This document shows positions 1-64,000 of a stretch of 64,000 bases of DNA, one piece after another. How positions within the stretch are numbered: the first letter of the stretch is position 1; each line of letters opens with the position of its first letter. Position numbers and translations under genes: made by a program. The stretch covers positions 124,001-188,000 of the forward strand of contig JAFTTJ010000016.1 of the NCBI GenBank assembly GCA_017466825.1, given 5' to 3'. This DNA is from Clostridia bacterium (GTDB lineage: Bacteria; Bacillota; Clostridia; Christensenellales; Borkfalkiaceae). The notes beneath the pieces were generated by a model that was not told where the DNA came from, searched no databases, and saw only the letters and a program-made list of their open reading frames with translations.

Positions 1-1
1 C

Positions 2-148
2 GTGCTAAAAACCGAACTTGACGGACTTATAGCAAGACTTACGGAGTATTCTAAGGCGCTTGGCGACGGCGACGAACAAGCCCTTTACAATCTTTTGAAG
101 GAAGGTAGCGATTTAAAAATCGCCATAGATAAAGGAAAGGTAAAATGA
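2..148 (+). CDS. tyrA: Prephenate dehydrogenase, C-terminal end (partial)
   Basis: An open frame enters from the left edge and stops at 146-148, overlapping the ATG of aroB (ATGA). Only about 48 residues are visible. They form an amphipathic helix pair ending in a Lys-rich tail (GLIARLTEY, EQALYNLLKEG). This resembles the C-terminal helical dimerisation region of TyrA enzymes, which make 4-hydroxyphenylpyruvate from prephenate. Position directly before aroB in an aromatic operon supports the call. No catalytic residue is visible, so the name rests on context and weak C-terminal likeness. Confidence 0.5.
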   Translation: MLKTELDGLIARLTEYSKALGDGDEQALYNLLKEGSDLKIAIDKGKVK

Positions 149-1161
149 AAGTTATTAACGTAAACGCAAGTCGCAAATATCAAGTCGTTATTCAAGACGA
201 TTTTTCGGGGCTTAAAGAAAGGGTTGCCGAAGTCTTTAAAGGTAAACTCGCCGTCGTTTACGACGACAACACTCAAAGGCTGTTTTCCGACCAAATTAAA
301 ACCGCCCTTTCAGGTTTTGAACTTTGCGAAATAACCTTTCCGCACGGCGAGAATACTAAAAGTTTAGAAAATTTCGGACGGCTTTTATCCTTTCTCGCTC
401 AAAACGGCTTTACGAGAAAGGACGGTATTTTAGCAGTAGGAGGTGGGGTTATAGGTGACTTATGCGGTTTCGTCGCGTCGAGTTATATGCGTGGCATAAC
501 TTATATTTCATGCCCGACGACCTTGCTCTCTATGGTAGATTCGTCCGTCGGCGGAAAGACTGCCGTCAATCTTCCCCAAGGTAAAAATTTGGTGGGGGCG
601 TTTTATCAACCTAGCCTTGTTTACGTCGCAATTTCTTGTTTAAACAGTTTACCCCAAAGAGAAATCGAGTGCGGAATGGGCGAAGTGGTAAAATACGCCT
701 TTTTAGATTGCTCGCTTAAAAAGGAAGATATAATTAGGCGAGATTATCAAGATATTATTTATAAATGTTTGCAAATAAAGCGTAAATTCGTTGAAGAAGA
801 CGAGTTTGATAAAGGCGAGCGCGCAAAACTTAATTTAGGGCATACCATAGGACACGCCGTGGAAAGTTTGGAAGATTTTAACTATTCGCACGGGCTTTGT
901 GTTTTTAACGGAATTGACCATATAATCGACTTATCGGTGGACTTTTACGGTTATAACGAAGAAAAAAGGCAAGAACTGTTAAGCCTTTTAAACGCTTACC
1001 CATATACCAAAATCAAACGCCGTACGGCAAGTGAATTGATTGAAAAAATCAAGGTTGACAAAAAAGCTGAAAGCGATTTAATAAATATCGTGCTTATTAA
1101 AGAAATCGGCAATACTCAAGTGGTAAAAATACCTTTACAAAAATTAAAGGAAAGTCTTTAA
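145..1161 (+). CDS. aroB: 3-dehydroquinate synthase
   Basis: Converts DAHP to 3-dehydroquinate, the second shikimate-pathway step, using NAD and a divalent metal in the cytoplasm. The NAD-binding loop GGGVIGDLCGF lies near residues 99-109, followed by PTTLLSMVDSSVGGKTAVN at about 124-142. Metal ligands are expected in GMGEVVKYAF (about 177), GHTIGHAVE (about 230) and YSHG (about 246), and all are present. At 338 residues it is slightly shorter than typical (about 350-360). The ATG at 145 overlaps the tyrA stop and follows a GGAAAGG ribosome site. aroA starts on the base after its stop, so translation is probably coupled. Confidence 0.95.
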   Translation: MKVINVNASRKYQVVIQDDFSGLKERVAEVFKGKLAVVYDDNTQRLFSDQIKTALSGFELCEITFPHGENTKSLENFGRLLSFLAQNGFTRKDGILAVGGGVIGDLCGFVASSYMRGITYISCPTTLLSMVDSSVGGKTAVNLPQGKNLVGAFYQPSLVYVAISCLNSLPQREIECGMGEVVKYAFLDCSLKKEDIIRRDYQDIIYKCLQIKRKFVEEDEFDKGERAKLNLGHTIGHAVESLEDFNYSHGLCVFNGIDHIIDLSVDFYGYNEEKRQELLSLLNAYPYTKIKRRTASELIEKIKVDKKAESDLINIVLIKEIGNTQVVKIPLQKLKESL

Positions 1162-2406
1162 ATGGAAATTAAACTAAATCCCTTTGCGGCGAACGGAAAA
1201 ATTTACGCGCCCCCGTCAAAATCGGTTGCGCATAGATTGCTTATTTGCGCTTCGCTTAAAAAGGGAAAGACGATTATAAAAAACGTCGGCAATTCCGCCG
1301 ACGTCATAGCGACGGTTAGATGTTTAAATTCGCTCGGCGCAAAAATTATTTTGCAAAACGGCAACGCGTTGGTTGAAGGAATAGAAAGGGTTTCCGTCGG
1401 TAAATTGTTAGACGCAGGCGAGAGCGGTTCAACCCTACGCTTTTTGATGCCCGTCGCTTGCGCGCTAGGCGCGGACGCAACTTTTACGGGTACGCAAAAA
1501 CTTTTGTTCCGTCCGAGCGTGTTGCTAACTAGCGAGTTGCAAAGGCACGGCGTAGAAGTGAACGGGTTTTCTTTTAAAGGCAAACTTTTTAGCGGTACTT
1601 ATGAAATCGACGCTAGCGTTAGTTCGCAATATATTACGGGACTGCTTTTCGCATTACCGCTATTAGACGGTGAAAGCAGAATAATAATGCAAGGCGACGT
1701 TGTTAGTAAAGACTATATAAACATAACTTTATCCACCCTTGAAAAATCGGGTATTGCATACGATAAGTCGGGCAATAGCATCGTTATTCAAGGAAATCAA
1801 GAGTATAAACTACCCGACGAATGCGTTTGTGAAGGCGATTGGTCGGGAGCGGCTTTTCCACTTGCGCTCGGCGCAATAAGCGGAAAAGTTACCGTAGCGG
1901 GGCTTGACGTAAACTCTACGCAAGGCGATAGGCAAATTCTTGAAATACTTAAAAAAGCAGGCGCAAAAATAACCGTTTGCGGCGATGAAATTACGGTTAT
2001 AAAGGGCGAACTTAAAGGTTTTACGCACGACTTTGAAGACGCGCCGGATTTAGCGCCTATATCCGCGGTGCTTGCCGCCGTATGTGATGGCGAGAGCAAG
2101 TTTACGGGTACTAAAAGACTTAAAATAAAAGAGAGCGATAGGGTGCAAACAACCCTAAACACGTTGAAATCAGCAGGTATTACGGCAAGCGAAAAGGACG
2201 GAGAAATCGTTATTTTAGGCGGTTCGCCCACGGGCGCTCAATACGACGGCGCAAACGATCACCGAATAGTTATGTCGGCGGCAGTTATGTCGGCGGTTGC
2301 GACGAGTCAAAGCGTTATAAAAGGCTGGCGCGCGATAGACAAGTCTTATCCCGAATTTTTTAAAGATTACGTTTCGTTAGGGGGGAGAGTAGATGGCGAT
2401 ATTTAA
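1162..2406 (+). CDS. aroA: 3-phosphoshikimate 1-carboxyvinyltransferase (EPSP synthase)
   Basis: Joins shikimate-3-phosphate and phosphoenolpyruvate to give EPSP. The two-domain fold is indicated by the substrate loop PPSKSVAHR (residues about 17-25), ESGSTLRFL (about 88-96), the repeated inverse alpha-beta segments, and DHRIVMSAAVMSA near residue 370. The length of 414 residues is normal. It begins at the base after the aroB stop and its last 14 bases overlap the start of aroC, continuing the tightly packed operon. A single arginine/lysine-rich SDRV motif (KESDRVQT) near residue 325 fits the active-site cleft. Confidence 0.95.
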   Translation: MEIKLNPFAANGKIYAPPSKSVAHRLLICASLKKGKTIIKNVGNSADVIATVRCLNSLGAKIILQNGNALVEGIERVSVGKLLDAGESGSTLRFLMPVACALGADATFTGTQKLLFRPSVLLTSELQRHGVEVNGFSFKGKLFSGTYEIDASVSSQYITGLLFALPLLDGESRIIMQGDVVSKDYINITLSTLEKSGIAYDKSGNSIVIQGNQEYKLPDECVCEGDWSGAAFPLALGAISGKVTVAGLDVNSTQGDRQILEILKKAGAKITVCGDEITVIKGELKGFTHDFEDAPDLAPISAVLAAVCDGESKFTGTKRLKIKESDRVQTTLNTLKSAGITASEKDGEIVILGGSPTGAQYDGANDHRIVMSAAVMSAVATSQSVIKGWRAIDKSYPEFFKDYVSLGGRVDGDI

Positions 2407-3466
2407 AGGCGAAAAACTAAATATTGAAATTTACGGCACTTCCCACGCTGAAAAAATAGGGGTAAGGGTAAGCGGTTTTCCAAGGCTTAAAATAGACGAA
2501 AAAAGCCTTTTAGATTTAATGAAAAGGCGTATGCCGACGGGCGGAGTTTTTTCAACCAAACGCAAAGAGCCCGACTTGCCTATTTTTGTAAAAGGTGTAA
2601 ATAACGGTGTTATAGACGGCTTTTTTGAAGCGGTTATATACAATAAAGACGTAAAGAGCCAAGACTACGGCGACCTTTACGCAAAGCCTCGCCCATCTCA
2701 CGCAGACTACGTAAGGTATTTAAAAGACGGTGAAAAAGATTACCGTGGGGGCGGTGAATTTTCGGGTAGACTAACCGCGCCGTTTTGTATAGTAGGCGGG
2801 CTTTGTAAACAATATTTATACGAAAATTACGGTGTTGAAATCTTGGCGTATCTATCGTCGGTCGGCAAAGTCGACGGTAGGTCGTATAAGCAAGTTATTC
2901 CCCAAAAGGAAGATATAAAAAAGTGTCATGAAAGTGGTTTTCCAGCCCTTTCTAGCGCCGACGAGATGATTGAAGAGATAGTTTTGGCAAATCAAAACGC
3001 CGATTCGGTCGGCGGAACGGTCGAGTGCGTAATCTACGGCGCTCCCACCGCAATAGGCGGTAGTTTGTTTGAAGGGCTCGAAGGCAAAATCGCCCTTGCC
3101 GTCTACTCGATTCCAGCCGTAAAAGGGGTTGAGTTTGGCGACGGGTTCGATTTGGCAAGGGGATTAGGTAGCGCCGTAAACGACGGCTTGCAAATGGACG
3201 GAGATAAGGTTAAAATCGTCACCAATCACGCTGGCGGACTAAACGGCGGAATTACCAACGGAAACCCCGTTACTTTGCGCGTTGGGTTTAGACCGACGCC
3301 GTCAATCGGTTTGCCCCAAGACACGGTTGATCTTGAAAAAATGGAAAACGTTAAAATAGTTATTAAGGGCAGGCACGACGCCTGCGTTGCGGTAAGAGCC
3401 GTGCCGGTCGTTGAAAGCGCGGTGGCAATAGCATTGCTAGACGCTATTATGCAGGAGAAAAAGTAA
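2393..3466 (+). CDS. aroC: Chorismate synthase
   Basis: Catalyses the last common step, anti-elimination of phosphate from EPSP to chorismate, with reduced FMN. Visible family signatures are YGTSHAEKIG near residue 14, RMPTGG near 43, RPSHADYVRYLKDGEKDYRG near 100, GGLNGGITNGNPV near 282 and RHDACVAVRAVPVVESAVA near 325. The usual GESHG and RPGHAD signatures appear here as GTSHA and RPSHAD, mild departures at conserved turns. It overlaps aroA by 14 bases and its TAA shares one base with the pheA ATG. Length (357) is normal. Confidence 0.95.
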   Translation: MAIFKGEKLNIEIYGTSHAEKIGVRVSGFPRLKIDEKSLLDLMKRRMPTGGVFSTKRKEPDLPIFVKGVNNGVIDGFFEAVIYNKDVKSQDYGDLYAKPRPSHADYVRYLKDGEKDYRGGGEFSGRLTAPFCIVGGLCKQYLYENYGVEILAYLSSVGKVDGRSYKQVIPQKEDIKKCHESGFPALSSADEMIEEIVLANQNADSVGGTVECVIYGAPTAIGGSLFEGLEGKIALAVYSIPAVKGVEFGDGFDLARGLGSAVNDGLQMDGDKVKIVTNHAGGLNGGITNGNPVTLRVGFRPTPSIGLPQDTVDLEKMENVKIVIKGRHDACVAVRAVPVVESAVAIALLDAIMQEKK

Positions 3467-4608
3467 TGAAAAACATTGATGAGTTAAGAAAGGAAATAGA
3501 TAAAATAGACGACGAACTTTCCGCTTTATACGTCAAGCGTATGGGCATTTGCAAGCAGATAGGCTTGCAAAAAGCGAGTAGCGGTTCTGCAGTAAACGTG
3601 CGCGGTAGAGAAAAGGAAATAGTCAATAGAATCACTGCGGACAAGCCCGACGAACTCAAAAGGTATTTAAAACTTTTATACGATACCGTATTTTTTCAAA
3701 GTAAAAATTATCAAGGCAAATTCGTTCAAACAAGGTCTGAAACGGTCGATCAAATAAACGAAATTCTCGCCATAGAGAGAAAGGAATTTCCCGTTTCGGC
3801 AACGGTCGCTTGCCAAGGTGTCAGCGGAGCGTATTCGGCGGTTGCGGCGGATAAGATTTTCGATATATCTAACGTAACCTTTTTCAAGACCTTTGAAGGG
3901 GTTTTCACCGCCGTCGATAAAGGGCTTTGCGAGTACGGAGTACTGCCCATTGAAAACAGTAACGCAGGCTCGGTTTCGCAAGTTTACGACCTTATGAAAA
4001 AACATAATTTTTATATCGTTAAGAGCGTAAGGGTGCAAATTAGCCACGCGCTATGCGCTAAAAAGGGGGTAAAACTCTCTGAAATTAAAACGGTTTATTC
4101 ACACTCTCAAGCGCTAATGCAATGCGCCGAGCATTTGAAAAATCTCGGCGTTACCGCCGTTGAAGTTGAAAATACTGCGGTTGCGGCAAAGATGGTTGCC
4201 GAAAGTGAAGACCGCACTATAGCCGCAATTTGCTCGGACGACTGCGCTGAAATCTATAACCTTTGCGCTTTAGAGCGCGCTATGCAAGATAACGGCAACA
4301 ATTTCACCCGTTTTATTTGCATATCCAAAAACCTTAAAGTGTTTAAAGGCGCGGATAAAATTAGCGTTATGACGAGCCTTGCAAACAAGCCGGGCAGTCT
4401 TAATAGAATGCTCAGTCGTTTTTCGTCAATCGGTTTAAACCTTACAAAACTTGAATCTCGCCCCATTGCAAACACTCAATTTGAGTTTATGTTTTATTTT
4501 GATTTTGACGGCGATATCGAATCGCCAGACGTTTTAAACCTTTTGGGCGAAATGGAAAACAGTTCGGATAAATTCGTATTTTTAGGAAGTTATAAAGAGA
4601 TTATATAA
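3466..4608 (+). CDS. pheA: Bifunctional chorismate mutase / prephenate dehydratase (P-protein)
   Basis: Converts chorismate to prephenate and then phenylpyruvate for phenylalanine. Residues about 1-80 are an AroQ-type helical chorismate mutase (DELRKEIDKIDDELSALYVKR). Residues about 105-290 are prephenate dehydratase, with GVSGAYSAVAADKIF, LPIENSNAGSVSQVYDL and the catalytic-loop NNFTRFICIS. A C-terminal ACT domain (about 300-375) carries the phenylalanine-binding ESRP motif, so feedback inhibition is expected. One-base overlaps (TAATG) on both sides place it inside the aromatic operon. Confidence 0.93.
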   Translation: MKNIDELRKEIDKIDDELSALYVKRMGICKQIGLQKASSGSAVNVRGREKEIVNRITADKPDELKRYLKLLYDTVFFQSKNYQGKFVQTRSETVDQINEILAIERKEFPVSATVACQGVSGAYSAVAADKIFDISNVTFFKTFEGVFTAVDKGLCEYGVLPIENSNAGSVSQVYDLMKKHNFYIVKSVRVQISHALCAKKGVKLSEIKTVYSHSQALMQCAEHLKNLGVTAVEVENTAVAAKMVAESEDRTIAAICSDDCAEIYNLCALERAMQDNGNNFTRFICISKNLKVFKGADKISVMTSLANKPGSLNRMLSRFSSIGLNLTKLESRPIANTQFEFMFYFDFDGDIESPDVLNLLGEMENSSDKFVFLGSYKEII

Positions 4609-5810
4609 TGAAATACTGTCTTATAGGCGAAAAATTAGGGCATAGTTATTCGCAAGTTATACATAGTGGGCAGGGGCTTGACTATCAACTCGTCGAAGTC
4701 GAAAAAGACGGGCTTGAAGAGTTTGTAAAAACTTGCCCCGACGGCTTTAACGTAACTATTCCCTACAAAAAAGATATAATAAAATATCTTGACGAAGTGG
4801 ACGAGTCTGCAAGGCAAGTGGGCGCTGTGAATACCGTTTTAAAGAAAAACGGCAAACTCTACGGCTATAATACCGACGTTTACGGCATGGAATACGCCTT
4901 GCGAAGGACTAAAATCGACCTTTTGGGCAAAACGGTTTTGATTCTTGGATCGGGCGGAACGTCTTTGACGGCGAGAACTGTTTGCAAAAGGGCTGGCGCA
5001 AAAATGACCTTGGTCGTATCGAGAAAGGGAGAGATAAATTACGAAAATTGTTACGACGTAAAAGCGGACGTAATCATTAATACAACCCCCGTTGGAATGT
5101 ATCCAAACGTCGAAGGTTGCGCGGTGGACCTTGAAAGGTTTAAGGACTTAAAAGGCGTTTTTGATTGCGTTTACAACCCGTTGCGCACGAACTTGATTTT
5201 GCAAGCCCAAAAACTTGGAATAAACTGTTCGGGCGGACTGCCTATGCTCGTCGCTCAAGGGCTTAAAGCCGAAGAAATTTGGCTTGATAAAAATATTGAA
5301 AGTTCGGTTTACGAAGACGTTATCAACTCGCTTGAAAAAGAAAAAAGAAATATAGTTTTGATAGGTATGCCGTCTTGCGGAAAGACGAGCGTTGCAAAAG
5401 CCGTTGCAAGTATAACGGGCAAAAAGGTCGTCGATACCGACCAAACCGTTTTTGAAGTCGAAGGCGAAACCCCGTCCGAGATTATTACTAAGTACGGCGA
5501 AAGCGTTTTTAGAGAAAAGGAAAGCCTTGCAGTAAGCAAAGTCGCAACCGAAAGCGGAGTGATAATCGCAACGGGCGGCGGCGCTGTTTTACGGAGAGAA
5601 AACGTAACCGCTTTAAAGCGCAACGGCTATTTAATTTACTTGGAAAGGGCGATTGAAAAACTAGTTGACGACGATAGACCATTATCAAAAAACGGGGCTA
5701 TAAGTCGATTATTTGAGCAAAGAAAGCCAATATACGAGAGCGTTTGCGATAAAAAAGTTTCAAACGACGGCGATATAAGCGATACTGTAAAGGAGATTTT
5801 ATCATTATGA
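4608..5810 (+). CDS. aroE-aroK: Fused shikimate dehydrogenase - shikimate kinase
   Basis: One 400-residue protein carries two consecutive pathway steps. Residues 1-240 are shikimate dehydrogenase: KLGHSYSQVIHS at the N-terminus, NVTIPYKK with the catalytic lysine, NTVLKKNGKLYGYNTDVYG with the catalytic aspartate, and an NADP-binding GSGGTS. Residues about 245-400 are shikimate kinase, with Walker A GMPSCGKTS, the DTD substrate motif, ATGGGAVL and DDRPL. The linker at about 240-246 is short and basic. No frameshift separates the halves. aroQ begins 4 bases before its stop (ATGA). Confidence 0.93.
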   Translation: MKYCLIGEKLGHSYSQVIHSGQGLDYQLVEVEKDGLEEFVKTCPDGFNVTIPYKKDIIKYLDEVDESARQVGAVNTVLKKNGKLYGYNTDVYGMEYALRRTKIDLLGKTVLILGSGGTSLTARTVCKRAGAKMTLVVSRKGEINYENCYDVKADVIINTTPVGMYPNVEGCAVDLERFKDLKGVFDCVYNPLRTNLILQAQKLGINCSGGLPMLVAQGLKAEEIWLDKNIESSVYEDVINSLEKEKRNIVLIGMPSCGKTSVAKAVASITGKKVVDTDQTVFEVEGETPSEIITKYGESVFREKESLAVSKVATESGVIIATGGGAVLRRENVTALKRNGYLIYLERAIEKLVDDDRPLSKNGAISRLFEQRKPIYESVCDKKVSNDGDISDTVKEILSL

Positions 5811-6241
5811 AAATACTCGTTATAAACGGTGTAAATTTAAATATGGTTGGCATAAGAGAGCCCGACGTTTACGGCAAAAAGGACTTTAAGGCCTTGGTTG
5901 AGTATATTAAGGAAACGGGTAAAAATTTAGGCCTTTCGGTCACTCACTATCAGTCCAATTACGAAGGGGATATTTGCACTCAAATTCAAAAGGCGTACGA
6001 CCGTTACGACGGAATAATAATCAACGCAGGCGCTTATACGCATACGAGTATAGCCATACTCGACGCTTTAAAAGCCGTAAATATCCCGACCGTTGAAGTC
6101 CATCTTTCAAACGTTTACGAAAGGGAAGAATTCCGCCGTAAAAGTTATATAAGTTTATACGCCGAAAAGGTGATAGTAGGCAAGGGTTTCGACGGCTACG
6201 GCGAAGCGCTTAAATACTTTGCGGACAAAAAATATTGCTAA
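5807..6241 (+). CDS. aroQ: 3-dehydroquinate dehydratase, type II
   Basis: Dehydrates 3-dehydroquinate to 3-dehydroshikimate through an enolate mechanism; the enzyme is a dodecamer in known members. INGVNLNMVGIREPDVYG at residues 6-23 contains the flexible lid arginine and catalytic tyrosine. QSNYEGDI, INAGAYTHTS and VEVHLSNVYEREEFR follow in the expected order, the last containing the histidine of the active site. The family normally reads GPNLN; here it is GVNLN. This is the last operon gene and a terminator follows at 6244. Confidence 0.94.
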   Translation: MKILVINGVNLNMVGIREPDVYGKKDFKALVEYIKETGKNLGLSVTHYQSNYEGDICTQIQKAYDRYDGIIINAGAYTHTSIAILDALKAVNIPTVEVHLSNVYEREEFRRKSYISLYAEKVIVGKGFDGYGEALKYFADKKYC

Positions 6242-6243
6242 AA

Positions 6244-6280
6244 AAAAGACAGTTGCACGAGTAAAAAGCAACTGTCTTTT
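6244..6280. terminator. Bidirectional intrinsic terminator after aroQ
   Basis: A 13-base perfect stem (AAAAGACAGTTGC / GCAACTGTCTTTT) has an 11-base loop. A-rich sequence before it and T-rich sequence after it let it serve both the aromatic operon and the convergent gene ending at 6300. Confidence 0.85.
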
Positions 6281-6299
6281 GTTAAATTTTGCTATAAAA

Positions 6300-7433
6300 T
6301 TAGTCTTTTACAATGCCGATACCAAGCCCTATGCAAACCGTAGCGATAAAGATCAACAGCGCGCTAGTAAAACCGTCCAACGAGCCCTCTGAAAGAAAGA
6401 TTAAAAACAGTAAGGCAAAAAGCGCGCCCACGATTATAAGGGCAATACCGCTACCTTTCGAGCAACCTTGTTTTTCGGTGCTATCCGTTTGATTAGGTGT
6501 TTGGGTGTCTTGATTAGGGCGATTGCTCGTTTGGGTGGGGGTTGGTTTTTTTGTAGCGCCCGTCTGCGGGTTGGCGCTAGCGGTGGGCTTTTCGCCGAAA
6601 ACTACCGAAACCATAGACGCTAACTCGTTTTTTTGCGGAATCGACAAGCGCGAGGCTTGAACGGCGAGTTTAAAGGTGGAGGCAATACGTTTTCTCGTTT
6701 CAAGCATTGAAAGCCCGACTCTCTTTTTTTCGTCAGCGTCGTTAAAACTTTCAAGCGCGTCGGATGAACTGTCGAATATAGATAAAAAACCTAACGTTTT
6801 ATTGAGTTTTGACGTGTATAAAATAACGTTTATTCTTTCAACATCGGCAATTAAAGCGGCTATAGTTTTATAAGTAGAATAAGTTGTCTTTTCGTCCATA
6901 TTTAAAGAAGACAGATTTTTAAAGATGAGTTGCATTAGTTCGTTGATGTTCGAGTCCGTCGTTGCTTTGCAAAGAAGGGCTCTAATAAAGGTTATGCAAG
7001 TTTCGGCGTCGATATTGCCGATTTCTTTATTGACGTACCCGTGTAAGGGCTGTTCGTCAAAGTCCAAAAAGTGATACTCGTTATAGAGTTCAACGCTAAA
7101 TTCGCAGTCGTATATAGTTTGGGCTAAGGAATTATCCGGGTTTAAACTAAGCACTTTTAGAGCTTGTTCTTTTAAATATTGCAAGTCGAGTTTATTTAAA
7201 AGCATAAGCAAAACTTTACACTCTTTTTTCTCTTTTTCAAACGAGTTTTCGCCAAGATATATATTAGTTTGATTTTGAACGTTGTTAGTCGTACTATTAT
7301 TGGTTACGTAGTTATGAATCGCCTTTTCGGTTATAAACGCCGTACCGCAATTTTCGCAAATGCCTGCTTCTTTACTTTCGTCAACGGTTATATTTGCGCC
7401 ACATTGTGTGCATCGTGCAGGTACTAAAGCCAT
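6300..7433 (-). CDS. Zinc-ribbon protein with C-terminal membrane segments
   Basis: Function unknown. The N-terminus has a zinc ribbon (CTQCGAN ... CENCG, residues about 8-30), followed by an Asn/Thr-rich linker and a mostly helical region of about 200 residues. A Pro/Thr/Gln-rich linker (about 285-325) leads to two hydrophobic segments (about 330-375), so the ribbon and helical part probably face the cytoplasm. I place the start at the ATG at 7433, preceded by AAAGGAG, rather than at the longer reading to 7508, which would run through the promoter. It is divergent from a small Cro/CI-type regulator across a palindromic promoter region, suggesting control by that regulator. Confidence 0.7.
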   Translation of the reverse strand: MALVPARCTQCGANITVDESKEAGICENCGTAFITEKAIHNYVTNNSTTNNVQNQTNIYLGENSFEKEKKECKVLLMLLNKLDLQYLKEQALKVLSLNPDNSLAQTIYDCEFSVELYNEYHFLDFDEQPLHGYVNKEIGNIDAETCITFIRALLCKATTDSNINELMQLIFKNLSSLNMDEKTTYSTYKTIAALIADVERINVILYTSKLNKTLGFLSIFDSSSDALESFNDADEKKRVGLSMLETRKRIASTFKLAVQASRLSIPQKNELASMVSVVFGEKPTASANPQTGATKKPTPTQTSNRPNQDTQTPNQTDSTEKQGCSKGSGIALIIVGALFALLFLIFLSEGSLDGFTSALLIFIATVCIGLGIGIVKD

Positions 7434-7450
7434 AATATTTTCTCCTTTAG

Positions 7451-7472
7451 TATATAATGTATACATTATATA
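7451..7472. promoter_or_regulatory. 22-bp perfect palindrome, probable operator
   Basis: Half-site TATATAATGTA is repeated exactly in inverted orientation. It covers the -10 box of the divergent zinc-ribbon promoter, so binding would block that promoter. The neighbouring HTH protein is the obvious candidate ligand (inference). Confidence 0.65.
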
Positions 7473-7493
7473 ATGTAAAAGTCTATTTGTCAA
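7465..7493 (-). promoter_or_regulatory. Consensus sigma-A promoter of the zinc-ribbon gene
   Basis: Read on the minus strand, TTGACA (7493-7488) and TATAAT (7470-7465) are both perfect and are 17 bases apart. The -10 box lies inside the palindrome at 7451-7472. Confidence 0.85.
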
Positions 7494-7506
7494 ACTTTTT
7501 TCCACC

Positions 7507-7526
7507 ATATAATGTAGACAGTATAT
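7507..7526. promoter_or_regulatory. Second, imperfect copy of the operator
   Basis: ATATAATGTA is followed by an imperfect inverted copy; 16 of 20 positions are symmetric. Its centre is 55 bases from that of the first palindrome and 17-36 bases upstream of the HTH start. A TATAAT at 7524-7529 overlaps its edge, suggesting autoregulation. Confidence 0.5.
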
Positions 7527-7542
7527 AATGAGGGAGTAGGTT

Positions 7543-7752
7543 ATGAAATTGAGAATAAAGGAAATTTTAGAGCAAAAAGGAAAATCTAAATATTGGCTAT
7601 ATATCCAGTTGGGGTTGAGTTATCAAAACTTCAATAAAATAGTAAACAATCAAACGACAAGCATTAAATTTGAAAATTTGAAAGCCATTTGCGATATTTT
7701 AGAATGTACGCCAAACGATTTATTTGAAGAATATTATAAAGATTCAAGGTAA
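7543..7752 (+). CDS. Small Cro/CI-type HTH transcriptional regulator
   Basis: The 69-residue protein is almost entirely one HTH_3/Xre domain. A helix with the recognition-helix pattern LGLSYQNFNKIVNNQTTSIKFENL is followed by the typical ending LKAICDILECTPNDLFEEY. Such proteins bind palindromic operators as dimers. It is divergent from the zinc-ribbon gene, and two related palindromes lie between them, so it probably represses both. GGGAG precedes the ATG. It ends at a strong terminator. Confidence 0.8.
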   Translation: MKLRIKEILEQKGKSKYWLYIQLGLSYQNFNKIVNNQTTSIKFENLKAICDILECTPNDLFEEYYKDSR

Positions 7753-7763
7753 AAATCTTAAAT

Positions 7764-7806
7764 AAACGGCGAGCCGAGTTTACTTAAACTCGGCTCGCCG
7801 TTTTTT
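7764..7806 (+). terminator. Strong intrinsic terminator
   Basis: A GC-rich perfect stem of 19 bases (arms 7764-7782 and 7785-7803, core GGCGAGCCGAG) runs into six T residues. It ends the HTH gene and may also stop the convergent esterase gene. Confidence 0.9.
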
Positions 7807-7838
7807 GGGGTTAAAGTGAAATATCAGTATCTTTATAA

Positions 7839-9446
7839 TTATTTTGCAAGAGTTTTTTGTATTTTTTTAACTAGTTCGTTAGCCCACTTGGTATTGCCTG
7901 CAACCGACGGATGTCCAGCGCCACCCGAAACGTCGGTAGAAAGGAAAAGGTTGGTAATCTTGTCGTCGTTCATAGCCGAAACAGCCGTTTTAATACCCGC
8001 AAGAATAGTGGGGTTTGTGCCCATTGAACCGTATACGCAGAAGATGTGTGCGTTGGGGTTTTTCTCACGGATTAAAGTGAGCATTCTTTGGTAGTCGGTG
8101 GGGAATTGGTTGCCGTAGGCAGGTCCGCCGTAAGCAGGTTCTAGGTAAGACGCTTCGTTAGTGCCAAGCGCAAGAACTACTACGTCGGGGTTAAAACTGA
8201 AATCGTAATCAGCCGAATTGAAATCCGCCGAAATCTTTTGATAAAGGTCGTACATATTTAAATTCTTTTGCCAATGGTATGCAACCGCGCAAATGCCTTG
8301 TACGGCGATAGTGGAGTAGTCTGCGTTTAAAAGTTGCGCCGTTTGGTAAGCAAACGATTTAGCGCCGTCCGAGTTTGCAACCGTTCTCGTTGCGCCCGGT
8401 GCGCCTAAAACGGCAAAGCCCGCCGTTATCGAGTCGCCTATAAACTCTATTTTAAGTTTACCTTTCGGCGGAGCGTAGGCAAATTTTTCAGCCGAGAAAG
8501 ATTCGATATCTATTTGCCCGTCGAAAAGTTCGGAAACCTTAACTATTCTTATTTTATGATATCCGTCTTTAAGATTTTTAGCGACTTCGTAAGTTTTTTT
8601 GCTTGCAGTTACCGATATGCGCTCGCCTTCCATATCGTCGTCGACGAAAACGCGAATAAATTGCGACGCATTCGACTTTAAATTGACGGTGAGCGAAGTG
8701 CCGATAATAGCAACTTCAACGCTAGACGCAACGTGGTCGAGATTGAGTTTACCGTCGGTTATATAAGTTCTGCCGTAGGCGTTGATAAACTCTTCGTCAA
8801 AGGTGTTTACCTTTTGCGCCGAAACTTCGGTGTAAACGGTTACGGGTACGGAAAGGGTGGTTGAGCCGTAACTTACCAAAATTTCAGTACCGCCGTGGCC
8901 GATTGCCGTGATTAAGCCCTTTTCGTCAACGGTGGCAACCTTGTCGTTTACGCTTTCGTAAGTTATTGGCGCGCCGTCTACTAAAACGTCGTCTTTATAG
9001 CCTTGCGCCGTAAGTTGCGCCGTGTCGCCGACGGGTAAAATAACACTATCTTTATTTACCGTAATGCTTTTGGTTATTTCTTCAACCTTTACGGTAACTT
9101 CAATTTTTTCGCCTTCGATACTAGCCGTTATCTTGGTAGTACCGCGCTTTAAGGCAGTTACTACGCCTTGGCTATCGACGGTAGCCACCGACGGATCGGA
9201 AGAAGTAAGGTTTAAACCGTCTAAGGGTGAAAGCGCGCCGTTTATATAAAGTTTTATCTGTAAATCAAGCGTGCTTTCTTCTTTTACGCTATAAGAAGTT
9301 TGAGCCGATCGTAGTTCGTAAGTTATCGCAGGCGGCACTGATTCGCTTTCGCTAGTTTCGCCACATGACGAAAGGGCGAATACGGATGAAAAAGTCATGC
9401 CGACCGCAATTATAACGGCAAGTAGCGACTTTAAAAATTTAGCCAT
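7839..9446 (-). CDS. Secreted lipoprotein with Ig-like domains and an SGNH esterase domain
   Basis: Probably a surface carbohydrate or acyl esterase. A signal peptide ends in lipobox LSSC (Cys near residue 28). Two Big_2-type immunoglobulin-like domains (about 40-125 and 126-210) show the VATVDSQGVVTALKRGTT and VATVDEKGLITAIGHG signatures. A CE2-like beta-sandwich (about 215-320) is followed by an SGNH hydrolase domain with block I GDSITAG (about 338), block III GTNEAS (about 428) and block V HPSVAG near the C-terminus, giving a Ser-Asp-His set. The order sandwich-SGNH resembles CE2 deacetylases. The substrate is not shown by sequence. Confidence 0.8.
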   Translation of the reverse strand: MAKFLKSLLAVIIAVGMTFSSVFALSSCGETSESESVPPAITYELRSAQTSYSVKEESTLDLQIKLYINGALSPLDGLNLTSSDPSVATVDSQGVVTALKRGTTKITASIEGEKIEVTVKVEEITKSITVNKDSVILPVGDTAQLTAQGYKDDVLVDGAPITYESVNDKVATVDEKGLITAIGHGGTEILVSYGSTTLSVPVTVYTEVSAQKVNTFDEEFINAYGRTYITDGKLNLDHVASSVEVAIIGTSLTVNLKSNASQFIRVFVDDDMEGERISVTASKKTYEVAKNLKDGYHKIRIVKVSELFDGQIDIESFSAEKFAYAPPKGKLKIEFIGDSITAGFAVLGAPGATRTVANSDGAKSFAYQTAQLLNADYSTIAVQGICAVAYHWQKNLNMYDLYQKISADFNSADYDFSFNPDVVVLALGTNEASYLEPAYGGPAYGNQFPTDYQRMLTLIREKNPNAHIFCVYGSMGTNPTILAGIKTAVSAMNDDKITNLFLSTDVSGGAGHPSVAGNTKWANELVKKIQKTLAK

Positions 9447-9674
9447 ATTGCTTCTCCTTTTTATTTTGGCTCTATCACGCGCTATGATATAGCCTAAGTT
9501 TTTTTACTCGTCTTTACTAAATTATATAATAAAACTCTTGCCTTTTCAACCACAATAAGTTCAAATTATTGCACTAAATAATCATTTTTTTACCCAAATA
9601 ATACTGCTTTTGAGCAAGAATTTTTTGTATGGGGGTAAAAATATTCGTAAAAAAATAGCGTAATTGAACGAAAA

Positions 9675-9704
9675 AAGCAGACTGCTTAAAAATGCAATCT
9701 GCTT
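9675..9704 (-). terminator. Intrinsic terminator after the radical SAM gene
   Basis: The stem AAGCAGACTGC / GCAATCTGCTT has one G-T pair. Six A residues on the plus strand before it become a T tract in the minus direction, suited to the gene that ends at 9736. Confidence 0.7.
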
Positions 9705-9735
9705 AAAAAATGCCGTTAATCGACTTATAGGCGGG

Positions 9736-10599
9736 CTAAAAGTCCCATTTTGGTATAAAACTTTCACTTGCAGAGCCCAATTCTTGTGCGAAGTAGTCGG
9801 TTATGCCAAGAGATAAAAGATGCTCGTACACCCTTTCGTATTCCTTTTTAGTAATCGGTCGAGAGAGTTCGGGGTATTCGCTCGTATCGCCGAAAGGGGT
9901 GTATTGCCCCATTAAAGATATATAAGCGCCACCCCGTTTGTTTTGGGCAAACCAATCGAGTATCGCCTTACTGTCTTTTACACCAAGGGGCATAATCATA
10001 TGTCTTACAACGACGCCTTGTTTTAAAAGCCCGTCGTCGGAAAAGACGGTTTTTTTAGAGTTGAGCATAAACGAAATAGCCTTGGTAGCCACGTAGAAAT
10101 AGTCGCTTTTACCCGTATATCTTTTGGCAAGGTCGGGCGAGTAAAATTTAAGGTCGGGCAGATAAACGTCCACGTATGGGTCAATTATCTTAAGGGTTTC
10201 AACTTTTTCGTACGAATGAGTGTTGTAAACTACGGGTACTTTTGGGCGATAAATTTTAAACCCTTCGACAATTTGTTTTACAAAGTGGGCGGGGGTTACT
10301 AGATTTATATTATGAGCCCCTAAATCTTCCAACTCTTTAAAAATATCGGCAAGTTCTTTAGGGGTTATTTCCTTGCCCGTTTTAGAGCGTGAAAGTTCGT
10401 AATTTTGACAAAATACACACTTTAATGAGCAACCGCAAAAAAACACCGTACCCGAGCCCTTCGTTCCGCTTATAGGCGGTTCTTCAAAGGTGTGAAGATA
10501 ATATTTTGCAATTTTCATTTTTTGGGACTCGCCGCAGTAGCCTACCCCCGTCCTTCGGTTTGCCCCACACTCTACGGGGCAAATTTTACACTTTTCCAT
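9736..10599 (-). CDS. Radical SAM protein, PflX / PFL-activase-like
   Basis: A 287-residue radical SAM enzyme. An N-terminal Cys cluster (CKICPVECGANR) precedes the SAM iron-sulfur motif FFCGCSLKCVFCQN (CxxxCxxC, residues about 54-65). Conserved downstream stretches include NINLVTPAHF, VVYNTHSYE, VYLPDLKFY and GQYTPF. This is the COG1313 group, related to pyruvate-formate-lyase activases but of unsettled substrate. It lies alone between two transcription units with its own terminator. No glycyl-radical enzyme is nearby, so PFL activation should not be assumed. Confidence 0.8.
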   Translation of the reverse strand: MEKCKICPVECGANRRTGVGYCGESQKMKIAKYYLHTFEEPPISGTKGSGTVFFCGCSLKCVFCQNYELSRSKTGKEITPKELADIFKELEDLGAHNINLVTPAHFVKQIVEGFKIYRPKVPVVYNTHSYEKVETLKIIDPYVDVYLPDLKFYSPDLAKRYTGKSDYFYVATKAISFMLNSKKTVFSDDGLLKQGVVVRHMIMPLGVKDSKAILDWFAQNKRGGAYISLMGQYTPFGDTSEYPELSRPITKKEYERVYEHLLSLGITDYFAQELGSASESFIPKWDF

Positions 10600-10653
10600 A
10601 AGATTAAACCCTTGGCTTATTGATATATATTATTTTAACACGATATATTAAGA

Positions 10654-10682
10654 TTGACAAACGTTTTTAAATAGTATATAAT
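10654..10682 (+). promoter_or_regulatory. Perfect sigma-A promoter of metK
   Basis: TTGACA (10654-10659) and TATAAT (10677-10682) are 17 bases apart. The leader to the ATG is only about 50 bases and has room for no SAM riboswitch. Confidence 0.9.
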
Positions 10683-10737
10683 TATAAACACGGCAAAAAA
10701 CGACCACAAATCTAATTTTTGCCAAAAGGATTTTATT

Positions 10738-11907
10738 ATGAACAAATTTTTTACTAGCGAAAGCGTTACTGAAGGGCATCCCGACAAAATTTGTGACCAG
10801 ATTTCGGACGCAGTGCTCGACGCCATTTTAGCCCAAGATCCAACCGCAAGAGTTGCGTGTGAAACTTCGGTTACTACGGGGCTCGTACTCGTCATGGGTG
10901 AAATTTCTACCGAGTGTTACGTAGATATCCAAACCGTTGCGAGAGAAACGGTAAGGGAAATCGGCTACGACAGGGCAAAGTACGGTTTTGACTGCGACAC
11001 TTGCGCCGTGCTCACCGCAATTCACGAGCAGAGCGCGGATATCGCTCTCGGCGTTGACAGTTCGGTCGAGCATAGAGAAAGCGGTGACGAAGCCGACCTT
11101 CACGGAGCGGGCGACCAAGGTATGATGTTCGGTTTTGCCTGCAACGAAACCGAAGAGTATATGCCCATGGCGATAACCCTTGCCCATAAACTTACTCGCA
11201 GACTTACCGAAGTTAGAAAGAGCGGTCTTTTAAATTACCTTCGCCCCGACGGCAAGAGTCAAGTTACCGTTGAGTATGAAGACGGCAAGGTTAAGAGAAT
11301 AGATACCGTAGTCGTTTCAACCCAACATAGCGAAACCGTTTCGACTAACACTTTGAGAGAAGATATTAAAAGAGAAGTTATTTTAGCCTGCTTGCCTGCA
11401 AATCTTATCGACGAAAACACTAAGTTTTTCATCAACCCCACGGGCAGATTTGAAATAGGCGGACCGCACGGCGACAGCGGTTTGACGGGCAGAAAGATTA
11501 TAGTAGACACCTACGGCGGAAGTTGCCCCCACGGCGGTGGCGCTTTTAGCGGAAAAGATCCGACTAAGGTGGACAGAAGCGCCGCGTATATGGCGAGATA
11601 TATTTGTAAAAACGTCGTAGCGGCAGGGCTTGCCGACGAGTGCACTTTAGAAGTCGCTTACGCAATCGGCGTTGCAAAACCCGTTTCGCTTTTCGTAAAC
11701 ACAAAAGGTACAGGCAAACTTGCCGACGGCGAAATTGCGGATATTATCGCAAAGGAATTCGACCTTCGTCCGTACTCTATTATCAAGACGTTAGACCTTA
11801 GAAAACCCATCTATAAAAAGACGGCGGCTTACGGGCATTTCGGCAGAAGCGAATTCCCGTGGGAAAGGCTCGACAGAGTTGAAGATTTAAAGAAATATCT
11901 TAAATAA
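10738..11907 (+). CDS. metK: S-adenosylmethionine synthetase
   Basis: Makes SAM from methionine and ATP; a cytoplasmic tetramer in known bacteria. [20 protein letters not shown] opens the protein. [12 protein letters not shown] (about 122-133) and [20 protein letters not shown] (about 264-283) are the two PROSITE-type signatures. Length 389 is normal. An AAAGGA ribosome site lies about 8 bases before the ATG. It is monocistronic: its own promoter lies upstream and a terminator lies at 11951. Confidence 0.97.
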
Positions 11908-11950
11908 TCGACTTATACGAGGCTTTTTTAGCCCAAACAACTAAAAAAAT

Positions 11951-11988
11951 AAACGCGCGGTAGGCTTTTTTAGCCCAACCGCGCGTTT
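11951..11988 (+). terminator. Intrinsic terminator after metK
   Basis: Stem AAACGCGCGGT / ACCGCGCGTTT with a 16-base loop, followed by TTAGTTTT. Confidence 0.8.
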
Positions 11989-12043
11989 TAGTTTTGCATA
12001 AAAACGAAGTATAGAGAATAAATATAGCCAAGCGAGAAAATTT

Positions 12044-12304
12044 ATGGTTTTTATTGAAGACGCATTGAGTTTTTTAGGGCTTGGCAAAGAGATAACTCCC
12101 TACGAGCATAGGGTTACCCTTTTCGGTACGGCAGGCGGACTTATCGAAGGGGTAATACGGATAGTTTGCTATACGCCTTGCGAAATACGCTTGCAACTTA
12201 AAAAGGGGGGGCTTACGATAGTCGGAGAAGGGCTAAAAATTAAAAAGTACGGCGACGGCGAAGTGGCTCTGGTTGGTAAAATTACGGGGGTTTGCTATCA
12301 ATGA
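12044..12304 (+). CDS. yqfC: YqfC/YabP family sporulation protein
   Basis: An 86-residue protein with the YabP/YqfC beta-rich pattern: HRVTLFGTAGGLIEG, then LKKGGLTIVGEGLKIKKYGDGEVALVGKITGV. In known spore formers the yqfC-yqfD pair is expressed in the mother cell and acts in spore coat or engulfment-linked secretion. Its stop overlaps the yqfD start (ATGA), as in the conserved pair. This supports a spore-forming ancestry of the host. Confidence 0.8.
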   Translation: MVFIEDALSFLGLGKEITPYEHRVTLFGTAGGLIEGVIRIVCYTPCEIRLQLKKGGLTIVGEGLKIKKYGDGEVALVGKITGVCYQ

Positions 12305-13203
12305 AAAAAGGAAAATTGTTTGCAACCTACCAAATTGTGGGCGCGGATAGTTTTTTTCTTATCCAAAAACTGCAAGAAATGGGCGTTTCGGTGTACGATA
12401 TTACTTTTTTGCCCCAAAAAATAATTCTTTCAATAGATTTTACCGAAAGCGAAAAACTTTTTGCAATTTCGCGTAATATGTGTTATAATATAACTAGAGT
12501 TAAATATTATGGCAAAGTATCCCCCTTTAAGTTTTTGCTTTCAAAAGTGGGGCTTGCGCTCTGTTTTTGCGTGTTTTTAGCGCTCGCCGTCTTTCTAGAC
12601 GGGTGGGTTAGCAAAATCGTGTACGTAGGAGACGGCGAAAAACTAGCCCCAACCCTTACCGCAAAACTAAACGGCGAGGGGGTAAAGTTAAATTCTTTGC
12701 TTACTAAAGACCTTTCGCAAATCGCCGAAGACCTTTATTCGCAAAACGACAAAATAAGTTTTATCACCTTGCAAAAATCGGGTAGGGCGATAATTGCCGA
12801 AGCCTATCTAGCCCAAGTAAAAAACGCCCCGATAGACCTGAAAAAGGAAAATTTAATTTCCCCAACGGCTGGCGTCGTAACGGGCGTAAACGTGCTTAGC
12901 GGTACGCCACTCGTAGCCGTTGGCGACAGGGTAGAAAAGGGCGCTACGCTGATTGGCGGTTACTATCTTTCGGGCGAAAAGACGGTTTTAACCTACGCCC
13001 TTGGCGAGATTGAACTAGAATGCGAGTTCGTCTACGATTATAAAAGTTTTTCCAAGGGGGAAAAATATAAAAATAGGGCGATTGCCCTTGCAAAAGAAGA
13101 ATTGGGCGTGGACACGGTTACTAAAACTGCGGTTGAAGAAATTGCAGGTAGCGACGGGTTTGGTTACCAAGTTAGGGTTTATTACAAAATAACCGTCGGC
13201 TAA
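12301..13203 (+). CDS. yqfD: YqfD-type sporulation protein, single-pass membrane
   Basis: A 300-residue protein in the SpoIV-stage YqfD family. The cytoplasmic N-terminal part (about 1-80) is followed by a membrane segment (about 85-103, VGLALCFCVFLALAVFLDGW). An extracytoplasmic part contains the family motif SPTAGVVTGVNVLSGTPLVAVGD. I use the ATG at 12301, overlapping the yqfC stop, instead of the TTG nine bases earlier. It precedes phoH as in Bacillus and Clostridium. Confidence 0.8.
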   Translation: MKKGKLFATYQIVGADSFFLIQKLQEMGVSVYDITFLPQKIILSIDFTESEKLFAISRNMCYNITRVKYYGKVSPFKFLLSKVGLALCFCVFLALAVFLDGWVSKIVYVGDGEKLAPTLTAKLNGEGVKLNSLLTKDLSQIAEDLYSQNDKISFITLQKSGRAIIAEAYLAQVKNAPIDLKKENLISPTAGVVTGVNVLSGTPLVAVGDRVEKGATLIGGYYLSGEKTVLTYALGEIELECEFVYDYKSFSKGEKYKNRAIALAKEELGVDTVTKTAVEEIAGSDGFGYQVRVYYKITVG

Positions 13204-13256
13204 AAGCCGTCGGTAAGCCGTAAAAGGCCATAAAACGCTGTAAAAAGGAGAAAATT

Positions 13257-14240
13257 TTGGCAGAATTTACTGTTTTTGCCGATATCGGCAGTTTAGAAAA
13301 CCTTTCCAAACTACTTGGGGTTTTTGACGAGAATTTGAATATTATCGCTCGTGAAACGGGGGTTATTGCCTACGTTGAAGGTACGGGAATAAGGCTTTCG
13401 GGCGACGAGCAGAGCGTACTTTTAGCCGAAACGGTTATAAACAAACTCGCCCGTATCATAAAGTCGGGCGAACCGCTCGATAAGACGAGAATTATCTATT
13501 GCATAGAACTTGCCAAAGAAGGCAATGCCGAAGGCATTGAAAAGGTAATGTCGGGGGTTATTGCAATCACCAACAAGGGCAAGCAAATCAAGTGTAAGAC
13601 GGTTGGACAAAAAAAATACGTCGACGCAATCAAGAAAAACACCGTAGTTTTCGGCGTTGGGCCTGCGGGTACTGGCAAGACCTACCTTGCGGTTGCAATG
13701 GCTGTTTCGGCGTTTAAAAATAAAGAAGTCGAAAAGATTATTTTAACTCGTCCCGCCGTTGAAGCAGGCGAAAAACTCGGCTTTTTGCCCGGGGATTTAC
13801 AGACTAAAGTAGACCCCTATTTAAGACCTTTATACGACGCTTTGCAAGAGATGTTGGGGCTTGACAGTTACGTAAAACTTATGGAAAGGGGGGTTATTGA
13901 GATTGCACCGCTCGCATATATGCGTGGGCGCACCCTTTCAAACGCCTTTATCATTTTAGACGAAGCCCAAAACACCACCAAAGAGCAGATGAAGATGTTT
14001 TTGACGAGAATGGGCGACGGCAGTAAGATGGTCGTGACGGGCGACCTTACTCAAATAGACTTGCCCGACGGCAAAAAGAGCGGTTTAAAACACGCAACCG
14101 ATATTTTAAAAAATATCGACGGAATCGAGAGTGTATTCTTAACGGCGAAAGACGTAGTCCGCCACGCGCTCGTTATGGAAATAATAAAAGCGTACACAAA
14201 ATATGAAGAAAGACTTAATTTGCCCAATGGCAAAAAGTAA
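13257..14240 (+). CDS. phoH: PhoH-like ATPase
   Basis: A predicted RNA-linked P-loop ATPase. An N-terminal KH-like region (about 1-110) precedes Walker A GPAGTGKTY (about 136-144). Walker B is FIILDEAQN (about 237-245), followed by TRMGDGSKMVVTGDLTQIDLP with the sensor arginine. The start is TTG at 13257, chosen because AAAGGAG stands 8 bases before it and no ATG fits. It lies in the conserved phoH-pgpH-ybeY-era order, 15 bases before the HD-domain gene. Confidence 0.92.
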   Translation: MAEFTVFADIGSLENLSKLLGVFDENLNIIARETGVIAYVEGTGIRLSGDEQSVLLAETVINKLARIIKSGEPLDKTRIIYCIELAKEGNAEGIEKVMSGVIAITNKGKQIKCKTVGQKKYVDAIKKNTVVFGVGPAGTGKTYLAVAMAVSAFKNKEVEKIILTRPAVEAGEKLGFLPGDLQTKVDPYLRPLYDALQEMLGLDSYVKLMERGVIEIAPLAYMRGRTLSNAFIILDEAQNTTKEQMKMFLTRMGDGSKMVVTGDLTQIDLPDGKKSGLKHATDILKNIDGIESVFLTAKDVVRHALVMEIIKAYTKYEERLNLPNGKK

Positions 14241-14254
14241 GTCGGAGAGATTTT

Positions 14255-15727
14255 ATGGAAAAGAAATTTGAAAGACTTCGTCCTTGGACGACTAAAGATT
14301 ACGTCCGCACGATTAGTTGGTTTGCAATTCACACGGTAATTTTCGTTTTAGGGTTTATCGCCGTTTTATACGTGAACGCAAAATTCGACTTTAGCGTGAT
14401 GTTAGACTTTATTCAAAGCGACGGAAAAGTTGAAAACTTAATCTACTTGATAGTGGCTATGTGCCTAATTTCGCTGGGAATTTATCTGTATTTTTACAAT
14501 GAGAATAGAGATTTTCTTTACGAAACGAAAAACATCAACTTGATATTTATCATCCTTGAAATATCCGTTGCGATAATGTTCGGGGTGGGTAAATACATGG
14601 TTTACGCGCGCCCGTTTGCCCTTTGCGCCCTTTTAGCGCTTTTGCTTATGGACAAGCGCACGGCGATATTTATGAATACGATTTCATGCTTTTTGATGTT
14701 TATGATAGATACTTTTCTATCCGTCAACGTGCTTGAAAGCCATATTTTATACGCATCGCTACTCGTAGGCTTTTCGACGAGCGTTTTGGCTATATATCTC
14801 GTACATAAAACTAGTTCGAGAATAAAAGTTTTCCTTATGGGCTTTTTAATAGCAATACCCCTTATCGTAAGCACGGTTTGCCTTGAATTTACCGCCGTTA
14901 TGAAAAACCCCTTGCCTTTTATCTTAGCAGGGTTTACGTCGGGCATGCTTTCCGTCGTACTCATGATGGCTATTTTGCCATTGTTTGAAAGGATATTTAA
15001 CAAGGTTACCGACTATAGACTGTTTGAAATAACCGACCACAAAGCCCCCTTGCTCAGAAAACTTAGGGAAACCGCGCCGGGTACTTTCAACCATTGTCTT
15101 ATCGTGTCTACGCTCGTTGAAGCGTGCGCCGCCGCCATTGGCGAAAACACCCTGCTTGCAAGGGCTTGCGCTTATTACCACGACGTAGGCAAACTCGAAC
15201 GCCCCGAATTTTTCACCGAAAATCAGAGCGGTTACAATCCGCATAGCGAAATTCCGCCCGAACTTTCAACTGACATTATCCGCTCGCACGCGACGGACGG
15301 CGAAAAGTTTATCAAGCAATATCACCTTCCGCAAATCTTGGCGGACGTAGCCGTTCAGCATCACGGCACTATGCCGATAACCTACTTTTATATGAGAGCG
15401 AGCAAGTTTTCAGAGTCGGCGCTCGATATTAAGCAGTTTTCTTACGAAGGCCCTAAGCCCCAGTCTAAAATTGCCGCAATCGTCATGATTGCCGACGCTT
15501 GCGAAGCAAAGGCAAGGGCGGACGGTAAGCGTAACCACGCCGACGTAGACGATATCGTTTGCGAGATTATTGAAGATAGAATGGCTCACCACCAGTTTGA
15601 AGAGTGTAACCTTACCTTTAGAGAAATTGAAATCATCCGTCAGACCATAACCAACGCTTTGTCGGGCGTTCATCACGACAGAGTGCAGTATCCAAAACTC
15701 AAAATAGGCGGAGATAAATATGAATAA
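14255..15727 (+). CDS. pgpH: Membrane HD-domain phosphodiesterase, PgpH/YqfF type, without the extracellular domain
   Basis: Likely degrades cyclic di-AMP. About seven or eight membrane segments (residues about 20-240) lead to a cytoplasmic HD domain with FNHCLIVSTLVE, YYHDVGKLERPEFF, IIRSHATDGEK and VQHHGTMP, so the metal ligands are present. At 490 residues it is some 220 shorter than PgpH of Bacillus or Listeria (about 710) and lacks the large extracytoplasmic 7TM-HDED domain. It overlaps ybeY by 8 bases. The missing domain would remove any extracellular sensing. Confidence 0.85.
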   Translation: MEKKFERLRPWTTKDYVRTISWFAIHTVIFVLGFIAVLYVNAKFDFSVMLDFIQSDGKVENLIYLIVAMCLISLGIYLYFYNENRDFLYETKNINLIFIILEISVAIMFGVGKYMVYARPFALCALLALLLMDKRTAIFMNTISCFLMFMIDTFLSVNVLESHILYASLLVGFSTSVLAIYLVHKTSSRIKVFLMGFLIAIPLIVSTVCLEFTAVMKNPLPFILAGFTSGMLSVVLMMAILPLFERIFNKVTDYRLFEITDHKAPLLRKLRETAPGTFNHCLIVSTLVEACAAAIGENTLLARACAYYHDVGKLERPEFFTENQSGYNPHSEIPPELSTDIIRSHATDGEKFIKQYHLPQILADVAVQHHGTMPITYFYMRASKFSESALDIKQFSYEGPKPQSKIAAIVMIADACEAKARADGKRNHADVDDIVCEIIEDRMAHHQFEECNLTFREIEIIRQTITNALSGVHHDRVQYPKLKIGGDKYE

Positions 15728-16205
15728 GCCCACCTTAGCCGTTTTGTGCTACGACGAAGAAGGTAAAGAGTTTGATTTGCAAAGGGTTGCCGACAAGGCG
15801 TATTCCACCCTTTTGCAGTCGATTGATTTGGCTATCGAAATAGCCTTCGTCAGCCAAGACGAAATTAAAGATTTAAACGCCGAGCAGCGTGGTATAGACC
15901 GCGTTACCGACGTTTTATCCTTCCCTTATCTAGACGGTGTAAAGGGTAAAATTTTGACCGCTGACGACTTTGACGGCGATATGGAAGAAGAAGGTTTTTT
16001 ACTCGGTAGCGTTTGCATTTGTTTAGACCGCGCTAAAGAGCAGGCAATCGAGTACGGGCATTCCCTTCAAAGGGAAGTTTGCTATCTTGCATTGCACGGC
16101 ATTTTACATTGTTTCGGCTACGACCATATAGAGCCTTTAGACGAAGAAGAAATGACTTCGCTTGCCGAAAAGATTATGAACGATTTAAACTTAAAAAGGA
16201 GTTAA
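15720..16205 (+). CDS. ybeY: Endoribonuclease YbeY
   Basis: A single-strand endoribonuclease that matures 16S rRNA and supports ribosome quality control. The zinc motif is seen as LALHGILHCFGYDH (three His ligands) near residue 120, and the family stretch DRVTDVLSFPY near 57. Length 161 is typical. It starts inside the end of pgpH and era begins one base after its stop. Confidence 0.93.
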   Translation: MNKPTLAVLCYDEEGKEFDLQRVADKAYSTLLQSIDLAIEIAFVSQDEIKDLNAEQRGIDRVTDVLSFPYLDGVKGKILTADDFDGDMEEEGFLLGSVCICLDRAKEQAIEYGHSLQREVCYLALHGILHCFGYDHIEPLDEEEMTSLAEKIMNDLNLKRS

Positions 16206-16206
16206 T

Positions 16207-17112
16207 ATGAGAAGCGGAACGGTTGCGGTAGTCGGCAGGGCAAACGCCGGCAAATCAACGCTAGTAAACGTTTTGGTAGGTGAAAAGGTTGCAATCGTTT
16301 CACCCAAGCCCCAAACTACGAGAGATAGAATTTACGGCGTTTTAACGACCGAAGAATATCAAATAGTTTTTGAAGACACCCCGGGCATCTACAAGGCTAA
16401 CACCACTTTAAATTCGCGTATGCAACGGGCGGCGGAAACCACCGCAAAGGAAACGGACGTCGTTTTGTTCGTCGTAGACGGGCATACAGGGCTTAAAGAA
16501 GACGATTTAGCCCTTGCCGAAAGGTTTGCAAAAGGACAAGCACCCGTCGTAGTAGCCTTTACTAAAACGGATATTATGCCCAAGGAAAATATCCCCGAAG
16601 AACTAGTTAAACTCGCCAAAATCGACGGAATAGCGGATATCGTGCCCGTTTCGGCGAGAAAGGGCAAAAACGTAAAAGAACTTTTAACCGTACTTTTAAA
16701 ACACTTGCCGGAAGGTGATTACGTGTTCGATCCCAACGCTATTTCCGACAAGAGCGAAAAGTTTATGATTGCCGAAATCATGCGTGAAAAAATTCTTTTA
16801 AAATACGATAGAGAAATTCCGCACGGCGTTGCAATCACCATAAACGAGTTTTCAAGAAGAAAAAACGGCATTTACGATATAAATCTTGATATCGTGTGCG
16901 AAAAAGACAACCATAAAGCAATTTTAATCGGCAAGCAAGGCAAAGCCTTAAAGGAAGTTTCTTCCTTTGCGCGTGAAGCCATGGAAAAATTTTTGGACGC
17001 AAAAGTCTTTTTGACCACTTACGTAAAAGTTAAAGAAAATTGGCGTGATAGGCCTAATTTGCTTAAAGAATACGGCTATTCAAACGACGATCTAGGCTCT
17101 GGTAACGATTAA
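16207..17112 (+). CDS. era: GTPase Era
   Basis: A ribosome-assembly GTPase that binds the 3' end of 16S rRNA. G1 is GRANAGKSTL (about 10-19), G2 KPQTTRD, G3 DTPGIY (about 59), G4 TKTD (about 121) and G5 VSARKG. A C-terminal KH domain carries IGKQGKALKEVSSFARE near residue 240. Length 301 is normal. The AAAAGGAG ribosome site overlaps the end of ybeY. Confidence 0.96.
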   Translation: MRSGTVAVVGRANAGKSTLVNVLVGEKVAIVSPKPQTTRDRIYGVLTTEEYQIVFEDTPGIYKANTTLNSRMQRAAETTAKETDVVLFVVDGHTGLKEDDLALAERFAKGQAPVVVAFTKTDIMPKENIPEELVKLAKIDGIADIVPVSARKGKNVKELLTVLLKHLPEGDYVFDPNAISDKSEKFMIAEIMREKILLKYDREIPHGVAITINEFSRRKNGIYDINLDIVCEKDNHKAILIGKQGKALKEVSSFAREAMEKFLDAKVFLTTYVKVKENWRDRPNLLKEYGYSNDDLGSGND

Positions 17113-17128
17113 CAATAGTAGGTGATCT

Positions 17129-19453
17129 ATGAAAAAAGTCGTTGTTATAATTTTTATTTTTACACTTTGTATAAGTGCTATACTGTTTACCGTGTCTTGT
17201 AGAGTGGACGAACACTCGGCAATCACGTCTGAAAGTGAAGCGGACGACCAATCTTATATCGAATTTAAAACCTTATCCGTTCAAGGGTTAACCGCTTACG
17301 GCAAGGTGGGTTTTCAAACGGGAGAGTTTTCCTTTACTAATGAAATAAAGACGTTTGGTGATGCTGATTTTATAGTCGCATTAGATTCTAACGGAACTCA
17401 AAAGGTTAATACTAAAACGGTTTCCTTAATCTTTGGTGACAATACTTTTTATATTTTTGAAACTAAGGGTGGTAAAAGTATAAAAACTTACACGGTCACG
17501 ATTCGCCGTAAGCAGTTATATTTGGTTGGTTTTAACGTCGCAGGCGGTAGTTCCGTCGATAGTCAATACGTTGAAGAAGGCGGTTTTGCCATTGAGCCGA
17601 CCACCGAAAAAGCAGGATATGATTTTATGTCTTGGGATTATGATTTTAGCGAGCCTATTACTCAAGACTTACTCGTAACGGCAAATTGGTCGGCGCATAC
17701 GGATACGCCGTATAGAGTAGAATATTATTTGCAAGGTGCTAACGGCGTTTACGAGTTGGCCCATACCGACAGTTTGCAAGGCGAAACGGACGTTACCGCA
17801 ACCGCTCAAATTAAAACCTATGAGCATTATACGTATAGTGCAGAAGAAAGCGAGATAAGCGGAGTTATACACGGAAACGGAAGTCTAGTTTTAAAAGTAT
17901 ATTATACTCTCAACCGTTATGAAATAAAAACGTTAATCAACAATTCGGGCGCGGGCATACTTACGGGTAGCGGAATTTATGATTACGGCAAGCAAATTAC
18001 TTTGACCGCCACAACTTACCTTGGCTACACCTTTGACGGTTGGTATGATGGCGACACTCTTGTAAGTAAAGACGCGCAATTTACTTTTATTGTAGACAAA
18101 CACGTTGGGTTGGTGGCAATATTTAAAGTGAAGCCCGAAATGGAAAATTTCAACTTTACGTCCACAACGAATATTTGCGTCATTACGGGCACAAAGAGTA
18201 AAACTGTGACGAAAGTCGTTATCCCTGATTACGTAACTTCGGTTGGTGATTGGGCATTTTACGATTGCCGTAGTTTGACAAACGTTACAATTCCCAACAG
18301 CACTACTTCGATTGGTGATTCTGCATTTTACGATTGCCGTAGTTTGACAAACGTTACAATTCCCAACAGCACTACTTCGATTGGTGATTCTGCATTTAAT
18401 AATTGTAGAAGTTTGAATAGCGTTGAAATCGGCGATAGCGTTACTTTAATTGGTGATTGGGCATTTTACGATTGTGGAAGTTTGACGAGTATTGTTATAG
18501 AAGGCAACGTAATTTCGATTGGTGATTATGCGTTCTCTAAATGCATTAGTTTGGCGAGCGTTACAATAGGGGATAGCGTTACTTCGATTGGTGATTATGC
18601 ATTCTCTTATTGTGAAAGATTGACGAACATAAATGTTAGTGAAAATAACACTGTATATAAATCGATGGATGGCGATTTATATACAAAAGACGGAAAAACA
18701 CTTATTCAATATGCGATAGGTAAAACCGCGACGTCCTTCGCTATTCCCGATATCGTAAATTTAATTGGTGATAGGGCGTTTTCTGATTGCATTAGTTTGA
18801 CGAGTATTGTTATAGATGGCAACGTAATTTCGATTGGTGATTTTACGTTCTCTAAATGCATTAGTTTGGTGAGCGTTACAATAGGGGATAGCGTAATTTC
18901 GATTGGGGATGGCGTGTTCGAGTCTTGCAGTGGCTTAATGACCGTCGTCATAGGGGGTAGAGTAACTTCAATTGGTGAGGGGGCGTTCATTCGTTGCGGT
19001 AGATTGACAAACGTTGAAATTCCCGATAGCGTAACTTCTATTGATTATCATGCGTTCTATGAGTGTAGTAGTTTGACGAGCGTCGTTATCGGAGACGGCG
19101 CAACTTCGATTGGTGAAGGGGCGTTCTATGGTTGCAGTAACTTGACGAGTGTTGTTATTGGAGATAGTGTAACTTCAATTGCTTCTTCTGCGTTTTATTA
19201 TTGCAGGAGTTTGACAAGTATTGTTATTGGCGGAAATGCAACTTCGATTGCTTCTTTTGCGTTCTATGATTGTAACTGTTTGACGAGTATATATTTTAAA
19301 GGCTCGGCAAGCGATTGGGTAAATATTTCAATTGGTATTAATGGCAATGACGGTTTAACTTCGGCAATGCGCTACTATTATAGTGAAATCGAGCCTACCG
19401 CAAGCGGCAACTACTGGCACTACGACGAAGACGGCAACGTAGCCCATTGGTAG
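17129..19453 (+). CDS. BspA-type leucine-rich-repeat lipoprotein
   Basis: A surface-anchored repeat protein. A lipoprotein signal ends in TVSC (Cys about 24). Residues about 45-130 resemble a cadherin-like beta-sandwich. Residues about 130-345 hold Flg_new/InlB-B-type repeats (GYDFMSWDYDFSEPITQDL, GYTFDGWYDGDTL). Residues about 355-735 are some 13 LRR_5 repeats of 23 residues with SIGDxAFxxCxSLTSVxI. The ending WHYDEDGNVAHW is typical of these proteins. The family mediates adhesion in some bacteria; a role here is inference. It interrupts the usual era-yqzL-recO order and has AT-richer codons than its neighbours. Confidence 0.85.
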   Translation: MKKVVVIIFIFTLCISAILFTVSCRVDEHSAITSESEADDQSYIEFKTLSVQGLTAYGKVGFQTGEFSFTNEIKTFGDADFIVALDSNGTQKVNTKTVSLIFGDNTFYIFETKGGKSIKTYTVTIRRKQLYLVGFNVAGGSSVDSQYVEEGGFAIEPTTEKAGYDFMSWDYDFSEPITQDLLVTANWSAHTDTPYRVEYYLQGANGVYELAHTDSLQGETDVTATAQIKTYEHYTYSAEESEISGVIHGNGSLVLKVYYTLNRYEIKTLINNSGAGILTGSGIYDYGKQITLTATTYLGYTFDGWYDGDTLVSKDAQFTFIVDKHVGLVAIFKVKPEMENFNFTSTTNICVITGTKSKTVTKVVIPDYVTSVGDWAFYDCRSLTNVTIPNSTTSIGDSAFYDCRSLTNVTIPNSTTSIGDSAFNNCRSLNSVEIGDSVTLIGDWAFYDCGSLTSIVIEGNVISIGDYAFSKCISLASVTIGDSVTSIGDYAFSYCERLTNINVSENNTVYKSMDGDLYTKDGKTLIQYAIGKTATSFAIPDIVNLIGDRAFSDCISLTSIVIDGNVISIGDFTFSKCISLVSVTIGDSVISIGDGVFESCSGLMTVVIGGRVTSIGEGAFIRCGRLTNVEIPDSVTSIDYHAFYECSSLTSVVIGDGATSIGEGAFYGCSNLTSVVIGDSVTSIASSAFYYCRSLTSIVIGGNATSIASFAFYDCNCLTSIYFKGSASDWVNISIGINGNDGLTSAMRYYYSEIEPTASGNYWHYDEDGNVAHW
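18256..18396 (+). repeat. Near-identical tandem 69-base units in the LRR region
   Basis: Two consecutive copies of a 69-base (23-codon) unit are identical, including synonymous positions (GATTGCCGTAGTTTGACAAA at 18263 and 18332). The other repeats have diverged. This points to a recent in-frame duplication. Confidence 0.85.
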
Positions 19454-19532
19454 ACCTTTGCGGTAAGTTGAGTAGGTCTGCTTTGTATAAAACTTAAAGG
19501 TTTACCCATACTGCAATCAAGGAGAAAGTAGT

Positions 19533-19643
19533 ATGAAAAAACCTGAAGATTCCGCATGGGAACTGTTTGAAAAAACGGGCAAACTCGGCTATTATTTGCT
19601 TTATAAAAAACTTAAAGACGAATACGAAAAAACTAAGCGATAA
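19533..19643 (+). CDS. yqzL: YqzL family small protein
   Basis: A 36-residue protein, too short for most gene finders. SAWELFEKTGKLGYYLLYKKL matches the YqzL pattern (aromatic W, FxxTG, YLLYK). YqzL genes stand directly before recO in many Firmicutes, as here. AAGGAGAAAGTAGT gives a good ribosome site before the ATG. Function is unknown. Confidence 0.75.
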   Translation: MKKPEDSAWELFEKTGKLGYYLLYKKLKDEYEKTKR

Positions 19644-19749
19644 AAACAAAAAGCAGGGCTATAAGTCCGTTAATAGTTAAATTTATCATTTTCAACAAAA
19701 CCTAATAGGCGGTGTAAAGCCCCGCCACAACGAAAGGCAAAAGAAAAAG

Positions 19750-20466
19750 ATGACTGAAAGAGTAACAGGCGTAACGCTACGCGCCGTAAACTACAAAGAC
19801 AGCGACAGAATACTTACCGTTTTTACCCTTGAAAAAGGTAAGATTACGGTTTCGGCAAAAGGAGTTCGGAAGGCTAACGCTAAAATGAAGCAGATTTCCG
19901 AGCCTTTTTGCTTTGCCGAGAGTATGATTGCCGAAAAGTCGGGCAGGTTTACCGTTACGGAAATAAACTCTTTCGACGCCTTTTATCCTATCCGTACCGA
20001 CCTATATAAGTATTATTCGGGCATGACGGCGCTTGAACTAACCGACGTGTTTTTGCCCGACGCGTTAGAGTCGGCAGGGCAGTTCGTTTTACTCGTTGAG
20101 TTTTTGAAAAAACTCGCCTATAAGTCGATTAACCCACTAAATTTACTCTTAAAATTCATTTACGACGCCTTAAACGAAAACGGTTATAGCATAAATTTGG
20201 CGTCTTGCGGTAGGTGTGGTAGCCTTATTGAAAACAGAGTGTTTTTATCCGTAAAGGACGGCTGTTGCGTATGCGAAGAATGTAAAAAGCAGGGCGAAAA
20301 CGGTTTTTCGATAGATACTTACGATTATCTTAACAAAATTCAGTCGGGCGACCTACAAGATTTTAACCAAGAAAACGCTAAAAACGGACTTAAATTTTTT
20401 GCTTACTACCTATCTAAGGTTGCGGGCGTTAGTTTAAAATGTTTAACGACTTTAATTGATTTATAA
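19750..20466 (+). CDS. recO: DNA repair protein RecO
   Basis: Recombination mediator that works with RecR to load RecA on SSB-coated DNA. The N-terminal OB fold shows VNYKDSDRILTVFT and GKITVSAKGVRKANAK. A helical middle follows, and a zinc finger CGRCG ... CCVCEEC occupies about 155-180. Length 238 is normal. It lies downstream of yqzL, closing the era-recO cluster, and a terminator follows at 20506. Confidence 0.92.
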   Translation: MTERVTGVTLRAVNYKDSDRILTVFTLEKGKITVSAKGVRKANAKMKQISEPFCFAESMIAEKSGRFTVTEINSFDAFYPIRTDLYKYYSGMTALELTDVFLPDALESAGQFVLLVEFLKKLAYKSINPLNLLLKFIYDALNENGYSINLASCGRCGSLIENRVFLSVKDGCCVCEECKKQGENGFSIDTYDYLNKIQSGDLQDFNQENAKNGLKFFAYYLSKVAGVSLKCLTTLIDL

Positions 20467-20505
20467 TTCGGCGCAAAAAAGACGGCGCAAAAAAAGAAGA
20501 GTGTA

Positions 20506-20533
20506 AAAAAGGGCAAAATTAGTTGCTCTTTTT
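20506..20533 (+). terminator. Intrinsic terminator in the recO-ppdK gap
   Basis: Stem AAAAAGGGCAA / TTGCTCTTTTT with one G-T pair, loop AATTAG, followed by more T residues. The rest of the 307-base gap (20467-20773) is AT-rich. It holds TATAAT at 20649 and a GAGGAAC-type ribosome site before ppdK, but no other feature that I can see. Confidence 0.75.
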
Positions 20534-20773
20534 TTTGTCTGCGTGATAACGAGTGGTTGGAGATTAAATTAAAAAGACCTAAAAAATTGCTACGACTTAG
20601 TAAAAACTCCGAAAAAAGCCCGTAAAAACGGCAAAATTATAATTTTAGTATAATATTTACGCAAAACGGCGTTAAATTGCTTGTAAAAAAGAAAAAAATG
20701 TTATAAAATATAAAGTGCAAAAAAAATCTAAAAAATATGCGACGAGCATATTAAATTCAGGAGGAACTTTCTA

Positions 20774-23422
20774 ATGGAAAACAAAAAGTACGTTTACCAG
20801 TTTTCAGAAGGCAACGCAAAAATGCGTGAAATTCTCGGTGGTAAGGGCGCAAACCTTGCTGAAATGACCCATATCGGTCTTCCCGTTCCCCAAGGTTTCA
20901 CTATTTCTACTGAAGCATGTACTAAGTACTACGAAGACGGTAGACAAATCAACGCTGACATCCAAGCTGAAATCATGGAAAATATCACCAAGATGGAAAA
21001 GGTTACCGGCAAGAAGTTCGGTGATATGGAAAACCCCCTTCTCGTATCCGTTCGTTCGGGCGCAAGAGCATCAATGCCCGGTATGATGGACACCATCTTA
21101 AACCTTGGTCTTAACGAAGAAGTTGTCGACGTTCTTATTAAAAAGACCAACAACCCCAGATGGGTTTGGGACTGCTACAGAAGATTCATTCAAATGTATT
21201 CGGACGTAGTTATGGAAGTTGGTAAGAAGTATTTTGAAAAACTTATCGACGAATTAAAGGAAAGAAAGGGTGTTAAACTCGACGTTGACCTTTCTGCTGA
21301 CGACCTTAAAGAACTTGCAAACCTTTTCAAACAAGAATATAAAAACCAAATCGGCGCGGACTTCCCGTCTGATCCTAAGGAACAACTTTTCGGCGCGATC
21401 AAAGCCGTATTTAGAAGTTGGGACAACCCCAGAGCAAACATCTACCGTCGTGACCACGATATCCCGTACAGTTGGGGTACTGCAGTAAACGTACAAATGA
21501 TGGCTTTCGGTAACATGGGTGACGACTGTGGTACCGGCGTTGCGTTCACTCGTAACCCCGCTACCGGCGAACCCGGTCTTATGGGCGAATTCCTTATGAA
21601 CGCCCAAGGCGAAGACGTTGTTGCCGGCGTTAGAACTCCGATGCCCATTTCTAAAATGGCTGAAGTTCTTCCCGACGTATATAAGCAATTCCTTGATATC
21701 TGCAACACTTTGGAAAATCACTACAAAGATATGCAAGATATGGAATTCACTATCGAAAAAGGCAAACTCTACATGCTTCAAACTAGAAACGGTAAGCGTA
21801 CCGCTGCCGCTGCTATCAGAATTGCATGCGACCTTTTAGACGAAGGCATGATCACCGAACAAGAAGCGCTTTTACAAATCGACGCTAAGACGCTTGACAT
21901 GCTCCTTCACCCCACTTTCGACGCAAAGGCGCTTAAAGACGCTGACAAGAACAACGTAGTTGGTAGTGGTATCGCCGCTTCTCCGGGCGCTGCAGCAGGC
22001 ACTATCGTATTTACTCCTGAAGATGCAGTAGAACTTGGCAAAGCAGGAAAGAACGTTATCTTGGTAAGACTTGAAACTTCTCCCGAAGATATCGAAGGTA
22101 TGAAATACGCTCAAGGTATTTTGACCGTTCGTGGCGGACAAACTTCTCACGCAGCCGTTGTTGCTCGTGGTATGGGTACTTGTTGTGTATCTGGTTGCGA
22201 AAAGATCAAGATGCACGAAGAAGAAAAATACTTCGAACTCGCTGGTAAGACCTTCCGTGAAGGCGACGAACTTTCTCTCGACGGTTCTACCGGTAAGATC
22301 TATGATATAATGATTAAGACCGTTCCCGCAGATCCCAATAGTGGTTACTTCGGCAGAATCATGCAACTTGCTGACAAATATAAGGCTCTTGGCGTAAGAA
22401 CCAACGCCGACACCCCCGCTGACGCTCAAAGAGCAGCAGAACTCGGCGCTCAAGGTATCGGTCTTTGCCGTACTGAACACATGTTCTTCGGCGAAGGTAG
22501 AATCGATAAATTCCGTGAAATGATTTGCGCGGAAACCGTTGAAGAAAGAGTTAAGGCTCTCGACGCTATCGAACCCATGCAACAAGCAGACTTTGAAGGT
22601 CTTATGGAAGCGCTTCAAGGCTATCCCGTAACTATCAGATTCCTTGATCCCCCGCTTCACGAGTTCGTTCCTACCAACGAAGAAGACATCAAGGCTTTGG
22701 CTAACGCTCAAGGCAAGACCGTTGCTGAAATTAAGCAAATTTGTAACGCTCTTCACGAATTCAACCCCATGATGGGTCACCGTGGTTGCCGTCTTGCAGT
22801 TACTTATCCTGAAATTGCAGTAATGCAAACTAAGGCTGTAATCAAGGCTGCTATCGCCGTACAAGGCCGTCACCCCGATTGGAAGGTAGTTCCTGAAATC
22901 ATGATTCCGCTCGTTGGCGAAATCAAAGAACTTAAGTTCGTTAAGAAGACCGTTGTTGAAACTGCAAACGCAGTTATCGCTCAAGCAGGCGTAGACCTTA
23001 AGTACGAAGTTGGTACTATGATTGAAATCCCCAGAGCATGTCTTACTGCGGACGAAATCGCTAAGGAAGCTGAATTCTTCTGCTTCGGTACTAACGACTT
23101 AACTCAAATGACCTTCGGCTTCAGCCGTGACGACGCTGGTAAGTTCCTTTCTGCTTACTACGACAGCAAGATTTACGAATCTGATCCGTTTGCAAGACTT
23201 GACACCACCGGTGTTGGTAAACTTATGGATTTAGCAGTTCGTCTTGGTAAAGGCGCAAACGACAAACTTCACTTCGGTATTTGTGGTGAACACGGTGGCG
23301 ATCCTTCGTCTATCGAATTCTGCCACGCAATCGGCTTAACTTACGTAAGCTGCTCGCCGTTCAGAGTTCCCATCGCTCGTCTTGCCGCTGCACAAGCAAA
23401 CATTCGCAATCCTAGGTCCTAA
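20774..23422 (+). CDS. ppdK: Pyruvate, phosphate dikinase
   Basis: Interconverts pyruvate, ATP and phosphate with phosphoenolpyruvate, AMP and pyrophosphate. The ATP-grasp nucleotide domain opens with GGKGANLAEMT. The phospho-histidine swivel domain carries GGQTSHAAVVARGMGTCC (about 453-470). The PEP-binding TIM barrel ends with FGICGEHGGDPSS holding the catalytic cysteine near 838. Length 882 is normal. Codon choice (AAG, GGT, GCT, CGT, ATC) is that of a highly expressed gene, unlike its neighbours. The last ten codons switch to CGC, ATT and AGG and match a second copy at 63,089, marking an insertion site. Confidence 0.96.
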   Translation: MENKKYVYQFSEGNAKMREILGGKGANLAEMTHIGLPVPQGFTISTEACTKYYEDGRQINADIQAEIMENITKMEKVTGKKFGDMENPLLVSVRSGARASMPGMMDTILNLGLNEEVVDVLIKKTNNPRWVWDCYRRFIQMYSDVVMEVGKKYFEKLIDELKERKGVKLDVDLSADDLKELANLFKQEYKNQIGADFPSDPKEQLFGAIKAVFRSWDNPRANIYRRDHDIPYSWGTAVNVQMMAFGNMGDDCGTGVAFTRNPATGEPGLMGEFLMNAQGEDVVAGVRTPMPISKMAEVLPDVYKQFLDICNTLENHYKDMQDMEFTIEKGKLYMLQTRNGKRTAAAAIRIACDLLDEGMITEQEALLQIDAKTLDMLLHPTFDAKALKDADKNNVVGSGIAASPGAAAGTIVFTPEDAVELGKAGKNVILVRLETSPEDIEGMKYAQGILTVRGGQTSHAAVVARGMGTCCVSGCEKIKMHEEEKYFELAGKTFREGDELSLDGSTGKIYDIMIKTVPADPNSGYFGRIMQLADKYKALGVRTNADTPADAQRAAELGAQGIGLCRTEHMFFGEGRIDKFREMICAETVEERVKALDAIEPMQQADFEGLMEALQGYPVTIRFLDPPLHEFVPTNEEDIKALANAQGKTVAEIKQICNALHEFNPMMGHRGCRLAVTYPEIAVMQTKAVIKAAIAVQGRHPDWKVVPEIMIPLVGEIKELKFVKKTVVETANAVIAQAGVDLKYEVGTMIEIPRACLTADEIAKEAEFFCFGTNDLTQMTFGFSRDDAGKFLSAYYDSKIYESDPFARLDTTGVGKLMDLAVRLGKGANDKLHFGICGEHGGDPSSIEFCHAIGLTYVSCSPFRVPIARLAAAQANIRNPRS
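23393..23422 (+). repeat. ppdK 3' end, left copy of island-flanking repeat (attL candidate)
   Basis: The last ten codons (QANIRNPRS, stop) match 63089-63118 at 24 of 30 bases. AATCCTAGG is identical in both. Four of the six differences are third-position synonymous changes; the other two lie in the last sense codon (TCC against GGC). Confidence 0.7.
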
Positions 23423-23465
23423 ATCTTGGATTAAAATTTAGTAAAAACACCATATATTGTGTTTG

Positions 23466-23500
23466 TGAGCCTGTATCTTTTCGATGCAGGCTCAATTTTT
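23466..23500 (+). terminator. Intrinsic terminator after ppdK
   Basis: 12-base stem TGAGCCTGTATC / GATGCAGGCTCA with one wobble pair, loop TTTTC, then ATTTTT. Confidence 0.85.
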
Positions 23501-23560
23501 GCGTTTTTTGGGCAAAAAATAAGCCGAAAAACGCCCAAAAAAACTTTTATTCCACTTAAG

Positions 23561-23597
23561 TTGAACACTTTACTTTTGTTTTTTTCTATGGTATAAT
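23561..23597 (+). promoter_or_regulatory. TTGAACACTTT motif and promoter of the IstA-like gene
   Basis: TTGAACACTTT is repeated exactly at 63267 before the paralogue. Here TTTACT (23569-23574) and TATAAT (23592-23597) are 17 bases apart, so the motif overlaps the -35 box. CTATGG follows 25 bases after the motif start here and 24 bases after it at the other copy. Confidence 0.55.
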
Positions 23598-23643
23598 ATA
23601 CATATAAAACATTTCAAGCAAAAAAAGGATTGAAAAAGGCAAA

Positions 23644-24180
23644 ATGACCAATTATAGAGCTATTTTACAGTATCATTATAGGGGAAACACGACGACGCAA
23701 ATCGCTAAGCTTTGCGAATGTTCGCGTACAACCGTTTTGAAAACGATTAAAAGAGCGAAAGAATGTGGTATTGACGAGCCTGCCTTTGAATTACTGTCGG
23801 ATATTCAATTGCTTGAAAAACTTTATCCCAAGCGCGTGCGTAGAAGTGGCTACGAAGAGCCCGATTTTATTGCGCTTGAAAAGGATAAAAAGAAGAGAGG
23901 ACTTACGGTTTTCGTAATGTGGCGTAGATATTATAAAAGAACGTTAGCCGCAGGCAAAAAACCTTACGGAAAATCGCAGTTTTTCAAATTGTTTAAGCGC
24001 TATGACACGGGTTCTTATCGATTTGAGTTTCAATATACGGAAACAATGAAAAAAGTGAGCGCGTTAATTTCCGATTACGTTTGTATTCCCTCGAGACTTG
24101 GCGAGGGCGTTAAGCGTGCCGCGAAAGAGAAATTCCATTTATGGTGCAAAAAAATGCGCCTAGACCCGCAGAAGATATAG
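23644..24180 (+). CDS. Small HTH protein resembling the N-terminal part of IstA
   Basis: A 178-residue DNA-binding protein. The N-terminal HTH (TTQIAKLCECSRTTVLKTIKRAKE) and the segment VMWRRYYKRTLAAGKKPYG followed by SQFFKLFKRY resemble IS21-family IstA transposases. The protein ends before any DDE catalytic domain, and no istB is present. The right-hand paralogue (63327-63872) shares both the N-terminal part and a short C-terminal pattern (W-basic-LxxDxxKI). The ending is therefore a family feature, not a truncation. It is the first gene inside the island, directly after ppdK. A role as regulator or recombination accessory factor is inference. Confidence 0.65.
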   Translation: MTNYRAILQYHYRGNTTTQIAKLCECSRTTVLKTIKRAKECGIDEPAFELLSDIQLLEKLYPKRVRRSGYEEPDFIALEKDKKKRGLTVFVMWRRYYKRTLAAGKKPYGKSQFFKLFKRYDTGSYRFEFQYTETMKKVSALISDYVCIPSRLGEGVKRAAKEKFHLWCKKMRLDPQKI

Positions 24181-24215
24181 AGGCGCATTATTAATACTTT
24201 ATAAGGAAGAGAAAT

Positions 24216-25457
24216 ATGGGATTTTTAGATATATTTAGAAGAAAGAAGAAGCAAAAAGTTGCCGATATTGTTGAGAGTGAATCGGATAAAATAGAAGGTG
24301 GAGTCAATATTGCGCCGTCCGTTGACGATGAAATAGTCGTTTTAATGGAACAATTACCATCTACGTATTCTTTAGATGATAAGAGCTTGATAGAGATTTC
24401 AGATTCTCACGTATTGGCTAAAATAGACGGGTTAGTTCCTTCTTTAAATACTGCTGGTGTTTCAGTTGGGAATATTATCAAAACCGTTCGAGAAACGCAA
24501 GGAGACAAGCTTTATAAGGTTGTCTTAAAAAATGGTGGGAAATTAGCCGATTCGCGTACTATGGCAGGCGCAAAAAGGGCGATGACAATTGGCGCAAACG
24601 GGATAAAAGAAAACGCTAATTTGATAGAAGTTACGAAAGGCGTAGATAAAGGCGCAGTTGTTGCAAATGCAGGCGCAGCCGTTATGAGTGTCGCTTCCAT
24701 GGTCGTCGGGCAATATTATATGAGTCAAGTAGACTCACAATTATCGTTGATTGGCGACCGCCTTTCAAAAGTGATAGAGTTCTTAGATGTGCAATATAAA
24801 AGTGAAGTCGCATCTTTGATGGAGTCGGTTTACAATATTTCAAAATTTCAAATATCGAGCGTTGAGAACGAAGAATTGCGAGCTCGTGAACTAGATAATA
24901 TTCAAGTTTTGAGAAAAGACTGTCAAAGATTGCTTAATCAAGCCGAAACTACAATTGAGACGTTAACTAGTAAAAACTGTTCTAGTTATAGCGATTACGA
25001 GTCAAAGGTTAAAGAAATAGACAAGTGGAATCAGTATCAAATGGTATTGGTAAAACTACTTTATCAGATAAATGTTTTAGATTTTGCGCTTCATCTTGGA
25101 ATCAAATCAAAAGAGCATTGCTTTGGTTCATTCTCGTTACATACGAACAAAATTAAGGTTTTACATTCTCATTTAGTTGATTGGCATAAAAATCAATGCG
25201 AGACTCTTAAAATTGATATCAACGAGTCTCGTAGAAGACACACGGGTATTCTCAGCTGGTTAGAGAAACCAATCAGTTGGATAAACGATGATTGGAACTA
25301 TCAAGCAGTAGGAACGCAAACGGTCGGTATGATAAAAGGTCAAACTGCAGACGTCGGAGAAATTGTATGTTCATTGGAGAATCTTTTTGAAGATGATGTT
25401 GAAATAATAGCAAAAGGCGGGAAGTATTATTATTTGCCGTCAAAACAAGAAAATTAA
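24216..25457 (+). CDS. Unknown protein with a hydrophobic hairpin and long helical region
   Basis: I do not recognise this 413-residue protein. The N-terminus is basic (FRRKKKQK) and followed by an acidic linker. Residues about 145-172 form an Ala/Gly/Val-rich hydrophobic segment (VANAGAAVMSVASMVVGQYY). Residues 175-300 are strongly helical with coiled-coil character (DSQLSLIGDRLSKVIEFLD). The C-terminal part is mixed. A hydrophobic hairpin before a helical bundle is seen in some pore-forming and membrane-remodelling proteins, but no family is claimed. It starts 35 bases after the IstA-like gene and may be co-transcribed. Confidence 0.5.
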   Translation: MGFLDIFRRKKKQKVADIVESESDKIEGGVNIAPSVDDEIVVLMEQLPSTYSLDDKSLIEISDSHVLAKIDGLVPSLNTAGVSVGNIIKTVRETQGDKLYKVVLKNGGKLADSRTMAGAKRAMTIGANGIKENANLIEVTKGVDKGAVVANAGAAVMSVASMVVGQYYMSQVDSQLSLIGDRLSKVIEFLDVQYKSEVASLMESVYNISKFQISSVENEELRARELDNIQVLRKDCQRLLNQAETTIETLTSKNCSSYSDYESKVKEIDKWNQYQMVLVKLLYQINVLDFALHLGIKSKEHCFGSFSLHTNKIKVLHSHLVDWHKNQCETLKIDINESRRRHTGILSWLEKPISWINDDWNYQAVGTQTVGMIKGQTADVGEIVCSLENLFEDDVEIIAKGGKYYYLPSKQEN

Positions 25458-25493
25458 GAGTTTTAAATAGAATAATTAAACTTTTACAAAAGA

Positions 25494-25526
25494 GGTCAGA
25501 TGTCCCAAAACGTGGACGTTTGACCT
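25494..25526 (+). terminator. Stem-loop after the 413-residue gene
   Basis: AGGTCA and GTCC pair with GGAC and TGACCT around an AT-rich loop. The T tract after it is broken, so it is a weaker terminator candidate. Confidence 0.5.
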
Positions 25527-25557
25527 TTGCTATTTTCTTTGAAATTTTATATAATAT

Positions 25558-25591
25558 ATGACGGAAACTGTCATATTTACTGTGATATAAT
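25558..25591 (+). repeat. Left copy of the 24-base direct repeat with adjoining extended -10
   Basis: Positions 25558-25581 (starting ATGACGGAAACTGTCAT) are identical to 34777-34800. The unit contains arms ATGAC and GTCAT. Two bases on, TGATATAAT forms an extended -10. It brackets the recombinase element with the right copy, or acts as a shared promoter. Confidence 0.7.
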
Positions 25592-25621
25592 AAGGACGGA
25601 CAATAGAAGGACTAGGTGATT

Positions 25622-28171
25622 ATGAGAAAAGCATATAGAATTATTTCCATTGAAGCGGCGGATATTTATCGGCAAGAGCAAGAAAACGGCGGTAACGTTG
25701 GGTATAAAATGCCCGAAAGCAAAAGCGACGCTTATTTTAAGTTGTTCAAAATCTATTTGGACAACTCGCTTGATTTGGTAGAACTTGAAAAGGCGTATGC
25801 GCGCATTTGCCGTAAGAAGTTCTCTTTCCAAGATAAAAAGGAAAACGAGTACACCCTTGCCGTAATAAACTTGAAGTTCAATTACACGTACAAGTCCGAA
25901 AACGGCAAGCCTGTAAAAATCAAAGACTTGCGCGCGCATTTTTATCAAAACGGTTTTCACTTGGACGGCGTTCACTACGTCAGATACAAGCGCAGTGCAG
26001 GCAGTTCGCGCGAGGGCAAGTGCCTTTTTATCGACGAGCGCTTATATAAGGCAATGGATAAGTGGAGTGGTTGTGGTTTGAAAGCGGAAACCGACCTTGC
26101 TTCGTGGGAATCGTATAAAGCGTTATCATTAAGTAGTATCAAAGGAACGATAAATATTCCGCTCGACGGAATTTTATTCGTGCCCGATTATAAAAGTATA
26201 TTTACGGAAGAAGTCGTTTCGGTGGAATTAAAGGACGGGAAACTTATAGCCGAGCAAAAGCAAACGGAAATCACCAACGATATTTGGGATGGCGAAAGCC
26301 TTTTAGATGAGAGTGTGTTTGAAAACGACTACGCGGACAAGCATATGCTACTTCTTCGAAATAAGTTCTTTAAGTCTTGCGCGTTTAGAACCAAACTCCA
26401 AAAATGGATAAAGGACAAGAACATTACGCTTGCCGATTTGAAAACAAGGGGATTTACGCTAGCAACCGACGTAAGCCAAATCGTAATGGTGACGACGCCC
26501 AACAGTTTGAAATACCTTAAATTCGCAGGCGGTCTTTCCGAAAAGAATATAAGGAAATGGACGGAGAGCGTAAACGACACGTTCGGCGTGGTGAAATGGG
26601 ATAAAGGCACGAGATTTTTTCACGGCGATATGGTGCAGAGCAGTTATCAACTGCTCAATACCTTGGGGCTTGACAAAGCGCAAGTGGAAAAACTATTACA
26701 GCCGAGCTTTGATTATATCTCGCTTGTTAGAAGCGACGTGGAGTTTGTGCGCTATCACTTTACCGATGCGTACGTAAGGGAGAGAGAAGAAAAAGAAAAG
26801 AAAGTTCCCGACGGGCTTGCCGAACGTGCCGAAGTCATATTCCGCTTGCTTTTCAGTTGTTCGTTTTTCGATTGTACGGCGTTGTATGCAAATTTTAGAG
26901 ACGACGTTGTAAGCGGACTCAAAACCAATTTGCGCCGTGGACATATCCTTTTGAACGGTACGAATGCAACGCTTTTTGGGAATGGTCCGGAACTGTTGAA
27001 ATACATAGCAGGGGAAAAGGTGGCAAGCGAATTAAAGAAAGGGCAAATCCGCTGTGCGCGGTTTGAAAACGGGGCAAAACTTCTTTGCGCGCGCTCGCCG
27101 CATATTACGATGGGAAATCTTTATTGCGTGGAAAATAATCTCGACGGTGATATTTGGAACTACTTTGATTTAGGCAAAAATATCGTTTGCGTAAACGCTA
27201 TTAGCGAGAATATTCAACAGCGCCTAAACGGTTGCGATTACGATTCGGATTCTATGCTCATCACCGACGATAAGTTGTTGGTGGAAACCGCCGAGAGATA
27301 CAAAGAGCAGTTCAAAGTGCCCGTTTGCGGTATTTCGTCTATGAGCAAAAGCGGACAAACGCTTTCCGAACTCGACCATGATACGAGCGAAAACAAGATA
27401 GGGGAAATCGTAAACCTTTCGCAAAAGTTAAACAGTATTATATGGAACGAAATGCACGGCGGCGCGCCGAACGAGAAAATCTTGGATATTTATAACGACG
27501 TTTGTAAACTCGCCGTTTTGTCGGGATTAGAAATAGATAAAGCAAAGCGCGCTTACGACAACGTAAACGTTGGGAAAGAACTTTCCGCGTTGCGTAAAAA
27601 GTATAATAGTCCTGCGCCGATTTTCTTTAAGGAGATAGACGAAAACCAAAAGGAAAACGAGTACGCCTTTTACGATACGGCGATGGATTATATCTATCAA
27701 GCGGTGAAAAAATTTAATTTTCAAAAGGGCAAAAGAAAAAGAATAAACTATATGCCTATCTCTTGGGTAGTGGGTGATAAAACGACTTCGGATAATGCTA
27801 CCGATTATCGGCACAGAGATAAAATTATTGAGATTTGCGAAGAATATAGAACGAGAATTGACCGTTTGTATATGGAACTTCGTATAGGGGACGACCAAGA
27901 AAGGGAAGTTATTTACGATAGAATAGCAGAAGAAAAAGCCGAGCGAGACAGACAAGTTTCAAAGTGGCTAACGAGCGAAAACGTACTTATTTTTGTGGTA
28001 CGACATTATGAAAAGAATCGTCCGTCCGATTGGCGGATTTACGCGCCGATAGTTAATTCTCATCACTTTAAGGATTTTATGCTTAAAGGCGGTTCTCCCA
28101 TAGGTTTCGTTGAAGAAAATGAAAATGGAAGTATTGTTGTATATGGCAAGAAATTCGCAAGAAAATGCTAA
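25622..28171 (+). CDS. Two-barrel RNA polymerase related to eukaryotic RDR/QDE-1
   Basis: An 849-residue single-chain polymerase candidate. The segment CARSPHITMGNLYCVENN (about 489-506) and then RLNGCDYDSDSMLITDD (about 534-550) match the order of eukaryotic RNA-dependent RNA polymerases: R-N/S-P block, then LxGxDxDxD with three metal-binding aspartates (539, 541, 543). Upstream, VMVTTPNSLKYLKF (about 289) and MVQSSYQLLNTLGL (about 337) also fit RDR-type barrels. The fourth motif residue is Ser instead of the usual Gly. Known relatives include QDE-1 and phage SP-beta YonO. It stands before an oriT candidate, mobC and the relaxase. Template and product are unknown. The start is ATG at 25622; a GTG at 25616 is possible. 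Confidence 0.75.
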   Translation: MRKAYRIISIEAADIYRQEQENGGNVGYKMPESKSDAYFKLFKIYLDNSLDLVELEKAYARICRKKFSFQDKKENEYTLAVINLKFNYTYKSENGKPVKIKDLRAHFYQNGFHLDGVHYVRYKRSAGSSREGKCLFIDERLYKAMDKWSGCGLKAETDLASWESYKALSLSSIKGTINIPLDGILFVPDYKSIFTEEVVSVELKDGKLIAEQKQTEITNDIWDGESLLDESVFENDYADKHMLLLRNKFFKSCAFRTKLQKWIKDKNITLADLKTRGFTLATDVSQIVMVTTPNSLKYLKFAGGLSEKNIRKWTESVNDTFGVVKWDKGTRFFHGDMVQSSYQLLNTLGLDKAQVEKLLQPSFDYISLVRSDVEFVRYHFTDAYVREREEKEKKVPDGLAERAEVIFRLLFSCSFFDCTALYANFRDDVVSGLKTNLRRGHILLNGTNATLFGNGPELLKYIAGEKVASELKKGQIRCARFENGAKLLCARSPHITMGNLYCVENNLDGDIWNYFDLGKNIVCVNAISENIQQRLNGCDYDSDSMLITDDKLLVETAERYKEQFKVPVCGISSMSKSGQTLSELDHDTSENKIGEIVNLSQKLNSIIWNEMHGGAPNEKILDIYNDVCKLAVLSGLEIDKAKRAYDNVNVGKELSALRKKYNSPAPIFFKEIDENQKENEYAFYDTAMDYIYQAVKKFNFQKGKRKRINYMPISWVVGDKTTSDNATDYRHRDKIIEICEEYRTRIDRLYMELRIGDDQEREVIYDRIAEEKAERDRQVSKWLTSENVLIFVVRHYEKNRPSDWRIYAPIVNSHHFKDFMLKGGSPIGFVEENENGSIVVYGKKFARKC

Positions 28172-28218
28172 AAAGTGAAAGAGCTTGTCCTTAAAAGCAG
28201 ATATAAAGAGAACAAAAA

Positions 28219-28259
28219 TTGGCGGTTTTCCCTTTCAAAGAAAGGGAAAGGCTTGCCAA
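28219..28259. repeat. Hairpin in the polymerase-mobC gap
   Basis: A perfect 9-base stem TTCCCTTTC / GAAAGGGAA with a 3-base loop lies inside an outer TTGGC / GCCAA pair. It lies 48 bases after the polymerase stop with no T tract. Confidence 0.6.
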
Positions 28260-28316
28260 AACTTTCAAAATGAGTAATCGGCGTAATAGAACCCGTTTTT
28301 CAAAAGCGTGGAAATT

Positions 28317-28349
28317 AAAGCTCGACAGAGTGTATCTGTCGGGCTTTTT
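28317..28349 (+). terminator. Intrinsic terminator before the oriT candidate
   Basis: Stem AAAGCTCGACAGA / TCTGTCGGGCTTT with one G-T pair, loop GTGTA, then a run of five T residues. Confidence 0.8.
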
Positions 28350-28404
28350 CTACGTCCAAAAGACAACTTAATATGGGGGGAAAGGGAATTGACTTTGACG
28401 TTAT

Positions 28405-28473
28405 AGCGAGGAACGTATTTGTCTTGCCAAATACACGATTTTGCAAATCGCCTCGTTAGGGGACAACCCCTAA
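28405..28473. other. Candidate origin of transfer (oriT) with nested inverted repeats
   Basis: An outer stem AGCGAGG (28405-28411) / CCTCGTT (28451-28457) encloses two hairpins: GTATTTG / CAAATAC (28415-28434) and CGATTT / AAATCG (28436-28450). A further hairpin TTAGGGG / CCCCTAA (28456-28473) overlaps the outer arm by two bases and runs into TACCCC. It lies about 35 bases before mobC, the usual place for a MOBP oriT. GGGGACAACCCC-type sequences are common at such sites. The nick position cannot be fixed from this sequence alone. Confidence 0.55.
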
Positions 28474-28509
28474 TACCCCGAAAACAAATAATAAAAAGGA
28501 GGGAAGATT

Positions 28510-28824
28510 ATAGGAAACAGAACAAGACAATTTGCCTACAATTTTAGGGCAAGCGAACAAGAGAAAAATTTAATAGATAGCGCAATAGCAAAAAGCGGAC
28601 TGACGATAACGGACTTTGTAATTCGGTCAATTACCGACAAGCCAATAACTGTAATAGAGAACGGTGGCGGGATTTTAGCCGAACTCAAACGACAGGGGAA
28701 TAACCTAAACCAAGTGGTTAGAAACAACTACAACGGCTTGGCTACGAAAGAAGAAATACGAAACTGCATTGCCGAATTAAAGAAGTTATACGCAAAAATA
28801 TCCATTGCAATCGGAGGTGGGTAA
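28510..28824 (+). CDS. mobC: MobC-like mobilization protein, non-standard start codon
   Basis: A 104-residue relaxosome accessory protein. NRTRQFAYNFRASEQEKNLI is followed by a ribbon-helix-helix-like segment and the MobC signature ELKRQGNNLNQVVRNNYN. Such proteins bind oriT and help the relaxase. The frame has no ATG, GTG or TTG near its start. The codons after a strong AAAGGAGGG site (28496-28503) are AAG, ATT, ATA, GGA, AAC. Initiation is therefore probably at ATA 28510 or ATT 28507, or the start codon was lost by mutation. The stop overlaps the relaxase ATG by one base. Confidence 0.75.
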   Translation: MGNRTRQFAYNFRASEQEKNLIDSAIAKSGLTITDFVIRSITDKPITVIENGGGILAELKRQGNNLNQVVRNNYNGLATKEEIRNCIAELKKLYAKISIAIGGG

Positions 28825-29969
28825 TGCCGCTTTTTAAGTGTAGCGCAAGCAAAGCGAAGCCGAAAAACGGTATCACGTACATAACTGACGAAAAGAAAGC
28901 AAAGATAGTATCGGTTAGAAATCTTTTTCAAGACGAGGATTATGCAAAGCAGTTTGAAGAAACGGCAAGGCGGTTCGGCAAGGGGGATAAGTTTGACGAA
29001 AGGAAATATTATCATTGTAAATTATCGTGCGCACGCAAAGATAACGTTTCACCCGAAAAAGCCCACGCCTACGCGGAAGAACTTACGGCAAAATTATTTC
29101 AAAACTACGAGTGTGTGATTGCCACGCATACGGATACGCAAACGGTACATAGCCATATCATTATAAATGCAGTAGACCCGATAACGGGGAAGAAACTACA
29201 ATTCAGTAAGCAAGATTACGTGAATATGAAAGATGAAGCGAATAGACTTGGCAAGAAGTACGGGTTTAGCGAAACGGATTTTAGAAAGCGTGGTAAAAAC
29301 AGTAGAACGGCAGTCGAGAAAAAGATAATGCTTAAAGGCGGTATTAGTTGGAAAGAAGAACTGAGAGAAGTAATTGCGGAAGCAACGAAAAACGCAAGAA
29401 CGCTAGACAAATTTAAGGAATACCTTGAAAAGTGTTACGGCGTAAAAATCACGAGAGACGGTAAGGATTTTTCTTACCTACATCCCGAAAAACAAAAACC
29501 CATTCGAGGGGAAAAGCTCGGAACAAATTATAAAAAAATGGAGGTTATAAAACAAATTGTTGAACAAAATAACGGGCGAGCGTCCTCAGCCCGTAATCGA
29601 GGACGAACCGGTGGATTTATCGCACAACCCAGCGGCAATAGAACTGTGCGAGGAAGTAGAGAGATTCGCAACGGAAACACGTATAGGTATGTTGTCGAAA
29701 GCCTTAGCGATGTCGCGAGAGCAATGCAACAACTTAATTTCGAGTCAGAATGTGCTGCTCGCGGAACAGACGCAGCAAGTGAAGAACTTAGAGAGGAGCA
29801 ACGAAAGATACGTGAACGAGCTGAGAGTCGAAGGGTGGAAGCTGACGAAAGAAGTGAAAGAGAGCAACAACCAGTTGTTGAAGAGCCTCAACCAATCGTT
29901 GGGGAAGATATCGGAAACGGTAACGGACATCGAGCGCCAAGTAAGTACAGCTACGGCAAAGGCGACTGA
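28824..29969 (+). CDS. mobA: Relaxase, MobA/VirD2-like (MOBP)
   Basis: Nicks oriT and leads single-strand transfer. The N-terminal domain (about 1-180) has the two-histidine metal motif HTDTQTVHSHIIINAVDP (about 101-118). A tyrosine in YITDEKKAK (about 20-28) is a candidate catalytic residue. Residues about 180-245 form a helical extension. From about residue 245 the protein becomes Arg/Glu-rich and low complexity, exactly where a second gene (29557-30201) overlaps in another frame. It lies directly after mobC. At 381 residues it is somewhat short. The element has no visible coupling or type IV secretion genes, so transfer would need a helper. Confidence 0.85.
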   Translation: MPLFKCSASKAKPKNGITYITDEKKAKIVSVRNLFQDEDYAKQFEETARRFGKGDKFDERKYYHCKLSCARKDNVSPEKAHAYAEELTAKLFQNYECVIATHTDTQTVHSHIIINAVDPITGKKLQFSKQDYVNMKDEANRLGKKYGFSETDFRKRGKNSRTAVEKKIMLKGGISWKEELREVIAEATKNARTLDKFKEYLEKCYGVKITRDGKDFSYLHPEKQKPIRGEKLGTNYKKMEVIKQIVEQNNGRASSARNRGRTGGFIAQPSGNRTVRGSREIRNGNTYRYVVESLSDVARAMQQLNFESECAARGTDAASEELREEQRKIRERAESRRVEADERSEREQQPVVEEPQPIVGEDIGNGNGHRAPSKYSYGKGD

Positions 29970-30201
29970 CGAAGCGGTAAGGGTGATGAAGCAAAGTATC
30001 AATAAAATGGCGGATAACGCCGTAATCGCGGTGAACGAAAGTGCTGGTAAGATGATAAACGAGGTTAATAAAGCGAAGAAAGAAATTGAAAAAGCGAAAG
30101 ACGAAATCCGTTTTGAAAGCGGTTTTAGAAAGTTTATGTTTTGGCTTTCGCCCGTGCTTGCCATCGCGCAAACGGTGCTTTTAATTATGTTGGCGCTTTA
30201 A
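29557..30201 (+). CDS. Coiled-coil protein with C-terminal membrane anchor, overlapping the relaxase gene
   Basis: A 214-residue frame shares 413 bases with the end of the relaxase gene in the +1 frame. Residues about 60-185 are a long coiled coil (SLNQSLGKISETVTDIERQV). Residues about 192-213 form a single membrane segment (FWLSPVLAIAQTVLLIMLAL). The start is TTG at 29557 or 29560, with GGAGG at 29540-29544. The part beyond the relaxase stop (29970-30201) has no competing frame, and the hydrophobic tail is coherent. The layout resembles RSF1010, where membrane-acting MobB is encoded inside mobA in another frame. Function by analogy only. Confidence 0.65.
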   Translation: MLNKITGERPQPVIEDEPVDLSHNPAAIELCEEVERFATETRIGMLSKALAMSREQCNNLISSQNVLLAEQTQQVKNLERSNERYVNELRVEGWKLTKEVKESNNQLLKSLNQSLGKISETVTDIERQVSTATAKATDEAVRVMKQSINKMADNAVIAVNESAGKMINEVNKAKKEIEKAKDEIRFESGFRKFMFWLSPVLAIAQTVLLIMLAL

Positions 30202-30259
30202 ACCACCGAAAACGTCTTAAAAATTAAATACTTTTTTTCAAAAAACAAATAATTTTAGC

Positions 30260-30288
30260 TTGACTTAGAAAAAACAAATGAGTATAAT
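30260..30288 (+). promoter_or_regulatory. Sigma-A promoter upstream of tnpV
   Basis: TTGACT (30260-30265) and TATAAT (30283-30288) are 17 bases apart. Confidence 0.8.
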
Positions 30289-30302
30289 GTATCTACAATG
30301 TA

Positions 30303-30316
30303 TCGTATATATACGA
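30303..30316. promoter_or_regulatory. 14-bp palindrome at the tnpV transcription start
   Basis: TCGTATATATACGA is a perfect palindrome 15-28 bases after the -10 box, overlapping or just after the expected start of transcription. It is a likely operator. Confidence 0.5.
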
Positions 30317-30341
30317 ACAGTATAAAAACGGAGGTGCAGTG

Positions 30342-30707
30342 ATGAAAGTTAGTGAAGTGTTAGAGAAAGCAAACCGCGAAGAGGGTTTGACTGTGGAAGA
30401 AATCAAAATTTATAATGCTAACGTAAAAGAGAAAAGGCACGTGTACGGCAAGCACGGAACGCTTGCAAAACGGTATATCGAAGAGCATAATTTCGGTAAA
30501 TTGTTGAGCCTAGCAGGGCATTTACCCGAATACCTGCACGGCGTAGATAAAACCGTGGAAGTGCTCTACGACGTTTTGTGGGACAAGCTTTCTAAAAGCG
30601 AGAAGTATTGCCGTACGGGGAATTACTTGGAGGACGTGAAGAGAATCAACGCGATGAAACAAGTAATTGAAGAAGAGATATTAAACGAAATTGTGTATGG
30701 GAGCTAA
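30342..30707 (+). CDS. tnpV: TnpV-like protein
   Basis: A 121-residue protein of the TnpV family, common in clostridial transposons and mobilizable elements and of unproven function. Characteristic parts are YGKHGTLAKRYIEEH, LLSLAGHLPEYLHGVDK and the C-terminal AMKQVIEEEILNEIVY. The ATG at 30342 follows GGAGG by 7 bases; the GTG just before it is less well spaced. It has its own promoter and palindromic operator, and begins a run of small genes leading to the recombinase. Confidence 0.75.
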   Translation: MKVSEVLEKANREEGLTVEEIKIYNANVKEKRHVYGKHGTLAKRYIEEHNFGKLLSLAGHLPEYLHGVDKTVEVLYDVLWDKLSKSEKYCRTGNYLEDVKRINAMKQVIEEEILNEIVYGS

Positions 30708-30711
30708 GATT

Positions 30712-30834
30712 ATGAAATTATTAAAATGGTTGGAAGTAGCAGGCAGAGTTTTACTTGCGGGCGTATTGATAGTAGGAAACATTATCATGAACGTGATAGG
30801 GCTTATTATCGGCGCGATTACGTCGCAAAAATAA
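30712..30834 (+). CDS. 40-residue single-pass membrane peptide
   Basis: Four bases after tnpV, an ATG opens a 40-codon frame. The basic N-terminus MKLLKWLEVAGR is followed by about 22 hydrophobic residues (VLLAGVLIVGNIIMNVIGLI). GGGAGC stands 7 bases upstream. The coherent membrane segment and tight spacing support a real gene. Function unknown; a small toxin-like or membrane regulator role would be guesswork. Confidence 0.5.
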   Translation: MKLLKWLEVAGRVLLAGVLIVGNIIMNVIGLIIGAITSQK

Positions 30835-30921
30835 CCCGCAAGTAAACATAATTAGAACAATCGCTCAAACTCAGGGAACGCTAGTACGCTATTGAACAAA
30901 TAGAGGGGAAAACTATGAGAA

Positions 30922-31041
30922 GTGATACAAAAAAATCAATCCGTAATATTTTGTGAAATGGACAAAAGTAGCATGATGGTAGCGGAAATAAAAAGTGGAG
31001 GATTAAATGCTATTTATGGAAAGAGAATATTGTATCTATAA
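30922..31041 (+). CDS. Small frame, possibly the 3' part of a frameshifted gene
   Basis: A 39-codon frame starts at GTG 30922. A better-placed ATG at 30915 (AGGGG 7 bases before) reads only 13 codons and stops. The two frames meet at a run of seven A residues (30928-30934). Removing one A would give a continuous protein of about 41 residues ending GGLNAIYGKRILYL. It may be a frameshifted or slippage-expressed gene. Confidence 0.3.
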   Translation: MIQKNQSVIFCEMDKSSMMVAEIKSGGLNAIYGKRILYL

Positions 31042-31129
31042 GGGGGAGAGAACATTGTACCCCGTAGCAAAAATAAATAATTATAGGAGTGAAAAAGGAA
31101 CAAAAACAAGCAAACGAAATAATGGATGA
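31007..31129 (+). CDS. Small protein of unknown function
   Basis: A 40-codon frame with a strong GGAGG site 6 bases before its ATG. MLFMEREYCIYKGERTLYPV is followed by a basic tail. It overlaps the preceding frame by 35 bases and the following one. The ribosome site is the best argument that it is translated; I know no family for it. Confidence 0.4.
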   Translation: MLFMEREYCIYKGERTLYPVAKINNYRSEKGTKTSKRNNG

Positions 31130-31265
31130 AGAGTACGTGGCTTTCTTGCTACTGGAAAGTCTGTACAAATCGGGAAAAATCAACAAGCCAACGTATGAAA
31201 ACGTGTTGAAAGAAAAAAGAAAATATATTGAAAAAAAGTATAAACAAAAGGATGTGACAGTATGA
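31089..31265 (+). CDS. Small helical protein directly before the serine recombinase
   Basis: The frame ends in the ATGA overlap with the recombinase start. EEYVAFLLLESLYKSGKIN and PTYENVLKEKRKY form two helices like the short SHOCT-type proteins often found before large serine recombinases in clostridial elements. The start is either GTG 31089 (58 residues, but AGGAG touches it) or ATG 31122 (47 residues). The overlap suggests translational coupling to the recombinase. Confidence 0.5.
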   Translation: MKKEQKQANEIMDEEYVAFLLLESLYKSGKINKPTYENVLKEKRKYIEKKYKQKDVTV

Positions 31266-33055
31266 GTAAGGTGAGATTATCCGATTTATCGGAAAACAGG
31301 GTGGTGATGCCGACCAACGTGTCAAGGTATGATAGGAACAGGCAACGTAGCGTGGTATTTTACGGTCGAGTTTCGACGGAACACGAAGCACAACTTTCGG
31401 CGCTTGAAAACCAAATGCAATGGTATGAGGACCAAGCCAGGTATCATCCCAACTGGACGGTGTTAAAGCAGTACATAGACAGGGGTATTACGGGAACGCA
31501 GGCCAAAAAGCGCCCCGCGTTTATGGAAATGTTGGAAGATGCTAAGCATAAAAAGTTCGATTTAATCGTAACCCGTGAAGTTTGCCGTTTTGCAAGAAAT
31601 ACGGTGGATACGCTCGTCATTACAAGACAACTCAAAGAAATGGGTATCGAAGTCTATTTCGTCGAAGATAACATTTGGACGATGGATAACGACGGGGAAC
31701 TTCGTCTTACGATTATGGCAACGCTTGCGCAGGAAGAGAGCCGAAAAACGTCCGAGCGCGTTCGCGCAGGGCAAAAGATTAGCAGGGATAACGGCGTGTT
31801 GTACGGCAACGGGAATATTCTCGGCTACGATAGAGTGGGCGGTACGTACGTAATTAACGAAGAACAAGCGGAAACGGTGCGAATTATCTACGATTTGTAT
31901 CTAAAAGGCTTGGGCTTTAATAGAATCGTCAACGAACTTATTCGCCTTAAAAGAAAAGACTCGTCGGGGCAGGTGCGCTGGGAAGCAACGAAGGTTTGCC
32001 GAATTTTGCACAACGCGACGTATAAGGGTTATCAAGGTTATTATAAGTCGTATAAGAACAACCATTTAGAGCAAAAGACGGTAATCAACCGCGACGAAGA
32101 TACCTATCTTTACGTAAAAGGGAACTTTACGCCGATTATTCCAGAAGAAGTTTGGGATAAGTGCAAGGAGATTCGAGAGAGCAAGATAAGGCTTAGAAAA
32201 ACGCAAGAGGGTAAATTTGAAAAGTCGGGACTGAGAACGTCGGAAGATATTTGGGCAAAGCGCTTGCGTTGCCGTTGCGGATATCATATGCGAAAGGACG
32301 TTTGGCATCCAACGAAACACGGCTTAACGTACGGTTATAAATGCTATAACGTGTTGAATAACGGTAGCAAGAAAGTGAGAATCGAAGTCGGGCTTGACGC
32401 CGAAAAATATTGCGATATGGGCGCGATTGCCGATTGGAAACTTGATTTAATGTTCCAAAAAATTCTTGACGAGTTGAATTTGCATAATAACGAGTTGGTA
32501 GACAAGGCGTATCAAAAGTTTGAAGAATGTTATACGCGAGATATGAAAGATTTGAGACGGCTTAGGGATGCGGAAGCAAAACTAAGAAAAATTCAAATGA
32601 AGATAGAAAATTTAACGGAAATGCGCGTCAACGGGGAGATTACGAAGCAGGAATTTTCTTCGATGAAAAACAAAATCAACGGCGAAATGCTTATGGCGGA
32701 AAAGGAAGTGGAAGAGGCGAAAACACTTCTTTTAGAAGAAGATAAAATGGCGAATCCGCTTATCGATAAAGCAGATTTCAAAGATATGATAATGGAAAAA
32801 TTAGACTTTTCAACGCCGATAAAGCAGTCGAATTTGGTAGAGGCAATCGTCAAGAAAATCGTGCCGAACACAACGCTAGATTTCACGTGGTATCTCAATT
32901 TGTTTCCTAGGCAAGAGGGGGACGAGGATAGGGATTATAGGGAAATAAAGACCTTTATTATCGGGTTTGAGTACGCCAAGAAATTTAGGAAGAAACGGCA
33001 CACGTTGCTTAGGGAACATCAATGGCAAGACTTGATGGTTCGAATTATGGCATAA
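31262..33055 (+). CDS. Large serine recombinase
   Basis: A site-specific integrase/excisionase of 597 residues. The resolvase domain (about 25-175) has the catalytic serine in FYGRVSTEHEAQLSALENQ and the REVCRFARN arginine block. The recombinase domain (about 185-290) has GNGNILGYDR and RILHNATYKG. A zinc ribbon (CRCGYHMRKDVW ... YKCYN, about 337-365) and a long coiled coil (about 410-500) follow, the usual DNA-arm and interaction parts. It is likely responsible for integrating the 9.2-kb unit between the 24-base repeats. A terminator follows. Confidence 0.92.
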   Translation: MSKVRLSDLSENRVVMPTNVSRYDRNRQRSVVFYGRVSTEHEAQLSALENQMQWYEDQARYHPNWTVLKQYIDRGITGTQAKKRPAFMEMLEDAKHKKFDLIVTREVCRFARNTVDTLVITRQLKEMGIEVYFVEDNIWTMDNDGELRLTIMATLAQEESRKTSERVRAGQKISRDNGVLYGNGNILGYDRVGGTYVINEEQAETVRIIYDLYLKGLGFNRIVNELIRLKRKDSSGQVRWEATKVCRILHNATYKGYQGYYKSYKNNHLEQKTVINRDEDTYLYVKGNFTPIIPEEVWDKCKEIRESKIRLRKTQEGKFEKSGLRTSEDIWAKRLRCRCGYHMRKDVWHPTKHGLTYGYKCYNVLNNGSKKVRIEVGLDAEKYCDMGAIADWKLDLMFQKILDELNLHNNELVDKAYQKFEECYTRDMKDLRRLRDAEAKLRKIQMKIENLTEMRVNGEITKQEFSSMKNKINGEMLMAEKEVEEAKTLLLEEDKMANPLIDKADFKDMIMEKLDFSTPIKQSNLVEAIVKKIVPNTTLDFTWYLNLFPRQEGDEDRDYREIKTFIIGFEYAKKFRKKRHTLLREHQWQDLMVRIMA

Positions 33056-33057
33056 AA

Positions 33058-33096
33058 ATTAAGGCATACGACTTGTTTGTATGCCTTAATTTTTTT
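33058..33096 (+). terminator. Intrinsic terminator after the recombinase
   Basis: 12-base perfect stem ATTAAGGCATAC / GTATGCCTTAAT, 9-base loop, then seven T residues. Confidence 0.9.
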
Positions 33097-33103
33097 AATT
33101 TAT

Positions 33104-33203
33104 ACCCTAACGGGTGTATCTATGGTAAAATTTCATAAAAATAAACCCTATTGGGTATAATTAGCGCAAAACGCTTGACAAAAGCCCCGAAAGGGTATAA
33201 AAT
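33104..33203 (+). promoter_or_regulatory. hipBST promoter with three phased operators
   Basis: Three inverted repeats of the form ACCC-N4-GGGT lie at 33104-33115, 33145-33156 and 33185-33196 (the third begins CCCC). Their centres are 41 and 40 bases apart, close to four helical turns. TTGACA at 33175-33180 and TAAAAT at 33198-33203 are 17 bases apart and frame the third site, so occupancy would block the promoter. HipB-like proteins autoregulate through repeated palindromes. Confidence 0.7.
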
Positions 33204-33240
33204 GGTAGTATCAAATATTATAAAGTTTTGTGGCGGTGCT

Positions 33241-33447
33241 ATGAAAGTTATAAGTGAGTTTATAAAACAAAATAGAAAAGCGTTGGGTTTAACCCAAGAA
33301 GAGTTTGCTATGCGTGCAGGACTTGGACTTCGCTTTGTTCGAGAACTTGAACAAGGCAAGAAAACGTTGCGCCTTGATAAAGTCAATCAAGCATTGGCGG
33401 TGTTCGGCGCGCAAGTATCGGTAGGGAGATTGAATAGCGATGAGTGA
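33241..33447 (+). CDS. hipB: HipB-like antitoxin / repressor
   Basis: A 68-residue HTH_3 protein: ISEFIKQNRKALGLTQEEFA, MRAGLGLRFVRELEQGKKTL, then a C-terminal strand FGAQVSVGR, the classic HipB layout. I use the ATG at 33241. The longer reading from 33151 would run through the promoter. It overlaps hipS by 8 bases. Three palindromes upstream probably bind it. Confidence 0.85.
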   Translation: MKVISEFIKQNRKALGLTQEEFAMRAGLGLRFVRELEQGKKTLRLDKVNQALAVFGAQVSVGRLNSDE

Positions 33448-33772
33448 TACGTATAGAACTGCCTATATTTATGTGCGAAACGTCTTTGCGGGCGTGTTGG
33501 CGGAGACGGACTACGGATATTCTTTTGCCTACGACGAAGAGTATTTGCAAAGCGAAAACGCTACCGCCGTCAGTTTGACGTTACCGCTTACGGCAAATAA
33601 GTATCGGGCGAAAACGTTGTTCCCGTTCTTCGACGGGCTGATTCCCGAGGGGTGGCTACTCGATATCGTAACGCATAATTGGAAGATTTCACCGAGCGAT
33701 AGGTTCGGTGTGCTTTTGGTTGCTTGCAAAGACGCGGTAGGGAACGTAAGCGTAAGGAGTGAAAAACTATGA
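33440..33772 (+). CDS. hipS: HipS-like protein (HipA N-subdomain 1)
   Basis: A 110-residue stand-alone version of the N-terminal subdomain of HipA: VRNVFAGVLAETDYGYSFAYD, the ALTLPL-like SLTLPLTANKY, and FFDGLIPEGWLLDIV. In the tripartite HipBST system of E. coli O127, HipS neutralises the HipT kinase. Here it overlaps hipB by 8 bases and hipT by 4 (ATGA), matching that order. Confidence 0.85.
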   Translation: MSDTYRTAYIYVRNVFAGVLAETDYGYSFAYDEEYLQSENATAVSLTLPLTANKYRAKTLFPFFDGLIPEGWLLDIVTHNWKISPSDRFGVLLVACKDAVGNVSVRSEKL

Positions 33773-34737
33773 AATGTTTATGTTGTGGCAGAGAATTTAC
33801 GCCCAAAACGTCCATAGAAGAAGTGGAAAACGGTTGGCATAAAAAATGTGTGAAAGCGTTTTTCGGCGGTAGCAAGTTGCCGATATTAGACATATCGGAA
33901 GAAACGTTAAAACGGCTTGCCGAAGAAAGTACGAATAAGGGATTTACCGTTCCCGGCGTGCAAAAGAAATTGTCCTTGCATTTAACGGAGGGCGCGTCGC
34001 CAAGACTTACACTTGTCAACTATCCTACGGGGTATATTTTGAAGCCTCAAACGGAAGAATACGAGACCTTGCCCGAAGCTGAATACTTGGTTATGCAAAT
34101 GGCAAAGCGGGTGGGGATAAAAACCGTGCCCTTTGCGTTGATTAAGATGAATAGTAGGGGCGAATTTGCGTATATCACCAAGAGAATTGATAGGGCGCAG
34201 GTGGACGGCAAAATGCAAATGCTTGCGATGGAAGATTTTTGTCAACTTGAAGAGCGTTTGACGGAAGATAAGTATAAAGGTTCTTACGAGCGTTGCGCTA
34301 AGGTTATCAAAAAGTATTCGTCCATGGCGAAATTCGACTTAACGGAACTGTATTTGCGTTTGGTGTTCTCGTTTGTAATAGGCAATTCGGATATGCACTT
34401 GAAGAACTTTTCCATGATAGAAAAAGCAGAGGGAAGTAGCGAATACGTCTTATCTAGCGCATACGATTTACTGCCTGTAAACGCGATTATGCCCGAAGAT
34501 GAAGAAGAATTTGCCTTGACCATGTGCAAGAAGAAACGCAAAATTAGAAGAAAAGACTTCTTATCGTTCGCGGAAGAAATCGGCATAGAAAGTGTTACTG
34601 CAGAAAAATTACTTTCAAAGGTTATCAAGGAAAAGAAAGCTTTGCTTTCTATGACGGATGAATCGTATTTATCTGAAACCATAAAAGGACGTTTGAAAGA
34701 AATAATTTCCGCGCGTATCGGTATTTTAGAAGAATAA
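33769..34737 (+). CDS. hipT: HipT-like Ser/Thr kinase toxin
   Basis: A 322-residue HipA-type kinase lacking the N-terminal subdomain, which is encoded separately. A zinc-like start CLCCGREF ... WHKKC is followed by the phosphate loop PGVQKKLSLHL with an autophosphorylatable serine (about 64-72). LKPQTEEY and the catalytic loop GNSDMHLKNFSMI (about 204-216) and YDLLPV (DFD-like) follow. HipT of E. coli O127 phosphorylates TrpS; the target here is unknown. It sits at the right end of the recombinase element, which could therefore be stabilised by it. Confidence 0.85.
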   Translation: MKCLCCGREFTPKTSIEEVENGWHKKCVKAFFGGSKLPILDISEETLKRLAEESTNKGFTVPGVQKKLSLHLTEGASPRLTLVNYPTGYILKPQTEEYETLPEAEYLVMQMAKRVGIKTVPFALIKMNSRGEFAYITKRIDRAQVDGKMQMLAMEDFCQLEERLTEDKYKGSYERCAKVIKKYSSMAKFDLTELYLRLVFSFVIGNSDMHLKNFSMIEKAEGSSEYVLSSAYDLLPVNAIMPEDEEEFALTMCKKKRKIRRKDFLSFAEEIGIESVTAEKLLSKVIKEKKALLSMTDESYLSETIKGRLKEIISARIGILEE

Positions 34738-34776
34738 AATAAAAAATTTTATATTTTTATAAATATTTTTGTAAAC

Positions 34777-34810
34777 ATGACGGAAACTGTCATATTTACT
34801 ATGCTAAAAT
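34777..34810 (+). repeat. Right copy of the 24-base direct repeat with extended -10
   Basis: 34777-34800 is identical to 25558-25581, 9,219 bases away. TGCTAAAAT (34802-34810) stands at the same distance as TGATATAAT does on the left. It is an attachment-site candidate or shared promoter; here it would serve the methyltransferase gene. Confidence 0.7.
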
Positions 34811-34831
34811 CAATTTGATTTTAGCATAGTA
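34797..34831. promoter_or_regulatory. 35-base perfect palindrome before the methyltransferase gene
   Basis: Arms TACTATGCTAAAATCAA and its exact reverse complement are separated by one base. It overlaps the repeat by four bases and covers the extended -10 and probable start point. It could be an operator for the restriction-modification genes. As a terminator for hipT it would lack a T tract. Confidence 0.6.
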
Positions 34832-34872
34832 GAATTAAAAATGATATCAGAAAAAAGAAGAGGCGTTTAAGA

Positions 34873-35883
34873 ATGGTAAAGAGTATTGATTTGTTTGCGG
34901 GAATTGGTGGGATCCGTCTGGGGTTTGATCAAGCGTTCAGCAAAGAGATAAAAACAGTATTTATAAGTGAATGGGATGAGCAAGCCCAAAAAACCTATAA
35001 AGCGAATTTTAAGGATGATTTTAGCATTGCTGGAGATATTACAAAAATAAAAGAAGATGAAATACCTGGATTTGATATCTGTTTGGCGGGATTTCCTTGT
35101 CAAGCGTTTAGTCTTGCAGGACAAAGAAAAGGTTTTGACGATAACTACAAAGGGCTTTGTCGCGGAACACTGTTTATGGATGTTGTCAGAATCTGTGAAT
35201 TTCATAAACCGAAAGTGATTTTTTGTGAGAATGTAAAAGGTCTGTTTATACACGATAGAGGAAGAACGTTCAAAATTATTTATAACGCCTTTGTTGAGTT
35301 GGGGTATAAAGTTTTTTACAAAATCCTAAATAGTAGGCATTTTGGTGTCCCTCAAAACAGAGAACGGGTTTATATTGTTGCGTTTAGAAACGATATTGCG
35401 CCCGAGAATTTCGATTTTCCAGATGCTACGGATGACACAAAGCGTTTATGGGATGTTAGAGAAGAAAAACCTGTTCCTGCAAAATACTATTTGAGCGATG
35501 TTTATTTGGAAACCTTAAGAAAACATAAGGCTCGCCATGAATTGAAAGGAAATGGATTTGGTTATGAGATTCGTGATTGGAGCGATGTTGCTGGGGCTAT
35601 CGTTTGTGGTGGGATGGGACGAGAAAGAAATCTTGTTGTAGATAAAAGACAAAAAAATCTTATCCCGACTACACATATTAAAGGAACAATAAACAAGGAG
35701 GGCGTTAGAAAAATGACACCTAGAGAGTGGGCCAGATTACAAGGATTTCCTGATTCTTTTGAATTGCCACTTGCGGATGTTCACTTATATAAGCAGCTTG
35801 GGAATAGTGTAACAGTTCCTGTGATTAATGAAATAGCAAAAAAAATAAAGGAGGTTCTCGATAATGTCAATAAAGGCAAATAA
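34873..35883 (+). CDS. C5-cytosine DNA methyltransferase, HpaII type
   Basis: Methylates cytosine with SAM. Motif I DLFAGIGGIRLGFD opens the protein. Motif IV is AGFPCQAFSLAGQRKGF with the catalytic Cys (about 76), motif VI ENVKG, motif VIII QNRERVYIVAF, motif IX MTPREWARLQGFP and motif X QLGNSVTVPV, all in order. Length 336 is typical of M.HpaII-class enzymes. It overlaps the HpaII-like endonuclease gene by 20 bases, so CCGG is the likely target (inference from the partner). Class 2 DISARM also includes a C5 methylase, so a double role cannot be excluded. Confidence 0.92.
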   Translation: MVKSIDLFAGIGGIRLGFDQAFSKEIKTVFISEWDEQAQKTYKANFKDDFSIAGDITKIKEDEIPGFDICLAGFPCQAFSLAGQRKGFDDNYKGLCRGTLFMDVVRICEFHKPKVIFCENVKGLFIHDRGRTFKIIYNAFVELGYKVFYKILNSRHFGVPQNRERVYIVAFRNDIAPENFDFPDATDDTKRLWDVREEKPVPAKYYLSDVYLETLRKHKARHELKGNGFGYEIRDWSDVAGAIVCGGMGRERNLVVDKRQKNLIPTTHIKGTINKEGVRKMTPREWARLQGFPDSFELPLADVHLYKQLGNSVTVPVINEIAKKIKEVLDNVNKGK

Positions 35884-36988
35884 AGGTGAATGGGGAGAAC
35901 CATATGCGGCAATTCGTATATTAGGAGACGGTAAATTATATATAGCTGATGCAAATGGAAACAAAAATCCTTCGGAGTGGATGAATGTTTTAGAATTAAT
36001 ACGTCACGAAACAGCGAGTCGTATAGTTTCTTATCGTTATAAAGCGGAAGAAGTTGAAATAGACGTTTTTGTGAATAATAGTTATGTAACATCATTTGCT
36101 GCAAACGAATTTATAAAGGTCGCAGATCAATTGGCTAGGGAAATCCCCCAGAAGAAAGGAAACTCTTTTGAGATATCTGATGCTTTATCAGATTTTATGC
36201 GGGAAATTGAAATGTTACATATAAAAGCAAAAAGTGTAGACAAAAGTGATATTTTTCTTACTATTTTAGATCCTAGAGCTTCCGTTATGAGAGAACATAT
36301 AGGATTTTCAATAAAATCTGAATTTGGTCAAAATCCTACACTTTTTAATACTGCAAAATCCTCTGCTGTCGTTTATGAGGTTTTAAACATGAATGATAAT
36401 TTGATGGACAAAATTAATTCTATGTTTGATGACAAAGGACATGTTCCAGTAGGGGGAAGATGTGATGCATTGATTTCAGATGGGTGTGATTTGAAATTTA
36501 TAGGCTTTCCTATTGCATCCAATGCAAAATGCGCGGCATTTAAAGAAAATCTTGATTTGATTAATCCTCGTTTAGCCGAAGTTATAGAGAGAATGCTGTG
36601 GAATCATTTTTTTAATCACGAGTCTTATGTGAATTTAGAAGCAGTAACGCAGACCATTATAAAGGATAATCCTTGTATGCTTACTCGTCCTGAAGAAAAA
36701 TATCCGTATATGATTAAGTCATTCTTATATGCTGCGTATTGTGGGATGACCGCTTCAACATTATGGAACGGAAACAGCCAAGTTAACGGGGGATTCATAA
36801 AAGTAAAACGAACTGGTGAGGTTGTTGCGCATTATGCGTTAGAATCTGATGCTTTTAAATCATATTTATATAAAAATTGTTATCTTGAATTTCCGTCAAC
36901 AAGTGAAAAGCATGGGTTCTATGCAAATGTATATAAAGAAGATGGTAAGTACTATTTTCGCTTAAATTTCCAAATTAGATATAGATAA
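35864..36988 (+). CDS. HpaII-family type II restriction endonuclease
   Basis: A 374-residue enzyme. KANKGEWGEPYAAIRILGDG at the N-terminus and ILDPRASVMREHIGFSIKSE with FGQNPTLFNTAKSSAVVYEV (about 135-172) match the HpaII family core. The latter includes the D-x(n)-SxK-type catalytic stretch GFSIKSE. HpaII cuts CCGG and is blocked by cytosine methylation, fitting the adjoining methyltransferase. It overlaps that gene by 20 bases and stands 11 bases before the next operon gene. Confidence 0.8.
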   Translation: MSIKANKGEWGEPYAAIRILGDGKLYIADANGNKNPSEWMNVLELIRHETASRIVSYRYKAEEVEIDVFVNNSYVTSFAANEFIKVADQLAREIPQKKGNSFEISDALSDFMREIEMLHIKAKSVDKSDIFLTILDPRASVMREHIGFSIKSEFGQNPTLFNTAKSSAVVYEVLNMNDNLMDKINSMFDDKGHVPVGGRCDALISDGCDLKFIGFPIASNAKCAAFKENLDLINPRLAEVIERMLWNHFFNHESYVNLEAVTQTIIKDNPCMLTRPEEKYPYMIKSFLYAAYCGMTASTLWNGNSQVNGGFIKVKRTGEVVAHYALESDAFKSYLYKNCYLEFPSTSEKHGFYANVYKEDGKYYFRLNFQIRYR

Positions 36989-36999
36989 AGAGGTTTGTT

Positions 37000-38121
37000 A
37001 TGTTAGTTGAAAAAATTAGAGAGTATACAAAAAGAAAAGAACTTTCAAATAAAGCAAAATCAGAATTAGCAGAAATTCTAAAAGATGTTAATTTTGAAGA
37101 TAAAAGTGAAATACAAGGAATTATATCAGAATTACTTAATTTGCATGCGGATGTATTATATTCGTTTATATTAACATTAGACATTGAAAAGGCTAATATA
37201 TTGGCTGAAGAAATCGACTGCAAGAATGCTAACAAAGCTCTTCATATTTATTTATCAGTGTTGTCACTTCATAGGATTGGAAATGATGTTAAGGCAAAAA
37301 GTATTTTGGAACAATTTATTTCAGTTAACGCCTTTGGTAAAAAGATAAATAAACAAGTTTATATTGGTCTTGATAAAGCTTTGGGGTATGAAGGGGCCAG
37401 CGTATTGTTATCAGAATGTGAAAGTTGGAATCAAAGAAACATAAATGGTTTCCGTAAAATATGGATTGAAGCTGCGGAATATTTAAAAAATGATAAATTT
37501 TCAAAGTATGTATTACAGTGGTTTGAAAATAATAAAATAACTCCAACACAAAAGGAATTTTCTTCGTTTATTAAAACAGACAAAGTAGTTGAAGAACCGA
37601 AAGTTGTGGTAGAACAATCTAAACCTTTAAATGAATTGACAATAGAAGACCTATTGAAAGAGTTTGCAAAAAGGGTAAAGGATGCAGATAAAATAAAGGA
37701 AGAGAGAAATGAACTTTCATCATTAAATGTATCTCTTAAAAGTGAAATATTAAAATTAAAGCAAGATATTGTTCAGCAACAAGCAGATAACAAAAAGATT
37801 CTTTTAGATAAAGAAGAGATTGATAGAGAAAATTTAGAGTTGAGGAAACAGATTATTGAACTCAAAAATCTGTTAACTGAAAGCCAAGGGGAAACCCAAA
37901 AACTTAAAATGAAGTTGGAGAACGTAGAATCAGCTTATGGGCAAGCTGGACAAACAGAAGTAGATTCAATTGTAGGTAAAATAAAAAGTAGATTATCTTC
38001 AGAACATGAAAAATATTTGGAAATAAAAGCAAAAGAACCCGACATGGATTATTATGATGTCTTAATAGCTATGTTGGATGAGATTTATAGGGTTCTTAAG
38101 AAAAACGGTATTACATTTTAA
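37000..38121 (+). CDS. Helical and coiled-coil protein at the head of the DrmAB-type operon
   Basis: A 373-residue protein I do not recognise. Residues 1-190 are helical and repeat-like (LSNKAKSELAEILKD, LHIYLSVLSLHRIGND), possibly TPR-like. Residues about 215-325 are a long coiled coil (LKSEILKLKQDIVQQQ, LELRKQIIELKNLL). The last 50 residues form a small globular end. It is 11 bases after the endonuclease gene and 8 bases before the Hsp70-like gene, so it is probably a subunit or adaptor of that system. Confidence 0.6.
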   Translation: MLVEKIREYTKRKELSNKAKSELAEILKDVNFEDKSEIQGIISELLNLHADVLYSFILTLDIEKANILAEEIDCKNANKALHIYLSVLSLHRIGNDVKAKSILEQFISVNAFGKKINKQVYIGLDKALGYEGASVLLSECESWNQRNINGFRKIWIEAAEYLKNDKFSKYVLQWFENNKITPTQKEFSSFIKTDKVVEEPKVVVEQSKPLNELTIEDLLKEFAKRVKDADKIKEERNELSSLNVSLKSEILKLKQDIVQQQADNKKILLDKEEIDRENLELRKQIIELKNLLTESQGETQKLKMKLENVESAYGQAGQTEVDSIVGKIKSRLSSEHEKYLEIKAKEPDMDYYDVLIAMLDEIYRVLKKNGITF

Positions 38122-38129
38122 GGTGTATT

Positions 38130-39650
38130 ATGATAAATAATGAAGTACAAATTGAGCATTTTGGAATAGATTTCGGAACGACAAATATAGCAGTTGGCGG
38201 ACTAATTGTCGATAAAGAAACAAAAAGGGCTTTTAGAGTTTTGTATGGTGAAGATGGAGTTCCTTTTCCTTCTATAGTTGCCGTAAAATATGATTTTGAA
38301 AAAGGGAAACCCGTCGGGCGTTTTGGTAGAAAAGTAAAAACTCAAATTTCTTCTATGCAAGACGAAGGATATCAAATTATAAAATCTATAAAGACTGCTC
38401 TTGGTGACGAAGCTGCTATTTATGAAATTGGCCCAGAGAAATTATCTTCTACAAAAGTTGTAACGGTTTTAATTAAGGCAATAAAACGCCATTTACAAAC
38501 ACAATTGCAAAGAAAAGTTGAAATTAAAAATGCAACGGTGGCTGTTCCTGTTGATTTTAGCAATAAGCAAAGGGAAGAATTGTGTAAAGCTTTTGAAAAA
38601 GCAGGAATACATATCAATAAAATAGTAAGTGAATCAATGGCTGCTTATATTAGAAATAGGGAGTCAGTAAATGCGCTTTCTAACGTTATGGTTTTTGACT
38701 GGGGTGGAGGCACTTTAGATATTAGTTTATTGAAAGTCGAGAAAGGTAAAGTGTATGAAGAGGCGACATCTGGTTGGAAAGTGGCTGGGGATAAAATAGA
38801 CGAAACTATTGCAGAATTTGTACATAATCAATTTGTTAAAAATTATAACTTAACAATAGCCTTTAAGGACTTATCTATAAAGGACAAAACAAAACTTTTA
38901 ACCGAATGTGAAAAAGCAAAAATAACTTTCTCAGATGAAGATGAAATTGATGACCCTGCAATTATATCGATGTTTGATTATTGCGGTGAGAAAAAAGTGT
39001 TTTACAAACTTGAGTACGAAGATTTTTCTGCAAAAATTGGTGGAATTGTGAGTGAAGCTATTTTATCTATTGGTAAAGTTTTGAGTAAAGCCAATATGGG
39101 GCTTATAGATTTAGATGCTATAATAATAGTTGGAGGTAGCAGTAATCTGTTACCGTTAAGGAATGTAATGCTTGAAGAGTTTGAAAAAAAGCATAACATA
39201 AAAATTGTTTATCCAGATAAGCCTCAGTGGTCTGTTGCAGAAGGTGCTGCCGTAATAGACAGTGTTGAATGTCAATATGAAATAAATCAAGACATTTCTG
39301 TTGTTATGAGTGATGGTTCCATTTATCCGATTATTCCAAAAGGAAGTAAAATTCCTTTTGCTGGGGAACCTATTACGTTTGGAACTGTTGATAATGCTAC
39401 AAGTGCTAATTTTATAATAGCGGATGATAAAGATAATATTCTTGACCGTTTAACTATGCCTGCAAAGGGTTTTATGGGTGAGTATTTTGAGGTTTCAGGT
39501 AAAATTGATAATAATCTTATAGCAATGATTTCTATTACGGGAAATAAAATGATGGAAAAAGTTGGTGAAAAGCAAACGGAAATAAATCAATTAAGTTATT
39601 ATTGCGATATTTCTGAAATTGAAGACTTTAAGTTTGAGATAAAAGAATGA
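38130..39650 (+). CDS. Hsp70/DnaK-like ATPase
   Basis: A 506-residue Hsp70 relative. The phosphate 1 loop is GIDFGTTNIAVGG (about 10-22), then the VPVDFSNKQREEL stretch, phosphate 2 VFDWGGGTLDISLLKV (about 189-204) and the adenosine motif IIIVGGSSNLLPLR (about 330). The nucleotide-binding domain is complete. The C-terminal 120 residues are a short beta region, and the helical lid of DnaK is missing. It starts 8 bases after the coiled-coil gene and its last 4 bases overlap the helicase gene. Membership in a defence operon is inferred from this packing. Confidence 0.85.
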   Translation: MINNEVQIEHFGIDFGTTNIAVGGLIVDKETKRAFRVLYGEDGVPFPSIVAVKYDFEKGKPVGRFGRKVKTQISSMQDEGYQIIKSIKTALGDEAAIYEIGPEKLSSTKVVTVLIKAIKRHLQTQLQRKVEIKNATVAVPVDFSNKQREELCKAFEKAGIHINKIVSESMAAYIRNRESVNALSNVMVFDWGGGTLDISLLKVEKGKVYEEATSGWKVAGDKIDETIAEFVHNQFVKNYNLTIAFKDLSIKDKTKLLTECEKAKITFSDEDEIDDPAIISMFDYCGEKKVFYKLEYEDFSAKIGGIVSEAILSIGKVLSKANMGLIDLDAIIIVGGSSNLLPLRNVMLEEFEKKHNIKIVYPDKPQWSVAEGAAVIDSVECQYEINQDISVVMSDGSIYPIIPKGSKIPFAGEPITFGTVDNATSANFIIADDKDNILDRLTMPAKGFMGEYFEVSGKIDNNLIAMISITGNKMMEKVGEKQTEINQLSYYCDISEIEDFKFEIKE

Positions 39651-42205
39651 AAAAGAGTAATTTAGTATTTTCAAGCAATGTATATGTTCTTAATGGGCAC
39701 GGAAAGTTATCCGATCCCACTTTTATGGCGCATGTAATTGATCCTGGGGCTATAAGAGCTATGGTGGAGCATCAAAGAAAAATGGGCGGTATGCCAAAGT
39801 TGTCTCCATTGCAAAAAGAAATTTACGATAATGCTATTCCGTGTGCTTATTCCAATGGCGATTATACACATGGATCGATCAATGAAAATGGAATAATAGT
39901 TTGTGTAAATAAGTGTGAAAACGACGAATGTGTTTATTTTGCAAAATGTAGCAAGACTCCTGAATTTAGAAAGGTGTATAGGGATTCTGACGCGACGTTT
40001 GATTTTGTTGAAAAAGAAAATGAGACAGAAATAGAGTTTAATTTTGATATTGATTTGCCAGAAGTTCAAATATCTAAAAAAATATTTGTTCCCAAATTGA
40101 CAGCAAAAACGTTTCATTTGCCCACAAGACAACCCGAAATTGAGGAAATTGTGCGAAACAATAAGGCAAACGAATGGGGTGTTCGCTCTCACATTAGGCA
40201 TTTGGCGGATGAGACGACTACGATTGTTCGTGGCCACGTAAGAAGACATTGGCTACCGACAACGGTAACGTATGTGGTTAAGAAAGAAATTGTTCCCAAA
40301 TTACTAATTAAGAAGAATTTTATTAATAGAGATTTAATCAAGAAATTGGCGGAAAGGAGAGCTCAAAAAGCTATCGAAAACGCTATAATAACGCCTCAGA
40401 TTTATCAGTTGAAAAAAATTCAGCCTATAGATTCGGCAGAAGTCATTATTGGCAGTTCATTAAATTCTAAAATATTAGTTAATGCTGGTCCAGGGACAGG
40501 GAAGACACATACTGTTATTGAAAGGTTAAAATATATTGCTCGTGAGTATGATGACATAGACCCAGACAGTATATTGGTTTTATGTTTTTCACGAAGTGCC
40601 GTTAAGGTTATTCGAGACAGGTTGAATAAAGCCATGGATGCGCATGAAATCCCGTATATCGCAAAGAGATTTAATATATTAACATTCGACTCCTTTGCTA
40701 CGTGGTTTTTGAAACAAATTGAACCTAATTTTGATTTGTCGCCATATAATTATGATGAAAGAATTGGTAGATTTATTAAAAAATACGAGAAAGATCCTGA
40801 AGTCCTTGGCGTAGAATATTTAATTATTGACGAAGTGCAGGACTTAGTTGGAAAACGTGCAGAAATGGTGCGCTCGTTACTTAAATATATTAAATGTGGC
40901 TTTTTATTGTTGGGAGATGAATGTCAGGCAATATACGATTATCAAATTAATGATAAAAATGAATTAAATGCATCCAAACTATATGAATGGTTTGAGACGT
41001 ATTTTAATGAAAACTTAATTGAATATGAACTTACGAAAGAATGGAGACACCAAGGAGTACTAGAAGAAGCGTTTAAGCCGTTACGTCACGCAATGCAATA
41101 CAAGCCTTACTCAAATCAAAAAGAACAACTTTCTAAATTGTTTAAAAAATATGATATTCCAGAAATGAATACGGAAGATATTATTTATTGCTGTGATGGA
41201 GATCTTGGGAAAAGAGCAATTTTATCTTGGGCTAATGGGGATGCTTATAGACAAAGTCAAGAATTGTTTGCACGTGACGATATTTCTGTTAAACACACAA
41301 TTTTAACTGGAGCAAGAAAGCTTTTATTGCGTAAAGAATTAGCTTTAATTCTTAGTAAATTAACAACAGATACTGTAAATAAGAGAACTTTTTTTGGCAG
41401 TGGTAAAGCTATTGGTGTAAATGAAGAAGTTGTAACCGCTATTTGGGATGCTATTTTATTTACTTTAGAAATGGATTCTGATAATGAGGAATTTTCATTA
41501 CTTGCGCTTAGAAAAGCTTTGATTTCAGAAAAAAGAGTGGATGAGATATTAACGTCGCAAGAGGAATCTGATGTTATTATATCAACTATACATAAAGCAA
41601 AAGGCAAAGAATATGATACGGTTGTATTAAATAAATTTGGTTCAATATCTAATTCAGATGATGTTAAGGTTTATTATGTTGCATTAACAAGAACTAAAGG
41701 TGAGCTGATTGTTAAGTCAAAACAAAAGGCACCTTCTTATGATATTAAAACAGATAGTGGAAGATTTATTGAACTAAATAAGCAATATAAAATTAAAAGA
41801 ATAGAACTTGGTCTAGATGGAGATGTGGATCCTATAGGATTTATAGATAAAGGGTTAACAGGTTTTACTCCTGAAAAAAGACAAGATTATATTGTAAATA
41901 AGGTAAAAATAGGCGACCCTTTAAGAATTAGTAAATATAAAGGAGACTATTTGATAATTCACGAAGGACATGCTATTGGCCGTGTAAATCCAAGTGCTTT
42001 TAAGCAATATAGACATTACTTTCCAAGTGGAAAACATTATACGTATAGTTTTGATAAATATACAGACTATGTAGATGTTTTTGTAAAAGATATTGTATCT
42101 GTTGTTAATCAAAAATTGGATTCGGCAATTCCTGATCCCTATTTAAAGAGCGGATTTTGGTTAGGAATTGAATTTTGTGGATATGCAAAACCTATGGAGG
42201 AATAA
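39647..42205 (+). CDS. SF1 (UvrD/Rep-like) helicase with Cys-containing N-terminal region
   Basis: An 852-residue protein. Residues 1-270 are distinctive, with CVNKCENDECVYFAKC (about 88-103), a possible zinc or iron-sulfur site. The helicase core follows: Walker A NAGPGTGKTHTVIERLK (about 278), VLCFSRSAVKVIRDRL, Walker B LIIDEVQDLVG (about 393), LLGDECQAIYDY, STIHKAKGKEYDTVVL (about 645) and YYVALTRTKGEL (about 676). It is coupled to the Hsp70-like gene by an ATGA overlap and to the DrmA-like gene by a one-base overlap. Confidence 0.85.
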   Translation: MKKSNLVFSSNVYVLNGHGKLSDPTFMAHVIDPGAIRAMVEHQRKMGGMPKLSPLQKEIYDNAIPCAYSNGDYTHGSINENGIIVCVNKCENDECVYFAKCSKTPEFRKVYRDSDATFDFVEKENETEIEFNFDIDLPEVQISKKIFVPKLTAKTFHLPTRQPEIEEIVRNNKANEWGVRSHIRHLADETTTIVRGHVRRHWLPTTVTYVVKKEIVPKLLIKKNFINRDLIKKLAERRAQKAIENAIITPQIYQLKKIQPIDSAEVIIGSSLNSKILVNAGPGTGKTHTVIERLKYIAREYDDIDPDSILVLCFSRSAVKVIRDRLNKAMDAHEIPYIAKRFNILTFDSFATWFLKQIEPNFDLSPYNYDERIGRFIKKYEKDPEVLGVEYLIIDEVQDLVGKRAEMVRSLLKYIKCGFLLLGDECQAIYDYQINDKNELNASKLYEWFETYFNENLIEYELTKEWRHQGVLEEAFKPLRHAMQYKPYSNQKEQLSKLFKKYDIPEMNTEDIIYCCDGDLGKRAILSWANGDAYRQSQELFARDDISVKHTILTGARKLLLRKELALILSKLTTDTVNKRTFFGSGKAIGVNEEVVTAIWDAILFTLEMDSDNEEFSLLALRKALISEKRVDEILTSQEESDVIISTIHKAKGKEYDTVVLNKFGSISNSDDVKVYYVALTRTKGELIVKSKQKAPSYDIKTDSGRFIELNKQYKIKRIELGLDGDVDPIGFIDKGLTGFTPEKRQDYIVNKVKIGDPLRISKYKGDYLIIHEGHAIGRVNPSAFKQYRHYFPSGKHYTYSFDKYTDYVDVFVKDIVSVVNQKLDSAIPDPYLKSGFWLGIEFCGYAKPMEE

Positions 42206-45200
42206 TGGGAAAATTTGACTCATTTTACGAAGCAAAAAACTATATTATTGACATGATGCGAACTGAAATCGTAGGGCCTGTTAAGGAAGACGAGATTTTA
42301 GATTCTGCTCCGCTAAATACTTACGTTGCTGGAATTTTATGGGCACGCCCATTAAATTCCAATGGAAATAGTTCTGAAACAGAAGAAGAGCGTGAGTATG
42401 AAATGCATCGTGCTGTGTTGGAAGGAGAACCAATTGAGGAAGGAGAGGAGGAAAAAGCTGTTCCTGATGAAATTGCAATTGAAGAATTTCAAGGCGATAT
42501 TGTCGCAAATTCTTCAATAAGAAAACCTTCTACAATGGGCATAAGCGTTATGCTTTCACCAGAGACAAAAAATGTACAGGTAAGTTTTTCTTTTGCCAAA
42601 TATGAACATTCTGAAGAAGAGCGAGAATATGGCAACGAAGGGAAGAAACGTGTTTATTACTTGTATTCTCGAAAAGCGTATAAATTTAATTTAACGTTTG
42701 ATTTTTCTAAAGAAAGTGTTGAATATTTGCCTCTTGATAATGAAAAATTGGTGGGATATAATATCACAATCAAAGCGACAAAGAGAATGGGGAAGGCTGG
42801 TGAATCTCGTTTAGTAACCTTCTCTGTTTCAAATGATTTAAAAGCGCAATCTAAAGATATTGTATTAAACGAAAGTGCATTGTTTCAGTGTAAACTAAAT
42901 TTAAGAACTGAGCAAGGTGAATTTTTGCCTCTAGACCCTGGGTATTCTTCCGTGTATGATGTAGAGGATGAAATTTTGTCGATGCAGTATAAAGACGTGT
43001 TAAATTTTGCTCAAGGACATGGTTGTGCGACAGCTGTTTCGGAGAAGGATGGTAAATGTGAACACGTTTGGTCAGAATTTATTCCTGTTTTTGAACTTAA
43101 GCAAATGAAACCACCAGAGGTTGAAGATAAAGAACTTTTCTCCTTGCGCTTTTTGCATACGGGCACTAAACAACAGATTATAAGTAGATTAAAAAATTTT
43201 ATTGAGTTGTATAAGCACTGGGCTGACCAACAAAAAAAACGAGGCGAAACTGAGGCTTTCACCAAATATAAAAGAGCTGTAAAAGATTGTTTAAGGAAAA
43301 TTGAAATTTGCACTGAAAGAATATCTGAAGGAATAAAATGTTTGGCTGAAAATGATATCGCTTGGAAATCATTTGTTTTTGCCAATAAGGCGATGTATAA
43401 ACAAAGGGTTAGTATGGCGCTAATCAAGGGTGGCATTAACAATGCTTCTGAGTTTAGTAAAAAGATGTCAGAACCTTGTTGGTATCCATTTCAGTTGTTT
43501 TACCTATTAATGATTATACCAGATTTTATTGATAGTGATAGTCCATTTAAAGATGTGGTTGACTTGTTATGGTTTCCGACTGGTGGCGGTAAAACGGAAG
43601 CTTATTTGGCAGTATCAGCTTTTATAATTTTCTATGAAAGATTAAGAAAACAAAAAAGCGTGTTTGGTACGACGATTATAATGCGTTATACCTTACGTCT
43701 TCTAACGATACAACAGTTTGAGAGGGCATCTGCTTTAATATGTGCTTGTGAAAACGTTAGAAAAGAAGAACGTTTGGGCGGGAACGAGATTTCTATTGGT
43801 TTATGGATAGGTGGAGGTAGTGCTCCTAACACAATAGAGGATGCAATTAAGGCTCTTGAAAAATTGCGTGCCGGCGAACAACTTTACGAATTAGCGGACC
43901 CTGTTCAAATTACAAAATGCCCGTATTGTGGTAAAAAATTAAATGCATTAAATTATCACATTGAAAATAATAGAATGGAAATAATGTGTGATAACTGTGG
44001 GCACTTACCTGTTTATATCGTCGATACTGATATTTATGAAAAGATGCCAACGCTTGTAGTAAGTACTGTTGATAAATTTGCTCGCATTGTTTGGGAAGAA
44101 CGTGCAGGGCGTATTTTCGGTTGCAATGTTGATGCTACTAAGCCACGCCTCATTATTCAAGATGAATTGCACTTGATTTCAGGTCCACTTGGGACACTGA
44201 CGGGTTTATATGAAACAGCTGTAGATAAGCTGTGTTGGGATGATAATGGGGTAAAACCTAAAATTATTGCATCTACTGCTACAGTAAAAAATGCTGCTTA
44301 TCAAATAAAAGGTTTATATAATAGAAATCATTTCCAATTTCCACCGAGTGGCTTAGACAACAAAGATTCATTTTTTGCTGAGCAAGCAACAAAAGACGAT
44401 AAACCGAGCAGGTTTTATGTCGGATTATCGGAACAAGGAGGAAGCATGGTGGATTTAATGATTCGCGTGTTTTCTGCTTTAAGTTTAAGTGATTTCTATC
44501 TTGAAAAATCAGGGGTAGAAGAAAAAGTTTTGGACCAATATTACACGATAATTGGATATTTCAATGCAATAAAAGATTTAGGAACGGCATCAACCATTTT
44601 AAGAGAGAGAATGTATAATTATATATCGTCATTAATAAATGGTAAGTTTTGTGTTGAATCCGAAAAGTTAAACGTGGAAAAATTGGAAAATGGAAAATAT
44701 AAAGAAGAGATAAAAATGAAAGCAGGCGAGTTAACTAGCCGTAAAAATTCATCTGAAATAAGGGGTATTTTAGATGACTTAAATATAGGATATAAGCTTG
44801 ATGATAAAGATATGGCGTATAAATACGTATTGTCTTCAAATATGTTTTCAGTAGGGGTCGATATTGATAGACTTGGCCTGATGGCTGTTTATGGACAACC
44901 TAAAAGCAATGCCGATTATATTCAGGCAACTAGTCGTGTAGGTCGTTCTAATCCTGGTATAGTATTTTGTCTATATAATGCGTTTAGGTCTCGTGACAGG
45001 TCTCATTATGAAAGATTTAATCAATATCATAGTTGTTTTTATAAACACGTGGAATCAACTAGTGTAACTCCATTTTCTATGCGTAGTATTGAAAAAGGGC
45101 TACATGCAGTATTTATTGCATTGGTGAGACACTTAGTTTCAGGAATGAGTTCTAATGACTCTGCAAGGTTGTTTAATGCTAATAATTCTAAAGTTTGCGA

Positions 45201-45465
45201 AATAGAAGAGTATTTACTTAATAGAATTAAAGAAATACAACCTGCAGCTTTAGATGGTGCAATCGCCTTTTTAGAAGATTTCAAATACGCGTGGATGAAC
45301 GCTGGTTCGTCTTTAGTGTATGATGTTAGAAAAAAAGGTCGTGTTGCGGGGGAATATATATCTTTATTACAATCTTCCGAAAATGATAACGAAGATTTTA
45401 CTGTTTTGAATTCAGTGAGAAATGTTGAAAGTAGCTCAAATGTGTTTATTGTCCAGGAGGTATAA
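42205..45465 (+). CDS. drmA: DrmA-like DISARM helicase
   Basis: A 1086-residue SF2-type helicase with the DrmA pattern. An N-terminal region of about 440 residues precedes Walker A LLWFPTGGGKTEAYLAV (about 452). TIIMRYTLRLLTIQQFERA follows, then a zinc-binding CPYCGKKL ... CDNCG (about 572-600), the STVDKFARIVW stretch, DELHLISGPLGTLTGLYE (about 651) in place of a DEAH box, ASTATV, and the C-terminal SRVGRSNPGIVFCLYNAFRSRD (about 909). I start at ATG 42205, which overlaps the helicase stop and has GGAGG before it. DISARM uses DrmA with DrmB to restrict phage. Confidence 0.85.
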   Translation: MGKFDSFYEAKNYIIDMMRTEIVGPVKEDEILDSAPLNTYVAGILWARPLNSNGNSSETEEEREYEMHRAVLEGEPIEEGEEEKAVPDEIAIEEFQGDIVANSSIRKPSTMGISVMLSPETKNVQVSFSFAKYEHSEEEREYGNEGKKRVYYLYSRKAYKFNLTFDFSKESVEYLPLDNEKLVGYNITIKATKRMGKAGESRLVTFSVSNDLKAQSKDIVLNESALFQCKLNLRTEQGEFLPLDPGYSSVYDVEDEILSMQYKDVLNFAQGHGCATAVSEKDGKCEHVWSEFIPVFELKQMKPPEVEDKELFSLRFLHTGTKQQIISRLKNFIELYKHWADQQKKRGETEAFTKYKRAVKDCLRKIEICTERISEGIKCLAENDIAWKSFVFANKAMYKQRVSMALIKGGINNASEFSKKMSEPCWYPFQLFYLLMIIPDFIDSDSPFKDVVDLLWFPTGGGKTEAYLAVSAFIIFYERLRKQKSVFGTTIIMRYTLRLLTIQQFERASALICACENVRKEERLGGNEISIGLWIGGGSAPNTIEDAIKALEKLRAGEQLYELADPVQITKCPYCGKKLNALNYHIENNRMEIMCDNCGHLPVYIVDTDIYEKMPTLVVSTVDKFARIVWEERAGRIFGCNVDATKPRLIIQDELHLISGPLGTLTGLYETAVDKLCWDDNGVKPKIIASTATVKNAAYQIKGLYNRNHFQFPPSGLDNKDSFFAEQATKDDKPSRFYVGLSEQGGSMVDLMIRVFSALSLSDFYLEKSGVEEKVLDQYYTIIGYFNAIKDLGTASTILRERMYNYISSLINGKFCVESEKLNVEKLENGKYKEEIKMKAGELTSRKNSSEIRGILDDLNIGYKLDDKDMAYKYVLSSNMFSVGVDIDRLGLMAVYGQPKSNADYIQATSRVGRSNPGIVFCLYNAFRSRDRSHYERFNQYHSCFYKHVESTSVTPFSMRSIEKGLHAVFIALVRHLVSGMSSNDSARLFNANNSKVCEIEEYLLNRIKEIQPAALDGAIAFLEDFKYAWMNAGSSLVYDVRKKGRVAGEYISLLQSSENDNEDFTVLNSVRNVESSSNVFIVQEV

Positions 45466-45468
45466 TAA

Positions 45469-47271
45469 ATGGGATTAATAAGAAAAAACTCCTCTGCAAG
45501 TAAGCCTTTTGTTGTAGGTAAAGTAAGACAAAGTCAAGCAATTACTACGTTTGGGATAGGTTCTATGGTTGATTTTGTTAATCAAACGGCTATTATTTGT
45601 GGTACTGATAAATGGGATTGGTGTAATGATAAAGAATTTAAAATACATAATGTAAACCTTCAAAATTTGTTAAATGTAAAATACTTTGTAAAGCCTAAAA
45701 TATCATTAAAAGAAAACGCATGGGAAAATGACACGCCTGATTTACCAGCAGTGGTTTTTCCTAAAACTTTATATAATCCTAGGTGTCAAACGTTAGAAAA
45801 AGCAGGTCGATCGGATTGTAAACTTGACCATGGAAAATATAAATGTTATTGTGAAAAATGTAAAGGAAAAAGTCAATATCTCCCCTCAAGATTTGTGCTA
45901 GTTTGCCCGAAAGGACATATTGAAGATTTTCCGTATGAATGGTGGGTTCATGAAGCTCAAGGGAAAGAAAAGTGCGAAAAACCGAAATTGAGGATGTATT
46001 ATGTCGGAAACAAAACCGATATGGATAGCTTGTTTGTGGAATGTACTTGTTGCGGCGCAAAAAGATCGATGAAGGGAGCAAGTGCGCGTAATGCGTTTGC
46101 TAATTATTCGTGTTCAGGGAATCGTCCATGGCTAGGGGATAAGGAAACTTGTACAGCTAATGAAGAACAACAATATATGCAAATGCGAATCAGAAACGAA
46201 AGTAGTGTTTATTTTCCATGTACTGTTAGCGCATTAACAATTCCACCCTGGAGTACTAAGCTTGCAAAAAAGATACAAGAAAACAAGACGGAATATGAAA
46301 GAATAGTGGGGCCATTAACTGATTCGGACAAGCCTAGATTCATTGAGAAATTATGTAAGGAATTTCCTTATTTTGAAAAGTTAACAATAGAAGAATTGTT
46401 GAATAAATTGTTGGATAATGAAACTGAAGTTGTTCAAACTATGCAATCCATAATGGAAGATGAATACGATGCTATTTTAACATATAATACAGAAGATAAA
46501 AATAGCGATTATTTATCGCATGAGGAAGAAGTATCTGCTGAGTATAATCACATAATAGATAAAACAATAGCAATAGAAAGATTGACTGTTGTGACCGCAA
46601 TGGTTGGTTTTACGCGATTGACTGCACCTACAGGATACAATGCCCCTAATTTGGTTCCTATTTCTAAATCTTCAAAAGAATGGTATCCTGGCATTGAACA
46701 ACGTGGAGAAGGAATTTTTATCAAGTTTAATCAAACTATTTTAGATAAGTGGATGAGTAAATATGGCAGTCGTTATGAGTTTATGGGAGAAAGACTAAAA
46801 GAATCTTTTTTTGAAAATGATAGATTTTCTCCACAATATGTGTTCTTACATACTTTTGCCCATTTATTTATTAGGGAGTTGTCGAATTTGTGTGGATATA
46901 CTTCGGCATCCATTAAAGAAAGAATTTATTCTACTTATAAAGATGGTAAAAAGAAGATGTCTGGAGTGTTAGTTTACACTTCTACAGCCGATTCTGATGG
47001 AAGTTTAGGTGGATTAACTGAACAGGCACAAAAAATCAACATGGAAAGATTGTTGAAGTCTTTGCTAGAAAGAGGTAAATGGTGTAGTTCGGACCCTGTT
47101 TGTTATACGTCAAAAGAACAGGGCTTTATGTCTTTGAACTATGCTGCATGTTTTGCATGCACATTATTGCCAGAAACGTCTTGTGAATTTAGAAACGTTT
47201 TGTTGGATAGATGTTCTGTATGCGGAATGCCTGGTAATGAGGAGTTAGGATTATTAAATTGGAGGAAATAA
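45469..47271 (+). CDS. drmB: DrmB-like protein (DUF1998)
   Basis: A 600-residue DISARM DrmB homologue. The N-terminal VGKVRQSQAITTFGIGSMVD is the typical opening. Cys clusters CYCEKC, CTCCG and CSGNRPW suggest zinc binding. The C-terminal DUF1998 domain has YVFLHTFAHLFIRELS, YTSTADSDGSLGGLTEQA and the Cys-rich end AACFACTLLPETSCEFRN plus CSVCG. It begins 3 bases after the DrmA-like gene. DrmA and DrmB form the core complex in DISARM, but the PLD protein DrmC is missing here. Confidence 0.88.
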   Translation: MGLIRKNSSASKPFVVGKVRQSQAITTFGIGSMVDFVNQTAIICGTDKWDWCNDKEFKIHNVNLQNLLNVKYFVKPKISLKENAWENDTPDLPAVVFPKTLYNPRCQTLEKAGRSDCKLDHGKYKCYCEKCKGKSQYLPSRFVLVCPKGHIEDFPYEWWVHEAQGKEKCEKPKLRMYYVGNKTDMDSLFVECTCCGAKRSMKGASARNAFANYSCSGNRPWLGDKETCTANEEQQYMQMRIRNESSVYFPCTVSALTIPPWSTKLAKKIQENKTEYERIVGPLTDSDKPRFIEKLCKEFPYFEKLTIEELLNKLLDNETEVVQTMQSIMEDEYDAILTYNTEDKNSDYLSHEEEVSAEYNHIIDKTIAIERLTVVTAMVGFTRLTAPTGYNAPNLVPISKSSKEWYPGIEQRGEGIFIKFNQTILDKWMSKYGSRYEFMGERLKESFFENDRFSPQYVFLHTFAHLFIRELSNLCGYTSASIKERIYSTYKDGKKKMSGVLVYTSTADSDGSLGGLTEQAQKINMERLLKSLLERGKWCSSDPVCYTSKEQGFMSLNYAACFACTLLPETSCEFRNVLLDRCSVCGMPGNEELGLLNWRK

Positions 47272-47272
47272 G

Positions 47273-48934
47273 GTGAAGCTTATCCCAAATGTTTTAGGTA
47301 ATGAGTGTAAAAGTAATGCCGAAAGAAAAGTGTTTAAGTATTTGAAGGAGACTTCTTTCGACGAGGGCTATGCGTTTCATTCTGTTGGATTGCCCGAGCA
47401 CGAAAAGAAATCTTATTCTGAAGCAGATTTTATTGTTGTTACTAAATTTGGTGTATTATGTTTGGAAGTCAAAGGAGGGCAAGTAGATTGCGCTAATGGC
47501 GTGTGGGAATTTACTGATAGGTTTGGTAAAAAAAGTGTTAAAAATGAAGGCCCATTTGATCAAGCTGCAGGAGCATTATTTGCCTTAAAAACTGCATTAC
47601 TTAAACAATTTTACTGGGCGAAAAATATATCTTTTGCTAGTGGAGTCGTTATTCCTGATGTAACTTTTTCATACAGGGGTGTTTCAATTATTCCAGAAAT
47701 TCTATATGATTTTTCTTCAACTTTTTCTTTTGATGAATATATCAAGAAATGTCACGACTATTGGGACGATAGAAACAGAAGAGAATTTTCGTTTTTATCA
47801 AATGAAGAGATTGATCAAATAAAGAAGTTTATAAGAGATGACTTGCATTTTGTTCCAGCAGTAAGCAGTGTGGTAAATTCTATTGACGAACAGTTGATAA
47901 GGCTCACAGAGGAACAAATAAAAGTTTTGGATGCATTAGAAGAAAATGAAAAATTGCTCATTAATGGTCCAGCTGGTTCAGGTAAAACGTTGATTGCAAT
48001 GCAATATGCGCGTAATTGCGTGGAGAAGGGTAAAAGAGTTCTTTTTTTAACTTACAATAAAATGCTTGCAACGTTTTTGTCAAAAACCAATGCGTCTGAT
48101 TGCCTGTTTATAAAACATTTTCATGGTTTAATATCGGATTATATTGCTATTGATCCTAATCGAGTTAGTGATGCGAATTATTATTCCACATATTTACCCG
48201 AACAGTTATTAAAATATTTGTCAAACCATAAGACTATACAATATGATGTTTTGATAGTAGATGAAGGCCAAGATTTGTTAAATATAAAATATTTTCCTAT
48301 CTTTGATAAATTACTTAAAAAAGGATTGTATAATGGCAATTGGATGTTTTTCTATGATAGCAACCAAAATTTATTTAATAGGAATAGATTTGATAAGGCA
48401 ATGGAAGCTTTGCAAAGATATTATCCAATTAAATATAGATTAACAAAAAATTGTAGAAACACGGAGCCTATCTCACTATTTAATAAGCATATTTCTGGGA
48501 TTGAGTCAGGGAAAGCCATTGTAGATGGTGAAAATGTAAACATAATTAGCTGTAATGAAATTGATTTTGATAATAAGTTGGATAGTTTAATTTCAACGCT
48601 AATTGAATCTGGCGTTAAACAAAGTGAGATAGTGGTTTTATCTCCTGTTTTATTTGAAAATTCTATAATTGCTGGATATGAAGGAAAATACAAAGCTCTT
48701 ATAGCTAAGTTTTCTGGAGATTTTAATATATGCAATATTAATTACGCAACGATTCAGTCTTATAAAGGCTTAGATTCTAAGGTTGTGATCGCTGTGGATA
48801 TTCACAAGGAGAATTTAGAAGATAAAAGTATTTTGCTTTATACATTGTTGTCTAGAGCTAGAACTTTATTATATATTTTGTCGGATGGTGAAACCGAGAA
48901 AGAGCTAAAATATAAAGTTTTAATGGGTTTATAA
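47273..48934 (+). CDS. NERD-domain nuclease fused to SF1 helicase
   Basis: A 553-residue protein. The N-terminal NERD domain (about 10-140) has SEADFIVVTKFGVLCLEVKGG with the Asp and Glu-x-Lys expected of its PD-(D/E)XK-like site. The helicase part has Walker A INGPAGSGKTLIAMQY (about 230), RVLFLTYNKMLATFL, Walker B LIVDEGQDLLN (about 326), TKNCRNTEPI and SYKGLDSKVVIAV. The start is GTG at 47273 with GGAGG 8 bases upstream; no ATG fits. It begins one base after the DrmB-like stop and closes the operon, so it may supply the nuclease of this DISARM-like system. Confidence 0.8.
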   Translation: MKLIPNVLGNECKSNAERKVFKYLKETSFDEGYAFHSVGLPEHEKKSYSEADFIVVTKFGVLCLEVKGGQVDCANGVWEFTDRFGKKSVKNEGPFDQAAGALFALKTALLKQFYWAKNISFASGVVIPDVTFSYRGVSIIPEILYDFSSTFSFDEYIKKCHDYWDDRNRREFSFLSNEEIDQIKKFIRDDLHFVPAVSSVVNSIDEQLIRLTEEQIKVLDALEENEKLLINGPAGSGKTLIAMQYARNCVEKGKRVLFLTYNKMLATFLSKTNASDCLFIKHFHGLISDYIAIDPNRVSDANYYSTYLPEQLLKYLSNHKTIQYDVLIVDEGQDLLNIKYFPIFDKLLKKGLYNGNWMFFYDSNQNLFNRNRFDKAMEALQRYYPIKYRLTKNCRNTEPISLFNKHISGIESGKAIVDGENVNIISCNEIDFDNKLDSLISTLIESGVKQSEIVVLSPVLFENSIIAGYEGKYKALIAKFSGDFNICNINYATIQSYKGLDSKVVIAVDIHKENLEDKSILLYTLLSRARTLLYILSDGETEKELKYKVLMGL

Positions 48935-48964
48935 TAAGCAAATTAAAAGTGGACAAGTATATAA

Positions 48965-49429
48965 ATTACAGAGCAATGTGCAGATGAAAATTTTTTTAGA
49001 ATAGACGACAATAACCGTAAGACGTTATTTATGGAAATGGTTGAGCAAATGGATATGAGTTATTCATATAAGCCCGTTTTGCTCAAAGCGGTATTACAAT
49101 ACGCCGACAAGCAAGGACGAGTAAAGATTGAAGATATTGTTGCTTATTTTAAGGCATATTATGAAGATAGGCGTGTTAAAGGGTTGAAGGTTGAGAAACA
49201 AAATAGCATCTTCGCAAAAGGTGGATACACCGATAAAGAAGCGGAACACAATATTCTTTCTAATCCATTTAAGCGTTTTGAAGATATGAATATGATGCGC
49301 CATACAAAAACGCTTGGAATCGTGGAAGTGGATTCAACCGTTTGGAAGAAACTTTCGGATGACGAGAAAGTGCATATACTTTCTGTTTGCGATAAGAAGT
49401 TGGACGAATATTACGAAAGAATAAAGTAA
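48965..49429 (+). pseudogene. C-terminal fragment of a helicase-type defence protein
   Basis: The frame is open from 48965 but lacks a start codon with a ribosome site near its beginning; ATG 49031 lies inside conserved sequence. FFRIDDNNRKTLFMEMVEQ is followed by YKPVLLKAVLQYADKQGRV, then LSNPFKRFEDMNMMRHTKTL and a helical end. From memory this is the C-terminal domain of some clostridial DEAD/DEAH-box helicase family proteins. The rest of such a gene is absent, so this is best read as a remnant of a replaced system. Confidence 0.45.
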
Positions 49430-49534
49430 AATTATGCTTTTAGGGGTTAAATTCGACAATTGCGGAAAAATATTATGATTACTGCGGAATAGATTTTAAA
49501 TTTGGTTATGTTATAATAGAAATAGGTGAGTGTT

Positions 49535-49927
49535 ATGGTAGAAGTAGTTGCGGCACTTATTTGGGATAAGGATAAGTTTTTGATTTGCCAAAGGCCTGCT
49601 AATAAAGCAAGAGCTCTTTTATGGGAGTTTGTTGGTGGAAAGGTTGAGCAAGGCGAAACAAAAGAACAAGCCTTAATCCGTGAGTGCAAAGAAGAATTAA
49701 ATATTACGCTTAACGTGGGGGATGTTTTTATGGAAGTTGTCCACGAATATCCTGACATTACCGTGCATTTAACTTTGTTTAATGCAACAATATCCGAAGG
49801 CGTTCCACAAAAACTGGAACATAACGATATTAAATGGATAACGTCGGCAGAAATTCCAAACTACAATTTCTGCCCTGCGGATGAAGAGATTTTAGATAAG
49901 ATGATTAGATTAGCCAAAACAAAATGA
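49535..49927 (+). CDS. Nudix hydrolase, MutT-like
   Basis: A 130-residue Nudix protein with the complete box GGKVEQGETKEQALIRECKEEL in GX5EX7REUXEEXGU order (the last Gly is replaced: KEELNI). The N-terminal VAALIWDKDKFLICQRP is typical of MutT-type 8-oxo-dGTP diphosphatases. I prefer ATG 49535 over the upstream GTG at 49526, because AGGTG is better spaced. It stands alone between defence modules. MutT-like sanitation is the default reading; a role in defence is not shown. Confidence 0.8.
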   Translation: MVEVVAALIWDKDKFLICQRPANKARALLWEFVGGKVEQGETKEQALIRECKEELNITLNVGDVFMEVVHEYPDITVHLTLFNATISEGVPQKLEHNDIKWITSAEIPNYNFCPADEEILDKMIRLAKTK

Positions 49928-50055
49928 GGGATTTTTCATTTGCATACAGTAAAGAATATTTAAATAATAGCAAAAAAGTCTAAGGAGATGCTATGTAATA
50001 CGAATCAATGGTTTATTATCATTGCGAATTATTAATTTGATTTGGAGTACAAATT

Positions 50056-51306
50056 TTGAGCAAAGATTATAATTTTTATTTTGATGAAACATATCACGAC
50101 AAAGCGATTACATTATCCGAGAGAAAGTTGAATATTCTTGCCGATAATATCTTAGATGATTACATTGGCTTCTTTTGGGGAGCTCGCGAGGATAAAATAC
50201 CTGAAACTTTAGAGTTGTTTTTAAAGGTTGAAATAGAATTCAAGAAAGCTTTTTCGATGTCCGCAGAGAAAGAATTAAAAAGTCGCTGCTTTAGCAATAA
50301 TCAATTTAAGTATGGCGTAAAATCATTTAGTAATGTGCTATTGAATTTTTATACTAAACTATTTGATGTGTGCATAGACCGAAAATTAATATTTCAAATA
50401 GAAATTATTAGCAAAATGGAAATCCTTGTTAGAAGATTATTCCCTGACAGAGAGTGGTTTCGTAGGAATTGTTTTATTTATGACGTCTTTGTGTACTCGT
50501 TTTCCAAAATGCTTATTAACTATAACCATCAAGAACTCATAGATGTATTATGTCGTTTGGATGGGGCAACTAATGAAGAATGCATAGATGTATTAAACAA
50601 AACGGTGCTTAACATAATAGAAGCTGGCGAAAATGTTGATAGAAAAGGCGCAGAAGTACACCTATACAAGCAGTTCTTACCGATATTTAATTGCCCTGGA
50701 TTAAAAATCAATGCCGTAGGAATTCAAAAGTGGATATATTTCGCTAACTTTGATGGGCTGTGTAATCTTTTGAAGGAGTTATCAATTAATCCTAGAAGAA
50801 TTAACCTATATATTGATAAAGAAGATAATACTGTTACTACAGCTCAATCATATCCGTTTAAGATAACTATAGGTGTTGAATCTAAAGATAATATAGGGGT
50901 TAGAATATCTGATTGGTTGGTCGGATTTATAGGTAAAATGATTTGGGGGTTGGTTCACGATCCTCAAGTTATAGAGGAGAAAATTGTAGATATTGAAGCT
51001 ATCAAAACGCCAGATTTTTCAAGAAGAAGGTTAATAAATTCAAAGTGGTTTGATTTGAATGAAAAGCAATTTGATTGTTACAAGAAAGCGGCAAAATGCT
51101 TTATAACTCAGCAACCTCATAAATGGACAATTTTACATTGTACATATGCTGATCATTATATTCAATTTACGACATTATTGAGATATATTAATCAGTTCAC
51201 TTTTGATCAATATATTCAAATAGGACCAGAGACGCATCGAGATAAATATACAGAGTTTTGTCTGATTGAAATGCAGGCATATTATAAAACTATAGAAAAA
51301 ATTTGA
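50056..51306 (+). CDS. DUF3800-like protein (predicted RNase H fold)
   Basis: A 416-residue protein. The start NFYFDETYHDKAI resembles the first acidic motif of DUF3800 (FYFDES). SKDNIGVRISDWLVGFIGKM (about 276-295) resembles its last motif (giQxADlvaG). Residues between are helical and divergent. The TTG at 50056 is supported by GGAG 8 bases earlier. It stands 24 bases before a helicase-nuclease gene, so the two probably form one system. A nuclease role is predicted by fold only. Confidence 0.55.
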   Translation: MSKDYNFYFDETYHDKAITLSERKLNILADNILDDYIGFFWGAREDKIPETLELFLKVEIEFKKAFSMSAEKELKSRCFSNNQFKYGVKSFSNVLLNFYTKLFDVCIDRKLIFQIEIISKMEILVRRLFPDREWFRRNCFIYDVFVYSFSKMLINYNHQELIDVLCRLDGATNEECIDVLNKTVLNIIEAGENVDRKGAEVHLYKQFLPIFNCPGLKINAVGIQKWIYFANFDGLCNLLKELSINPRRINLYIDKEDNTVTTAQSYPFKITIGVESKDNIGVRISDWLVGFIGKMIWGLVHDPQVIEEKIVDIEAIKTPDFSRRRLINSKWFDLNEKQFDCYKKAAKCFITQQPHKWTILHCTYADHYIQFTTLLRYINQFTFDQYIQIGPETHRDKYTEFCLIEMQAYYKTIEKI

Positions 51307-51330
51307 TTTTGTATAATAAAACGAGGAATC

Positions 51331-54300
51331 ATGAGAAAAACTTTAGAAAAAGTAATTAGTAATAACAATAACGGACTATTTTTATTGGATCCTCCTACAG
51401 GTTTTGGTAAGACTACTGTAGTAGTCGACTTGATTCGTAGATTTTTAGATGGGGAACCTTTATTTTCTAATGTTAAAAGAATCTTTTTTGTAACGAATTT
51501 AATAACTAATTTGCCATGCCAAGATTTGTTAAATAGTCTTGATGAAGAGCAAAGAAAGTTGTGTTTTCAAGCAAAAGCAACGATAGATTATGTTTTAGAA
51601 AACTTTTTTAAAGTAAATATTACTGACGCCGAAGTAAAAAACAGTAAGGAGTATAAAACGTTAAAAAAAGAAATTGAAACGTATTATTCTACATGGACTG
51701 CTATAGATGCGCATCCGGATAATTTGGGATTAAAAAACAGTTTAAGCATTTTGAAGCAAAAAATAGCAACTGATTCTGAACCAGCATTTAGGCAGTTTAT
51801 TAAAAATAGATTTTTTCATAACAAGTCTATAATAGATAGAAAGAACTTTATGCGTGATAATCGATGGTTTACAGACTTATATCCAATTTGCAATATTGAA
51901 GATTATAAAGTGATTTTTCTTACCACGCAAAAATTCATATCGCCGATTGACACGTTTCGTAGAGTGCCCTTTTATGCATATAATGATAAAATTACGGAAG
52001 AATCAATTGTTTTTATAGATGAGTTTGATTCAACTAAGACTGTAGTTTTAGACCAAATTATTGAGGACGGATTAAAGAATAAAACCGACATAGTTTCATT
52101 GTTTGTGGATTTACACTTTGCTCTCCAAAATTTTACTATACCTAAAAAATTATTACAAACATCCGAATATCATAAGAAAAAGGTTGAAAGCGGGGAATGG
52201 CATGAAACGCAATGGCATTTTGATGCTTGGAGGGAAGAATTTAAGAAAAAATATGAAGAGCATAATATAAACTATTTGATTAAAAGCGTTGATTTTAAAT
52301 ATGATAAAGCATTTTTATTTGATGATGGAAAATATTTTAACGTTATAAAAGATAGCTCTAAAAAGTTTATTTACGCAAACGTTGATTCCAAAGAAGATAT
52401 TTTATCTCTTAAAGGGATGGAATACTCGTGTGAAAATAAGCTTATAAATAAAATAATATGGGATTTAGAATATTGTATAGATGGTTTTACCAAGGCTTTA
52501 TTTTACGTTTATAACAACTATTTATATTATAAAAATCAAAGCAAGAAACCAAATGAAACTAAATATACGGTTGAAGAAGCTATATATACAGTTTTGGATG
52601 CGCTTAATTTAAATGAAGAGCAAAAAGAATATTTGTTTACAAAAATTCAAAAAGGGGATTACATTTTTGAAAAAATCGACAAAGATTCTAACATGCGTAA
52701 AGGGTTCAATTTTACTGAAATAGAAGATAGCAATTATCATGATATGAAGTCTGTGGTAAGGAACTATAATTTTTCAACAACGCCTGAGGACGTAATTCTC
52801 AAAATGGCAGAACACTCACTAGTTGTTGGTATATCAGCAACAGCTAAAGTAGATACTTGCATTGGTAATTATGATAAAAAATATTTAGAGTCTAAATTAA
52901 AAGATAAGAATATAACGTCCACGCAAGAAGATGAAGAAAGGGTGGGTGGAGAATTTAAGAAAACGATAAGTGCATTAGACGGCAAATACCAAATACATAC
53001 AAACATTATAGATGATTTTAATGTGTTTTCAGATAAAGAGAAATGTCTCTTATATATTAATGACTTATTTAAAGGTGAGACTAAGGATAAATATATTGCG
53101 ATATTAGAAGATATAAAAACTAAAAGCTACTATTTTTTAATAGAGCTTAAATTAGCATATTTATATAAACAGATATGCGAAAATGAGATATATTCTTTTA
53201 TTGCTTTTGAAAATCGTTTTCCTAAGTCAGGAGAAGATTTTGATTTAGATAGACTCTTAGCTTTATTTGAGGATTTGCGCAATCAAAACAATTATTCTAA
53301 AATCATCTTTGAAGTTATTAATTCTCAGGATTTCGACGAAAAGTTAAATAATGTTAGAGATCACCTTTCGCAAGGAGAAAAGGTGTTTGTTTTAACAACT
53401 TATCAAACAGTTGGGTCGGGTAAAAATATTCAATATAAAATTCCTGAAATGTTAGAGCATATGGTTGTTCGCACTGAGAATGATACTAGAGGCACAAAAG
53501 ACTTTGAAGCAATATATTTGGCAACGCCAACAAATTTATTACAAATATTGCGATATGATAGCGAAGATAAGTACACGGACTTAGCAAAATATCTTTTCCA
53601 TCAAGAATATTTGCATAAAAACGGCCATATTTCATATCCTCATATGAAATACAATATAGCTAACGGTTTTAGACAAGCTTTTTTTGGCGAAAGCAATTCT
53701 TTTTATCCTAAAAACGGTGATTTATATGCTCATACTTTAAAAATAATAATTCAAGCAATAGGTAGAATTTGTCGTTGCCGAAACAAAAATAAGAACATTT
53801 ATATTTTTTCCGACAAAGAAGTTGTTGAAAGAATTCAACGTATTGAAAACAGTAAAATGCCAAAACTTTTGAATGAAGAGTTTAGAGCTCTACTAAATAC
53901 TAATGTTTCATCTGCTATAAACGTTGATAGAATTCAAGAATATTCTAGAAAAAGCAAGAGTGCCTTTTATGCTATTAGAGGTAAGGCTTGGACTGTTAGA
54001 AATTCTAGGCAGGCAGTGTTAGAGTGGCAAGAAATTCGTGATTTTGTATTAAAGAATCCAACAACGGATAATCCAGGTAAATTTAAGTGGTTATATTTTG
54101 AATTTGACGATAAGTGTAAGGGCTATTCTTATTCCCAGGATGCAAAATATGACATTATTGAGATGAGAATTGATACGTCCTATAATATGAATCAGGTTTC
54201 TGAGTATGCATGTGATTTGCCTATAATTCTTTCTATAAAATCCATTAAAGAAATGTTTGATGAAAATGGGTACGCTACAAAATTTAAGCGGGCTCATTAC

Positions 54301-54696
54301 GTTTTGAATCCATCAGCTTTTAAACAAATATATCTTGGAGCATTGGGTGAAGTTGTTGGGAAACATATACTTGAAGAACAGTTAGGATGGGATTTAAAAG
54401 ATTTGGATGATTATTCCAAATATGAGTTATTCGATTACAAGTTAAATAATTTATATTTTGACTTTAAACATTGGGACAAGTTTATGATTGATAATGATGA
54501 ATATGTTAGTAAAGTACAGAGAAAATTATCTAGAGTAAAGGGAGATAAGGCAATAGTTGTTAATTTGATAAAAAGAACAAATGCAACCACAAGAGATAGT
54601 ATTGACGAAACAGTTATTCAAGTTCCTTATTTGATTGATGCGGATAGTGGAAGTATTAATGAGAACATAATGGATTTGATAGGTGAGTATTGTTAA
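51331..54696 (+). CDS. Helicase with C-terminal PD-(D/E)XK nuclease-like domain
   Basis: A 1121-residue protein. Helicase motifs are Walker A LLDPPTGFGKTTVVVDLI (about 18), VIFLTTQKF, a DEFD box in IVFIDEFDST (about 228), GISATAKV (about 500), TTYQTVGSGKNIQY and IIQAIGRICRCRNKN (about 806). Near the C-terminus GALGEVVGKHILEE (about 1004), YELFDYKL and LYFDFKHWD (about 1042) give a Glu, Asp and Asp-x-Lys set like a PD-(D/E)XK nuclease. It follows the DUF3800-like gene by 24 bases. I do not recognise this pair as a named defence system. Confidence 0.7.
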   Translation: MRKTLEKVISNNNNGLFLLDPPTGFGKTTVVVDLIRRFLDGEPLFSNVKRIFFVTNLITNLPCQDLLNSLDEEQRKLCFQAKATIDYVLENFFKVNITDAEVKNSKEYKTLKKEIETYYSTWTAIDAHPDNLGLKNSLSILKQKIATDSEPAFRQFIKNRFFHNKSIIDRKNFMRDNRWFTDLYPICNIEDYKVIFLTTQKFISPIDTFRRVPFYAYNDKITEESIVFIDEFDSTKTVVLDQIIEDGLKNKTDIVSLFVDLHFALQNFTIPKKLLQTSEYHKKKVESGEWHETQWHFDAWREEFKKKYEEHNINYLIKSVDFKYDKAFLFDDGKYFNVIKDSSKKFIYANVDSKEDILSLKGMEYSCENKLINKIIWDLEYCIDGFTKALFYVYNNYLYYKNQSKKPNETKYTVEEAIYTVLDALNLNEEQKEYLFTKIQKGDYIFEKIDKDSNMRKGFNFTEIEDSNYHDMKSVVRNYNFSTTPEDVILKMAEHSLVVGISATAKVDTCIGNYDKKYLESKLKDKNITSTQEDEERVGGEFKKTISALDGKYQIHTNIIDDFNVFSDKEKCLLYINDLFKGETKDKYIAILEDIKTKSYYFLIELKLAYLYKQICENEIYSFIAFENRFPKSGEDFDLDRLLALFEDLRNQNNYSKIIFEVINSQDFDEKLNNVRDHLSQGEKVFVLTTYQTVGSGKNIQYKIPEMLEHMVVRTENDTRGTKDFEAIYLATPTNLLQILRYDSEDKYTDLAKYLFHQEYLHKNGHISYPHMKYNIANGFRQAFFGESNSFYPKNGDLYAHTLKIIIQAIGRICRCRNKNKNIYIFSDKEVVERIQRIENSKMPKLLNEEFRALLNTNVSSAINVDRIQEYSRKSKSAFYAIRGKAWTVRNSRQAVLEWQEIRDFVLKNPTTDNPGKFKWLYFEFDDKCKGYSYSQDAKYDIIEMRIDTSYNMNQVSEYACDLPIILSIKSIKEMFDENGYATKFKRAHYVLNPSAFKQIYLGALGEVVGKHILEEQLGWDLKDLDDYSKYELFDYKLNNLYFDFKHWDKFMIDNDEYVSKVQRKLSRVKGDKAIVVNLIKRTNATTRDSIDETVIQVPYLIDADSGSINENIMDLIGEYC

Positions 54697-54984
54697 AAAA
54701 TCTACGAAATATATGGTTGGCTCTACTTATTCCCTATTCTATTAAAAAATGGAATAGCGGGCGGTTTAATACGAGATTGAATCCCTGCGAGAGTGAAAAT
54801 AAATGTGTATTTTTAAAAAATCGAGTTAGAATAGAAATAGAATAGACATATTACGAATTTTATTTCACGTCATGAAAATCTCGTGTAAAGACGAAAAATA
54901 TGCTTTGATAAAACGAATAATATATTCGCAAAATCAAATAAAAAATTAAGCGTTGATTCTATCGCTTATCTCCAAGATTCTATT

Positions 54985-55012
54985 GGCAGTTCGATTCTAC
55001 CAGGGTATACCA
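54985..55012 (+). pseudogene. tRNA 3'-end relic (T arm, acceptor strand, CCA)
   Basis: GTTCGATTC at 54989-54997 fits the T-loop consensus. It is followed at exact tRNA spacing by TACC, the 7-base strand AGGGTAT, one A and CCA. The T stem has one mismatch. No matching 5' strand (ATACCCT) lies upstream, so only the 3' part is present. The sequence from 54697 to 54984 holds an imperfect hairpin (CTATTC / GAATAG near 54734-54757) and nothing else that I can identify. Confidence 0.45.
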
Positions 55013-55014
55013 CG

Positions 55015-55040
55015 AAAACCACAATATTTTGTGGTTTTTT
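55015..55040 (+). terminator. Intrinsic terminator after the tRNA relic
   Basis: 10-base perfect stem AAAACCACAA / TTGTGGTTTT with loop TATT and trailing T residues. Confidence 0.85.
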
Positions 55041-55118
55041 GTTTTATAGCGACGCTTTATATTGATTTTATTGTCGAAATATGATAAAATTAAAGTAGTA
55101 AAAAGGTAGGATCTTTAT

Positions 55119-57428
55119 ATGGCACTTGAAAGAATAAGAAAAATAAACAACATTGGAACATATGAAAAGGCTGGGAATGGGCAAATCGCATTAAAACCTT
55201 TTACTTATATTTACGCATCAAATACATATGGTAAAACTACGTTTTGTGATATACTTAGGTCGTTAAAAGAAAATGATATTTCCATTATTAATAATAGAAA
55301 AACAATTGGCTGTAGAGAAACAGATAAGTGTATAGTTGAATTTACAATTGACAGTAAAAATGTAATATTCAATGGTGATCTTTGGGAAATTCCAGATGGG
55401 TTAAATGTAAGAGAAAACTTGCAAATTTTTGATATTAATTTTGTAAACGAAAATGTTTTTACAAATTTCAATATTGAGCATAAAAATAAAGAAAATTTTA
55501 CATCTTTTGTTTTAGGTGATCGTAGCGTGGAATTAATTGAGTTACTTAGTGAGATGGAAAACTTGCTCGCAAATAAAGAGCAAGACATAAAAACGAAGAA
55601 ACCTTTATTGGATAAAAGATTAAAAGAGTATTCTTATGAGGACATAAGAAAAGAAAAATATTTAGATTCTTTTAAAGATGCAGAATGTCGTGTAATGTCG
55701 GCTAAAGAAGAAATAAAAACATTAGAGAGGCAAAAAAAAGATATAGATAAAATTAAAGCAATAAAAAGTTTTAAGTTGCTTCAAATGAATTTTGACTCTA
55801 TCGTGAACTTGGTGAAAAAAGTAGAGGAAGAACTTAAGAAATATCATTCATTTGATTTGAGATCTATTAAAGTGGAAATTGATAAAATCAAGGAAGGGAA
55901 TCCTAAAATAACGGAAAATTGGTTAAAGACCAGCGCATCTATAAGTGTGGGAGAGTCTAGTTGCCCTCTTTGTGGAAGCAATATAGCGGATAATGAAAAA
56001 ATAAAAATTATTTCTAAATATTTTTCAGAAGAAGTTATATCAATTATAAATTCGCTTGAAAATTTAATCAAAGACACAAATAAGGAAGTTAGAGAGCAGT
56101 CTTTTGGTAGTTTAGTTGCAAGACTTATGTCGGCGACTAAAGAAATATTACCATACTGTAATATTTCGAAAGAAGCTAATATTGAGTTTGATGAGTATAT
56201 TAAAAGGTTAAGTAAAGATATTGAATTATTTAACCAAAAAATTGATGTTGTTAAAGAAGAACTTTTGAATGCTTTAGGGGATAAATTGGCTTCAATTTCT
56301 TTAACTGAGTTTTCTCTTATAGAGACAAGAAAATTAGTTTATGAAATAATTCCTGGAATTTTGTTAACACAAGACGAAATTAATGCGAAAATCAATTCAT
56401 ATAATGATGTTTTTGAAAAGTATCAATGTGATTTGTCAGAAGATTTTCTTGATAAGAAAATCGATGAGTTAACAAAAATGATGCAATCTGACGAAAAAAT
56501 GCTACTTCGCGGAATGTATAATTCAGAAATAGAGGAGTTGAAGCAACTAGAGGAACATGTAAAGGAATTAAAGAAAAAGATAAAGGAAACTAGGGCAAAA
56601 ATAGACGAACAACAAGAGGAATTTCTTAATAAATATTTTTCAACAATACAATCTATATTCTCTAAATTGGGTAGTGAAAATTATCGCATAGAAAGAGAAA
56701 CAACGCCACGTGGTAAAAAGAAAGTTTATGGGGTAAAAGTTTATTTTAAGAATAAACTCGTGGATGAAATCCGATATTGTTTAAGTGAATCTGATCGTCG
56801 AGCATTAGCATTATCTGTATTTTTAGCAAAAATAAAAATTGACAATAATCCAAAAGAAATTATTATTTTGGACGATCCAATAACAAGTTTTGACGAGAAT
56901 AGGATGCGTTTGTTTATTAGCGTGTTAAATAGTCTAAAAGACAATGCCTTTTGTCAAACAATTATATTGTTGCATTATGAAAACTTTTTCAAGGTTATTA
57001 CACAATCAACATCTGATAAAACTCTTTTAAAAATAACTCGTAAGTCTGGCAATCATAACTTTGAAGAAATAACTGAAGAAGATGATATTTTCAAAACTGA
57101 CTATGAGAAAATTCTTAATAAGATCATTAAGTTTATAAACGCTGAAATAAGTGATATAGCGGAAAATGATGTTCGAATATATTTGGATAATTTTTTACAT
57201 TACCACTTTGCATATGATATAAGTAAAGATACATCTATTTCTGGTGGAAGGTTGCATGATTTTATAATTAATTTGGAAAAGGCGAGATTAATAACAACGA
57301 ATAAAAAGGAAGAACTTTTGTTAAAAGTAAAATTCTTAAACAACTCATCTCATTCTTTCGATTCCTATACAGAAGAAGAAAAAAGAAGTTTTGTTAAAGA
57401 TGTTTATGATAGTATCCACAAATTATAA
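55119..57428 (+). CDS. AAA_13 / RloC-like SMC-type ATPase
   Basis: A 769-residue ABC/SMC-like ATPase. The N-terminal half-domain has Walker A ASNTYGKTTFCDILRSL (about 33-49). Long coiled coils (about 140-250 and 430-520) flank a Cys hook CPLCGSNI (about 282), similar to the zinc hook of RloC and Rad50. The signature region LSESDRRALALSVFLAKI and Walker B EIIILDDPITSFDE (about 580) follow. The C-terminal 150 residues include LNNSSHSFDSYTEEE. RloC and PrrC cut tRNA anticodon loops; whether this C-terminus is a nuclease cannot be decided by eye. It is monocistronic with its own terminator. Confidence 0.75.
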   Translation: MALERIRKINNIGTYEKAGNGQIALKPFTYIYASNTYGKTTFCDILRSLKENDISIINNRKTIGCRETDKCIVEFTIDSKNVIFNGDLWEIPDGLNVRENLQIFDINFVNENVFTNFNIEHKNKENFTSFVLGDRSVELIELLSEMENLLANKEQDIKTKKPLLDKRLKEYSYEDIRKEKYLDSFKDAECRVMSAKEEIKTLERQKKDIDKIKAIKSFKLLQMNFDSIVNLVKKVEEELKKYHSFDLRSIKVEIDKIKEGNPKITENWLKTSASISVGESSCPLCGSNIADNEKIKIISKYFSEEVISIINSLENLIKDTNKEVREQSFGSLVARLMSATKEILPYCNISKEANIEFDEYIKRLSKDIELFNQKIDVVKEELLNALGDKLASISLTEFSLIETRKLVYEIIPGILLTQDEINAKINSYNDVFEKYQCDLSEDFLDKKIDELTKMMQSDEKMLLRGMYNSEIEELKQLEEHVKELKKKIKETRAKIDEQQEEFLNKYFSTIQSIFSKLGSENYRIERETTPRGKKKVYGVKVYFKNKLVDEIRYCLSESDRRALALSVFLAKIKIDNNPKEIIILDDPITSFDENRMRLFISVLNSLKDNAFCQTIILLHYENFFKVITQSTSDKTLLKITRKSGNHNFEEITEEDDIFKTDYEKILNKIIKFINAEISDIAENDVRIYLDNFLHYHFAYDISKDTSISGGRLHDFIINLEKARLITTNKKEELLLKVKFLNNSSHSFDSYTEEEKRSFVKDVYDSIHKL

Positions 57429-57431
57429 CAA

Positions 57432-57463
57432 AAAGGTCTGATGGGAAAGCCCACCAGACCTTT
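57432..57463 (+). terminator. Intrinsic terminator after the AAA_13 gene
   Basis: Stem AAAGGTCTG-A-TGGG / CCCA-C-CAGACCTTT with loop AAAG and one internal mismatch, then CTC. Confidence 0.75.
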
Positions 57464-57516
57464 CTCTAGATTCAGTTGTTATTTAGTTTTTAGTTTACCA
57501 TATACGATAAAACTGA

Positions 57517-57545
57517 TTGATTGTTTTATGTAGATGTGGTATACT
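57517..57545 (+). promoter_or_regulatory. Promoter of the RHH-phosphatase module
   Basis: TTGATT (57517-57522) and TATACT (57540-57545) are 17 bases apart, 36 bases before the next gene. Confidence 0.65.
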
Positions 57546-57580
57546 TATATCAATAAAATCTAAATAGAAAAGGACAAGTT

Positions 57581-57793
57581 ATGGTTACTCGTAAAGAAGA
57601 TACGTCGAAAAGAGTGGCAAGACGTAAGTACGAAGAAAAGAATAAAAAATTGCGCAAAGAGAAAAATGCGAACTTTCAAACGATGATTCCAAGAGAACTG
57701 TTTGAAGAAATTAACGTGTTTTTAACCGAAAAGGGTATGACGAAAGTAGATTTCATCAAAGAAGCCTATAAAACCATGAAAGGGAAAGGCTAA
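57581..57793 (+). CDS. Small basic protein, probable ribbon-helix-helix DNA-binding
   Basis: A 70-residue protein with a very basic N-terminal tail (SKRVARRKYEEKNKKLRKEK). It is followed by NFQTMIPRELFEEINVFLTE and KGMTKVDFIKEAYKTMK, which fits the strand-helix-helix of Arc/MetJ-type regulators. It stands 1 base before the metallophosphatase gene and may regulate that unit. No partner toxin is apparent. Confidence 0.6.
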   Translation: MVTRKEDTSKRVARRKYEEKNKKLRKEKNANFQTMIPRELFEEINVFLTEKGMTKVDFIKEAYKTMKGKG

Positions 57794-57794
57794 G

Positions 57795-58568
57795 ATGAAA
57801 TATTACGTTGTTGCGGATGTTCACGGTTTTTGCTCGATATTAAAAGACTCGTTAAAAGAAAAAGGCTTTTTTAACGACGAAGAACCTCACAAGTTGATAG
57901 TTTGTGGGGATTTGTTTGATAGGGGAGGCGAAGCTGTAGAACTTCAAAATTTCATATTAGAATTACTAGAAAAAGACGAAGTAATTCTCATAAAGGGCAA
58001 TCACGAAGAATTGCTTGTGGATATGCTAAATTTTTGGCATAGGGCAAGTTATTTGGAAAGTCACCACAATTCCAACGGAACAGTAGATACCGTTTTACAA
58101 TTAACGGGTACTAGGTTGGCGGATTTATACGACAATCCGAGCGAAGTCTATTACAAAATGAAAGAAACGCCGTTTATGCAAAAGATATTGCCCGCGATGG
58201 TGAATTATTTTGAAACGGAAAACCATATTTTCGTTCACGGTTGGATTCCTTGCGAAAGCATAAGACAAAATCCTTACGCCGTTACCTATTTTGCTATAGA
58301 TGATTGGCGAAAAGCAAGCGCAAAGCAATGGAGTTCTGCGCGGTGGATAAATGGTATGGATGCGGCGTACGACGGCGTGATAGACGAGAATAAAACGATT
58401 GTGTGTGGGCATTGGCATAGTTCGTATGGGCATAGCAGGTACGAAAGGAAATGCAGTGAGTTTGGCGATGATGCGGACTTTTCTCCGTATTACGGAAAGG
58501 GAATTGCTGCCATAGATGCTTGCACGGTACGTAGCAAACAGATAAATTGTATCGTAATAGAAGAATAA
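57795..58568 (+). CDS. Calcineurin-like metallophosphatase
   Basis: A 257-residue phosphoesterase of the PPP type. The metal motifs are in order: VADVHGF (about 5), CGDLFDRGG (about 38-46), KGNHEELL (about 67-74), then FVHGWIP and CGHWHSSYG with later His ligands. Similar proteins act as protein phosphatases or ApaH-like nucleotide hydrolases. The sequence does not decide between them. It is co-transcribed with the preceding small basic protein and stands 15 bases before a peroxiredoxin gene. Confidence 0.8.
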   Translation: MKYYVVADVHGFCSILKDSLKEKGFFNDEEPHKLIVCGDLFDRGGEAVELQNFILELLEKDEVILIKGNHEELLVDMLNFWHRASYLESHHNSNGTVDTVLQLTGTRLADLYDNPSEVYYKMKETPFMQKILPAMVNYFETENHIFVHGWIPCESIRQNPYAVTYFAIDDWRKASAKQWSSARWINGMDAAYDGVIDENKTIVCGHWHSSYGHSRYERKCSEFGDDADFSPYYGKGIAAIDACTVRSKQINCIVIEE

Positions 58569-58583
58569 GAAGGACGGAAAAGT

Positions 58584-59036
58584 ATGTTAGAAGTTGGAAT
58601 GAAAGCGCCGGAGTTTACGTTGCCCGATAAAAACGGAAAGTTGGTTTCTTTGTCCGATTTTCTCGGCAAGAAAGTGGTTTTGTATTTCTATCCGAAAGAT
58701 AATACGCCCGGTTGCACAAGACAAGCCTGCGCGTTTGCGCTTAAAAATAAGGAAATCGAAAACAAAAATGCGGTGATTATCGGTATTAGCAAGGATGGCG
58801 TGAATTCACATTTGAATTTTGCGACGAAATATAATTTGCCGTTTGTTTTGTTGTCGGATGCCGAACTTTCGGCAATTCAAGCCTACGGCGTTTGGCAAGA
58901 GAAAAAGTTGTACGGCAAAGTGAGTATGGGCGTTGTGAGAACGACGTTCTTGATTGACGAACAGGGCATTATACAAGCGGTCATGCCCAAAGTAAAACCC
59001 GACACCAACGCCGACGAAATTTTAGCGTTGTTATAA
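58584..59036 (+). CDS. bcp: Peroxiredoxin, Bcp/PrxQ type
   Basis: A 150-residue thiol peroxidase. FYPKDNTPGCTRQACAFALK has the peroxidatic Cys in TPGCT and the resolving Cys five residues later, the PrxQ arrangement. TTFLIDEQGIIQAVMPKVKP closes the thioredoxin-like fold. It reduces hydroperoxides with thioredoxin. It lies 28 bases before a CoA-disulfide-reductase-like gene, suggesting a shared redox role. A copy of its last codons recurs at 60768. Confidence 0.92.
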   Translation: MLEVGMKAPEFTLPDKNGKLVSLSDFLGKKVVLYFYPKDNTPGCTRQACAFALKNKEIENKNAVIIGISKDGVNSHLNFATKYNLPFVLLSDAELSAIQAYGVWQEKKLYGKVSMGVVRTTFLIDEQGIIQAVMPKVKPDTNADEILALL

Positions 59037-59064
59037 GGTAAAAACCAAGCATAGGAGGCTTATT

Positions 59065-60753
59065 ATGAAAATCGTAATCGTAGGCGGGGTTGCAGGTGGT
59101 GCAACGGCGGCGGCAAGAATAAGAAGATTAGACGAACGTGCGGAAATTATTATTTTCGAGCGTTCGGGCTTTATTTCGTACGCAAACTGCGGTTTGCCCT
59201 ATTATATCGGCGGTGTTATCGCGGACAAGGCAGATTTGACCTTACAAACGCCTGAAAGCTTTTACCGCCGTTTCAAAATCACGGCGAAAGTCAATCACGA
59301 AGTAACCGATATCGACGCGCAAAACAAGACCGTTTCCGTAACCGATTTGAAAACGGGAACGAGCTTTACGGAAAGCTACGATAAGCTGATTTTATCGCCT
59401 GGCGCAAAGCCGATTTTGCCCGATTTTTACGCCGAAAACGAAAGAGTATTCACGCTCCGCACGGTGGAGGATGCACTGAAAATCCGTGCTTTTGTAGAGC
59501 AAAAACAACTAAAAACCGCAGTAGTTATAGGCGGTGGGTTTATTGGACTTGAAATGGCGGAAAATCTCGCTGAAAGGGGAATAAAAACGACGGTTATCCA
59601 GCGTGGCAATCATTTTTTGCCGACGGTTGACTGCGATATGGCGTCCTTTATTCACACGAATTTCCGCTATCACGGCGTACAAATCTTGCTCAATGCCAAC
59701 ACGGAAAAATTGACGGTAAACGGCGAACAAATATCGTTGGAAACCGATAACGGAAATAAACTCAACGCGGACATGGTAGTGGTTTCCGTCGGGGTTACGC
59801 CCGAGAACACTCTTGCGAAAAAAGCAGGGTTAGAGCTTGGCGTAAAGGGGGCAATCAAGGTCAATGCAAAGATGGAAACTTCCGTTCCCGATATTTATGC
59901 GGTGGGGGATGCGGTGCAGGTAAAACATTTTATCACCGAGCAAGACGCGGTCATTTCCTTGGCAGGTCCTGCCAACAAGCAGGGGCGTATCGTGGCGGAT
60001 AATATTTGCGGATTGAACAGCGAATACAAAGGCTCGCAAGGCTCGTCCGTACTGAAATTGTTCGATATGACGGTGGCGACGACGGGCATTAACGAACAGC
60101 AAGCCAAAGTAAGCGGTATAGAATACGAAAAGGTAATTTTAACGCAAAACTCGCACGCTGGGTATTATCCGAACGCAACGGCAATGACCTTAAAACTCCT
60201 TTTTGAAAAGGGTACTTATAAGATTTTGGGCGCGCAAATTGTCGGTTATGACGGTGTTGATAAGCGTATTGACGTGATTGCAACCGCCATTCGGGCAGGC
60301 ATGACAGCAGATGAATTAAAAGATTTAGACCTTGCGTACGCTCCGCCGTATTCGTCGGCGAAAGACCCTGTCAGTATGGCAGGCTTCGTGGTGGACAATA
60401 TCAAAAACGGCGTTGTAAAGCAGTTTTATTATGAAGATATTCCGTCTTTAAGAGAAAGAGATGATGTGATTTTGCTGGATACTCGCACGCCGTTTGAATA
60501 TATGCGTGGGGCGGCAGACGGATTTATCAATATTCCGTTGGACGATTTAAGAGCGCGTTTGGGTGAGCTTGATAGAACGAAGAAAATCTATGTAATGTGC
60601 CAAAGTGGACTTCGCAGTTATTTGGCGACGAGAATTTTAATACAAAACGGCTTTGACGCTTACAATTTTGCAGGCGGGTTTAGACTGTATAGCAGTATTA
60701 AAAACGAAGAACTCTTGTCCAAACAATGCTATACCTGCGGTATGGAGAAATAG
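59065..60753 (+). CDS. CoA-disulfide reductase-like flavoprotein with rhodanese domain
   Basis: A 562-residue FAD/NAD(P) oxidoreductase. FAD binding is by VGGVAGGATAAARIRR (about 5-20). The active cysteine lies in FISYANCGLPYYIGG (Cys about 43), as in CoADR and NADH peroxidase relatives. NAD binding is by VVIGGGFIGLEMAENLA (about 152). A C-terminal rhodanese domain (about 455-550) has VMCQSGLRSYLATRIL with its own active Cys. The CoADR-rhodanese fusion is known in Firmicutes and is linked to persulfide and thiol handling. It follows the peroxiredoxin gene. Confidence 0.9.
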   Translation: MKIVIVGGVAGGATAAARIRRLDERAEIIIFERSGFISYANCGLPYYIGGVIADKADLTLQTPESFYRRFKITAKVNHEVTDIDAQNKTVSVTDLKTGTSFTESYDKLILSPGAKPILPDFYAENERVFTLRTVEDALKIRAFVEQKQLKTAVVIGGGFIGLEMAENLAERGIKTTVIQRGNHFLPTVDCDMASFIHTNFRYHGVQILLNANTEKLTVNGEQISLETDNGNKLNADMVVVSVGVTPENTLAKKAGLELGVKGAIKVNAKMETSVPDIYAVGDAVQVKHFITEQDAVISLAGPANKQGRIVADNICGLNSEYKGSQGSSVLKLFDMTVATTGINEQQAKVSGIEYEKVILTQNSHAGYYPNATAMTLKLLFEKGTYKILGAQIVGYDGVDKRIDVIATAIRAGMTADELKDLDLAYAPPYSSAKDPVSMAGFVVDNIKNGVVKQFYYEDIPSLRERDDVILLDTRTPFEYMRGAADGFINIPLDDLRARLGELDRTKKIYVMCQSGLRSYLATRILIQNGFDAYNFAGGFRLYSSIKNEELLSKQCYTCGMEK

Positions 60754-60767
60754 ACGGATAGGCAGTT

Positions 60768-60827
60768 ATGCCTAAAGTAAAACCCGATTTGGGCGCCGCC
60801 GAAATTTTAGCGCTGTTGGGGGATTAA
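60768..60827 (+). pseudogene. Duplicated 3' end of a peroxiredoxin gene
   Basis: 19 codons (MPKVKPDLGAAEILALLGD, stop) match the end of the bcp product at 58984-59034 (MPKVKPDTNADEILALL). No other bcp part is present nearby. It is a scar of a second bcp-like gene lost by recombination. Confidence 0.65.
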
Positions 60828-60843
60828 AAACCAATTGAAAATT

Positions 60844-60872
60844 GCCCCGAAAGAGAACAACTCTTTCGGGGC
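60844..60872 (+). terminator. Perfect 12-base hairpin after the redox genes
   Basis: GCCCCGAAAGAG / CTCTTTCGGGGC with loop AACAA. The stem is strong but no T tract follows on the plus strand. Confidence 0.6.
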
Positions 60873-60915
60873 GTAAAATTTAAGCCTTCTTCCTTTCAAA
60901 ATACTTAAATTTAGA

Positions 60916-60944
60916 TTGACAGTTAATATAAAAAATGCTATAAT
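60916..60944 (+). promoter_or_regulatory. Perfect sigma-A promoter of the RNase III/Thg1 operon
   Basis: TTGACA (60916-60921) and TATAAT (60939-60944) are exactly 17 bases apart. Confidence 0.9.
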
Positions 60945-60950
60945 ACTTAT

Positions 60951-61234
60951 ACAATTGAAAAAGCAAAAGGTTTAAGCGACTTAAATTCTTGTGTGTAAAA
61001 TGACAATATTTGTTGGTTGTTATAAAAGTAACAGGTTTCAAATGCGGTTAGTTTAAATGTTAGAATTTTCTTTGTTAAGCCTGATTTCAAAGGTGTAGTC
61101 TATTTGGCTGTACTTTGTTTTCAGGTGTTTTTATATCCTTTTGCAAATACTTGCAGGAGGATTTTTATTTTATGAAAAAACGACGATGAAGTTATTCTAT
61201 TTCAGACCAAAAATTTAGAAAAGGAGATAAAATA
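60951..61234 (+). promoter_or_regulatory. Long leader with a five-codon leader peptide
   Basis: About 284 bases lie between the predicted transcript start and the RNase III-like gene. An imperfect hairpin CAAAG-g-TGTAG / CTGTA-CTTTG lies at about 61089-61123. AGGAGG (61155-61160) precedes ATG at 61172, which reads only MKKRR before TGA (61187-61189). A second AAAGGAG serves the main gene. The layout suggests translational attenuation. The stretch contains no longer gene. Confidence 0.5.
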
Positions 61235-62059
61235 ATGATATTTGAAAATTATGAAATAGAAGAAATTGAAAGAACAATAGGTTATACTTTTGCAAATAAA
61301 GTATTATTGGAGCAAGCATTTACCCGTCGTTCCTTTACGGAGGAACACGGTGGCGAGAATAATGAAGTGCTAGAGTTTTTAGGCGATAAAGTTTTAAGCC
61401 TTGCCGTAGTGAAAGCATTAAGTGATGAATATGCTTATCCTACTGACGACGAAGAATATGCGATTGAATTCGATGAGGAAGATTTAACCGATATTTTAAT
61501 TGCGCTTGTTTGCAGTGAGAATTTGGCATCTCGCATTGACGATATGGGATTGAATAAATATCTTATTATGGGGAAAGGCGACATAAGAAACAACGTGCAA
61601 GACGACGATAGCGTAAAAGAAGATTTATTTGAGGCAATTGTTGGCGCGGTCACAATGGATTTAGATTGGGAACACCTAGATAAAAACGGTATAGGAAGGT
61701 GGGATATCGAAAAGTTGAAAAAAGTTGTTTCTAAAATGCTCAATCTCAAAGAAACATTGCCTCAAATTATTGAAGACCTACAAGAAGATTATTCTTTTGA
61801 AGATGAAGTAGGGGAACCTGATGAAAGTCGTGCTATAAATCAGTTAAATGAATTGTATCAAAAAGGACTTATTAGTGAGCCTATTTATGATTATGAGCAA
61901 GATTATGACGATGATGACGGTACCCCGATTTGGAGATGTTATTGTCGAATAAAAGGCGATAATAAAACGTCTTATTGGACAAATTCTAAAAAAGATGCAA
62001 AAAGAGATGCCTCTTATAGAATGTTGTGCTATTTAATGGATTACGAATACGAGGAGTAA
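61235..62059 (+). CDS. RNase III-like endoribonuclease with C-terminal dsRNA-binding region
   Basis: A 274-residue protein. The RNase III domain (about 1-165) has the signature NEVLEFLGDKVLSLAVV (about 42-58), and DLFEAIVGAV (about 130-139) supplies the second acidic pair. The catalytic Glu/Asp set therefore appears intact. An acidic insert (TDDEEYAIEFDEEDLTD, about 70-86) and a dsRBD-like C-terminus (NQLNELYQKG ... NSKKDAKRDASYRML, about 205-270) are visible. It cleaves double-stranded RNA in known relatives. Its place in an accessory operon with a Thg1-like gene, away from smc/ftsY, makes it unlikely to be the housekeeping rnc. Confidence 0.8.
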   Translation: MIFENYEIEEIERTIGYTFANKVLLEQAFTRRSFTEEHGGENNEVLEFLGDKVLSLAVVKALSDEYAYPTDDEEYAIEFDEEDLTDILIALVCSENLASRIDDMGLNKYLIMGKGDIRNNVQDDDSVKEDLFEAIVGAVTMDLDWEHLDKNGIGRWDIEKLKKVVSKMLNLKETLPQIIEDLQEDYSFEDEVGEPDESRAINQLNELYQKGLISEPIYDYEQDYDDDDGTPIWRCYCRIKGDNKTSYWTNSKKDAKRDASYRMLCYLMDYEYEE

Positions 62060-62064
62060 TTAAT

Positions 62065-62730
62065 ATGAAAAAATCACAAAAGAGGATAACCCAGGGGGAT
62101 TACATCCGCGAAGGGGTAAATTTTGAAACATATATTAGAGAGAACGATATAATTTTGCGCTCTGATGAGTACATTATTGTTCACCTTGATGGGGTGAAAT
62201 TTACAAGTAAATATTATAAAATGTTTTCAAAAGAAGATAAAAAGAAGATTATAGAATCTTTAGCAAAAGTGGCGAAAAAATTGTGCGAGAAATATTCAAG
62301 CGCAAGGCTTGCCTATGTCTATGGGGATGAGATTTCCATTATATTAGATGGGGTTGAAGTACAAGCCAATTATCATAATAGAGTACAAAAGCTTTGTTCC
62401 TGTTTTGCAAGCCAAACAAGCACTTATTTTCAACAAGAATTATCTAAAATAAATAGTACGATTTTTGAGGAATTAATTCAAAATGGGATTTTTGCTTGTA
62501 AAACATATAATTTACCTAAGGGATTAGTTGATTCATATATGAAGTGGCGTTTGAATGGGTGTAAAAAAATGATTTTTGACCGACATGAAGAATTTGAAAG
62601 CAAAGAAGATTGGGAAAAATATGGTATTCTTCTTACAAAGGAAGATAGTTGGAGTATGAGGTCAATAGATTTTTCTTCGAAAAAATTTCAAAAGAAACCA
62701 CAAAATGAGTTCTTCAATTTGAGTAATTAA
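62065..62730 (+). CDS. Thg1-like 3'-5' nucleotidyltransferase (TLP)
   Basis: A 221-residue member of the tRNA-His guanylyltransferase family. FETYIRENDIILRSDEYIIV leads to VHLDGVKFTSKYYKMFS (about 38-54), the RxDGRxFH-like first metal motif. ARLAYVYGDEISIIL (about 80-94) is the second, equal to the SDE-containing AYxxSDExS motif. Both metal carboxylates are kept. The family adds nucleotides at RNA 5' ends in the reverse direction; bacterial members repair truncated tRNA 5' ends in vitro. It starts 5 bases after the RNase III-like stop, with GGAG at 8 bases. I use ATG 62065. Confidence 0.8.
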   Translation: MKKSQKRITQGDYIREGVNFETYIRENDIILRSDEYIIVHLDGVKFTSKYYKMFSKEDKKKIIESLAKVAKKLCEKYSSARLAYVYGDEISIILDGVEVQANYHNRVQKLCSCFASQTSTYFQQELSKINSTIFEELIQNGIFACKTYNLPKGLVDSYMKWRLNGCKKMIFDRHEEFESKEDWEKYGILLTKEDSWSMRSIDFSSKKFQKKPQNEFFNLSN

Positions 62731-62968
62731 TTGGGAAACTATGTGAGGGGAAAAGTCTTTTTTGAGTGAAATTATAGCGACGCGATGAGCCTTAAAAATA
62801 GTAAGGCTTGCGGTGATAGTGGGTGGCGTTAAGATAGCAATAAAAAGCACTTGAAAAATGCCGAAAATGTCAGGTTTTATAAGAGATTAGCGCTTTTTGA
62901 AAATGCCAAGGACTGTCAAGACCAGCTACAAAAAATTGAGTGAAAAATAACCAAAAACCTACAGCTAC

Positions 62969-63060
62969 CGCGTTTTGCATAAATATACACAATTCGACAA
63001 AATATGCAATATGTATGCATAAGACAAACAAAACGCGTGAAAAAGGGTATAAATATACAC
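62969..63060. repeat. Repeat cluster next to the right ppdK relic
   Basis: CGCGTTTTG (62969-62977) and CAAAACGCG (63029-63037) are inverted. ATAAATATACAC occurs directly repeated at 62979-62990 and 63049-63060. TATGCA occurs several times between. The pattern resembles protein-binding arms beside an attachment site. Apart from this cluster, 62731-63088 shows no gene that I can support. Confidence 0.5.
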
Positions 63061-63088
63061 GACCAACTTTTCACTATACACACCCCTT

Positions 63089-63118
63089 CAAGCTAATATC
63101 CGTAATCCTAGGGGCTAA
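63089..63118 (+). repeat. Relic of a ppdK 3' end (attR candidate)
   Basis: Codes QANIRNPRG and stop, matching the end of PpdK at 23393-23422. The codons (GCT, AAT, ATC, CGT) fit the usage of the body of ppdK better than the present end of that gene does. Homology stops abruptly upstream of the CAA codon. Confidence 0.7.
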
Positions 63119-63175
63119 GAATTAGCACCGAAAAGCGGTAAAAATTCAATTTTTAATTAAAAAATAAGGTTTTAG

Positions 63176-63207
63176 TAGTCATTCTTTCAAGAGAGTGACT
63201 ATTTTTT
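63176..63207 (+). terminator. Intrinsic terminator after the ppdK relic
   Basis: TAGTCA and TGACTA arms with additional inner pairing, followed by six T residues. Confidence 0.7.
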
Positions 63208-63266
63208 CTCTTAAAAATCTCTTGTAAAGTCAAAAATCGGTCAAAAAAACGGGGTGGTTCCTCAAA

Positions 63267-63300
63267 TTGAACACTTTTCTGTATCTACCGCTATGGGTAA
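63267..63300 (+). promoter_or_regulatory. TTGAACACTTT motif before the second IstA-like gene
   Basis: Same 11 bases as at 23561, followed 24 bases on by CTATGGGTAAAA, corresponding to CTATGGTATAAT on the left. The -10 box is poorer here. Confidence 0.5.
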
Positions 63301-63326
63301 AAAAGGGCGACAAAAAGGAGAAAATT

Positions 63327-63872
63327 ATGTCAAAATACAAATTAATCATTGAATACTACCAAAAAGGCAACAATAATAGCCAAATTGCAACGTTATGCAC
63401 TTGTTCTCGCACGACTGTATGGACTGTTCTAAAAAGGATAAAGGCGTTAGGGATTGAAATTTATGCGCTAAATGATATGAGTGAAGAGGAAATTTCTTCT
63501 TTATTATTCCCCGAAAGGGCGAAAAAGGGGGACGGCTATTTAATTCCCGACTTTGAGTGGGAAGAATTCCAAATGTGTAAGCACCAATCGTCTATAAGGT
63601 TATGTTGGCGTAGGTATTGCAAACGTGCTGCAAAACAAAACTTGATGGCGTACAGTTGGAAATGTTTTATAACATTGTATAATGGTTATCGTAGACCAAA
63701 GATTATAGTTGAAGACACTAACGACAAGATTCGCAATAAACTAAAAGACTTTAACTTTCTATTATCTTGTTGCCCGCGTGGAAGTATAAACTATCAAGTA
63801 ATCCAACGTAAAAAGGAAGAGTGGCTCAAATCCTTAAAACTCGAAGAAGATAAAATCTTAGACGACGAGTAA
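63327..63872 (+). CDS. Second small IstA-N-terminal-like HTH protein
   Basis: A 181-residue paralogue of the protein at 23644. Shared features are EYYQKGNNNSQIATLCTCSR at the N-terminus, an LFPERAKKGDGYLIPDFEWE segment, LCWRRYCKRAAKQNLMAYSW, and a C-terminal WLKSLKLEEDKI. I start at ATG 63327 with AAAGGAG before it. The longer reading from TTG 63267 would begin inside the shared TTGAACAC motif. It also lacks a DDE domain and istB. It follows a ppdK 3'-end copy and terminator, exactly like its paralogue. Confidence 0.65.
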   Translation: MSKYKLIIEYYQKGNNNSQIATLCTCSRTTVWTVLKRIKALGIEIYALNDMSEEEISSLLFPERAKKGDGYLIPDFEWEEFQMCKHQSSIRLCWRRYCKRAAKQNLMAYSWKCFITLYNGYRRPKIIVEDTNDKIRNKLKDFNFLLSCCPRGSINYQVIQRKKEEWLKSLKLEEDKILDDE

Positions 63873-63882
63873 TTGAATAATC

Positions 63883-63922
63883 AACTAAAAGGTTAGGACA
63901 AAGACGCTCTAACCTTTTAGTT
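63883..63922 (+). terminator. Intrinsic terminator after the second IstA-like gene
   Basis: 14-base perfect stem AACTAAAAGGTTAG / CTAACCTTTTAGTT with a 12-base loop. Confidence 0.8.
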
Positions 63923-63948
63923 TATGTATTGTTTTAACCAAACAAGCA

Positions 63949-63975
63949 CAAAACACTAAAATGCTTAGTGTTTTG
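63949..63975. repeat. Inverted repeat near the right edge
   Basis: CAAAACACTAA and TTAGTGTTTTG are exact reverse complements, 5 bases apart. No T tract follows; its role is unknown. Confidence 0.5.
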
Positions 63976-64000
63976 CGTAAAAACAGTTAAAACCCACACT

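Follow-up and report, generated by a model that had tools for sequence, protein, structure and literature searches.

Background

Passages of the study of Serratia DISARM (PMC9142583) describe the loading of DrmAB on DNA that is unmodified and offers a single-stranded 5' end, together with the sensing of methylation, and they present DrmC as dispensable and often missing. How self-DNA is avoided and which protein is the nuclease are given there as open questions. Chaperone-based sensing of phage has a precedent in DnaJ with bNACHT25, as set out in part of PMC12169576. Our literature searches found no report of DrmAB combined with an Hsp70, and the text of a preprint on YprA-family helicases (PMC12458937) contains 0 occurrences of Hsp70. 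Here we describe a DISARM-like operon that includes an Hsp70 gene; the same gene set recurs in the same order in distantly related bacteria, and its chaperone part is attached to other defence systems too.

Results

The operon and its neighbours

In the window (the whole stretch of DNA analysed, 64,000 nucleotides), six tightly packed + strand genes occupy positions 37000-48934. All six frames are intact in the ORF list and the junctions are, in order, +8, -4, -1, +3 and +1 bases, so the gaps and overlaps of at most 8 bases given in the preliminary description are correct. The first gene (37000-38121, +) encodes a helical-repeat/coiled-coil protein (cc), a candidate co-chaperone or scaffold. 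It is followed by a dedicated, lidless Hsp70 (38130-39650, +; PF00012, E 4e-38) and by protein C, a UvrD-like SF1 helicase tagged with a domain termed CN (39647-42205, +; UvrD, E 3e-22). DrmA, a YprA-family SF2 helicase (42205-45465, +; PADLOC DrmA, E 1e-212), was taken to start at the ATG at 42205, the ORF list also holding a TTG at 42175. Next come its DUF1998/MZB zinc-binding partner DrmB (45469-47271, +; NCBIfam DrmB_fam; PF09369 MZB, E 5e-7) and, with a GTG start, a NERD nuclease fused to an SF1-type helicase (47273-48934, +; PF08378, E 1.3e-11), a candidate DNA-cutting effector. Profile searches agree with the identities first proposed for Hsp70, UvrD, DrmA, DrmB and NERD (E 4e-38, 3e-22, 1e-212, 1e-82 and 1e-11).

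The DrmA and DrmB assignments draw on several sources. DrmA is recognised as the DISARM helicase by PADLOC, by its sole PDB match (DrmA 7s9v, E 3.5e-139) and by its position in the tree, with an NCBIfam DISARM_DrmAS score of 910 bits that is below the equivalog cut-off of 950. The adjoining DUF1998 protein scores 475 bits against a DrmB_fam cut-off of 240 and matches PADLOC DrmB at E 1e-82. The locus is not a canonical DISARM system: no ORF in 30001-56000 matches profiles of annotated DrmC or DrmD proteins at E 1e-4, as had been claimed, and DrmE, also claimed to be absent, was not seen in the PADLOC listings of ten window proteins, three of which were limited to 25 matches each. For DrmD, PADLOC gave the NERD protein a P-loop match below threshold (E 0.009). 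An 885-residue protein in a related locus (L013) was considered as DrmE and rejected, PADLOC giving no match.

Immediately upstream lies an HpaII-type restriction-modification pair, in which the gene of a C5-cytosine DNA methyltransferase (34873-35883, +; PF00145, E 9.7e-98) overlaps that of the endonuclease (35864-36988, +; PF09561 RE_HpaII, E 1.4e-74, profile 1-359 of 359). A gap of 11 bases separates the endonuclease gene from the cc gene. In PADLOC the methylase scores higher with MTase_II (379 bits) than with DrmMII (260 bits). The preliminary description did not list a methylase among the absent DISARM parts, yet it overlooked this one, which may be the source of a self mark. Methylase genes are not constant neighbours of the Hsp70-DrmA operon: among the 27 DrmA loci found through Hsp70, whose flanks are often cut, a C5 methylase was present in five and a PglX-type methylase in none, these being the two types modelled. 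Relaxase and recombinase genes also lie upstream of the operon.

Recurrence and co-inheritance

A neighbourhood survey found Hsp70, SF1 and NERD genes next to drmAB in other genomes, and trees, built for DrmA only, grouped the helicase with DISARM proteins; the DISARM-like reading of the preliminary description withstood both comparisons. In the loci found through Hsp70, cc was upstream of Hsp70 in 41 of 41. The order cc-Hsp70-C-DrmA was seen in 27 of 37 readable loci, from Bacillota, Actinomycetota, Melainabacteria, Synergistota and Bacteroidota, and was continued by DrmB in 24 of 24 that could be read that far; recurrence on this scale indicates that the arrangement is more than chance. With starts placed at the first possible codon, the junctions of the five core genes were within 53 bases in the 24 loci measured, except one of -115. 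One complete relative, from the cultured Paenibacillus sp. 1_12 (L032), reads up1016-cc-Hsp70-C-DrmA-DrmB-NERD. The profiles used to detect cc, CN and the protein C C-terminal domain were rebuilt once with matches from these loci, and the search and the resulting presence counts are therefore not independent. In one locus (L025), a large upstream protein of 1016 residues had no Pfam or PADLOC match.

The 30 Hsp70-linked DrmAs of the window type form one clade among the DISARM DrmAs, with support 100 in two trees of 63 and 75 rows (quick IQ-TREE and FastTree runs without bootstrap), and no Hsp70-less row falls inside it in either. The smaller tree omits six DrmA-like rows that are weak or short (L070, L100, L101, L105, L106, L162); the larger omits these together with divergent L163, L164 and L168, L108 (a duplicate of L196) and viral L208 and L213. 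Duplicate loci L028, L029, L031, L046 and L064 were kept out of the trees. Distances between Hsp70s correlate with those between DrmAs at 0.920, close to the 0.919 for DrmA and DrmB, and 0 of 2000 permutations was as high. The genes of the cc protein, Hsp70, CN-tagged SF1 helicase, DrmA and DrmB thus form a core of five that is conserved and inherited together, and a NERD nuclease-helicase gene often comes after it. In the sampled genomes this drmAB clade was not seen without its dedicated Hsp70, which makes a possible control layer visible.

NERD itself is variable. The window protein matches PADLOC RTasNERD-Hel (E 4e-43), and a NERD gene follows DrmB in 11 of 24 readable loci and is missing from 13, where something else would have to do the cutting. 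It had been proposed as the source of nuclease activity; it does recur beside drmAB, but as one of several alternative last genes, and follows drmAB without Hsp70 on plasmids, which rules it out as the nuclease that defines the system. The last gene of L041, labelled NERD (E 7e-9), was left out of the count because Pfam shows UvrD only. PADLOC ranks the last protein of L047, also considered as NERD, as GajB/UvrD-like, which leaves L036 as the only Druantia-type locus with a NERD partner. DrmA occurs in 68 plasmid records, and profiles found no Hsp70 among the 15 examined; phage records gave no DrmA match. Five plasmid records matched the Hsp70 at E 1e-20, all 26-29% identical and none of the clade.

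The Hsp70, cc and CN

The window Hsp70 aligns with the host DnaK over residues 8-473 of 506, across the ATPase and SBD-beta parts (hhalign 100%, 435 columns). Past the aligned part it has 33 residues versus 135 in the host DnaK, in agreement with the earlier view that it is lidless, the alpha-helical lid not being found. It keeps the equivalents of D8, T11, T12, K70, E171, D194, T199 and D201, which we take, by DnaK numbering, to be the catalytic residues. By these features the protein is an actin-like ATPase of the Hsp70 type, with an SBD-beta assigned by profile comparison. All 39 aligned rows keep these residues, except that D8 is kept in 38, a count that omits six of the 44 listed Hsp70s (L026, L027, L048, L049, L050, L069). 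L026 and L027 are more distant CN-accompanied Hsp70s with degenerate ATPase motifs, and neither cc nor drmAB was seen with them or in G640. The host's own dnaK (G000:C24) and grpE are elsewhere in the genome, which excludes the operon Hsp70 as the general DnaK. Its type is sporadic, being present in eight of 398 genomes.

The cc protein consists of an N-terminal helical-repeat domain (residues 1-190), one helix of 129 residues (215-343) and a short C-terminal helix (349-368). A C-terminal motif had suggested a GrpE-like exchange factor, an idea that was dropped: comparison by hhalign with the GrpE proteins of the host and of its relatives gave a probability of 1.9% over 5 columns, while a fold search covered residues 1-196 well. 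Neither a J-domain nor GrpE is among the Pfam matches listed for the operon proteins, and no PADLOC model matched the window cc. In L021, the coiled coil of cc matches the PADLOC model MkoC weakly (E 5e-4), which was taken as coiled-coil noise.

Protein C begins with CN, a Cys-rich, zinc-type domain with four Cys (residues ~1-110), followed by a low-confidence linker, a UvrD-like SF1 motor (258-697) and a C-terminal beta-rich domain (698-851). The helicase motor filled a whole-protein fold search. HIRAN was rejected for the last domain, four copies of which had no Pfam HIRAN match at E 5. Four copies of CN likewise had no Pfam match at E 5, and the window copy no PADLOC match. CN is a compact, searchable marker: a CN-first search of 398 genomes gave nine matches, all nine beside Hsp70 (five of them had rows in the query). 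It is kept in L021 and L024 although protein C there is without a helicase P-loop or an above-cut-off Pfam helicase match, and it stands alone beside Druantia-type helicases in L036, L047 and L053. No CN match was obtained in L153, which represents a second lineage with Hsp70, SF1 and DrmA.

Druantia-type helicases and an Ssp/BrxP-type locus likewise have the cc-Hsp70-CN module next to them. The preliminary description placed an Hsp70 in a DISARM-like system; the association is borne out, but the Hsp70 is less specific to DISARM than this suggested.

Discussion

A possible chaperone-gated defence system

We favour, at a probability of about one half, the reading that this is a DISARM-related, DNA-targeting defence operon in which the dedicated Hsp70 acts through CN as the gate of a helicase-nuclease machine. 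By analogy with Serratia DISARM (PMC9142583), DrmAB would load on DNA without modification at a free single-stranded 5' end, and protein C and the NERD helicase would then travel along the loaded DNA and cut. The cc protein and the zinc-type CN may place Hsp70 on its partners, where it would keep the motor-nuclease machine closed. Release would be ATP-dependent and would follow once an infection-linked client, either a phage protein or DNA-loaded DrmAB, fills the Hsp70 substrate cleft. Such a system would need two keys, the right DNA and a chaperone licence. Self DNA may be marked by a cytosine methylase, which in this operon would be the HpaII-type one. Several observations count against this reading: no J-domain or GrpE among the matches listed for the operon proteins, loci without NERD, methylase genes that are not constant neighbours, degenerate ATPase motifs in L026 and L027, and the L153 lineage without a CN match.

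Co-inheritance of Hsp70 with DrmAB would be expected of a folding chaperone too, and common ancestry is in any case usual for linked genes. An unlikely reading, though the best of the alternatives, is that Hsp70 is a private assembly chaperone for very large helicase complexes, with no sensing or gating. In favour, it accompanies large helicases of several unrelated kinds (DrmA/DrmB, Druantia-type) and keeps its ATPase residues and SBD-beta. However, a DrmA-first search of the 398 genomes found DrmA in 18, with Hsp70 beside it in four; the other 14, of which G400 and G590 run off the contig upstream and two more have less than 2.3 kb there, suggest that such helicases need no chaperone as such. 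The constant company of Hsp70 and a separate domain, CN, in nine of nine cases also counts against the assembly reading.

Less probable again is a role in nucleic acid binding, with RNA as one candidate, by which the Hsp70 unit would direct the system to hybrids or viral transcripts; such a role has been proposed for the Hsp70-like CnuD of CoCoNuT. Published descriptions of CoCoNuT give its Hsp70s degenerate Walker-A-like motifs, whereas the window clade keeps its ATPase residues, and none of the six operon genes has an RNase family above cut-off. We consider it improbable that cc, Hsp70 and protein C make up a separate defence system whose only tie to the DISARM-like one is a shared place in defence islands. 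The trio does occur without adjacent drmAB in L031, L036, L045, L047, L053 and L054, but its fixed order, near-zero spacing, clade-exclusive pairing and matched divergence argue against mere proximity. UvrD and NERD proteins also serve repair, which counts towards a role in DNA repair or replication restart and not defence. That role is very improbable: YprA-family helicases do include repair branches, according to part of PMC12458937, but this DrmA is on the DISARM side of the family, the Hsp70 is sporadic, restriction-modification genes adjoin, and a relaxase and a recombinase lie upstream.

The gating reading can be extended, more tentatively and at somewhat under even odds, to a portable control unit. 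Here cc, the lidless Hsp70 and the CN adaptor would serve at least three DNA-targeting immune machines (DISARM-like, Druantia-type and Ssp/BrxP-type), with CN as the plug that fits the same unit to each. Activation would depend on the Hsp70 client cycle, and the dedicated chaperone would be an infection sensor or a safety catch. If the same unit does govern Druantia-type and Ssp/BrxP-type machines, chaperones would count, like cyclic nucleotides, among the general switches of bacterial immunity. The Hsp70-linked drmAB clade also touches the questions of self-avoidance and nuclease identity raised in the sections of PMC9142583 cited above.

Comparison with known systems

The B protein of PDC-M61 is the only PADLOC model matched by the window Hsp70, but the match is weak (E 2e-5) and covers about 200 residues within the ATPase part, the window cc matches no PADLOC model, and the best 25 of 42 matches of protein C hold no PDC-M61. 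CoCoNuT CnuD and the GAP1-N2 HSP70/GrpE systems, as described in parts of PMC11090510 and PMC7159879, likewise place an Hsp70-like ATPase within a defence or conflict operon. In contrast to these, the window has no McrB GTPase or GrpE match, its ATPase residues are intact, and DNA helicases and nucleases take their place; the Pfam and PADLOC listings of the operon proteins contain no McrB GTPase with a McrC/DUF2357 partner, as CoCoNuT has.

Among YprA-based systems, TALON also pairs such a helicase with NERD, as an excerpt of PMC12458937 describes. Druantia and ARMADA have a single fused YprA helicase, whereas the window has split DrmA and DrmB; the fused DruE/ArmC type was not found in the window, and DruE-like fusions were seen only in the four relatives tested (L036, L047, L053, L100). 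Locus L053 reads DruF-cc-Hsp70-CN-DruL-DruE (PADLOC DruE, DruF, DruL), the chaperone module thus being inside a Druantia-type locus. Rhizobial and Azospirillum plasmids (L141, L145, L166) and a viral contig (L198), whose records hold no system name, carry a UvrD-type helicase, DrmA, DrmB and a NERD-helicase in the window order, but they have no cc, Hsp70 or CN match and their DrmAs are of another lineage.

From DISARM the window operon differs in its conserved core of cc, Hsp70 and CN-SF1 helicase, in having no DrmC or DrmD match within 30001-56000, in a methylase that belongs to an HpaII-type pair and in a DrmA below the DISARM_DrmAS cut-off. It resembles DISARM in that curated models recognise both DrmA and DrmB and a restriction-modification methylase adjoins. 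The Hsp70 clade is, moreover, sister to DISARM-like loci, several with NERD and a C5 methylase, a relation that rests on the 63-row tree (support 92), the 75-row tree having no outgroup.

Operon organization and its surroundings

The operon at 37000-48934 (+ strand) consists of six intact genes, spaced by +8, -4, -1, +3 and +1 bases. In order, they encode a helical-repeat/coiled-coil protein (cc), a lidless Hsp70-like ATPase (Hsp70), protein C (an SF1 motor behind a Cys-rich front, CN), DrmA, DrmB and finally a NERD nuclease-helicase. A C5-cytosine methylase gene and the HpaII-type endonuclease gene that it overlaps (34873-36988) form a pair ending 11 bases 5' of the cc gene, and the transcription unit may therefore hold eight genes, this restriction-modification (RM) pair included. 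A consensus scan found no terminator-like site at the RM pair/cc junction; it has little power, since 8 sites were found overall against 6.1 expected.

Directly before the RM pair lies a HipA split in two genes (Couple_hipA and HipA_C; 33440-34737). Just 5' of the operon (28824-33055), genes for a relaxase of MobA/VirD2 type and for a large serine recombinase suggest that the island lies in or beside a mobilisable element. Further along, a 416-residue protein with no Pfam match and a 1121-residue protein matching PADLOC DdmD (E 6e-35) are possibly a second defence unit (50056-54696), and an AAA_13 ATPase of 769 residues (55119-57428; E 3e-27) is a possible further defence gene.

Recurrence of the gene set

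An Hsp70 alignment was scanned against genome contigs and the best 80 of 190 relatives were kept, of which 41 loci (L028-L067 and L069; L048 and L049 are near-copies) were taken as the clade and 39 more distant Hsp70s were set aside. The cc gene lies directly upstream of Hsp70 in 41 of 41 clade loci, and 39 of the 40 readable ones have a CN gene immediately downstream; in one locus (L058) the order is scrambled and pieces of DrmA and C lie on the opposite strand. DrmA is next after CN in 27 of the 37 loci readable that far, DrmB follows DrmA in all 24 readable loci, and 11 of the latter have a NERD gene after DrmB. DrmA-bearing clade loci span Bacillota, Actinomycetota, Melainabacteria, Synergistota and Bacteroidota, and the whole set is also present on a single viral contig, listed as both L108 and L196. 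A protein of ~640-1040 residues precedes cc in L028, L030, L032, L033, L036, L039 and L047, and in two pieces in L029; the copy at L025:12605-15655 has no Pfam or PADLOC match.

The Hsp70-first search of 398 genomes gave 8 carriers. Starting from DrmA, the same number of genomes yielded 18 carriers with Hsp70 beside DrmA in 4 (the window, G280, G327 and G574). This count covers a single stretch from each carrier except G604, which contributed two; the second G400 copy is left out. Upstream of DrmA, G400 and G590 reach the contig end immediately, and G578 and G609 have less than 2.3 kb left. A DrmB-first search of 248 genomes of the order found 5 carriers, 2 with Hsp70 (the window and G111), and among 18 DrmA loci on viral contigs Hsp70 was present in 1. 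The CN-first search of 398 genomes gave 9 matches, all 9 with Hsp70 adjoining, the query already containing rows from 5 of these matches. Neither cc nor drmAB was found at three CN matches with a more distant Hsp70 (G558, G601 and G640).

Phylogeny and co-inheritance

Hsp70 is co-inherited with DrmA. In a quick IQ-TREE of 63 DrmAs, the 30 Hsp70-linked sequences formed a single clade (SH-aLRT 100), with 13 DISARM-like DrmAs as sister (support 92), several of whose loci carry NERD and C5 methylase genes. The clade was again intact, with 0 Hsp70-less rows inside, in a 75-row FastTree to which viral-contig DrmAs were added; this tree has no outgroup and is therefore uninformative on the sister group. 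Over 24 loci, pairwise distances correlated at 0.920 for Hsp70-DrmA and 0.919 for DrmA-DrmB (0 of 2000 permutations as high), which is co-inheritance and not contact, because linked genes share ancestry. In PMC9142583, purification of DrmA and DrmB of Serratia gave a ratio of about 1:1.

The locus L153 (Hsp70-SF1-DrmA-DrmB) fell outside the clade in both trees, with unsteady neighbours, and Hsp70 would therefore either have joined drmAB twice or have been lost elsewhere.

Variable partners

Among the genes that take the last place after DrmB instead of NERD, L041 and L044 have UvrD-type helicases, L051 an REase-helicase and L039 a reverse transcriptase. A C5 methylase shows in 5 of 27 DrmA loci. 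RM genes recur upstream: L042 has, divergently placed, C5 methylases and an HpaII-type endonuclease recognized by the PADLOC model that also matches the window enzyme, and elsewhere there are EcoRII-C (L035), LlaJI with an AAA_5 protein (L037) and HsdR (L051), the latter three from a Pfam test of 20 flanking proteins.

Three plasmid loci (L141, L145, L166) and one on a viral contig (L198) have the order SF1-DrmA-DrmB-NERD with no matches to Hsp70, cc or CN, apparently a separate DISARM variant. L013, L157, L158 and L199 each combine DrmA and DrmB in one locus with a C5 methylase, a NERD-helicase and a protein of ~850-885 residues; PADLOC does not recognize the L013 copy of the last, which is therefore not identified as DrmE. 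Type III RM genes (PADLOC MTase_III, REase_III) stand in line with DrmA, DrmB and DrmC at L011:630-11167.

The cc-Hsp70-CN module beyond DISARM

A CN-only gene stands before a fused YprA helicase in L036 and L047 (PADLOC DruE, E 2.5e-216 and 3e-211), and the next gene encodes a NERD-helicase in L036 and a GajB/UvrD-like helicase in L047; L053 reads DruF-cc-Hsp70-CN-DruL-DruE. In Thermosyntropha lipolytica (L031, taken as the same as L021), C has no helicase P-loop, and the genes after it encode a PLD protein, a large uncharacterized protein, a UvrD helicase, a PAPS-reductase protein resembling BrxP, and SspB. Occurring beside Druantia-type helicases and these SspB/BrxP-like genes, the module therefore looks portable; a bolder reading would make it a portable control unit built on Hsp70.

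Actinobacterial Hsp70s of another lineage (L100, L101, L105, L106) lie near 1536-1581-residue proteins weakly matching DrmA; the L100 protein, the one of the four tested, is a DruE-like YprA helicase. A cyanobacterial locus (L071:1-20494) resembles ARMADA with Hsp70 added: besides a distant Hsp70, it encodes DrmD-like, PglX-like and UvrD/NERD-like proteins and a helicase of 2097 residues that includes an MZB domain. Two loci from the genus of the window genome (L193, L194) encode a weak GrpE match (~376 residues), two Hsp70s and a 1034-residue protein, and are like the HSP70/GrpE conflict theme in PMC7159879.

Proposed mode of action

According to PMC9142583, DrmAB is autoinhibited and opened by 5'-overhang DNA, it senses methylation, and DrmC is dispensable. 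Two further papers describe phage sensing by a chaperone, DnaJ with bNACHT25 (PMC12169576), and chaperones setting thresholds in conflict systems (PMC7159879). As the most likely working, we propose that cc and CN would hold Hsp70 in place on the SF1/DrmAB/NERD machine, which Hsp70 would keep closed; when a client appears, an ATP step would lead Hsp70 to release the machine.

Relation to known systems

No PADLOC model matched the window cc or CN, and among the matches listed its Hsp70 matched only a weak candidate model, the PDC-M61 B protein. In listings of open PMC papers and passages of a few of them, no report of DrmAB combined with Hsp70 was found. A preprint on YprA helicases (PMC12458937) mentions many uncharacterized DISARM-like classes, and the Hsp70-linked drmAB clade may therefore already lie in its tables.
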